A stretch of 35,800 bases of DNA from Lentimicrobiaceae bacterium (GTDB taxonomy: Bacteria; Bacteroidota; Bacteroidia; Bacteroidales; UBA4417): positions 123,879-159,678 of the forward strand of contig JADLKF010000010.1 of NCBI GenBank assembly GCA_015657475.1, given 5' to 3'. The notes beneath the pieces were generated by a model. It did no database searches. It was not told where the DNA came from and saw only the letters and a list, made by a program, of their open reading frames with translations. The translations under genes and the position numbers were made by a program. Below are positions 1 through 35,800 of the stretch, one piece after another; positions within the stretch are counted from its first letter, which is position 1, and each line of letters starts with the position of its first letter.

Positions 1-1740
1 GGCCACGACTTCAGGCCTGAATACCGCCGGCTGAGGCCGATCATCGAGAGCATAGGACAGGAAGTGCCGGTGATGGCTCTCACAGCCACTGCAACACCCA
101 AAGTACAGCAGGATATTCTCAAAAACCTGGGTATGCAGGAAGCCTCGCTTTACAAATCGAGCTTTAACCGCCCGAATCTCTATTATGAAGTACGTCAGAA
201 AAACGACGACGTAAATAAAGAGGTCATCAAGTTCATCAAAATGAACCAGGGCAAATCAGGCATTATTTACTGCCTGAGTCGCAGGCAGGTTGAAGAACTC
301 TCGGAAACTTTACAGGTTAACGGTATTAAGGCATTGCCATACCATGCAGGGCTTGATTCACAAACCAGGGTTACCAACCAGGATAAATTCCTGATGGAAG
401 AGGTTGATGTAATAGTTGCCACCATTGCTTTTGGTATGGGAATCGACAAACCCGATGTCAGGTTTGTGATCCACTACGATATGCCCAAAAGCCTCGAAGG
501 CTACTACCAGGAAACCGGCCGCTCAGGTCGTGATGACGGCGAAGGCAACTGCCTTGCATTTTACAGCTACGACGATATTGAAAAACTGGAAAAATTCAGC
601 AAGAATAAAGGCGTTGCCGAACAGGAAATTGCCAACCAGTTGCTCATGGAGGTTGTTTCGTATGCCGAATCGTCGATGTGCAGGCGCAAGCAATTGCTAC
701 ACTATTTTGGCGAGGTTTACCCTGAGGAGAACTGCGGAAACTGCGACAACTGCCTGCATCCCAAAACAAAGATCGACGGGCGCGAGCATGTTGAGATAGT
801 TCTTGAAACCATCCTGGCTACCAAGCAGCAAACCAAGGCCAAGCATATTGTTAATATCCTTATCGGGAAAGTAACTGCCCAGATCAAGCAATACAAGCAT
901 AACGAACTCGAATTTTTCGGCAAGGGCATGGAAGGAAGCGAGCGTTTCTGGGATGGTGTTATCCGGCAGATGCTCATTGAACGCCTTGTTGTTAAAGACA
1001 TTGAAAACTACGGAATACTCAAGGTCACAGCCGAAGGCAACAAATTCCTGAAGAAACCCTATTCCATCCTGGTCGCCCAGGATGCCGACCCGGAAGAAGC
1101 CGAAGATGATGAACTGCTGGCTGCAGGCGGTGCACGCACAAGCACCACTGACAAAACGCTTTTCTCACTGCTTAAAGACCTGCGCAAGGAAATCGCCAGG
1201 AAAGAAAACCTGCCGCCGTTTGTAATTTTCCAGGACCCGTCGCTGGAAGATATGGCTATACAGTATCCGATAAATATGGATGAACTGCAGCGCATCACAG
1301 GGGTTGGCGCAGGAAAAGCACAGAAATACGGAAAGCCGTTCCTCGAACTCATTGCAAATTATGTTGAGGAAAACGAGATCATCCGCCCGATGGATATGGT
1401 GGTGAAATCGGTGGTGAACAAATCGGGATTGAAAGTTTATATCATTCAGAACATTGACCGCAAAATCTCGCTGGAGGATATCGCTATCGCCAAGAACCTC
1501 ACATCCGACGAACTTCTTTCCGAAATAGAAAGTATTGTGGCTTCAGGAACCAAGATCGACCTCAATTACTACATCAACGAGAATATTGATCCTTACCACC
1601 AGGAAGAAATCCTTGATTACTTCCACGATGCTGAAACTGATTCAATTGAAGATGCTCTGGTTGAGCTGGGTGAGAATGAATTTTCGGAAGAGGAAATCAG
1701 GCTGGTGCGCATCAAGTTTATGTCGGAAGTCGGCAACTAA
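1..1740 (+). CDS. recQ: ATP-dependent DNA helicase RecQ, 5' end cut by the window
   Basis: RecQ unwinds DNA 3' to 5' during recombination and replication-fork repair. The open frame runs from base 1, so the N-terminus with the Walker A and DEAH motifs lies outside the window. The first visible residues (GHDFRPEY, then ALTATAT) match RecQ helicase motif III. Domain 2 follows, with QETGRSGRDD near 508-540. A four-cysteine zinc site has its Cys codons at 679, 732, 741 and 750 (C-x17-C-x2-C-x2-C). A winged-helix RQC region comes next, then an HRDC domain at about 1150-1380. About 115 further residues after HRDC form an extension that I recall from Bacteroidetes RecQ proteins. The GTG at 64 is an internal codon, not the start. 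Confidence 0.95.
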   Translation, partial: GHDFRPEYRRLRPIIESIGQEVPVMALTATATPKVQQDILKNLGMQEASLYKSSFNRPNLYYEVRQKNDDVNKEVIKFIKMNQGKSGIIYCLSRRQVEELSETLQVNGIKALPYHAGLDSQTRVTNQDKFLMEEVDVIVATIAFGMGIDKPDVRFVIHYDMPKSLEGYYQETGRSGRDDGEGNCLAFYSYDDIEKLEKFSKNKGVAEQEIANQLLMEVVSYAESSMCRRKQLLHYFGEVYPEENCGNCDNCLHPKTKIDGREHVEIVLETILATKQQTKAKHIVNILIGKVTAQIKQYKHNELEFFGKGMEGSERFWDGVIRQMLIERLVVKDIENYGILKVTAEGNKFLKKPYSILVAQDADPEEAEDDELLAAGGARTSTTDKTLFSLLKDLRKEIARKENLPPFVIFQDPSLEDMAIQYPINMDELQRITGVGAGKAQKYGKPFLELIANYVEENEIIRPMDMVVKSVVNKSGLKVYIIQNIDRKISLEDIAIAKNLTSDELLSEIESIVASGTKIDLNYYINENIDPYHQEEILDYFHDAETDSIEDALVELGENEFSEEEIRLVRIKFMSEVGN

Positions 1741-1758
1741 GCCTGCCCGAAATTTTAT

Positions 1759-1766
1759 TACTTTCG
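1759..1766 (+). promoter_or_regulatory. Possible -7 promoter box TACTTTCG for the OmpH-like gene
   Basis: TACTTTCG resembles the Bacteroidetes -7 box TAnnTTTG with one mismatch, and the same octamer occurs at 26769-26776 ahead of another gene. No good -33 TTG is seen upstream. It lies just before a hairpin with a T-run, so a transcript starting here would have to read through that hairpin. Confidence 0.3.
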
Positions 1767-1769
1767 CAA

Positions 1770-1795
1770 CCTGATCGGCAACAGATCAGGTTTTT
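1770..1795 (+). terminator. Rho-independent terminator after recQ
   Basis: CCTGATC (1770-1776) and GATCAGG (1784-1790) form a 7-bp stem with a 7-base loop, followed directly by TTTTT. It sits 30 bases after the recQ stop. It may instead act as a leader hairpin of the next gene if the box at 1759 is a real promoter. Confidence 0.6.
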
Positions 1796-1827
1796 GCATT
1801 TTTCTAACGCATAACAAATCAATCATC

Positions 1828-2562
1828 ATGACCGAAGAGACCACTTCAGAAAACATCGCCAACGAAGCTGTCAACCCCGTTGAACCCGCTACTGAAAACA
1901 TTCAGCCGGTTACCCCGGAAGAACCTGTTGCTCATCCCAGGAAAACTGACAAATACCAGATGCTGCTGGCAATCAACATTATATTGTTCCTTGCATTGGC
2001 TGTTTTGTATGTGTTGTTCTTCAGCAAAAATGGGAACAATGCCTCCGGTAAAATAGCCCAAACGCTGCAAAAAGCCGGTAGCGGAACCATGAAAGTGGCT
2101 TTTATCAATAACGACAGCGTTCTCGCTCATTACGACCTCGTTACAAAGCTATCCGACGAACTTGCCGGAAAGACAAAGCGCCTGGAGGGTGAGATTGCAT
2201 CAAAACAGAAAGCTTTTGAAAAAGATGCATCCTATTTCCAGGAACAGGTTCAGAAAAAGGCCCTTTCCGATCAAAGTGCCCAGGAAATATATGCCCAACT
2301 GCAGCAGAATCAGCAGAGTATAATTGATCTACGCGACAAATATGCCATGGAACTTCAGCAAAACCAACTCGATATGAATGTAGTTGTCCTCGACTCGGTG
2401 ATGAATTTCCTTAAAAGGTATAACGATAAATACAAATTCGACTACATACTCGGGTTTACCAAAGGCGGGAACATACTGTATGCCAACGATACACTCGATA
2501 TCACAAACGATGTGATCAAGGAGCTTAACAACCAATATCGTATAGCAACCCCGGCCAAATAA
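1828..2562 (+). CDS. OmpH/Skp-family protein with an N-terminal membrane anchor
   Basis: Skp/OmpH proteins are periplasmic chaperones that hold unfolded outer-membrane proteins. This 244-residue protein has an acidic, Pro-rich N-terminus of about 40 residues and one membrane segment at about 46-65. The OmpH-like part begins at about residue 88 (MKVAFINNDSVLAHY). Next is a long helical Gln/Lys-rich stretch, the coiled-coil arms, and it ends with the family-typical LDITNDVIKELN. Unlike classical Skp it has an uncleaved anchor preceded by a cytoplasmic tail, so it is probably tethered to the inner membrane. The DUF4296 lipoprotein follows after 16 bases, suggesting one transcript. The family call is firm. 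The chaperone role is inferred. Confidence 0.85.
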   Translation: MTEETTSENIANEAVNPVEPATENIQPVTPEEPVAHPRKTDKYQMLLAINIILFLALAVLYVLFFSKNGNNASGKIAQTLQKAGSGTMKVAFINNDSVLAHYDLVTKLSDELAGKTKRLEGEIASKQKAFEKDASYFQEQVQKKALSDQSAQEIYAQLQQNQQSIIDLRDKYAMELQQNQLDMNVVVLDSVMNFLKRYNDKYKFDYILGFTKGGNILYANDTLDITNDVIKELNNQYRIATPAK

Positions 2563-2578
2563 AGGAACCGCAAGCAAA

Positions 2579-3043
2579 GTGATCTCACTGAATATAAGGT
2601 TGTTTCGGGTGCTTTTACCCCTGATTTTTCTCTTCCAGGCATGTGATGAGGATGGTGGAATTTTTTCTTCCCAGCCCGATGGGGTACTGTCGAAACAGGA
2701 GATGATCAGCCTTATGGTCGACATTCACCTGGAAGAGGCCAGCCTGCGGGCAGGGAACCAGCAGTTTGTGAAGGATGAAATGCGGAATTATTCACGTACT
2801 CAGTACCTGAAAGTTTTTGCCAAGCACCATGTGAAACCTGAAGATTTCAGGAAAAGCCTTGATTACTACCTGCTAAAGGTTAACGACCTGGATGATATTT
2901 ATACCGGTGTGATCAACCGCCTTACCGAGATGCAAAGCGAACTGCAGGGTAGTGACAACAAACCTCCCGAAAAGAAGATTACTCCGAGCCAGTATCAAAA
3001 ACCTGAAGATAAGAACGTCCTGAAAACACCATCAGGAAAGTAG
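2579..3043 (+). CDS. DUF4296 domain lipoprotein
   Basis: This 154-residue protein has a signal peptide ending in a lipobox (LFQAC), followed by acidic residues (DED). In Bacteroidetes that composition is associated with export to the cell surface. The body (LSKQEMISLMVDIHLEEASL, later FRKSLDYYL and YTGVINRL) matches the DUF4296 pattern of about 85 residues. The C-terminal 30 residues are Lys/Pro-rich and probably disordered. The start is GTG, 16 bases after the preceding stop, with AGGA upstream. No in-frame ATG would keep the signal peptide. The function of DUF4296 is unknown to me. Confidence 0.8.
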   Translation: MISLNIRLFRVLLPLIFLFQACDEDGGIFSSQPDGVLSKQEMISLMVDIHLEEASLRAGNQQFVKDEMRNYSRTQYLKVFAKHHVKPEDFRKSLDYYLLKVNDLDDIYTGVINRLTEMQSELQGSDNKPPEKKITPSQYQKPEDKNVLKTPSGK

Positions 3044-3063
3044 ACTCATACCCGGATTACTTC

Positions 3064-3492
3064 TCAAAGCTTTGTAGCAACAGCCGTATACTGCTCAAGG
3101 TCACCGCCAACAATGATTGAATAAGTCCAGTTCATGGTTTCGGTGCCATCGAGTTTACCTGATCCTTCTATCACCCAACCGTTCGATAATGTCTGCTCAG
3201 TAACAACTATCTGGCTTGATGTTGTAATACCAACTGACTGAATATCAGATGTGCCCGGGTTCCCGAAATTTTCAAGAATCACCTGACTGCTGTTATCAGG
3301 ATCTTTTGTAATGGTAACAACATAGCTGAGCGAACGTGTACTCTTCACTGAATTTTCGATAAATTGCCATGTGCCGGTCATCTTGTCGCGGGGATCTCCT
3401 GTATCATCAGGATTATCAATATCTTCGCACGATACGGCAAAAAGCATAGTTACTGAAAGTATCAGGAGAATGTATAGATTGCTGGCTTTCAT
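3064..3492 (-). CDS. Small lipoprotein, lipocalin-like
   Basis: The 142-residue protein starts with a lipoprotein signal (lipobox FAVSC at residues 18-22) followed by a strongly acidic linker (EDIDNPDD). The rest is about 115 residues starting KMTGTWQF, rich in alternating beta-strand patterns. GTW near the start of a small secreted beta protein is typical of lipocalin-like domains in Bacteroidetes, but the match is only by general character. It is the last of three minus-strand genes (deoC, thioredoxin-like, this one). The 64-base gap upstream shows no clear promoter, so co-transcription is possible. The ligand is unknown. Confidence 0.7.
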   Translation of the reverse strand: MKASNLYILLILSVTMLFAVSCEDIDNPDDTGDPRDKMTGTWQFIENSVKSTRSLSYVVTITKDPDNSSQVILENFGNPGTSDIQSVGITTSSQIVVTEQTLSNGWVIEGSGKLDGTETMNWTYSIIVGGDLEQYTAVATKL

Positions 3493-3556
3493 ATAGTGTG
3501 ATTTAAAATAACTTGGTAATAAATGTGATGATCGGCCCAGGTATTTTACTGAATCG

Positions 3557-4360
3557 TCAATTGTTCCCGCAAATTACCATTGAATCAGATCCAACTATCA
3601 TGCCATTGCGCTTTAAAATAACCCGGTAATAACCTGCGGGCAAACCGGTGACCGAAATCACGACCGCTTTACTTGCAACAGCAGCAATTGCCTGCTGATG
3701 AACGGTTTGACCCATCATATTTATCATGAGCAACTCGCCATCGAAATTTGAGGATGTTTGAATTGTAAAAAAACCGGTTGCAGGGTTTGGATAAACACTG
3801 GCAATGAGGCTATTTGCCAAATTCTTCCGGCTCTCTCCCATCCCGGTATTACAGGGCATCTGAGCAATTCCGCGAGTGGCCAGTACACTATCAATGTGCT
3901 GACGTGATGGCGGCCATATATATTGCTCGGAAATGAGTCCGTCAGGCTCAATCAGAATAAGTGTAGGATATGAGATTACCTGGTAATCAGCAACTACGTG
4001 ATTGCCATTTCCTTCGAGTCCGCTCACTTTCGGATAATAGGCACCATATGTTTCTCCAAAATCAATCATCTGCTGGTTATTAGCTCCCCAGTTAATTCCC
4101 AGGAAAACAATATCACCATGGTTGCAACCATAGTCTTCATAAGCTGCATTTATTTCAGGTGCATATGTAATACAGGGACCACACGTGATGGTGAAAAAAT
4201 CGACCAAAACCATTTTCCCCTGGCTTAGGTACTCATCCAGCCTGTGCGTTACCCCTTCAGTGTCTTTAACAGTGAAATTCACTGCTGTATCAAGGGTAGT
4301 TTGTGCTCCTGCAAATGCTGAAAGAGCAATAAAAACGATGGTCAATATCTTCTTTTTCAA
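3557..4360 (-). CDS. Secreted thioredoxin-like (TlpA/AhpC-TSA) protein with T9SS type A sorting domain
   Basis: This 267-residue protein has a signal peptide (cleavage near residue 19), then a thioredoxin-fold domain with the redox motif CGPC at residues 60-63. A cis-proline segment (SYPTLI) lies near residue 130. A Por/type A secretion domain starts at about residue 188 (SVYPNPATGFF) and ends with LPAGYYRV. TlpA proteins usually work as periplasmic thiol reductases. The sorting domain means this one is sent across the outer membrane, so it probably acts on secreted or surface disulfides. The neighbouring giant surface protein is rich in paired cysteines. An odd feature is a tail of about 15 residues with a cysteine (VICGNN) after the usual end of the sorting domain. 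Confidence 0.9.
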   Translation of the reverse strand: MKKKILTIVFIALSAFAGAQTTLDTAVNFTVKDTEGVTHRLDEYLSQGKMVLVDFFTITCGPCITYAPEINAAYEDYGCNHGDIVFLGINWGANNQQMIDFGETYGAYYPKVSGLEGNGNHVVADYQVISYPTLILIEPDGLISEQYIWPPSRQHIDSVLATRGIAQMPCNTGMGESRKNLANSLIASVYPNPATGFFTIQTSSNFDGELLMINMMGQTVHQQAIAAVASKAVVISVTGLPAGYYRVILKRNGMIVGSDSMVICGNN

Positions 4361-4393
4361 TATATTGAGATGATTTTACTTGGAATAATTCGT

Positions 4394-5200
4394 TTAAACA
4401 CCTTCAGTAAGTTCCTTAACAATAGCGTCAGCCAGCCGGCTGGCACCAATGCGGAAAAGGCCATTATTTAACCAGTTATCTCCTAATTTGTTGTGAACCA
4501 AGGCATAATACACCAATGCCTGATCAGGTGAAGAAATCCCTCCAGCGGGTTTAATACCAATTTTAAACCCTGATGATTTGTAATGGGTTGATATCACATC
4601 AAGCATAACGGCCATGGCTTCAGGAGTTGCTGCCGGCTGAATTTTACCTGTACTCGTTTTGATGAAATCGGCACCACCGGCTATTGCCAGTTCTGAAGCC
4701 TTGCGTACATTTTCAGAAGAAACCAGTTCGCCGGTTTCAAGAATGACTTTCAGATGGGCATCGCCACAGGCTTTCTTCATTTCAGCCACTTCATTCCTGA
4801 TCGTATCATAATCACCGGCTAGAAAAGTACCCCGCGAAATCACCATATCTATTTCATCAGCACCTTCTGACACTGCGTATTCAACTTCTGCGACCTTTAG
4901 ACGGATTGGCAACTGCCCTGAAGGAAAAGCTCCTGCAACAACTGCTGTTTTAATCCCCGAACCTATCAATCTTTCTGAAACAAGTCCTGCAAATGGTGGA
5001 TAAACACACACAGCCGCAGGTGATGGCAGGTTCAATGCCTTATAGCTCAGCGCCTTATCGCAGAGGGCATTCACGCGTTGCTGATTATCAGTGCCTTCAA
5101 GAGTAGTGAGATCCAGGAAACTAAGTATTCTTCCAAGGGCTTCCTGACGTAATTTACTGTCTTTGAAAGGCACTGTCAATTCTTCGAAGTAATTGTCCAT
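4394..5200 (-). CDS. deoC: Deoxyribose-phosphate aldolase
   Basis: DeoC cleaves 2-deoxyribose 5-phosphate to glyceraldehyde 3-phosphate and acetaldehyde, the last step of deoxynucleoside catabolism in the cytoplasm. With the ATG at 5200 the protein has 268 residues. The Schiff-base lysine is K181 (FIKTSTGK), the second active lysine is K217 (GIKPAGG), and the proton-relay aspartate is D118 (EIDMVI). A longer frame starting with TTG at 5215 adds only five residues. I prefer the ATG. A promoter-like box and a palindrome lie just upstream. The thioredoxin-like gene follows after 33 bases. The gene may serve use of DNA-derived deoxyribose. Confidence 0.93.
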   Translation of the reverse strand: MDNYFEELTVPFKDSKLRQEALGRILSFLDLTTLEGTDNQQRVNALCDKALSYKALNLPSPAAVCVYPPFAGLVSERLIGSGIKTAVVAGAFPSGQLPIRLKVAEVEYAVSEGADEIDMVISRGTFLAGDYDTIRNEVAEMKKACGDAHLKVILETGELVSSENVRKASELAIAGGADFIKTSTGKIQPAATPEAMAVMLDVISTHYKSSGFKIGIKPAGGISSPDQALVYYALVHNKLGDNWLNNGLFRIGASRLADAIVKELTEGV

Positions 5201-5490
5201 AGTCAGTAATTGCAACTAATAAATGATGTTTTAAACATCTGATTCTGCAAAAATACCTATTTCAGGCCGAAAGACTTCAGGTGGCTAAAAATTAAGAACT
5301 CAAAATATGATTTATAAACATTTTCAGGAGGATTTATTTCCCGGATGAATTGCCAACATCTCACACAGGTATTTTTTTATCCAAAAGGTATTACCTATAT
5401 GGCAGCAAGCTATTAATAGATAAGAATTTATAGGTATTCGGAGACTGAACACTTTACGAAAACCAGTTTTGAGAACTAATCGCAGGTACT
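5201..5490. other. Intergenic region between divergent deoC and the giant adhesin gene
   Basis: This 290-base A/T-rich stretch has no open frame that looks coding. It holds the deoC promoter candidate and palindrome (5225-5255). AGGTATT occurs three times on the plus strand (5367, 5386, 5432) and once on the minus strand within the deoC promoter. The copy at 5386 is part of a perfect AGGTA-T-TACCT palindrome (5386-5396). I find no clear TAnnTTTG box for the adhesin gene. Confidence 0.5.
5225..5255 (-). promoter_or_regulatory. Candidate deoC promoter (-7 box) with palindromic operator
   Basis: On the minus strand, 5255-5248 reads TATTTTTG, an exact fit to the Bacteroidetes -7 box TAnnTTTG. 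No TTG is seen at the usual -33 distance. Just downstream lies GATGTTT-T-AAACATC (5225-5239), a perfect 7-bp inverted repeat around one base. It would cover about the first 15 transcribed bases, a suitable place for a repressor. Confidence 0.45.
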
Positions 5491-8400
5491 ATGAGATCAC
5501 TTGTACACTTTACATCACCTTTAAATTATTGCGGGGATATGGCCATTTCTCAGCATGACACGAAAAGGAATTCCGGTAATAAAAACGTAATATCAAAAAT
5601 TTGCAAACGATTGACATTAAAAGTGTTGCTAATAATTGCAGCCCTCTTTCAGGTACAGCATTTATCGGCCGAAGGTACAAGGCAACTGGAACCTTCTGTG
5701 GGTCCTGGTACGCAGTACTGCAAGCTATATTTTGATAATGATCTCACCCAGTTTCGTGTACCATTTGCACAGTTAGGTTGTTCAGCTGACTACCGCCTGT
5801 ATTTCTATATTGACAATCCGGGTACTGAAGTGGTTTATTTCGGTTTTGGTTCAGCAATAAATTATGGCAATACTGTTCTCAACGATCTGCAGTTCCAAAT
5901 CAAGGACCCAAATAACAATATTGTGCCTGGATTTACCATGGCAGCACTTCCTACTGCCGGAGCAGGATATATTGCCACAAATGTGCAGGCTCAGGCCGGA
6001 CCAAATATTGGTGGAACAGTACCGACAGGATATACTCCACTCTCCTTTACCCCTGCTATGGCTGGTAATTACTACATTGAATTTTCAAAAAACAATTTAC
6101 CCATTGATATTGACGGCCGCGCTCTGCGTTATTTTGACCTAACTGTTGCCAGTGGTACTACACCAATTGACGGACGTTTATGGAGCAAAGCCTGGCAGAT
6201 GAGTTCTTCAACGACTTCGGCAGCAGCCGGTGGAAAGAGCTACTCCTCATTTTACTCTTTCACTACCGACAGCATCGTTACCCGCTTCAATTGCAACGGA
6301 TTCGCCGGTGGTGTCTTTACAGTATACTGTAACCAGTATGGAACAGCCAATACCGGTACCTGGGCCGTTGATCGCAGGTCAATCACAGGAAACGGCACTG
6401 TAATACCTCAATACAAACTCTTTTTAAATGACCCCGATACCAATGTTTACAAATCAGGTGTACTGGGGCGTATATGCGATGTTGTATCACAGCCTTATTG
6501 TGATGGCACTGTTGATATCCTTGTAAAAGTGACAAGGCCTGGTACCATGACCGTGACTATCGATGTATTACCTGCGGGAACCGGGCCTGAAGATGTGACA
6601 ATTACACTGCCTGTGATTGGGAACGACAGTTGCAATGTGTGGGATACCATTCACTGGAATGGTATAAACGGATTAGGCGTAATTGTTCAGAACGGTGCTG
6701 TTTACAACATGGATATAACCTACCTTAACGGACTGACCAACTTACCTCTGTATGATGTTGAAGACAACCGTTTTGGAATAAAAGTTGACCTAATCAGGCC
6801 GTCAATATCCGGGCCATCAATTTTACCTATTTATTGGGACGATGTTAATGTTGGTGGTTCTACCAATCTTACCGGTTGCATGTATCCTACCGGAGGCACT
6901 GTTACAGGATGCCATCCATGGCGATATACCGGATCACAGGATACACTCACACACAATTCGTGGTGGTATTATCTTAAGAATGGACCTGCCGGTTTAACGG
7001 TGGCTGTTCATCGCACCCCTCCTGCCGCGCCTGTACCCTCAGGGCCTTCGCAGGTATGCCAGGGACAAACAAGCGTGACCTATTCAATCCCGGCACAGCT
7101 TTCGACTGACCGCTACATTTGGTACCTTCCCGACGGCACTGTCGACACAACTCTGGTCCCTTCCGTCACCTTTGATATTGATTCAACTGCAACCTCCGGA
7201 ACAATAGCCGTGGTACTTTATAATATCAATTGCGGCAATGGCATAGCATCAGCACCTCTAAATATTACCGTAACGCAGACTCCTGTTCCTTCACCCCTTA
7301 TCATCAGGCCCTGCCCGTTTAAAACCGGTGACCTTACCTCCGTTCAACCGGCTGCACAACCCGGAACCACACTAACTTGGTACACTTCGGCAACCAGCCC
7401 ATCACCTGCAACACTCGTACCCAGCCCGACAGCAGCACCAGCAGGTGTATATTACCTGTTCGCCATTAACAATACAACAGGCTGTTTCAGCCCTGCTTCA
7501 CTGGCAGTACATATATTATGTGACACCTGTGCTCCAATTGCCATTAACGATACTATTTATACATCAAACACAACCCCTGGCATCATCAATGTCATACTCA
7601 ATGATCAGCCAGGAGATTTTACAATCAATCCTGCTACTGTGGATCTGAATCCTGCATTAGCAGGCATACAGCAAACGCTGACTCTTCCAGGTATCGGTAC
7701 ATTATCAGTTAATTCATCGGGATTACTTACATTCACTCCCAATGTTGCATTCATTGGAACGGTTTCGGTGCCTTATACAATTATGGATGTGCTGTCGAAC
7801 CTGTCGAACCAGGCCAGTATTATTATCACAGTAGGCCCTGATGGCGTAGCTGTTCCTGCATACCAGATTATTTGCTCCGGTGATACGGCAATCATTCATC
7901 TGAGTTCAAGTGTTCCGGGTGCAACATTTACATGGACTGTTACCGGCCCTGCATCCATTTCAGGACAGGCGCCGGGTTCAGGTAACCTGATATCTCAGGT
8001 ACTTGTAAATTCAAGTATGGCAAACCACATTATCACTTACTGGATAACTCCTTGGTACAATGGAATAGCCGGTCCGGTAGTCTCAGCCCAGGTTGAAGTT
8101 ACACCGCCGGTTACACTAACCAATCCTTCGCTTGCATCGACTATCTGCTCAGGCGGCAATACCAATATTACCCTAACTACCTCACCGGTTGCTGCAACTG
8201 TTAACTGGAATGCAACCAATACAGGTAATATTTCAGGAATCATTCCCACATCAGGTACTGGTAAAAACATTAACCAGACCCTGATTAACAGCGATCCAAG
8301 TATCAACTTCGTTTATTATGACATCCAGGTCTCGAATTACGGATGCACCACCGATCCTTACACTTATACTGTAACGGTTAACCCCATTCCAGATGTGATT

Positions 8401-11400
8401 GTTTTTCCGGCAACTACTGTTATCTGTTCAGGCACAGGCATTAATCTGAGCCTGGCTTCAAGCATGCCCGGCACCACTTTTACTTGGACAGCCACGGGTA
8501 CAGTGGGCGTTAGCGGATTTTCAGCAGGGAGTGGAAACACTATTGCCCAGACTATCAGTACAGTATCGGCTACCCAGGGAACAGTTACATACACCATTAC
8601 TCCATCAGCCAACGGATGCAACGGCAATCCTTATACTTACACCGTAACCGTAAATCCGATTCCGGCAGTCACCAACTTCCCTTTGTCAGCTGTGATCTGT
8701 TCAGGTTCTTCAACATCAATTTCGCTTACCTCAGCTGTTGCCGGAACATCCTTCAGCTGGTTCGCTTCAGGAACTCCAAGTACTTCAGGATACTCTGCGG
8801 GCAGCGGAAATACTATAAACCAGGTGCTTAGCAATACAGGAAACACCACGGGGACAGTAACATATTCGATTACGCCGACAGCTAACGGTTGTACTGGCAA
8901 TACGGTGAATTATGTCGTTACAGTAAATCCACTGGTTTATATCACCAGCGGCCCTTTGTTCCAGTCAGTTTGTACCGGATTCAGCACATGGATTCCTCTT
9001 ACTTCAAATGTGACCGGCTCAACATTCAGCTGGAATGCCACTGGAGATCCCGGAATCAGCGGTTATGGTTCAGGCAGCGGAAATGTAATTAACCAAACCC
9101 TGATCAATGCCAACAATACTCCCGGAAATGTTACCTATTTTGTAACCCCCACTGCCAACGGATGTGCCGGCGTTTCGTCAAGTTATGTTGTAACAGTGAA
9201 TCCTGACCCGGTGCTTTTCACCATGGCACCAACAGGTCCGCAGTGTGCCGGTACAATTTTAAGGCTCAACGGATCTGAAAGCGGCCTAATTTATATTCTG
9301 CGCTTGAACGGCAACAATATTGATACACTCACTGGAAATGGGCTTGTAGGATTCCTTGATTTCGGACCACAATATGCAACCGGAACTTACGACATTATAG
9401 CCATGAATCCGGTTACAGGATGCCAGGCTCCAATGTTAGGGACAGTTCTCATGAACCCCACTCCCGGTATATTCTCAGTAATCCCGGCAGGAATTCTTTG
9501 CCCGGGTGCAGACATAGGGCTTACCGGTTCTGAGACAGGCATTTCATACCAGTTACGCTGGAACCATATGATCAACATCGGAGCCCCGGTGAACGGAACA
9601 GGCGGACCAATAAGTTTTGGCACCCAGATATTCCCTGGTATCTATACTGTAATCGCCACTAACCCTGTCACCGGATGTTATGCCCTGATGGCCGACAGCG
9701 CAACTATTTACCCGCAGCCAACCATATACTCCGTGGTACCTGTCGGGTCAGGATGCCCCGGAACATCAATCGGATTAACAAGTTCACAACTGCTCATCGA
9801 TTATGTACTATTGCTCGATGGCATCATTCATATAGACACCATTTCAGGAAGCGGAAACCCTATTGATTTCGGACCGCAGACCACTGCCGGAACATATACG
9901 ATTCTTGCAATCAGCCAGAGCAATTACTGCCAGACGCTCATGAACGGAACTTTTGTAATAAATCCAGAACCTTTCAAATACAACCTCACTCCTTCAGGAA
10001 CGTTATGTGTGGGCCAGTCCGTCAGCCTTTCAGGCTCAGAATCCGGTGTAACTTACCAGCTTTATAACGGCACCATGGCCATTGGCGCACCCGTTACCGG
10101 TACAGGCAGTGTGCTTAATTTCGGCCCGCAATGGCTTGCAGGAGTATATACTGTAATAGCAACCAACAATACTACCGGTTGCACAGCATTAATGAATGAT
10201 TCTACTGTCTATCAACCGCTTCCGCCTTCATATGCTATTTATCCCCAGGGGATTATATGTTCGGGCAGCCCAATCTCATTAAATGGCTCCGACCCGGGAA
10301 TTAACTACACCCTGATGCTAAACAGCGTCATTCCGGTTGACACCCTTGCAGGTACCGGCGGCGTGCTGGATTTTGGAATACATTACCTGGCAGGCACTTA
10401 CACCGTTATAGCAAGCGCCACTACTTTCTCGTGCCAGTCAACAATGACAGGATCGGCAGTTATGGTCACCAATCCGCTGGTTTTCAATGTAACACCTGCC
10501 GGCACCAATTGCGGAACAGCCAATCTTGGCCTTGATGGTTCAGAGGCAGGGGTAAATTATACCCTTTATTATAATGGTATGATTACCAGCAGCATTGTTT
10601 CCGGAACAGGCGGACCTGTTTCTTTCGGCACTCAATATCCGGGCAATTACACTGTAGTGGCAATCAATACCTTTACTGGCTGCCAGTCGACGATGAACGG
10701 AATGATCACCATCAATGAACTTCCTATAGCTGTAGCAGGCTCTGATGCCACAATCTGTGAAAACGGCACTGCTACCCTCTCAGGAAATGCTTTCATGTAC
10801 ACCACTGTAGAATGGACAACTTCGGGTGACGGTACATTCATCAACCCCGGATCGCTCTATGCCGGATATGTGCCTGGATCAAACGATAATATTCTCGGCC
10901 ATGTAACTCTAACCCTTACAGCTTATAACACCTTATGCGGTTCAGTATCCGATGATCTGTTGCTCACAATCATTCCTTACCCTGTGGTTGATGCCGGACC
11001 CGATGCTGTTGTATGCAATGCCTGCAACTACCAGATTATCAATTCAACAGCCAGCAATACAACATCTGTTTACTGGATCACTTCAGGAACCGGAACTTTC
11101 AGCAATTCAACCGATCTTCATCCATTCTATTACCCCAGCACAACTGATTATGCCCTTGGTTCTGTTGTACTCACGCTTACAGGCAATGGTATTTCTCCTT
11201 GCGGTGAAGATAACGACCACATGATCCTGAGTTTTGACCCCAATCCAGGTGTGGATTTCACCTGGGGAGCATCGTGCGAACATGAATCAGTCGATTTCTT
11301 TGTAGATCCGGTTGCTACCAACATAGCTGCTGTTGCTTCATGGCACTGGGATTTCGGTGATGGCGGCTCATCATTACTGATGAACCCTTCGCATATATTC

Positions 11401-14400
11401 CCTGGGTGGGGACCTTATTTCGTGCGTTTAACTGCAGTTGATACTACAGGATATGTAAGGATTGTAACACATGAAGTGTATGTTTCACAGCCTCCTGCAG
11501 CCCTATTTGCAACAAGCGACCCGAACTGTTCCAACGAAGAAGTCCAGTTTAAAGACCTTTCGCACACGCTTTATGGTTATATCGAACAATGGGTATGGCA
11601 TTACAATGACGGTTTACCCAACGATACCATCAATTTCCCTGACGATCCCAATGTAAGGCATCTGTTCGACACTTCCGGTGTATTCAACGTGGTGCTCACC
11701 ATCCGCAATTCTTTCGGATGCGAGAATTCCATCATTATGCCCGTCACGGTAATTCCTGCTCCGGTCGCCAACTTCTATTACAACGGAGAGTGCGATTCCA
11801 CTGTAGTGAATTTCTTTGATGCTTCCTTCGCTAGCGGTGCCGGCAATGTGGTTCAATGGTGGTGGAATTTTGACGACCCAATTTCAGGAATCAACAATAC
11901 CTCAGAACTTGAAGACCCGACGCATACATTCAGCAAACCGGGTACGTACATGGTGACACATGTGGTTCGTAATTTCAACAACTGCACTGATACCATTGTG
12001 AAACCGGTTGTAATACTGCCTCCCCAAAACGTTCAATTCACTCATAGCTATACCTGCATTGATGAATTAACACATTTTGTCCCCGACACTACCTCAATTA
12101 ATGCCGGCGCTGTTGCAACCTGGCTCTGGGATTTTGGCGATGGACTCACCAGCAACGATATGTATGCATCACACGCTTATACTTTGCCGGGAACCTACCA
12201 GGTAACACTTACTATAACTGATACCAGCGATTGTGTGGATTACGGCTCCCAGCTACTGGTTGTCAATCCAAAGCCTGTCGCCAATTTCAGCACTGAACCC
12301 TGGCTTTGCGAAGATTCTCCGGTTCAGTTCACCGATCAGAGTCTGGCCGTTGCCGGTTACATACACCGTTGGGAATGGATATTTGGTGATGGCGATACCC
12401 TTATTGTAAACCATCCTGACAATCCAAATGTTGAGCACAATTATGCTGCAGCAGGTACTTACTTCGTAACGTTAAAAATCACTGTTACCGATAGTTGCAC
12501 TGCTGAGGTTACCAATAGCATAACCATAAACCCAGCACCTGTTGCCAATTTTACATTTGACTATAATTGCCAGAACAACTTCACACAGTTCAGTGATCTT
12601 TCACAGTTGGCCGGAGGTGGCAGTGTTACCGGCTGGATATGGAATTTTGGTGACCCGGCTTCGGGTATTGCCAATACTTCTACTCTCCAGAATCCTTCAC
12701 ACAAATATGCTGCGACAGGCACCTATAATGTCTCTCTTACCGTCACCACTGCAAACGGATGCTCGAATGAAGTCATCATCCCCGTGACGATAATCCCCGC
12801 CCCGGCAGCTGAATTCACTTTCCAGCAGAACTGTGCCGGTACTTCTACCCTGTTCACTCCCGCAGCTACAATTCCTGCAGCTGGCATTGACACCTGGTTC
12901 TGGGATTTTGGCGACGGATCGACATCGAGCCTTCAACAACCTGCACATCAGTATGCTACAATCGGAAACTACCAGGTAACATTTACCATTACTGACACTG
13001 CAGGCTGCTCAAACAGCATCATGCATACAGTTACTATTGTTCCTTCACCTGTATCGAACTTCACCAGCAGTCAGCCCTCATGTTCCGGCAATGCAATAAC
13101 TTTCACCAGCCTTGCTTCAGTTCAGATAGGATATATTGTTGAATGGACCTGGGATTTTGGTGACGGTTCAAGTCAGACAATCGCATTCCCTGAAAACCCG
13201 AACATAACACATGCATATGCTACATACGGGCAATTCCCAGTTACCCTCACAGTTGTAACCAACGACAGTTGCTCGGCAAGCAGGACTATTCCTGTAAATG
13301 TACTGCAAAGCCCGCTGGCCAATTTCAGCTTTGAAGGATCTTGTGTTGCAGATCCTGTCCATTTCAGCGATCTCTCCCAGGGAGGTGTGATCACCAGTTG
13401 GAACTGGAATTTTGGTGACATTTATGCCGGTGGCAGCAATTCATCAATACTGCAGAACCCGCAACACACCTATTCAATGCCAGGAACTTATCCTGTCAGA
13501 CTAATCACAGGAAATGTGAATGGATGCTTCGATACTATTGTTAAAAATGTGGTCATCAGCCCGGCTCCCATTGTCGATTTTACTTTCAATGCCGGCTGTG
13601 CCAACGATACAGTTCATTTTGTAAGCTCAGCTTCGGTGAACATGACAACCACCGTTTCATGGCTGTGGCAATTTGGTGATGGAAGCACTTCAACCGATAG
13701 TGACCCGTTCCATGTATATGCAGCACCCGGATTTTACAATGTAAGCCTCACCATTACTGATACGAGCGGTTGTGATAATACAAAAACACGCATAGTTCCG
13801 GTCACCCAGGCTCCTGTGGCATCCTTTGCTACTTCATCGCTCATGTGCAGCGGAATGCCGGTGGCATTCAACGATATGTCATCAACATCAAACGGGTCAA
13901 TCAGTTCGTGGCACTGGAATTTTGATGACGGAACCGATACAACCATATACGCACCTGCCAATCCCGACATTGAGCATGTATTTGCCGTGGCCGGGACCTA
14001 CAATGTATCCCTTTCGATTACAACAACTGCAGGTTGCGAAGATGATGTGACTCTTGCCGTAACCGTCAATTTTGCCCCGGTAGCCTCGTTTGAAGTTCAG
14101 GGCAACTGCCCCGGCCAGCCAGCTTTGTTCACCGACGAATCACAAGCCTCAGGAGGATCAACCATAGTATCATGGTCATGGAACTTCGGCGATCCCGCTT
14201 CAGGAAGCAATACTTCCTATATGCAGAATCCCCAGCATATTTATAATCAACCCGGTACTTACACTGTGACGTTACAGGTTGAAAATATGAACGGCTGCAG
14301 TGCCGGCATCAGCCAGGATATTACCGTAACACCTCCTACCGCTATAGCCATTTCCAGTGATATACCAGCATGCTTCGGCACACCTGTCATTTTGGGAATT

Positions 14401-16986
14401 GATTCTGCCATCACCAACCCAGCCGAAATCGCATCATATGACTGGGATTTTGGCGATGGTACACCTCACTCTACATTGGCAAACCCAAGTCATACCTACA
14501 ATGCACCCGGCAATTACACCGTCATCCTGACAATCACCGACCTCAACGGATGCAACAATACTGATGACCAGCCGATTACTGTTCACACCAGCCCGGTTGC
14601 TCAATTCTCAAGCGACAACAGTTGTGTAAACCTTTACACCAGTTTCACCGATCAGAGCTTCGTTCCTGATGGAGATCCCATTATATCATGGTCATGGGAT
14701 TTTGGTGTCAATGGAAGCACAAATGATACTTCGTCAATGCAAAACCCCGTTTGGATGTATGCCACTGGCAGTAGCTACCAGGTATCGCTGGAAGTCACAA
14801 CGCTTGGAGGTTGCACAGGAACGGTAACATCAACCGTTACCATTCTGCCGAAACCGGAAGCAGGCTTCACTTATATTGCTGAGCCTTGTCACCACGGGTC
14901 GGTATCATTTAGCGATTCTTCCTATTCGCAGCAATCGGTGATTACCTCATGGTACTGGGAATTTGAACCCGGCAGTTACTCAACGCTCAGAAACCCGACT
15001 TACGTATTTGTAAATACGGACACCTGGTATAATGTCAAGCTCACCGTTACCAATGCACAAGGCTGTACCGATACCATTATAAAGCCGGTGTATGTGCCTT
15101 CAGGTCTCAATATGACATTTACCGCAACAGAAACCTGTTTTGGCGACACCACGCAGTTCACACCACAACTCCTTCCGCCGGCAACTGATTCAATCGCTTT
15201 CTACAGTTGGAATTTCGGTGACCTGAATACCGGTGTCTACAATCAGTCAACCCTCAGGAATCCTGCCCACCGGTTCTCCAAGGCTGGCACCTATGTTGTA
15301 ACGTTAACAGCTACAACACCTTCGCTTTGCACTACAACCATTAACCGCCAGGTAGAGATAGTTGATCTTCCCAAACCGAAATTCAGCTATACCGGTGGCG
15401 ATTGCAATGACATTGTTGAATTGAAAGATCAGACTTCAGGCACGAACCTTTCGCAATGGGTTTGGGAATTTGGCGATGGTAACACTGTTACAGTCAATGC
15501 CCCGGCTAATCCAAATGTCAGCCATTCTTATCCAAATGCAGGACTCTATCTGACATCACTCACCGTAACTAACGCACACGGATGTGTAAGCTCGGTTACT
15601 GATTCTGTGAAAAGGCTGCCCTGTATAGCCAGTAATTTCAATATCAATGATACCACAGCCTGCCAGAACCGCACAATGCATTTCAGTGATATGAGCACCT
15701 GTGCCGGCCCCATTGCCAACTGGATGTGGGACTTTGGTGATGGCACCACCCAGGCCTATTCATCGCCACAGGATCTGGTTGAACATACATTTACATCATC
15801 CGGAACATATACTGTGCGACTGGTAGTAAATACCCAGCTCGTAGGCGGAATTACAGCTGCCGATACCAGTGCCAAAGCTGTAAGGGTACATCCTGCACCA
15901 AGAGCACAGTTTGTATGGAATGACGTTTGCCTGAGCACCTCATCTGAATTCAAGAACACGACGAACCAGAACGGATTGCAGGTAAGAGATTATTCATGGG
16001 ATTTTGGTGATTTTGCTTCAGGCCAGGACACAACTTCTGCAATGAATCCAAGCTATCTGTATACCGAAGCAGGAGGCTATGATGTGAAGATGGTTGCCTG
16101 CAACACCATGGGCTGTACCGATACAATCGTTCACACAGTGAATGTTTTTGACAGCCCGAAAGCCGAATTCAACTGGCAAAGCTCCTGCGACGGCGATCCT
16201 GTTCAGTTTGTTGATAAATCAGACACCGCCTCGGCACCGCTCAAATCGTGGAACTGGTACTTCCATGATGATGAAGGTGCGGTAATAGGAGCTGCTACTT
16301 CGCAAAATCCAGCTTTTGATTTCGCAAATCCCGGCTTATTCTATACCGAACTCAGTGTGACCGACAGGCACGGATGCGAAAATAAGACGGGGAAACAAGT
16401 TGCTGTTAACAGCAGCCCGGTTGCAGCATTTACCATTAAAGATCATTACGACAATACACAGGGCCAGATTCAGATACAGAATGGCACCATCAACGGGTCA
16501 AATTACCTGTGGGACTTTGGCGACGGCAAGACCTCCTATGCTGAGAATCCTGTAACTACCTTTGACAAAGGCGGTTCATATACCATCAGGCTCATTACCT
16601 GGAATGGCCAGAACTGCGCCGATACGGCAGAGATCAATTATGAACTCACCTTCAAGGGATTGTATATTCCTAATGCGTTTTCGCCAGATGATCCACAAGA
16701 AAGTGTAAGGCTCTTCAAGCCGGTTGGCATGAACCTGAAAGCATATCACATCGAAGTATTCGACCGCTGGGGCAATATCATCTGGTCGTCAGAAAAACTT
16801 GATAAGAACGGGGCTCCGGTTGAAGGCTGGGATGGAACTATAAACAGCATACCGGTACAGTCAGGAGTTTACATGTGGAAAGCCAGCGCCATATTTACCG
16901 ATGGAACAAAATGGGACGGCATCAATGTAGGCGATAATACTACTTTACCGCAGACTGACACCGGAACAGTAACATTAATCAGATAA
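5491..16986 (+). CDS. Giant multi-PKD surface protein with T9SS type B sorting domain
   Basis: This 3831-residue protein is probably a cell-surface adhesin exported by the type IX secretion system. Its order is: a signal peptide with a long N-region (hydrophobic core about residues 46-56); an unassigned N-terminal domain to about 500; an Ig/PKD-like domain (about 510-610); a cadherin-like domain (about 683-780); five PKD-like Ig repeats (782-1239); six repeats of an 84-residue family (1240-1743); two further Ig-like repeats (1744-1920); 21 PKD domains (1921-3720); and the gliding-motility-associated C-terminal domain (3721-3831, YIPNAFSPDD ... FDRWGN ... GVYMWK). Nearly every repeat has a cysteine near its start and another in a late GC motif, suggesting one disulfide per domain. 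ATG at 5539 would give a shorter signal peptide. The frame is intact. The PorP/SprF gene follows. Confidence 0.93.
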   Translation: MRSLVHFTSPLNYCGDMAISQHDTKRNSGNKNVISKICKRLTLKVLLIIAALFQVQHLSAEGTRQLEPSVGPGTQYCKLYFDNDLTQFRVPFAQLGCSADYRLYFYIDNPGTEVVYFGFGSAINYGNTVLNDLQFQIKDPNNNIVPGFTMAALPTAGAGYIATNVQAQAGPNIGGTVPTGYTPLSFTPAMAGNYYIEFSKNNLPIDIDGRALRYFDLTVASGTTPIDGRLWSKAWQMSSSTTSAAAGGKSYSSFYSFTTDSIVTRFNCNGFAGGVFTVYCNQYGTANTGTWAVDRRSITGNGTVIPQYKLFLNDPDTNVYKSGVLGRICDVVSQPYCDGTVDILVKVTRPGTMTVTIDVLPAGTGPEDVTITLPVIGNDSCNVWDTIHWNGINGLGVIVQNGAVYNMDITYLNGLTNLPLYDVEDNRFGIKVDLIRPSISGPSILPIYWDDVNVGGSTNLTGCMYPTGGTVTGCHPWRYTGSQDTLTHNSWWYYLKNGPAGLTVAVHRTPPAAPVPSGPSQVCQGQTSVTYSIPAQLSTDRYIWYLPDGTVDTTLVPSVTFDIDSTATSGTIAVVLYNINCGNGIASAPLNITVTQTPVPSPLIIRPCPFKTGDLTSVQPAAQPGTTLTWYTSATSPSPATLVPSPTAAPAGVYYLFAINNTTGCFSPASLAVHILCDTCAPIAINDTIYTSNTTPGIINVILNDQPGDFTINPATVDLNPALAGIQQTLTLPGIGTLSVNSSGLLTFTPNVAFIGTVSVPYTIMDVLSNLSNQASIIITVGPDGVAVPAYQIICSGDTAIIHLSSSVPGATFTWTVTGPASISGQAPGSGNLISQVLVNSSMANHIITYWITPWYNGIAGPVVSAQVEVTPPVTLTNPSLASTICSGGNTNITLTTSPVAATVNWNATNTGNISGIIPTSGTGKNINQTLINSDPSINFVYYDIQVSNYGCTTDPYTYTVTVNPIPDVIVFPATTVICSGTGINLSLASSMPGTTFTWTATGTVGVSGFSAGSGNTIAQTISTVSATQGTVTYTITPSANGCNGNPYTYTVTVNPIPAVTNFPLSAVICSGSSTSISLTSAVAGTSFSWFASGTPSTSGYSAGSGNTINQVLSNTGNTTGTVTYSITPTANGCTGNTVNYVVTVNPLVYITSGPLFQSVCTGFSTWIPLTSNVTGSTFSWNATGDPGISGYGSGSGNVINQTLINANNTPGNVTYFVTPTANGCAGVSSSYVVTVNPDPVLFTMAPTGPQCAGTILRLNGSESGLIYILRLNGNNIDTLTGNGLVGFLDFGPQYATGTYDIIAMNPVTGCQAPMLGTVLMNPTPGIFSVIPAGILCPGADIGLTGSETGISYQLRWNHMINIGAPVNGTGGPISFGTQIFPGIYTVIATNPVTGCYALMADSATIYPQPTIYSVVPVGSGCPGTSIGLTSSQLLIDYVLLLDGIIHIDTISGSGNPIDFGPQTTAGTYTILAISQSNYCQTLMNGTFVINPEPFKYNLTPSGTLCVGQSVSLSGSESGVTYQLYNGTMAIGAPVTGTGSVLNFGPQWLAGVYTVIATNNTTGCTALMNDSTVYQPLPPSYAIYPQGIICSGSPISLNGSDPGINYTLMLNSVIPVDTLAGTGGVLDFGIHYLAGTYTVIASATTFSCQSTMTGSAVMVTNPLVFNVTPAGTNCGTANLGLDGSEAGVNYTLYYNGMITSSIVSGTGGPVSFGTQYPGNYTVVAINTFTGCQSTMNGMITINELPIAVAGSDATICENGTATLSGNAFMYTTVEWTTSGDGTFINPGSLYAGYVPGSNDNILGHVTLTLTAYNTLCGSVSDDLLLTIIPYPVVDAGPDAVVCNACNYQIINSTASNTTSVYWITSGTGTFSNSTDLHPFYYPSTTDYALGSVVLTLTGNGISPCGEDNDHMILSFDPNPGVDFTWGASCEHESVDFFVDPVATNIAAVASWHWDFGDGGSSLLMNPSHIFPGWGPYFVRLTAVDTTGYVRIVTHEVYVSQPPAALFATSDPNCSNEEVQFKDLSHTLYGYIEQWVWHYNDGLPNDTINFPDDPNVRHLFDTSGVFNVVLTIRNSFGCENSIIMPVTVIPAPVANFYYNGECDSTVVNFFDASFASGAGNVVQWWWNFDDPISGINNTSELEDPTHTFSKPGTYMVTHVVRNFNNCTDTIVKPVVILPPQNVQFTHSYTCIDELTHFVPDTTSINAGAVATWLWDFGDGLTSNDMYASHAYTLPGTYQVTLTITDTSDCVDYGSQLLVVNPKPVANFSTEPWLCEDSPVQFTDQSLAVAGYIHRWEWIFGDGDTLIVNHPDNPNVEHNYAAAGTYFVTLKITVTDSCTAEVTNSITINPAPVANFTFDYNCQNNFTQFSDLSQLAGGGSVTGWIWNFGDPASGIANTSTLQNPSHKYAATGTYNVSLTVTTANGCSNEVIIPVTIIPAPAAEFTFQQNCAGTSTLFTPAATIPAAGIDTWFWDFGDGSTSSLQQPAHQYATIGNYQVTFTITDTAGCSNSIMHTVTIVPSPVSNFTSSQPSCSGNAITFTSLASVQIGYIVEWTWDFGDGSSQTIAFPENPNITHAYATYGQFPVTLTVVTNDSCSASRTIPVNVLQSPLANFSFEGSCVADPVHFSDLSQGGVITSWNWNFGDIYAGGSNSSILQNPQHTYSMPGTYPVRLITGNVNGCFDTIVKNVVISPAPIVDFTFNAGCANDTVHFVSSASVNMTTTVSWLWQFGDGSTSTDSDPFHVYAAPGFYNVSLTITDTSGCDNTKTRIVPVTQAPVASFATSSLMCSGMPVAFNDMSSTSNGSISSWHWNFDDGTDTTIYAPANPDIEHVFAVAGTYNVSLSITTTAGCEDDVTLAVTVNFAPVASFEVQGNCPGQPALFTDESQASGGSTIVSWSWNFGDPASGSNTSYMQNPQHIYNQPGTYTVTLQVENMNGCSAGISQDITVTPPTAIAISSDIPACFGTPVILGIDSAITNPAEIASYDWDFGDGTPHSTLANPSHTYNAPGNYTVILTITDLNGCNNTDDQPITVHTSPVAQFSSDNSCVNLYTSFTDQSFVPDGDPIISWSWDFGVNGSTNDTSSMQNPVWMYATGSSYQVSLEVTTLGGCTGTVTSTVTILPKPEAGFTYIAEPCHHGSVSFSDSSYSQQSVITSWYWEFEPGSYSTLRNPTYVFVNTDTWYNVKLTVTNAQGCTDTIIKPVYVPSGLNMTFTATETCFGDTTQFTPQLLPPATDSIAFYSWNFGDLNTGVYNQSTLRNPAHRFSKAGTYVVTLTATTPSLCTTTINRQVEIVDLPKPKFSYTGGDCNDIVELKDQTSGTNLSQWVWEFGDGNTVTVNAPANPNVSHSYPNAGLYLTSLTVTNAHGCVSSVTDSVKRLPCIASNFNINDTTACQNRTMHFSDMSTCAGPIANWMWDFGDGTTQAYSSPQDLVEHTFTSSGTYTVRLVVNTQLVGGITAADTSAKAVRVHPAPRAQFVWNDVCLSTSSEFKNTTNQNGLQVRDYSWDFGDFASGQDTTSAMNPSYLYTEAGGYDVKMVACNTMGCTDTIVHTVNVFDSPKAEFNWQSSCDGDPVQFVDKSDTASAPLKSWNWYFHDDEGAVIGAATSQNPAFDFANPGLFYTELSVTDRHGCENKTGKQVAVNSSPVAAFTIKDHYDNTQGQIQIQNGTINGSNYLWDFGDGKTSYAENPVTTFDKGGSYTIRLITWNGQNCADTAEINYELTFKGLYIPNAFSPDDPQESVRLFKPVGMNLKAYHIEVFDRWGNIIWSSEKLDKNGAPVEGWDGTINSIPVQSGVYMWKASAIFTDGTKWDGINVGDNTTLPQTDTGTVTLIR
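7834..9207 (+). repeat. Five tandem PKD-like Ig repeats (about 91 residues each)
   Basis: Copies begin near 7834, 8101, 8383, 8656 and 8929. Each has an (I/V)C(S/T)G motif about 13-15 residues in, a central (F/V)(T/S/N)W segment, a glycine/serine turn (SGSGN-like), and all but the first end in VTVNP or a close variant. They are diverged at DNA level, so the array is old and not a recent expansion. Confidence 0.85.
9208..10719 (+). repeat. Six tandem repeats of an 84-residue domain family
   Basis: Copies begin near 9208, 9463, 9718, 9970, 10222 and 10477. The shared pattern is P-x-G-x2-C, then LxGS(E/D)-x-G-(I/V)-x-Y-x-L, a GTGG-like turn, FG-x-Q, GTYTV-x-A and TGC-x2-x-M. There is no WDFGDG motif, so these are not PKD domains. 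I do not recognise a named family. Confidence 0.8.
10720..11250 (+). repeat. Two tandem Ig-like repeats
   Basis: Both copies start with a (V/A)-x-AG-x-DA-x(2)C motif, have W(T/I)TSG-x-GTF in the middle and a G(H/S)V-x-LTLT strand near the end. They bridge the 84-residue repeats and the PKD block. Confidence 0.75.
11251..16650 (+). repeat. Block of 21 PKD domains, the first 12 as four A-B-C triplets
   Basis: PKD domains (about 86 residues) are beta-sandwich surface modules. Each copy shows W-x-W-(D/N)-F-(G/D)-D or a close variant. Domains 1-12 cycle through three subtypes: A with WDFGDG and TITDT-(S/A)GC; B with GYI-x2-W and an NP(N/D)-x2-H segment; C with WNFGDP-x-SG, QNP-x-H and a late N-x-(N/G)C. 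Triplets start at about 11251, 12031, 12808 and 13570 (762-780 bases each). Domains 13-21 are less regular. Domain 21 lacks the first cysteine and domain 1 lacks the second. Confidence 0.88.
16651..16983 (+). other. T9SS type B (gliding-motility-associated) C-terminal sorting domain
   Basis: The last 111 residues carry YIPNAFSPDD, FDRWGN, GWDGT and SGVYMWKASA. These are hallmarks of the CHU_C/type B sorting domain, which directs secretion through the type IX system and, in known cases, needs a PorP/SprF-type partner. The next gene encodes such a partner. Confidence 0.92.
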
Positions 16987-16989
16987 AAA

Positions 16990-17019
16990 TTTGAAAAGTA
17001 AAAAAATGTTGTACTTTTA
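16990..17019 (+). promoter_or_regulatory. Candidate promoter for the PorP/SprF gene
   Basis: TTTG (16990-16993) is followed after 18 bases by TACTTTTA (17012-17019), close to the Bacteroidetes pattern TTTG-N(about 19)-TAnnTTTG with only the final G missing. It lies directly after the adhesin stop and would give a leader of about 85 bases. Read-through from the adhesin gene is also possible. Confidence 0.4.
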
Positions 17020-17110
17020 TCCACTTTTATCCGTGCAACGCACTGTTACCAATGGCGTTTCGGGCAATTAATATGATAGAAGCCACGGTACGACAATAAA
17101 AAACCTTGCG

Positions 17111-18229
17111 ATGAAAAGATTTTACTTAACCTGCAACATTCTAGCTCCGGCATTGCTGATTTTGCTTTCGCTCATGCCGGCTGTGGACCTTAAAGCGCAG
17201 GACCCGCATTTTACCCAGTTTTACAATAATCCCATCTACTACAATCCGGGATATATCGGACTGAATCCGGGTTACAGGGCACGGTTTAATTACCGTGACC
17301 AGTGGACCGGCCTTCCAACCGATTTCAAAACGTACAGCTTTTCTATGGATGTAGCTGAACGCGGAATCCCCGGTTCAGGTGGTTTGGGAATGCTCGTACT
17401 TTCTGATAAAGCAGGAACAGGGATGATCAAGACCAATAATGTTGGGATTGGTACTGCTGCACGTGTTCCGCTGCAGGAAAATATGGTCGCCCAGGTGGGT
17501 TTTCTGGTATCTTTCGTCCAGAAAACTATTGACTGGGATCACCTTGTATTTACAGATCAGCTCAGTGCAAGGTATGGCAACATATACCCGACAAATTTCG
17601 AAGCTCCCGACAAAAACAATGTGACGTATCCCGATTTTTCGATCGGTGGTGTATATCGTTTTGCCGAAACAGGATGGAGCTTTTCAGCCATCCAGGGAAC
17701 CATTGGTGCTGCACTGCATCATGCATTTACACCCAATGAATCGTTCCTCGGACTCACGGCTCAAATTCCCCGTAAACTTGTGATCAATGGCGACCTGGTA
17801 CTTGAAATGGAACAGGGACGCGGCTCATCATACCGTAACTATCGTAATACAGGTTCATTCAAGTTTAACCCCGGCTTTATCTATGAGAAACAATCGGAGT
17901 TCTCCACCTACTCGGTTGGTGTGAACGTGCTTAAATCATCCATCTATTTTGGCGTATGGTTCCGCAATCAGACTTTCGATCTCTTCAAAGCAAATGATGC
18001 CATGTTTTCGGTTGGTGTTAACGCACCCTTCAACCGTGAAACCCGCCTGAAGATCATGTACACATACGATTATATCATCACCGAGCTTCGTACTGCAGCC
18101 AAGGCTTCACATGAAGTTTCGCTCATCTTCGAATTCGATAACTTCAGCCTGTTTGGCGACGGAGGAGGAGGATTCTCTCCCAGCTATCGTGGCACCAAGT
18201 TCCGTGAAATGGAGTGCTGCCCGTTCTAG
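17111..18229 (+). CDS. PorP/SprF family type IX secretion system membrane protein
   Basis: PorP/SprF proteins are outer-membrane beta-barrels of the type IX system. In Flavobacterium, SprF is needed for surface delivery of the type B client SprB encoded beside it. This 372-residue protein has a signal peptide ending near residue 30 and then the family-typical start QDPHFTQFYNNPIYYNPGY. GMLVLSDKAGTGM and repeated amphipathic strands fit the barrel. It ends with a short Gly-rich stretch and FREMECCPF, which contains a Cys-Cys pair. It follows the giant PKD gene by 124 bases on the same strand. I infer that it is the dedicated transport or anchoring partner of that protein. Confidence 0.93.
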   Translation: MKRFYLTCNILAPALLILLSLMPAVDLKAQDPHFTQFYNNPIYYNPGYIGLNPGYRARFNYRDQWTGLPTDFKTYSFSMDVAERGIPGSGGLGMLVLSDKAGTGMIKTNNVGIGTAARVPLQENMVAQVGFLVSFVQKTIDWDHLVFTDQLSARYGNIYPTNFEAPDKNNVTYPDFSIGGVYRFAETGWSFSAIQGTIGAALHHAFTPNESFLGLTAQIPRKLVINGDLVLEMEQGRGSSYRNYRNTGSFKFNPGFIYEKQSEFSTYSVGVNVLKSSIYFGVWFRNQTFDLFKANDAMFSVGVNAPFNRETRLKIMYTYDYIITELRTAAKASHEVSLIFEFDNFSLFGDGGGGFSPSYRGTKFREMECCPF

Positions 18230-18250
18230 CATTCAAAAGAAAATTCTGAG

Positions 18251-18281
18251 AAAAGGATGCCGGTTGGGTATCCTTTTTTTT
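18251..18281 (+). terminator. Rho-independent terminator after the PorP/SprF gene
   Basis: AAAAGGAT (18251-18258) pairs with ATCCTTTT (from 18270) across an 11-base loop, and the 3' arm continues into an eight-base T-run. It lies 22 bases past the stop codon. Confidence 0.8.
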
Positions 18282-18560
18282 ATGCAACCCTTATAATATC
18301 CTGGTTATCATCATTCCATCATTCTCTCATATTCATCCTGATGCACATACTTATTAACCATTGACTTTATTCAAGTCTAACCTAATTCCAGTTTATCATA
18401 ACAATAATATTCCGTTTCCTTAATTGTGAGTCTGAAAAAAGTGCTGATGAAATAGTAATCTAAGATTTTCAATCATTGACATATTAAGCGCAGAATCACC
18501 TTTCCTTAAGCATTTGCTAATCTGCTTATACCTGAAGCTATCAGTCAAGTGTATGATAAT

Positions 18561-18592
18561 AAAAAAAGCGGGACACCAATTGGCATCCCGCT
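18561..18592 (-). terminator. Rho-independent terminator after the DUF5689 lipoprotein gene
   Basis: On the minus strand AGCGGGA (18592-18586) pairs with TCCCGCT (18573-18567), followed by a run of T (A on plus, 18561-18567). The loop contains a second palindrome, CCAATTGG (18576-18583), which can extend the hairpin. Confidence 0.85.
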
Positions 18593-18623
18593 CTTAGCAT
18601 TTTAATAAGAAATGCAGCCTGCT

Positions 18624-20459
18624 CTATTCGCTGGCAACTTTAACATTCTTTATTTCCCAACTTGCCGACTCACTATCGGAGCAAAGATACTTGAATGCGA
18701 TGCGCACATTCGACTGACCCATCATTGAAGCCGGGAGCGGACACGAACCTGAATTCACAAAAGTCCAGTTATTACCGGCCGGATAAGTAGTTATAGTAAC
18801 CTGTTCCCAGGTAGCAGTACTGGGGGCTCCGTCATTATAATTCTTTGATACCCAGAGGGTGTGATTGGTCTGCAGATTATCCAGGAGGCCTTTATTGATA
18901 GTATGATCAAAGGTGACTGAAGCGTTAGTTGCCGAACTGAGATCCATTGCTGGTGAGATCAGCCAGTCTTCATTCTGGTGGCTTGCACTATTGTAGTAAC
19001 CTGACACCTTCATGTATTTATATGTATCCCATGTCCAAACCTGGTCGCCAATAACACTTTGTGTTGTGAAAGCTCCCTGGCCGGCAGCAAACGATTCATC
19101 AAGAAATGTAGTTGCTCCGGTACCACCTCCGCCTGTTCCTACATAAATATCATCAATACAGAAAGTTGATGTGTTGGTAGCATCACCTTCGTATTTGAAT
19201 CCGATGTAAACATTGCCGGTATATCCTGACGGTACATAATCCGAAAGGTTAATATTGCCTGAAGCTACCCAGGTATAATCAGGGTCGCTGGCTCCGGCCA
19301 GTGTGGCGTTTATTTTTGTCCAGGTAGCTGCTGAAGCATCACCTGTGTAATTGTAGAGTATCCAAACCGAAAGCTGGTCGGTGACATAGTACGCTTTTTC
19401 AGATTTGAATGAAAGTTTCAGTGATGATGAATAAACGATAGGAGGTGTAACCAGCCAGGGTTTGTTTTCTGCATCGGTTGTGTTGTATGAAGTGGCCTGG
19501 GCATAAATCTCGCTTTGGAAAGTTTTGCCCTGCCAGTTACGCGAACCTGCTGCTGCCTGGTTTGTCCAACCCTCAATTGCTATATCAGAGCTTGCAGTCG
19601 CATTGTCAAATTTCTCATCTATCCCCGTTACCGCTGTGATACCTGTTGCCGGGTAAACAAATTCAGGAGAAACAGGGATTACGCCTGAGAAGTTCTTCGC
19701 ATCGCTGGTGTCGCGAACAGTCAGCTGTAATGTACCATTATAGGAACTCAGGATGCCTAAAACTTTTCCGTAGCCCGAAGGAATGGTATCAAGGGCAAAA
19801 TTTGCATAATTGCTTGTACGGACTACAATTGACTTACCACTTGCAGTGAGTGTCCGGTTGGTCGTAGCGTCAGCAGTAGCCCAGGTGTCTTTGCCTCCGT
19901 CAGCAAAAGTGGCATTATCGATTGAGACCAGCATACTCAGGTATGCTGAATTATCGGCTCCCAGGTCAATCTGAACAGGTTCCGGAATACCTCCCGGAAG
20001 ACTGTCGCGAAACATATGGTCAGGAATTAATATTTCAGGCAACTGGCCAATCTTGTTTTCATATGTATAACCTAACTGGATGAGTCCGCCATAGTCGCCA
20101 AGATACATCCCTTTACATTTTACATAAACTTCCTGACCTAATTTGTATTCGTTATAAAGGCTGGTTTTATTCAACAGGATTTCGATACCTGCTGTTTCGT
20201 CCTGGATCACCAGTTTTTTGTAAAGGTTACCAGACTCATCGTTGGCAACAACCTTTCCTTTAATTATTAGGTCATCGCTGATTGAGTCGAGTGAACCCTG
20301 GTATAGCGCTTTTAAAGCAGCAATGGTCGTATTGGATGAAAAATCAACAGTCGGGATGTTGATGGGTGGTTCATCAAAGTCGCCTTTTACACAGGCAGTA
20401 ATGGAAAGTACAACAGCCAGCAGGCTAAGAAGTGTAGTCCTTATAGCAGATTTACTCAT
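18624..20459 (-). CDS. DUF5689 and choice-of-anchor J domain lipoprotein
   Basis: This 611-residue protein has a lipoprotein signal with Cys23 (LSITAC), followed by VKGDFDE. That fits the acidic surface-export signal of Bacteroidetes lipoproteins. Residues about 40-260 match DUF5689, an OB-fold-like region (LIIKGKVVANDESGN, then IQDETAGIEILL, ending TLQLTVRD). Two choice-of-anchor J-type beta-sandwich domains follow, at about 280-445 (DEKFDN ... GWT ... WLVTPPI) and 455-610 (DESFAAGQG ... DWLISPA). The TonB receptor gene lies 53 bases upstream on the same strand, so the two are probably one operon. This protein may be the surface partner of the receptor, in the position SusD has in sugar systems. 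It is not a SusD homologue by sequence. Its ligand is unknown. Confidence 0.85.
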   Translation of the reverse strand: MSKSAIRTTLLSLLAVVLSITACVKGDFDEPPINIPTVDFSSNTTIAALKALYQGSLDSISDDLIIKGKVVANDESGNLYKKLVIQDETAGIEILLNKTSLYNEYKLGQEVYVKCKGMYLGDYGGLIQLGYTYENKIGQLPEILIPDHMFRDSLPGGIPEPVQIDLGADNSAYLSMLVSIDNATFADGGKDTWATADATTNRTLTASGKSIVVRTSNYANFALDTIPSGYGKVLGILSSYNGTLQLTVRDTSDAKNFSGVIPVSPEFVYPATGITAVTGIDEKFDNATASSDIAIEGWTNQAAAGSRNWQGKTFQSEIYAQATSYNTTDAENKPWLVTPPIVYSSSLKLSFKSEKAYYVTDQLSVWILYNYTGDASAATWTKINATLAGASDPDYTWVASGNINLSDYVPSGYTGNVYIGFKYEGDATNTSTFCIDDIYVGTGGGGTGATTFLDESFAAGQGAFTTQSVIGDQVWTWDTYKYMKVSGYYNSASHQNEDWLISPAMDLSSATNASVTFDHTINKGLLDNLQTNHTLWVSKNYNDGAPSTATWEQVTITTYPAGNNWTFVNSGSCPLPASMMGQSNVRIAFKYLCSDSESASWEIKNVKVASE

Positions 20460-20512
20460 GATTATGTTGGTGTTTTTTTTTCAGTTATTAATTGTTCTTT
20501 GGTATTATTGGA

Positions 20513-23227
20513 TCAAAACCTGAATCCTACATTGAAAAAATATGTCCTTCCGTAGGAATAGTAGTATTTGCCGGGAAACTTATCAATTCCGTTCTGCAGA
20601 TACTCATGGGTGTAGTCAAAGCGGTTTTGTTCGTATCCGCCGGAAATCAGGCTTGTATTATCAAGTATGTTGTTAACGGAGAAATTGAGGTTAATGAAAT
20701 ACTTGTATTTAATGCGGATGGATTTACCGATGGATGCATCAATTGTATAACCTCCGTCAAGCTGTTGCTGCTTTGTAATTACTTCTATAAGCGGGTCGCC
20801 GGGGCCAAGATTAGCAATAGCAGCCTGTGTACGACGCATTGGGTTAAAATCGAGCCACATACCGTCGTAGTAATTTACATTCAGGTCGACAAACCAGTAG
20901 TTCTTGCTGAACTTCAGACCAACGCTTCCGGCAAACTGCGGCGTACCTCCGAGATAGAAGTTCTTAGCATAAATGGTTTCAGTTGTATCAGGTTCGGAGC
21001 CGTTATCATAGTTAATTGTTCCGGTTGGCCTGTTGGTGTACCTGTAGTTACCATAAGAAGCGACGGTAACAAGTTTCAGGCTGCTGAGCAATTTGGTTTC
21101 GGCACCGAATTCAATTCCCTGGTGGATACGGTTAACACCGGTCATGGCCATATTCACGAAAGTTTCGAGGTCATCGGCATAGAAACGAAGTATTTCAGTA
21201 TGATCTTTAAATGAAGTCTCGTAAACAGTGAAACGGGCATTGAAACCGGGATAGCGTACAACATAGGAAATATCACCTGCCAGAATCTTCTCATTGGCCA
21301 TACCTGGCACAAGGTCGGCACCTGTTCGGGGTGAAATGTATGCATCACGCAACAATGGCGGGCGCATGAGGTAAGCTCCGTTGGCTGTAACAAAATGACG
21401 ACCTGTAACTTTCCAGGTAGCCCCGGCTTTCAGATTATATATTAACGAAGATTGTTTTTCTGATACTCCGAACGAATTATCTGGATTCCGGCCATTAAGC
21501 ATAAAGCCTTCACGCCAGTATTGAGTTCCTCCGAAAGTTGCTGCGGCATAGTAATCGAAATGCGGGTAATTGAGTTCAAGTAAGCCCCATAGGTTCCCGG
21601 TATTACTCAGAAGGTCGTAATCGTAACCAAAACGGTCACCGACTTTAATAACGCGATCGGGATTGTTCAGGTCATTCTGCAGTTTTTCCTTGTCGGCTTT
21701 GAAATCGCGTTCTGAAAACTGGTCGATATCAATCCAGTATTCACCTCCAAGCAGGTCTTCCAGTGTTTTATAATGCGATCCATTGTAATGATTCAGTTCA
21801 ATTCCTCCGCTTAAATTGCTGTGTTCACCTGTTATCCTATTGATACGCGATGTAAAGTACCATTGGTTTTGAGCGGTAATGTTGTTCTCGAGAATGTAAC
21901 GTGCCTGTTCCCCTTCAATATTGGCAAGGTAATTAATCTGGTAAAGCTTGTCCCAGTTAATCTGGCTGACTGACGGATTGTTCTTCCATGCATCGATAAT
22001 AGCTGCCTGAACATATGGATCAACCGCGACAGCCGGGTCCTGATGATAGTTAGGCAGGTTGCGGTAATAATCAGGGCGCGGATCGCTTGAATTATACCAG
22101 TTGAGTCCGGTAGTGCCGGTTTTGCCAAAACTGTATGCCAGGGAGGTTGTTACGGTTGTTTTGTCATCAATAGTCCAGTATTCGCTAAGGATGAGCTTGG
22201 GTTCATTGAGAGTTCTCACACGGGCATTACGTTTAACACCATCCTGGTATCCCCAGTTGGCATTGTAATAATTTGAACCCACCAGGTCATAGACTTCCTG
22301 TACGGAGGCTGAATTCATACCACGACGTGTAGGTGAAGCAAAACCTGTGAGTGCAATGCTGTGTTTTGAGTTGATCTTTTTCTCAACGCCAAGGAAGTAG
22401 GCATAAGCATCGTAAAATGTACCGGGCACATAGCCTTCTTCGCTCCAGCGGCGTGAAACACTTGCCGAAACAGCCCAGTTATTCTTCATCATACCAGTTG
22501 AGTATGTGAACATAAGCCGGTTTGTGTACGACCTGTTCGAAAGCGAATAGGATAATTTGGTTTGCTTACGCTGTTTCGAAGCCCGGGTTGTAATATACGA
22601 CGAGCCTCCAAGGCTGCCAAACGAGAACTTACCCGGCTGCAATCCGTTGATATACTCACGGTTACGCATCACATCGTTGAGTCCTCCCCATTCACCCCAA
22701 ACAGCGCGGCCTGTTTCGGCATCGTTAAAAGGAATTCCTTCGATAAGCACCGTCTCGTATTCCGAGTCGTAACCCCTTGACCGGAAAAACATAGAGCTGA
22801 AAGTGTATGAAGCCGTATTGACAAAAACATCTCCCGATGAGTGCAGCAGGCTTGAAACAGCCTGGTCCTTATCATCACTTTCACCCCCGAGGGTAATTTC
22901 AGCAATGCCTGACTCAGTCTGAGTCTGCGATGGCTGCATCTGCAACTTGCCAACATTAACCGGGCCATTGGCAACTTTTACAGGCATCGACAGCGGCTCG
23001 AAGCCAAGCATCGTTATTGTAAGAGTGTAGTCTCCGTTACTGAGTCCTTCGAGAATAAACGAACCGTCGTTGTGTGTGTAGCCACTCACTGTTCCGGCTT
23101 CCACTGTTGCATGTATCAGCGGATTACCAGTGAGGCCTTCATTTACTGTTCCCGAAATGCTGAATGTCTGAGCTATTGCCGTCGTAACAGAGATAAACAG
23201 GACGACAAATGCAAAAAGTACCTTCAT
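20513..23227 (-). CDS. TonB-dependent receptor with CarboxypepD_reg-like N-terminal domain
   Basis: TonB-dependent receptors import large or scarce substrates across the outer membrane using energy passed on by TonB. This 904-residue protein has a signal peptide (cleavage near residue 19) and a carboxypeptidase-regulatory-like beta-sandwich (about 20-100, FSISGTVNEGLTGNPL ... GDYTLTITMLGF). A plug region follows at about 120-235 (VLIEGIPFNDAETG ... FGSLGGSSYI), then a 22-strand-type barrel ending in a terminal Phe (NVGFRF). No SusD gene is adjacent. Instead a DUF5689 lipoprotein follows and two nuclease-type genes are divergent. The substrate cannot be read from the sequence. I infer nucleic-acid-derived or other phosphate-containing material from the neighbours. 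Confidence 0.92.
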   Translation of the reverse strand: MKVLFAFVVLFISVTTAIAQTFSISGTVNEGLTGNPLIHATVEAGTVSGYTHNDGSFILEGLSNGDYTLTITMLGFEPLSMPVKVANGPVNVGKLQMQPSQTQTESGIAEITLGGESDDKDQAVSSLLHSSGDVFVNTASYTFSSMFFRSRGYDSEYETVLIEGIPFNDAETGRAVWGEWGGLNDVMRNREYINGLQPGKFSFGSLGGSSYITTRASKQRKQTKLSYSLSNRSYTNRLMFTYSTGMMKNNWAVSASVSRRWSEEGYVPGTFYDAYAYFLGVEKKINSKHSIALTGFASPTRRGMNSASVQEVYDLVGSNYYNANWGYQDGVKRNARVRTLNEPKLILSEYWTIDDKTTVTTSLAYSFGKTGTTGLNWYNSSDPRPDYYRNLPNYHQDPAVAVDPYVQAAIIDAWKNNPSVSQINWDKLYQINYLANIEGEQARYILENNITAQNQWYFTSRINRITGEHSNLSGGIELNHYNGSHYKTLEDLLGGEYWIDIDQFSERDFKADKEKLQNDLNNPDRVIKVGDRFGYDYDLLSNTGNLWGLLELNYPHFDYYAAATFGGTQYWREGFMLNGRNPDNSFGVSEKQSSLIYNLKAGATWKVTGRHFVTANGAYLMRPPLLRDAYISPRTGADLVPGMANEKILAGDISYVVRYPGFNARFTVYETSFKDHTEILRFYADDLETFVNMAMTGVNRIHQGIEFGAETKLLSSLKLVTVASYGNYRYTNRPTGTINYDNGSEPDTTETIYAKNFYLGGTPQFAGSVGLKFSKNYWFVDLNVNYYDGMWLDFNPMRRTQAAIANLGPGDPLIEVITKQQQLDGGYTIDASIGKSIRIKYKYFINLNFSVNNILDNTSLISGGYEQNRFDYTHEYLQNGIDKFPGKYYYSYGRTYFFNVGFRF

Positions 23228-23383
23228 AGGTTGATTTTAACGGTAAATATTTAGTATGATATTGTTTGTTTGTTTTTACATTGAAGGGAGGGGGTGCAAA
23301 AGAACAAAAAAAAACCGACATATCAGGGTTTATTCCAAAATTGAGTCAACAATTATCGATTACCGGCCTATCAAAATAATAGG

Positions 23384-23391
23384 TAAATTTG
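23384..23391 (+). promoter_or_regulatory. Candidate -7 promoter box for the EEP-family gene
   Basis: TAAATTTG fits TAnnTTTG exactly and lies 21 bases before the ATG at 23413, implying a very short leader. It overlaps the alternative TTG start at 23389, which supports the later ATG. No -33 TTG is seen. Confidence 0.45.
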
Positions 23392-23412
23392 CCGGTGAAT
23401 TTTAACCTTACT

Positions 23413-24453
23413 ATGCCTGCTAAATCTGCCATTTTACTCCTGATCACAGGAATTTGCTTCATTCTTACAGCATCTCCGGCCAGCGCCCAGCAAAAGAAAG
23501 TCAAAGCTGCCACCATCGCTTTTTACAACCTCGAAAACCTGTTCGATACCATCGATGATCCTGATAAAAACGACGAAGAATTTCTTCCCGGCGGAGCTAA
23601 TCACTGGACATCTGAGCGTTACCTGAAGAAACTTGCCAATATGTCGCAGGTAATTTCGCAGGTTGGCAACGAGTTCACCAAAGGAGGTCCAACATTGCTT
23701 GGCGTTTCTGAAATTGAAAACAGGCTGGTACTCGAAGACCTGATAAAAACTCCTGCACTGGTCAATTCTGGTTACGGAATAGTGCATTACGATTCGCCCG
23801 ACAGTCGTGGTGTTGATGTTGGTTTGATATACCGGAAACGCGATTTTACTGTAATTAATACCGTATCGGCACGGCTGAATATGCCGGGTGAACCAAACTG
23901 GAAGTCGCGTGACCAATTGGTTGTAACCGGGCTGCTTGATGGTGACACCATAAGTGTGATTGTCAATCACTGGCCTTCAAGGGGGAATCTTCCTCCATAC
24001 CGGGCAGCAGCAGCAAGCCTGACCCGCAGCCTGGCCGATTCGCTTTACAGGGCAAGCAGCAATGCCAAAATTGTGATCATGGGTGACCTCAACGATGATC
24101 CGGTGGATGAAAGCGTAAATGTGATCCTGGGAGCCCAGGGCCAGGAGCAGAAGGTGAAACCGGGAATGCTTTTCAACCCTATGTGGAAAATGTTCAGAGA
24201 CGGAATCGGCTCGCTTGCATACCGCGATTCATGGAACTTGTTCGACCAGACTATCATTTCCGAGCCCCTCTTACATGGTAAGGAAGGATCATGGCATTGG
24301 TACAAAACCAAGGTTTACAATCAGCCATTCCTTATCAGCCGTGAAGGACAGTATTCCGGTTACCCGTTCCGTACGTTTGCCGGTGGTGCATATGCAGGTG
24401 GATACAGCGATCATCTTCCTGTTTATACGGTAATTGTCAAAGAATCCAAGTAA
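23413..24453 (+). CDS. Secreted endonuclease/exonuclease/phosphatase (EEP) family protein
   Basis: EEP enzymes are metal-dependent phosphodiesterases or phosphatases (DNase I, exonuclease III and others). With the ATG at 23413 the protein has 346 residues and a clear signal peptide ending SAQ near residue 26. Active-site motifs are N39-L-E-N, E100 (VSEIEN), N186-H187 (NHWPSR), D225 and N227 (MGDLND) and a terminal SDHLP near residue 335. All the core catalytic residues are present. It lacks a lipobox and a T9SS sorting domain, so it is probably periplasmic. It is divergent from the TonB receptor and 65 bases upstream of the PLD-type nuclease gene. The substrate (DNA, RNA or a small phosphoester) cannot be told from the sequence. 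A paralogue is at 32075-33154. Confidence 0.88.
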   Translation: MPAKSAILLLITGICFILTASPASAQQKKVKAATIAFYNLENLFDTIDDPDKNDEEFLPGGANHWTSERYLKKLANMSQVISQVGNEFTKGGPTLLGVSEIENRLVLEDLIKTPALVNSGYGIVHYDSPDSRGVDVGLIYRKRDFTVINTVSARLNMPGEPNWKSRDQLVVTGLLDGDTISVIVNHWPSRGNLPPYRAAAASLTRSLADSLYRASSNAKIVIMGDLNDDPVDESVNVILGAQGQEQKVKPGMLFNPMWKMFRDGIGSLAYRDSWNLFDQTIISEPLLHGKEGSWHWYKTKVYNQPFLISREGQYSGYPFRTFAGGAYAGGYSDHLPVYTVIVKESK

Positions 24454-24518
24454 AGCGCTTCCGCCCCCGATAGTAACCTGCCAAACTTTTACTTCTAATC
24501 ACTTTCCCTGAACTTGGT

Positions 24519-26717
24519 ATGGACTTTATGAAAAAAGTGCTCGTAATAATTTCAGTATTACTGAACCTGTTGGCGACAGGACAAACTTCAATTTATGATG
24601 CCAGGCAATCTGGAGCAGGCGCTACAGTTACTGTAAGTGGAATAGTTACCAGCGGTGATGAATTCGGCACAATACGTTATATAGAGGACAGCACAGCAGG
24701 TATTGCCGTTTACAGCAGTTCGTTAGGCAGCACACAACCAGGCCAGAACATTACAGTAACCGGCACACTCAAAGATTATTACAACCTGCTGGAAATAAGT
24801 CCTGTAAGCTCGTATACAGTCAATTCTTCTTCCAATCCACTGCCATATCCGTTAATGGTTACACCATCTCAACTTGCAGAAAATATTGAATCCCAGTTGG
24901 TAAAAATTATAAACGTGACCTTTGACCCTGGGCAGGGAAACACCTTCAGTAGCGGAACTTACACTTTTCACTCTGCCGGGCAGCAGGGAATTATTTATTT
25001 ACGCACAGGGCATCCGCTTATCGGGTCATCAATTCCAGGCGGAACTGTGAGTCTTGTGGGAATTTGTTCTCAATACCAAAGCGACTACCAGCTTTTACCC
25101 CGGGGATCAGCCGACATCATAGGTGGCGGGCTTGCCATTACAGAACAACCTCATGCTGAGAATATTACAACTACAGGATTGACCATCGCCTGGGCCACCG
25201 ACAAGGCAGCAACAACCGAGATGTACTATGGCAATACCCCGCAGCTTGAACTTGGCAGGCTTGCTGTATCAGGAAGTTCTGTTAATCACTCAATCAGCAT
25301 TACAGGTGCTCAGCCTTCGGAGCTGTTTTATGCCGAAGTTTTCAGCGTCAGCGGAACAGATACAGTATTTGCTCCGGTAAAGGTTTTTATCACACAATCG
25401 CTGTCATCAGGATGGATGAAAGCTTACTTCACCAGCGATGTCGACGCCTCATTTGCTACAGGGCCTGCGGCTATTTCACTCGGGGCCAACGTTGAAGATA
25501 CCCTCATAGCTTATATCAACAGGGCAAAATATACCATTGATATGGCCATGTACAACTTCACTCTCGACCGCATTCCCTATGCTCTGAATCAAGCGGTACA
25601 GAGAGGCGTAACTGTACGGATTGTCTATAATAGCAATACATCCAATACATCAATGCAATGGGTGCCGTCAATTCCTAAAATCCCCAGCCCCGATGGAAGC
25701 GATTATGGCATCATGCACAATAAATTCTTCGTTTTTGATGTCGGATCATCTAATCCCGACGATGCCATTGTGTGGACAGGATCAACCAATCTTACAAGCC
25801 AGCAACTCAACAGCGATGCTAACAATGTAATCATCATCAATGATCAGAGCCTGGCAAAAGCTTATACTCTCGAATTTGAAGAAATGTGGGGATCAACGGG
25901 AACAACTCCTTCAGCATCCAAAGCACGTTTCGGGCCTTACAAAACCGACAATACACCACATGAATTTATCATCGGGGGTAAGCGCGTTGAATGTTATTTC
26001 AGCCCTTCCGACGGGGTCAACAGCAGGATCATCGAAGCCATCAATTCGGCATCGGTCAATGCAGATGCTGCGGTTTTCATCATTACCCGTACTGATATCG
26101 CCAATGCCATCCAGGACCGCGTAAATGCCGGAGTTGAAGTGAATGTTATCATCGACAGCGAAAGCGACCTGAATTCTTACCCTTCGGTTAAGGAGGTGCT
26201 GCTGGGACTTGGCACGCATTTCACTTCCGACAAATACACAACCGGCCTTGAGCACAACAAATATGTGCTGATCGACAGGAAGGATTCTTCATCAGATCCC
26301 CTGGTACTCACCGGGTCACACAATTGGAGCACAAGTGCCGATACCCGTAACGATGAAAACACGCTGGTTGTCCATGACCCACAGATGGTAAACCTGTACT
26401 TCCAGGAATTCGCTTCCCGTTTCAGGGTGAACGGAGGATTACTGGCCATCAGGGAAATCGGGCAGGCTGACATGCAACTGTTCTGCTATCCTAATCCGTC
26501 TTCTCAATTTATTACTATCGGGACCGATGATCCTGCGAATTACATTGACGAAATAAGAATTATTGAGATTACAGGCAAGACTATTCTCGTTGAAGACCCG
26601 GCAGAAAGAACAGCGTCCGTTGACTTAAACATTGAGCAAATACCTGACGGTATCTACCTGGTCCGCGTGAAAACACCAAAAGCAGTTTCGGTGCTAAAAC
26701 TGATAAAAAGTCATTAA
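24519..26717 (+). CDS. Secreted phospholipase D-type nuclease with OB-fold, FN3-like and T9SS type A domains
   Basis: PLD-superfamily enzymes cut phosphodiester bonds and include DNA nucleases (Nuc) and phospholipases. This 732-residue protein has a signal peptide, an OB-fold-like domain of the DUF5689/YhcR kind (about 25-203), a fibronectin-III-like domain (about 205-290) and two PLD half-sites. The H-x-K-x4-D motifs are H400-K402-D407 and H579-K581-D586, each followed by TGS-x-N. A Por/type A sorting domain lies at about 655-732 (CYPNPSSQFI ... IPDGIYLVRV). It is therefore exported to the surface or medium. The OB-fold and Nuc-like halves favour nucleic acid over lipid as substrate, but this is inference. 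A second ATG at 24528 is also possible. It is likely co-transcribed with the EEP gene before it. Confidence 0.88.
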   Translation: MDFMKKVLVIISVLLNLLATGQTSIYDARQSGAGATVTVSGIVTSGDEFGTIRYIEDSTAGIAVYSSSLGSTQPGQNITVTGTLKDYYNLLEISPVSSYTVNSSSNPLPYPLMVTPSQLAENIESQLVKIINVTFDPGQGNTFSSGTYTFHSAGQQGIIYLRTGHPLIGSSIPGGTVSLVGICSQYQSDYQLLPRGSADIIGGGLAITEQPHAENITTTGLTIAWATDKAATTEMYYGNTPQLELGRLAVSGSSVNHSISITGAQPSELFYAEVFSVSGTDTVFAPVKVFITQSLSSGWMKAYFTSDVDASFATGPAAISLGANVEDTLIAYINRAKYTIDMAMYNFTLDRIPYALNQAVQRGVTVRIVYNSNTSNTSMQWVPSIPKIPSPDGSDYGIMHNKFFVFDVGSSNPDDAIVWTGSTNLTSQQLNSDANNVIIINDQSLAKAYTLEFEEMWGSTGTTPSASKARFGPYKTDNTPHEFIIGGKRVECYFSPSDGVNSRIIEAINSASVNADAAVFIITRTDIANAIQDRVNAGVEVNVIIDSESDLNSYPSVKEVLLGLGTHFTSDKYTTGLEHNKYVLIDRKDSSSDPLVLTGSHNWSTSADTRNDENTLVVHDPQMVNLYFQEFASRFRVNGGLLAIREIGQADMQLFCYPNPSSQFITIGTDDPANYIDEIRIIEITGKTILVEDPAERTASVDLNIEQIPDGIYLVRVKTPKAVSVLKLIKSH

Positions 26718-26743
26718 GAACATTTTTCAGAAATTGACCCGGA

Positions 26744-26776
26744 TTGTTTAATTTTTGAAATTATTCCATACTTTCG
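26744..26776 (+). promoter_or_regulatory. Candidate promoter for the GT2 gene
   Basis: TTG (26744-26746), a 22-base spacer and TACTTTCG (26769-26776) resemble the Bacteroidetes -33/-7 arrangement with one mismatch. Initiation about 7 bases on would leave a leader of about 13 bases before the GTG start at 26796. Confidence 0.4.
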
Positions 26777-26795
26777 TTCTCAAATTCCCACAACC

Positions 26796-27524
26796 GTGTC
26801 CGACAGTCTCGTAATCATTCCCACTTACAACGAGAAAGAGAACATTGCGAAGATGATCCGTAAAGTTCTTTCGTTGCCTAAAGGTTTTCATCTGCTTATT
26901 GTTGAGGATAATTCACCTGATGGCACCGGCAGGATCGTTCACAGTATGATTCCTGAATTTGAAGGCAGGCTTTTTATACTTGAGCGTAAAGGCAAAATGG
27001 GACTCGGTACTGCTTATATCGCTGGTTTTAAATGGGCTCTCGAAAACGGATACAACTACATTTTCGAGATGGATTGCGATTTTTCGCATAATCCTGACGA
27101 TCTGATCAGACTTTATGATGCCTGCGCTTCTTATGGCGCCGATATGTCGATAGGTTCAAGATATGTAAAAGGCGTGAACGTTGTAAACTGGCCGATGGGA
27201 CGGGTCCTTATGTCGTATTTCGCTTCAAAATATGTAAGGATAGTTACAAGGATGCCCATTTATGATACTACGGCAGGATTCAAGTGCTATACACGTAAAG
27301 TATTGGAAACCATTGATCTGGATGCGATAAAATTTATGGGATATGCCTTCCAGATAGAAATGAAATACACGGCATGGCGATTGGGGTTCAACCTGGTGGA
27401 AGTGCCCATCATTTTTACCGATCGTACGGAAGGAACCTCGAAAATGAGTTCCAGGATTTTCAAGGAAGCTTTTTTTGGCGTTATAAGCCTCAGATTCAAG
27501 ACTATACAAGCCAGAACCCGGTAA
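26796..27524 (+). CDS. Polyprenol monophosphomannose synthase-type glycosyltransferase (GT2, DPM1-like)
   Basis: DPM1-type enzymes transfer mannose from GDP-mannose to a polyprenyl phosphate at the cytoplasmic face of the inner membrane, making a donor for membrane-embedded mannosyltransferases. The 242-residue protein has the GT2 fold from the start (SLVIIPTYNEKENI), ED at 38-39, the metal-binding DCD at 93-95 followed by FSHNP, and the DPM-typical GSRYVKG and FTDRTEGTSKM. There is no C-terminal membrane domain, as in DPM1-only forms. The start codon is GTG. The first residues (MSDSLVIIPT) match the family start, and no in-frame ATG is better. It is convergent with a GT87 gene, with stops 9 bases apart. 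Glucose as the sugar is possible. Confidence 0.88.
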   Translation: MSDSLVIIPTYNEKENIAKMIRKVLSLPKGFHLLIVEDNSPDGTGRIVHSMIPEFEGRLFILERKGKMGLGTAYIAGFKWALENGYNYIFEMDCDFSHNPDDLIRLYDACASYGADMSIGSRYVKGVNVVNWPMGRVLMSYFASKYVRIVTRMPIYDTTAGFKCYTRKVLETIDLDAIKFMGYAFQIEMKYTAWRLGFNLVEVPIIFTDRTEGTSKMSSRIFKEAFFGVISLRFKTIQARTR

Positions 27525-27533
27525 GCATAGTAT

Positions 27534-28721
27534 TTATTTCAAAGCCAATTTTGTTTCTTTCATTTCCTCTGGCCTGAAAAATAACAGGTCGAATGTGATC
27601 TTTATCCATACCAGGATACATGGGACAGCCTTTAGCACATAAGGTTGAATGAATCCCGAGCGAAAGGATGCAGGGAAGATATCGGTTGGCGAAAGTATGG
27701 TAAAGACGATAACAAGAATCAGTAATGCCAGGTTTTCGATTTTAAATTTCTGCATAAAAAACCAGATAGCTACCCCCGAGACGGCTATAACAAAGGTTGG
27801 TGATTCTGCTTTGTGATTAAAAATGACCATCCAAACCATTACTGAAGAGAGGTATAGCAGCCTGAAAAGGTCATATTTGTATGATTTCAGCCGGATCAAA
27901 GGAAGTAGCAGAAGTACCGCCCCTGCTGCCAGTGGCAGGTTTTTATTCCCGACACCGAACCAGGCCGACAGCCACCCGGCAACTGACAAGCCTATGGATG
28001 AACTGTGATCGTTTTGCAACAGGTGTAACCAACTCGCGTATTGCATTTTAAGCTCCGGCCAGGAAGTAACCAGCATTGGCAGAAAGAAGAAAACACCAAT
28101 CCATCCGGCAGTATACAATACCGATTGAAGCTTTCGGGGATAAAAAACAAAAAGCAGCAGGGCAACTATCCCGAAGATTTTAATGAATACCGTTGTAATA
28201 ATAAAAAGCGAAGCAGTGTAGGCACGCCCTTTCTCCATTTCATTAAAAGCAAATATGATGAGCCCGGCGATGAGCCCGTTGCTTTGTGAATTCTGAAGCG
28301 AGGTAATCAGTTCTATAATGACAAGGGCGAAAATGAACAGCCTTTTTGTTGTATCAGGTTTACCAAGAGACCACAAGGCGAAAAAGAGTACCAATGCATT
28401 CAGCAGATTCCAGAGTATAAGTCCGAGGCTGTCAGGCAGAACCGCCAGCGGAGCCATGAACAATGCGAAAGCGGGACTGTACTTATAATAGTCCCAATGT
28501 TCGGCCGGATAAGCTTCATACAGATCTTTGCCTTCAGTAAGGTGAAAGTATGATTGCTTGAATATCTTGTAGTTATTGTAATTGGTGTACACTATTCCGT
28601 TCGGTTCAAAGGCTTTTGGTTCAAGTAAAAGTCTCTGGGCTGAAATGGCAATAACTATAATTGCCAGAATTCCGGCAATGAAATAAGGGTGACTAAAAAT
28701 GTGGTTCTTTTGGTCAGTCAT
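27534..28721 (-). CDS. Glycosyltransferase family 87 (DUF2029) membrane protein
   Basis: GT87 proteins are polytopic GT-C enzymes. Characterised members (mycobacterial PimE type) use polyprenyl-phosphate-mannose on the outer side of the membrane. This 395-residue protein has about ten hydrophobic segments and the family pattern near the N-terminus: GKDLYEAYP, YKYSPAFA and then QSNGLIAGLIIF. Starting at the upstream ATG-like position 28817 would overlap the preceding gene by 75 bases and add a non-hydrophobic extension. The ATG at 28721 leaves a 20-base gap and is preferred. Its neighbour across the convergent junction is the likely donor synthase. The acceptor is unknown. Confidence 0.85.
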   Translation of the reverse strand: MTDQKNHIFSHPYFIAGILAIIVIAISAQRLLLEPKAFEPNGIVYTNYNNYKIFKQSYFHLTEGKDLYEAYPAEHWDYYKYSPAFALFMAPLAVLPDSLGLILWNLLNALVLFFALWSLGKPDTTKRLFIFALVIIELITSLQNSQSNGLIAGLIIFAFNEMEKGRAYTASLFIITTVFIKIFGIVALLLFVFYPRKLQSVLYTAGWIGVFFFLPMLVTSWPELKMQYASWLHLLQNDHSSSIGLSVAGWLSAWFGVGNKNLPLAAGAVLLLLPLIRLKSYKYDLFRLLYLSSVMVWMVIFNHKAESPTFVIAVSGVAIWFFMQKFKIENLALLILVIVFTILSPTDIFPASFRSGFIQPYVLKAVPCILVWIKITFDLLFFRPEEMKETKLALK

Positions 28722-28741
28722 GTTAGTCTGCTGCAAGGATT

Positions 28742-29290
28742 TCAGAACACGAAAGGTACAAACATTGCTGATCTTTTCATGTACTGAGTATACTCTGCAC
28801 CAAAATGGGCAGTACACTCTTTCTCGTCGCGACGTGCCGTAAGATAAAAGAATAATGTAGAAGCCAGTGTAATGAGAATTCCTGTCCAGGTGATGTTTTT
28901 CAGAGATATACCCCAGGAAAGAAAAATCAGGGAACCATAAAGCGGATGCCTTATGTATTTGTACAAACCCGTGTCTACAAGTTCCGATGTCTTTTCAAAC
29001 TGGTAAAGAGCTTCGTCGTTCCTGTGTTTCCCGGGCTTCCCTCTGCCAATCAGCAGGACTGATCCGGCAGCTACATAGTATATTGAAACGGCCAGAAGAA
29101 CCCATGATATCATTTGACTGATACTCAAAGGTTCAGTAAACCAATACCTGTAATTGCTTGAAAATAACCATGCCATTCCTTCCCATCCGAAAAAACGGTA
29201 AAAACCATGGCTCGCAGGTTTCATCAGAGGTTTACGGGATATAACAATTAACGGAATGCTGAGCAAAGCAAACAGAAGAAGTTGGTTCAT
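28742..29290 (-). CDS. Isoprenylcysteine/phospholipid methyltransferase-like membrane protein
   Basis: The 182-residue protein has four to five hydrophobic segments. A C-terminal half is typical of the PEMT/ICMT membrane methyltransferase superfamily: LVDTGLYKYIRHPLYGS followed by a final ARRDEKECTAHFGAEY segment. The RHP and the paired acidic residues (DEKE) form the S-adenosylmethionine site in the family. Bacteria lack prenylated CaaX proteins in general, so the substrate is probably a lipid or small molecule. It lies between an outer-membrane barrel gene (43 bases upstream) and the GT87 gene (20 bases downstream), probably in one transcript. Confidence 0.82.
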   Translation of the reverse strand: MNQLLLFALLSIPLIVISRKPLMKPASHGFYRFFGWEGMAWLFSSNYRYWFTEPLSISQMISWVLLAVSIYYVAAGSVLLIGRGKPGKHRNDEALYQFEKTSELVDTGLYKYIRHPLYGSLIFLSWGISLKNITWTGILITLASTLFFYLTARRDEKECTAHFGAEYTQYMKRSAMFVPFVF

Positions 29291-29333
29291 GGTTGTGGCT
29301 GAATAGAACTTTCAATGAAACCCGGCAGACTGA

Positions 29334-30128
29334 TTAATGGATTGTAAAGGTAAACGAAAGGTCGGTAATATGGTGTCTTTCAATATTCCGTCCGGCAAGA
29401 TCGACCGAATGTATGATTGTAATAACGAAATCCTTACCGGTTTCGATGGTCAAACCGGGATAGAGTGTGAGCAGATACTGCCGGGTATTGTCACAGAAAA
29501 ATCTCTGAAAACCCAGGCCAATTGCAGGCTGTAGTTTACCGTTGAACAGATAGTAACCAGCATCAGCCGACACTGAAATGTATTTCGCCGCTTCTTGCTC
29601 AGGTATTGGAAATGACTGCATTCCCTGTATCGAAAAGTCAGTGGAGAAATCCTCCGTTGGCGACCAGGAATATATTGCACCCAGGCCAGTCTGTATGGAA
29701 TTATCATCCGACTTCCTGTTCCTTGTACCATTTCCAAATGGAGTATTCAAGCCGCCCATTAATGCAAACGCTGACGTCTGATCGTTATACAACTCATATT
29801 TAAATCCCCAGTTCCCGACCGACATATCTCCTGGAATATTTACCCCGATTTCCATCTTCCCGGTGACACCGTATGTGAATCTGAACCGCAAGGCCGATTC
29901 CACGTAAATACTGTCAGCAGTAGTAAACGAATTTCTGATCCTGCCTTCATCATTCCAGTATTTCCTGCTTGTAAGATGGTAAAAACCCGGCTCAAATTCA
30001 AGCTGGTTTTTATCAACCAGATCAACACACAAAGAATTGAGTTTTGATCCTGATAATCCCCCGATTTGTCCGTTAACATTCAAGACAATCAGACTAAACC
30101 CCATGATAATGAGCAGATTTCGTATCAT
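29334..30128 (-). CDS. Predicted outer-membrane beta-barrel protein (transporter-like)
   Basis: With the ATG at 30128 the protein has 264 residues and a clean signal peptide ending NVNGQ near residue 20. The rest alternates polar and hydrophobic residues in strands (LRFRFTYGVTGKMEIGVNI, AFALMGGLNTPFGNGT). This resembles outer-membrane barrels of the MetA/phenol-degradation transporter type, though the match is weak. An open frame reaching GTG at 30179 runs across a good -7 box (30163-30170), so the extra 17 residues are unlikely to be made. It is the first gene of a probable three-gene minus-strand operon. Its function is unknown. Confidence 0.72.
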   Translation of the reverse strand: MIRNLLIIMGFSLIVLNVNGQIGGLSGSKLNSLCVDLVDKNQLEFEPGFYHLTSRKYWNDEGRIRNSFTTADSIYVESALRFRFTYGVTGKMEIGVNIPGDMSVGNWGFKYELYNDQTSAFALMGGLNTPFGNGTRNRKSDDNSIQTGLGAIYSWSPTEDFSTDFSIQGMQSFPIPEQEAAKYISVSADAGYYLFNGKLQPAIGLGFQRFFCDNTRQYLLTLYPGLTIETGKDFVITIIHSVDLAGRNIERHHITDLSFTFTIH

Positions 30129-30162
30129 CACAGTCTTTAGAATTAATCTTAATAAGATACAG

Positions 30163-30170
30163 CAAAGATA
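30163..30170 (-). promoter_or_regulatory. Candidate -7 promoter box for the barrel-protein operon
   Basis: On the minus strand this reads TATCTTTG, an exact fit to TAnnTTTG, 34 bases before the ATG at 30128. It excludes the longer GTG start at 30179. Confidence 0.55.
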
Positions 30171-30186
30171 CGAATGCACAATTAAA

Positions 30187-30194
30187 TACCTTTG
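30187..30194 (+). promoter_or_regulatory. Candidate -7 promoter box for the dihydroorotase gene
   Basis: TACCTTTG fits TAnnTTTG exactly, 20 bases before the ATG at 30215. It is back to back with the minus-strand box at 30163-30170, only 16 bases apart. The same octamer precedes the rRNA methyltransferase gene at 34321. Confidence 0.55.
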
Positions 30195-30214
30195 TACAAA
30201 TCAGAATACTCGGC

Positions 30215-31561
30215 ATGGATCGGAAATTTGTCATTAAAAATGCTTCTATTGTTAATGAAGGGCAACAGTTTACGGGTTGGATCATTGTGAATAACGGGAT
30301 GATCGAAAAAACCGGAAAAGGTGATTTCCCTGACTTTTTTGATGGTGGCGAATTTGATGCCGGTGGCAAGCTTTGTATTCCCGGAGTTATTGACTGTCAT
30401 GTCCACTTCCGCGAGCCGGGAATTACCCACAAAGCTGATATAGCCACTGAAAGCCGTGCTGCCGTTGCCGGAGGTGTGACATCCTTCATGGAGATGCCTA
30501 ATACTGTACCGCAAACCACCTCTCTTGAACTGCTTGAAGACAAATTCCGAATTGCGTCTGAAAAATCACTGGCAAATTATTCCTTTTTCCTGGGAGCCAC
30601 TAATGATAACATCAGCGAAATAGAGAATGCCGATCCTCAGCAGGTATGCGGTGTAAAAGTGTTCTTTGGCGCTTCAACCGGCAACATGCTTGTGGATAGC
30701 CTTGATACACTTCAGGAAATATTCAAAAGGTCGCCTCTGCCGGTGGCAGCCCACTGCGAGGATGAAACCACCATACGCCGTAACAGTGCACTGATGAAGG
30801 AAAAATATGGCGATGATGTGCCTGTAGCCATGCATCCTTTGATTCGCAGCTCTGAAGCCTGCTATATGTCATCGGAACTGGCCGTGAACCTGGCCATGAA
30901 ATACAACACCCGGCTTCACATTACCCATCTATCAACAGCCGATGAACTCAGCCTGCTTACCAACGATTTGCCTCTTTCGCAAAAACGTATCACTGCTGAA
31001 GCCTGCGTGCATTACCTGTGGTTTTGTGATGAAGATTACGACCGGCTTGGTACCAGGATCAAGGTGAATCCTGCGATTAAGACGGCCACAGACAGGGAAG
31101 CGCTTTTGCAGGGCCTGCTGAATGACAAAATTGATATTATTTCCACCGATCATGCTCCTCATCTCCTTGGGGAAAAGAATCAGACCTATTTTAAAGCGCC
31201 GTCAGGGACACCCTTAGTGCAGCATGCGCTAACGGCAATGCTTGAACTCCGGCGCAAAGGTCAGATATCAATCGAAAAAATAGTTGAGAAAATGTGCCAT
31301 GCTCCCGCTGATTGCTATAACATTGAAAAGCGGGGCTATATCAAGCCTGGTTATTTCGCCGATCTGGTTATTGTTGATCCGGATGAACCCTGGACAGTGT
31401 CACCAGAAAATATTCACTACAAATGTGGCTGGTCGGCTTTTGAGGGAGTCACCTTTCATTCGCAGGTATCACATACCTTTGTAAACGGAAAACTGGTATA
31501 CAGTCATGGCCGGTTTTATGATACGGTTAAAGGAAAACGCTTAACATTCAACAGGAAATGA
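30215..31561 (+). CDS. pyrC: Dihydroorotase
   Basis: Dihydroorotase closes carbamoyl-aspartate to dihydroorotate, the third step of de novo pyrimidine synthesis in the cytoplasm. The 448-residue protein is a class I-type amidohydrolase. It has H62-x-H64 (DCHVHFREPG), K148 as the likely carboxylated bridging lysine (VKVFFGAS), H180 (AAHCED), H235 and H238 (HITHLS) and the catalytic D312 (STDHAPH). The HFREPG motif is specific to dihydroorotases rather than hydantoinases or allantoinases in general. The following lipoprotein gene overlaps its stop by four bases (ATGA). Confidence 0.9.
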   Translation: MDRKFVIKNASIVNEGQQFTGWIIVNNGMIEKTGKGDFPDFFDGGEFDAGGKLCIPGVIDCHVHFREPGITHKADIATESRAAVAGGVTSFMEMPNTVPQTTSLELLEDKFRIASEKSLANYSFFLGATNDNISEIENADPQQVCGVKVFFGASTGNMLVDSLDTLQEIFKRSPLPVAAHCEDETTIRRNSALMKEKYGDDVPVAMHPLIRSSEACYMSSELAVNLAMKYNTRLHITHLSTADELSLLTNDLPLSQKRITAEACVHYLWFCDEDYDRLGTRIKVNPAIKTATDREALLQGLLNDKIDIISTDHAPHLLGEKNQTYFKAPSGTPLVQHALTAMLELRRKGQISIEKIVEKMCHAPADCYNIEKRGYIKPGYFADLVIVDPDEPWTVSPENIHYKCGWSAFEGVTFHSQVSHTFVNGKLVYSHGRFYDTVKGKRLTFNRK

Positions 31562-32019
31562 AACTCGTTAAAACACTGATCCTGATTATTTTGGCATCCA
31601 TCACATTTGCATGTGGCCCAAAAAAAGTTGTAGAGGAAAAATATGAAAACGGCTCGCCGAAGCTTGTTAAGTATTACGAAAAAGTCCATGGAGAAGAACA
31701 GGCTGTGCGTGAGCAACAGTACTATGAGAATGAAAAAATGAAAATGGAAGGCAATTATGCTGATCAGAAACGAACCGGTGTGTGGAAAGCATGGTACGAG
31801 AATGGCAATCTTTGGAGTGAAGGCGCTTTTGTCGACGGCAAACGTGATGGTGTCGGAAAAGTATACTATGAAGACGGAAAGCTCTTCATTGAAGGCAGCT
31901 ACGCTGCCGATCGCAAGGTAGGCATCTGGCGCTTCTACGACGAAAAAGGAAATATTATCAAGGAAGTAGACTATACAAAAGGTACGGTAAATATTGAGCA
32001 GGACTCAATTCCGGGATAA
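31558..32019 (+). CDS. MORN-type repeat lipoprotein (YwqK family)
   Basis: The 153-residue protein has a lipoprotein signal with lipobox TFAC at residues 16-19. It then has about five copies of a 22-24-residue repeat of the MORN_2 kind (KMEGNYADQKRTGVWKAWYE, LWSEGAFVDGKRDGVGKVYY, LFIEGSYAADRKVGIWRFYD). These make short beta-hairpins used in surface binding. Databases often call such proteins a YwqK-family antitoxin. With a lipoprotein signal and no toxin gene beside it, that name would mislead. The residues after the cysteine (GPKK) are not acidic, so a periplasm-facing location is more likely. The ATG overlaps the dihydroorotase stop, implying translational coupling. Confidence 0.82.
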   Translation: MKLVKTLILIILASITFACGPKKVVEEKYENGSPKLVKYYEKVHGEEQAVREQQYYENEKMKMEGNYADQKRTGVWKAWYENGNLWSEGAFVDGKRDGVGKVYYEDGKLFIEGSYAADRKVGIWRFYDEKGNIIKEVDYTKGTVNIEQDSIPG

Positions 32020-32074
32020 CAACCTGCAAACATGGCCGGCGACTAATAAATACCCGGTTTACTATTTCCTTCAA

Positions 32075-33154
32075 CTACTCCCGAAGTTTGAGTACCACCG
32101 GCAAGTGGTCGCTGTAACCGCCAAAATATTTATCTCCCATTGTGCGGTTGGGCCTTGAGGTTCCACCCTTGTCCTTATGGATCAGCCGGTCAGGACTGAA
32201 AATCGAAGCATTTTCGGGTGTGCAATGCAGTCCGGACGATCCTTCAAGCAAACTGCCCGAAACAATCAACTGGTCAAACAGATCCCAGTCCTTAAAATAG
32301 GTAGTTCCTTTGCCTGACTTAAAATCATCGTACAGAAGGTTATAAAGGTTTGTTGCCATATAGGGCGGCCTGGGCTGTTTTGCTAACAAAACTTCACGAA
32401 TGCTCTTGTTGCCGGGCTCATCGTTAAAATCACCCATAATCACAATGCGGGCTGAAGGATCCGTTTCAAAGACTTTATCAACCTGGCGACGCAGAGTCTT
32501 TGCCGCTTCCACCCTTTTAAATTCAGATTTTTCATTACCCTCACGCCTCGAAGGCCAGTGGTTAACAAACAGGTGAATGAGATTTCCGCCCCGGGTTCTG
32601 CCATTTACATAAAGAATATCGCGTGTACGGTCACCTGTATTCCCGATTTTTACTTTGAGGGGTTCCGCTGTTAAAAGCGTAAAAGAAGATTTTTTATACA
32701 ACAGGGCAACATCGCTGCCTCTTACATCGGGGCTGTCGAAATGAACAATTCCATAAGCAGTGGCCTTCATTTTGCTTGTTTTTGTAAGGCGTTCAAGCAC
32801 ATAGTAGTTTTCAACCTCAGCCAGCCCGATAATATCAGGCATTCCTGGCGAAGCAACAGAACCGAATACATCTGCCAGTCGATCCAGCTTGGTATTGAAT
32901 CGTTTGGCTGTCCATGGAATGCGGGCTCCAGGGGTGAACTCAGCATCATCAATGCCTGGCGAATCAATCGTATCATAAAGATTCTCAGTATTATAAAACA
33001 CTATTGAGAGCTCATTACCCGAAGACAGATTACTCAGTCGGCCTGTTTCAGTTTCAATTCCGTCATCATTTTTTGTTTTCCTATCATTGGCAGGTGAGCA
33101 TGAGAAAATAAGCAACAAAATGGCGGGAAATACTATATTTAAGTAGTTATTCAT
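32075..33154 (-). CDS. EEP-family (endonuclease/exonuclease/phosphatase) lipoprotein
   Basis: The 359-residue protein is a paralogue of the enzyme at 23413-24453: the same order of motifs, similar length, and shared unusual strings such as YGIVH(Y/F)DSPD and VNHWPSR. Active-site residues are N55 (NTEN), E113 (LAEVEN), N197-H198, D241 and N243 (MGDFND) and a terminal SDHLP. Here the signal peptide ends in a lipobox (LIFSC, Cys19), so it is membrane-anchored. The other copy appears soluble. It is convergent with the MORN lipoprotein gene and downstream of the coiled-coil lipoprotein gene, from which it is cut off by a strong terminator. The substrate is unknown. Confidence 0.87.
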   Translation of the reverse strand: MNNYLNIVFPAILLLIFSCSPANDRKTKNDDGIETETGRLSNLSSGNELSIVFYNTENLYDTIDSPGIDDAEFTPGARIPWTAKRFNTKLDRLADVFGSVASPGMPDIIGLAEVENYYVLERLTKTSKMKATAYGIVHFDSPDVRGSDVALLYKKSSFTLLTAEPLKVKIGNTGDRTRDILYVNGRTRGGNLIHLFVNHWPSRREGNEKSEFKRVEAAKTLRRQVDKVFETDPSARIVIMGDFNDEPGNKSIREVLLAKQPRPPYMATNLYNLLYDDFKSGKGTTYFKDWDLFDQLIVSGSLLEGSSGLHCTPENASIFSPDRLIHKDKGGTSRPNRTMGDKYFGGYSDHLPVVLKLRE

Positions 33155-33241
33155 GGTGCAATCAGGTAAATGTTCAGAAGGTGAATGTAGTCAAATTCCA
33201 TAAAAAAGATGACTTACTTATTGCGTTCATTGTCATAGTCG

Positions 33242-33271
33242 AAAAAAAAACCGGCTCAAATGAGCCGGTTT
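33242..33271 (-). terminator. Strong rho-independent terminator after the coiled-coil lipoprotein gene
   Basis: On the minus strand AAACCGGCTCA (33271-33261 read as its complement) pairs perfectly over 11 bp with its mirror at 33258-33248, followed by nine T. The two-base loop means the inner pairs open in practice. It separates this gene from the EEP lipoprotein gene. Confidence 0.9.
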
Positions 33272-33288
33272 AGAAGATTTTCTGCACT

Positions 33289-34173
33289 TTACTTAGCGCT
33301 GATAACCAGGTATTTTGAAATGCTCCAGAAAGCCTTCTGATCGGTAATTACCAGTTTTTCGATAGGCTTTTCACCTTCAAATTTGTATGAACTCGAAGGA
33401 TGGGAAGTTATGAGTGTGGCTTTTGACTTCATGATGGGAATTTCGTGAAGCTTGGTAACATCTACCTTGGTGAAATGTTCCATATTCACCAGATCCTTCA
33501 GGTTGCTTGAACGGCCAATACCAATAAAACCTCCTTCACGGGTTATGATGCCCTTTTCTTTGAGTTCAGCAGTGGTACCTACAACATAATATGCCGTGTT
33601 AAGTTCAGCGGTTTTTTCATCGATGGACTGCTGCTTGGCCTGGTTGTCTGAATTGAGGTTATCAACGGTCTGGTTGAGATTATCTACCTGTGAACTGAGA
33701 TCCTTCACCTTGATGTCGAGTTTGCCGAGCGACTCTTTGAGATCAGCAATTTCGAGATCCTTTGTTTCAATCTGCTTGTTCAGGTTGTCTATCATGGTTT
33801 CAAGTTCAACAATGCGTTTGTCTGATTTGCTCAGTTTTGCACGCAGTGCAGCAACCATTTCCTTGTTTTTCTTCAGGAGAAGGTAAATCGAATTAACATC
33901 GCTAGTGATCTGATCCTTAGCATTCTGTTTCAGCTCAGTTGTACCATCGGTACTTTTCGAAATGATCATCTCTTTCTGCTTGATCGAATCGAGATTTGCC
34001 TGTATATCATTGAATGCTTTTACGAATTCTATCACTGTAGTATCACTCGTGAATTTGAGCGTAAGAAGGCTGTCGTTCTTTGCTTTAAGCCGGGCGATTT
34101 CTTCTTTTTGCTTATTGCAACTTGTAGTTAGCAAAAGAGCCGGGATGATGAGCAGGAAAATTGATTTCTTCAT
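33289..34173 (-). CDS. Coiled-coil lipoprotein of unknown function
   Basis: The 294-residue protein has a lipoprotein signal (LTTSC, Cys19). From about residue 23 to 195 it is a long alpha-helical coiled coil with heptads of Leu, Ile and Val (for example LETMIDNLNKQIETKDLEIADL). The final 100 residues form a small globular domain starting YYVVGTTAELKEKGIITREGG. I have seen the YVVGT-x-x-EL-x-x-KGII pattern in Bacteroidetes hypothetical proteins but know no function. A promoter-like box lies 36 bases upstream and a strong terminator 17 bases downstream, so it is probably transcribed alone. It may be a spacer or envelope structural protein. Confidence 0.8.
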   Translation of the reverse strand: MKKSIFLLIIPALLLTTSCNKQKEEIARLKAKNDSLLTLKFTSDTTVIEFVKAFNDIQANLDSIKQKEMIISKSTDGTTELKQNAKDQITSDVNSIYLLLKKNKEMVAALRAKLSKSDKRIVELETMIDNLNKQIETKDLEIADLKESLGKLDIKVKDLSSQVDNLNQTVDNLNSDNQAKQQSIDEKTAELNTAYYVVGTTAELKEKGIITREGGFIGIGRSSNLKDLVNMEHFTKVDVTKLHEIPIMKSKATLITSHPSSSYKFEGEKPIEKLVITDQKAFWSISKYLVISAK

Positions 34174-34208
34174 TGATAAATTGATTTTGAGATGAATAAA
34201 TAACGCTG

Positions 34209-34216
34209 CAAATATA
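34209..34216 (-). promoter_or_regulatory. Candidate -7 promoter box for the coiled-coil lipoprotein gene
   Basis: On the minus strand this reads TATATTTG, an exact fit to TAnnTTTG, 36 bases before the start. An inverted repeat CTGCAA ... TTGCAG (34206-34211 and 34224-34229) brackets it. Confidence 0.5.
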
Positions 34217-34320
34217 CGATTAATTGCAGGGTTTCGTTGCTTTATATCCTAATCCGCTGGTTTACAGTATCACAGCAGTCAGAATCGTTTTATGTATCAA
34301 CAAATATCGGGCCAATAATA

Positions 34321-34328
34321 TACCTTTG
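34321..34328 (+). promoter_or_regulatory. Candidate -7 promoter box for the rRNA methyltransferase gene
   Basis: TACCTTTG fits TAnnTTTG exactly and ends 16 bases before the ATG at 34345. Transcription would begin about 10 bases before the start codon. It lies inside the longer open frame that begins at 34237, which argues against that longer start. Confidence 0.5.
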
Positions 34329-34344
34329 CCTGAAATTCCTTCAG

Positions 34345-35532
34345 ATGGGTTTACCTAAAATCATCCTGAAACCCGGTAAAGACATGCCGGTACTGCGCTT
34401 TCACCCATGGATATTTTCAGGGGCAATTGATGCTGTAAGCGAAAACATCAAGGACGGTGATATTGCCGAAGTATTCAGCTCAAGAGGGAAATACCTGGCG
34501 ACCGGGCATTTCCAGGATAGCTCAATTGCTGTCAAAATAATCACATTTAAACAGCAGGAAATTGACCGGAATTTCTGGTATTCGCGTATTGCTGCTGCAT
34601 TTGAATTACGAAAACAACTGGGTCTGGTTGGCAATCCCGGAACTAATTGTTACCGCCTTGTACACAATGAAGGAGACTCATTGCCAGGGCTTATCATCGA
34701 CATCTATGATAAAACAGCCGTTATCCAGGTACACTCTGCCGGAATGTACCTGCAGCGTGATACACTTGCCGACATTTTGCTGCAACTATATGACAATAAG
34801 CTCGGTGGAGTATTTAATAAAAGTGCTGAATCGCTACTTAAAAATACCGGTGTACAGACTGACAACGGATGGCTCCGCGGCAGCGGAAGCAATTGTATAG
34901 CGCTTGAAAACGGATGCAGATTTGCAATTGACATCGAAGGAGGACAAAAAACAGGCTTTTTCCTTGACCAGCGCGAAAACAGGGCGAAAGCCGGCACTTA
35001 TGGAAAAGGGCGTAAAGTGCTGAATATGTTTAGTTACACCGGCGGCTTTTCGGTTTACACCCTAAAAGCCGGGGCAGAATTTGTTCACTCGGTCGATAGT
35101 TCGGCACCTGCCTGTAAACTGGCCGAAGAGAATGTTGTGCTCAATGGTATTAACAGCAACAGGCATAAGGCCATTGCTGCCGACGCCAGACAATACCTCG
35201 AGAATATTGAGACAGGCGCATATGATATGATCATCCTTGATCCTCCGGCTTATGCCAAAAACACTGCATCCCGGCATAATGCTATCAAAGGATATACTGC
35301 GTTGAATGTTGCTGCGATGAGAAAGATCGCCAGCAATGGAATTCTGTTCACTTTTTCATGTTCACAGGTAGTAAGCCGAGAACAGTTCAATGCTGCAGTG
35401 GCAGCCTCTGCCATTGAATCGGGGCGAAGGGTGCAGGTTTTGGAGCAGTTAGGACAATCAGGCGACCACCCGATCAATATTTTTCAACCTGAGAGCGAAT
35501 ACCTGAAAGGGCTTGTTTTAAGAGTCGAGTAG
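34345..35532 (+). CDS. Class I SAM-dependent rRNA methyltransferase, RlmI-like
   Basis: RlmI-type enzymes methylate a cytosine (C5) of 23S rRNA in the cytoplasm. With the ATG at 34345 the protein has 395 residues, the normal length. An N-terminal PUA domain covers about 1-75 (KIILKPGKDMPVLRFHPWIF). A central domain follows with YRLVHNEGDSLPGLIIDIY, then a Rossmann domain with the SAM motif VLNMFSYTGGFSVYT, ILDPPAYAKN and a late FTFSCSQ. The last two are the RlmI/RlmK-type catalytic loop and cysteine region. The longer frame from 34237 adds 36 residues unlike the family and crosses a promoter-like box. Confidence 0.88.
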   Translation: MGLPKIILKPGKDMPVLRFHPWIFSGAIDAVSENIKDGDIAEVFSSRGKYLATGHFQDSSIAVKIITFKQQEIDRNFWYSRIAAAFELRKQLGLVGNPGTNCYRLVHNEGDSLPGLIIDIYDKTAVIQVHSAGMYLQRDTLADILLQLYDNKLGGVFNKSAESLLKNTGVQTDNGWLRGSGSNCIALENGCRFAIDIEGGQKTGFFLDQRENRAKAGTYGKGRKVLNMFSYTGGFSVYTLKAGAEFVHSVDSSAPACKLAEENVVLNGINSNRHKAIAADARQYLENIETGAYDMIILDPPAYAKNTASRHNAIKGYTALNVAAMRKIASNGILFTFSCSQVVSREQFNAAVAASAIESGRRVQVLEQLGQSGDHPINIFQPESEYLKGLVLRVE

Positions 35533-35669
35533 CCTGGAACTTGGAATCTGGTTCTAATATCAGAACGGCAACCTTGAGTTAAAGATCTCCTTTTTTTTAA
35601 TGACAAATTGATGAAAACTACTGTTCACTATTTCCAGTTTACCATTTCCCAATAACTATTTTCCTGAAG

Positions 35670-35800
35670 TTATTCCCAGCGATCCTTACTGCTTTTAAGC
35701 TTATCAATAAGCCTTCGTTGTTTTTTAGTCGGCCGGCCTATCCCCCGGTCGCGGTATTCGATGTTGGTTTCATGAATAAGTTTCACCCTGTCATACTCCT
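35670..35800 (-). CDS. C-terminal part of an Hsp15-type S4 RNA-binding protein, cut by the window end
   Basis: The minus strand is open from the window edge to a TAA at 35672-35670, giving 42 residues. The visible tail reads EYRDRGIGRPTKKQRRLIDK followed by a short basic end. GRPTKK-x-RR-x-ID is the typical C-terminus of Bacteroidetes S4-domain Hsp15-like proteins, which bind ribosomal or tRNA-linked large subunits in the cytoplasm. The S4 domain itself would lie beyond the window. The fragment is short but the motif is specific. Confidence 0.72.
   Translation of the reverse strand, partial: EYDRVKLIHETNIEYRDRGIGRPTKKQRRLIDKLKSSKDRWE

Follow-up and report, generated by a model that had tools for sequence, protein, structure and literature searches.

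The window (the whole stretch of 35,800 nucleotides that was analysed), from an uncultured member of Bacteroidota, contains one very large gene, an open reading frame of 3831 amino acids at 5491-16986 of the forward strand, on which the gene directly after it also lies. Its predicted product is a giant cargo protein of the type IX secretion system (T9SS), made of a head, 21 PKD domains and a type B C-terminal domain. The N-terminal domain of the head (about residues 1-520; 5491-7050) has no Pfam match, and its homologues were found in 16 of 16 genomes of the genus, the closest being that of genome G005 (86%). Next come a part in which Pfam recognises Ig-like domains of the PKD_6, Big_9 and PKD_5 families (7039-9210) and six repeats of about 84 residues each (9211-10725), in which two types apparently alternate. 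This alternation was the best of 10 groupings, and the repeats seem to form a possible two-domain super-repeat within the same protein. No recognised binding fold was found in the head.

The PKD nature of the stalk (PF18911/PF00801) is clear, since 21 stretches exceed the curated cut-off of the Pfam PKD_4 model (E = 1.9e-258). We delimited these domains (D1-D21) by hand at PxAxF-like starts and then compared all of them with one another. The first twelve fall into four triplets of the subtypes A, B and C: T1 (D1-D3, 11248-12027, 780 bases), T2 (D4-D6, 12028-12804, 777 bases), T3 (D7-D9, 12805-13569, 765 bases) and T4 (D10-D12, 13570-14340, 771 bases). A block of nine domains, D13-D21 (14341-16653), follows, and the same nine positions are present in homologues throughout the order. 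The protein ends with a CHU_C/T9SS type B sorting domain (16654-16983), recognised by a Pfam profile barely above its cut-off (27.9 vs 27 bits). The score of the Bac_Flav_CTERM model (TIGR04131) was below its cut-off. In alignment this sorting domain is well conserved among the homologues.

The next gene after the stalk gene (17111-18229) encodes an outer-membrane protein with a clear match to the PorP/SprF family of the T9SS. A PorP/SprF homologue lies directly downstream of the stalk gene in 12 loci, the window and 11 others. SprB, a type B protein of Flavobacterium johnsoniae, requires SprF for secretion and display, and it is bound by SprF at its C-terminal region (PMC9143113). The repeated presence of a PorP/SprF gene behind the stalk gene suggests a T9SS type B protein that most likely serves as an adhesin or fibre at the cell surface. 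The coupling is not universal, because locus L077 and the near-identical stalks found elsewhere in the window's own genome have no such gene directly downstream. Genes for SprA, GldL, GldH and six proteins of the PorP family show that the genome has a T9SS, and the cargo gene encodes the CHU_C domain expected of a type B substrate. By analogy with the known families, the protein would be exported by the T9SS, anchored by the PorP/SprF protein and adhesive through its head. The SprA gene contains one in-frame TGA. Further along the window, a group of genes for secreted proteins (18624-26714) encodes a DUF5689/choice-of-anchor J lipoprotein, carboxypeptidase-regulatory-like and endonuclease/exonuclease family proteins, and a PLD-like protein with a T9SS type A sorting domain.

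The twelve domains D1-D12 (11248-14340) read ABCABCABCABC. A preliminary description of this DNA had placed four A-B-C triplets at 11251-14337, with units of 780, 777, 762 and 768 bases and a period of about 257 residues; our boundaries differ from these by a few bases, and the pattern itself was borne out by each comparison. The mean global alignment scores at lags of 3, 6 and 9 domains were 178, 182 and 176, and those at all other lags were 91-122. Grouping the domains modulo three ranked first among the 5775 possible groupings into three sets of four. In a self dot plot of D1-D12, strong 40-residue windows numbered 458 at an offset of 259 residues and 319 at 516, as compared to 150 at the spacing of one domain. 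For offsets of 248-269, none of 1000 random domain orders reached the observed count. Domains in the same register are 33-49% identical, and within the repeat, positional counterparts resemble each other more closely than other domains do, as in a true super-repeat. Strong motifs are common to PKD domains, and chance similarity among them might be thought to yield an apparent period. We regard this as practically negligible and rejected it, because the grouping rank and the shuffled orders argue against it and the same register recurs in dozens of homologues.

A tree of the twelve domains agreed with the register in part. An A clade (85/95) and a B clade (65/78) were recovered with weak support, while a C clade, also foreseen in the preliminary description, was not recovered but was not rejected either (p-AU 0.30). 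Clades of neighbouring domains, which would have spoken against the triplets, were rejected in three of four cases (p = 0.009-0.022), the exception being D4-D6 (p = 0.147). With about 85 residues, a single domain offers too little signal for more than weak support of strict single-domain clades, and a tree of concatenated triplets served better. Among 342 homologue domains the main difference between the subtypes lies in the loop that follows the FGD motif, which is short in A, reads TI-x-FP-x-NPNV-x-H in B and P-x-SG-x-NNTS-x-LQNP in C; 312 of the 342 have exactly two cysteines. The motifs first proposed for the subtypes hold in general, with the exceptions of D10 (WQFGDG), D11 (GSI), D9 (WNFGDI) and D1, which lacks TITDT-GC.

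The nine domains D13-D21 had been viewed as a possibly older, decayed part of the array, and this view had to be abandoned. Fourteen complete proteins have 865-886 residues from D13 to their end (a fifteenth is truncated at its contig end), the nine domains are conserved position by position, and their alignment contains many invariant positions. The mean identity between arrays of the genus is 44% for D13-D21 vs 48% for D1-D12. By these alignments D13-D21 is the constant base of the stalk. The subtype likenesses described earlier for this part were largely reproduced: D13 is A-like, D17 B-like and D16 C-like, but D19 resembles C only weakly, and D14 is also C-like.

Homologous stalks throughout the order consist of n ABC triplets, the fixed nine-domain block and a T9SS C-terminal domain, with n from 2 to 7. 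In the genus of the window all complete arrays, which come from 12 genomes, have 12+9 domains (n = 4). In the sister family f6 we found 9+9 domains in four proteins and 15+9 in one (n = 3 or 5), and outside both groups n is 2, 3, 5 or 7. Beyond the genus a C-type domain directly precedes the nine-domain block. Some distant arrays (L076, L197, L201, L192-L194) begin with one or two extra domains and so depart from exact multiples of three. In a tree of 90 triplets, T2-T3 and T4-T5 of L188, which has five triplets, pair with the same two f6 clades, indicating an in-register tandem duplication of a six-domain (two-triplet) block. Triplets T4, T5 and T6 of L201, which has seven, are mutually 64-75% identical and cluster with the single T4 of L076, indicating repeated duplication of one triplet. 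Lengths thus change by whole super-repeats, and these comparisons support the triplet as the unit of stalk length change, in line with the preliminary suggestion of growth by triplet duplication. The expected differences in multiples of three domains were seen beyond the genus, but within it the length does not vary. Similar arrays were also present in records named Fermentibacteraceae, Hyphomicrobiales and Thiorhodococcus (L078, L125 and L149), which are likely misbinned Bacteroidota contigs.

For the gene in the window, growth of the array belongs to the past. At the DNA level only short similar blocks remain between the triplets and no tandem array was detected in this gene; the duplications are therefore old. 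A recent local duplication in this gene was rejected on the same grounds, as the DNA copies are too diverged. In the 90-triplet tree each of T1 to T4 falls together with its positional counterparts from other paralogues of the genus, apart from a few stray rows. The four triplets therefore predate the divergence of the paralogues. Same-position domains across the genus arrays are usually each other's best match. The array is thus not growing now in this lineage, as its earlier interpretation would imply, since its four triplets are ancient and have position-specific orthologues.

The same genome contains further stalk loci (L009, L010, L012, L011, L013, L014 and L015, on contigs C25, C26, C6, C24, C3, C4 and C20, respectively). 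A second stalk type is present in at least five loci of this genome as stretches of 6.3-8.7 kb with 97.7-99.9% DNA identity and different heads; the protein identity of the heads is about 69-76% for C6 and about 45% for C24. This suggests that stalks of the second type may have been homogenised between loci and their heads exchanged. An assembly break in this repeat may account for part of the identity among C3, C4, C20, C25 and C26. In L016, L017 and L011 the stalk copies are split between reading frames (in L016, for example, D1-D2 and D3-D21) by frameshift, decay or sequencing error.

We consider it likely that the gene encodes a T9SS type B stalk protein with a fixed base, D13-D21, and a distal row of triplets resized by in-register duplication and deletion, held by its C-terminal domain through a PorP/SprF-like protein. 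At the level of sequence, the register, the change of length by triplets, the fixed base and the neighbouring PorP/SprF gene are established. In the proposed mechanism, the PKD stalk of a surface protein would carry a variable N-terminal head, and the PorP/SprF-like product of the neighbouring gene would hold the C-terminal domain of this protein at the outer membrane. D13-D21 would form the membrane-proximal base, and the distal row of A-B-C triplets, each of about 258 residues, would lift the head; the placing of base and C-terminal domain at the outer membrane and the lifting by triplets are inferred by analogy. The row would have grown and shrunk as whole triplets were tandemly duplicated or deleted in register, and triplet number would therefore set stalk length in fixed steps. 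In the genus, the number would already have settled at four when the paralogues separated, and position-specific sequence would then have arisen in each triplet. Selection on stalk length and a role of the triplet as a structural period would go a step further.

Three other readings deserve to be weighed against this stalk. The triplet order might simply record neutral history, in which three domains were duplicated together on a few occasions and took on no structural or length role. In-register duplication alone would preserve the order, and one loop accounts for most of the difference between A, B and C. A model of ABCABC (D4-D9) gave confident domains (mean pLDDT 90.7) with confidently modelled junctions but moderate confidence in the arrangement (pTM 0.48), and in the model from D13 to the protein end (pLDDT 82.9, pTM 0.32) the domains were likewise confident and their arrangement was not. 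At this level of confidence the triplet is no more than a plausible structural unit. We doubt that history is the whole explanation, because about 20 genus arrays, although diverged to 44-48% mean identity, all retain precisely four triplets and nine base domains, and no single-domain changes were seen inside the triplet part of these arrays. It is also rather unlikely that the protein is an SprB-type gliding adhesin that the T9SS motor propels along the cell. The type B C-terminal domain, the adjoining PorP/SprF gene and the GldL and GldH genes fit that role, but GldH was also found in a Bacteroides control genome and is therefore no proof of gliding, and not all type B proteins move.

The structural models bear on an appendage as well. 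GhpA of Aureispira is a T9SS-secreted heptamer (PMC11205867) of 5,898 residues (PMC13319060), and its fragments scored best in the fold comparison with the six-domain model (ranks 1-3 and 5-8, TM 0.40-0.51, for a model with a pTM of 0.48); the neck and base of GhpA came first for the terminal block. The protein might thus self-assemble into a hook-like or filamentous appendage with the triplet as its axial repeat. Relatives consisting of little more than a stalk do exist (L077, L168, L170, L174, L180, L182 and L183), so carrying a head is not the role of every stalk. These proteins of 1936-1974 amino acids have almost no head, their first PKD domain starting at residue 29-57, and comprise 21 PKD domains and the C-terminal domain. 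Against this reading, no GhpA chain appeared in PDB sequence searches (E up to 1, or 1e-5), and we therefore do not claim membership; moreover, rods of Ig-like domains can be alike in fold without a common role. We think such an appendage unlikely. Comparably speculative is the idea of a surface fibre or hook-like oligomer in which the triplet forms the axial structural period and the number of triplets, four in the genus, is an encoded ruler for the height of the head above the nine-domain base.

The T9SS type B stalk that we favour can be compared with several known systems. All 21 domains match the Pfam PKD_4/PKD family, but its models hold no A/B/C subtypes, no triplet and no fixed nine-domain base. 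Bacterial surface stalks are usually described as simple one-domain repeats, and a literature search found no description of PKD super-repeats. With SprB and SprF of F. johnsoniae the locus shares a giant repetitive T9SS type B protein and an adjoining PorP/SprF-like gene (PMC9143113). GhpA is likewise a giant T9SS-secreted chain of Ig-like domains, from a Bacteroidota predator, and the best fold match of both modelled parts. It differs in having no sequence match to the stalk and in its oligomer, hook and predation, whereas the present protein is known from sequence and models.

The closest known organisation is the A-band of titin, where several beta-sandwich domain types stand in a fixed order that is repeated as a block. 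Its super-repeat units are longer, with 7 and 11 domains, and are composed of two domain families (Ig/FnIII) in muscle cells, whereas here three subtypes of one family are found on a bacterium. In titin, too, domains at equal positions are more alike, the super-repeats arose and grew by duplication, and their role as a length ruler is supported by a deletion in the mouse (PMC10665226). What is new here is a T9SS stalk whose base is constant and whose distal part is a counted row of three-domain super-repeats from a single domain family, in a stalk family that extends over many families of one bacterial order. The natural series of stalks with 2, 3, 4, 5 and 7 triplets could test the role of length and domain order in secretion and display, comparable to the super-repeat deletion that tested the ruler role of titin.
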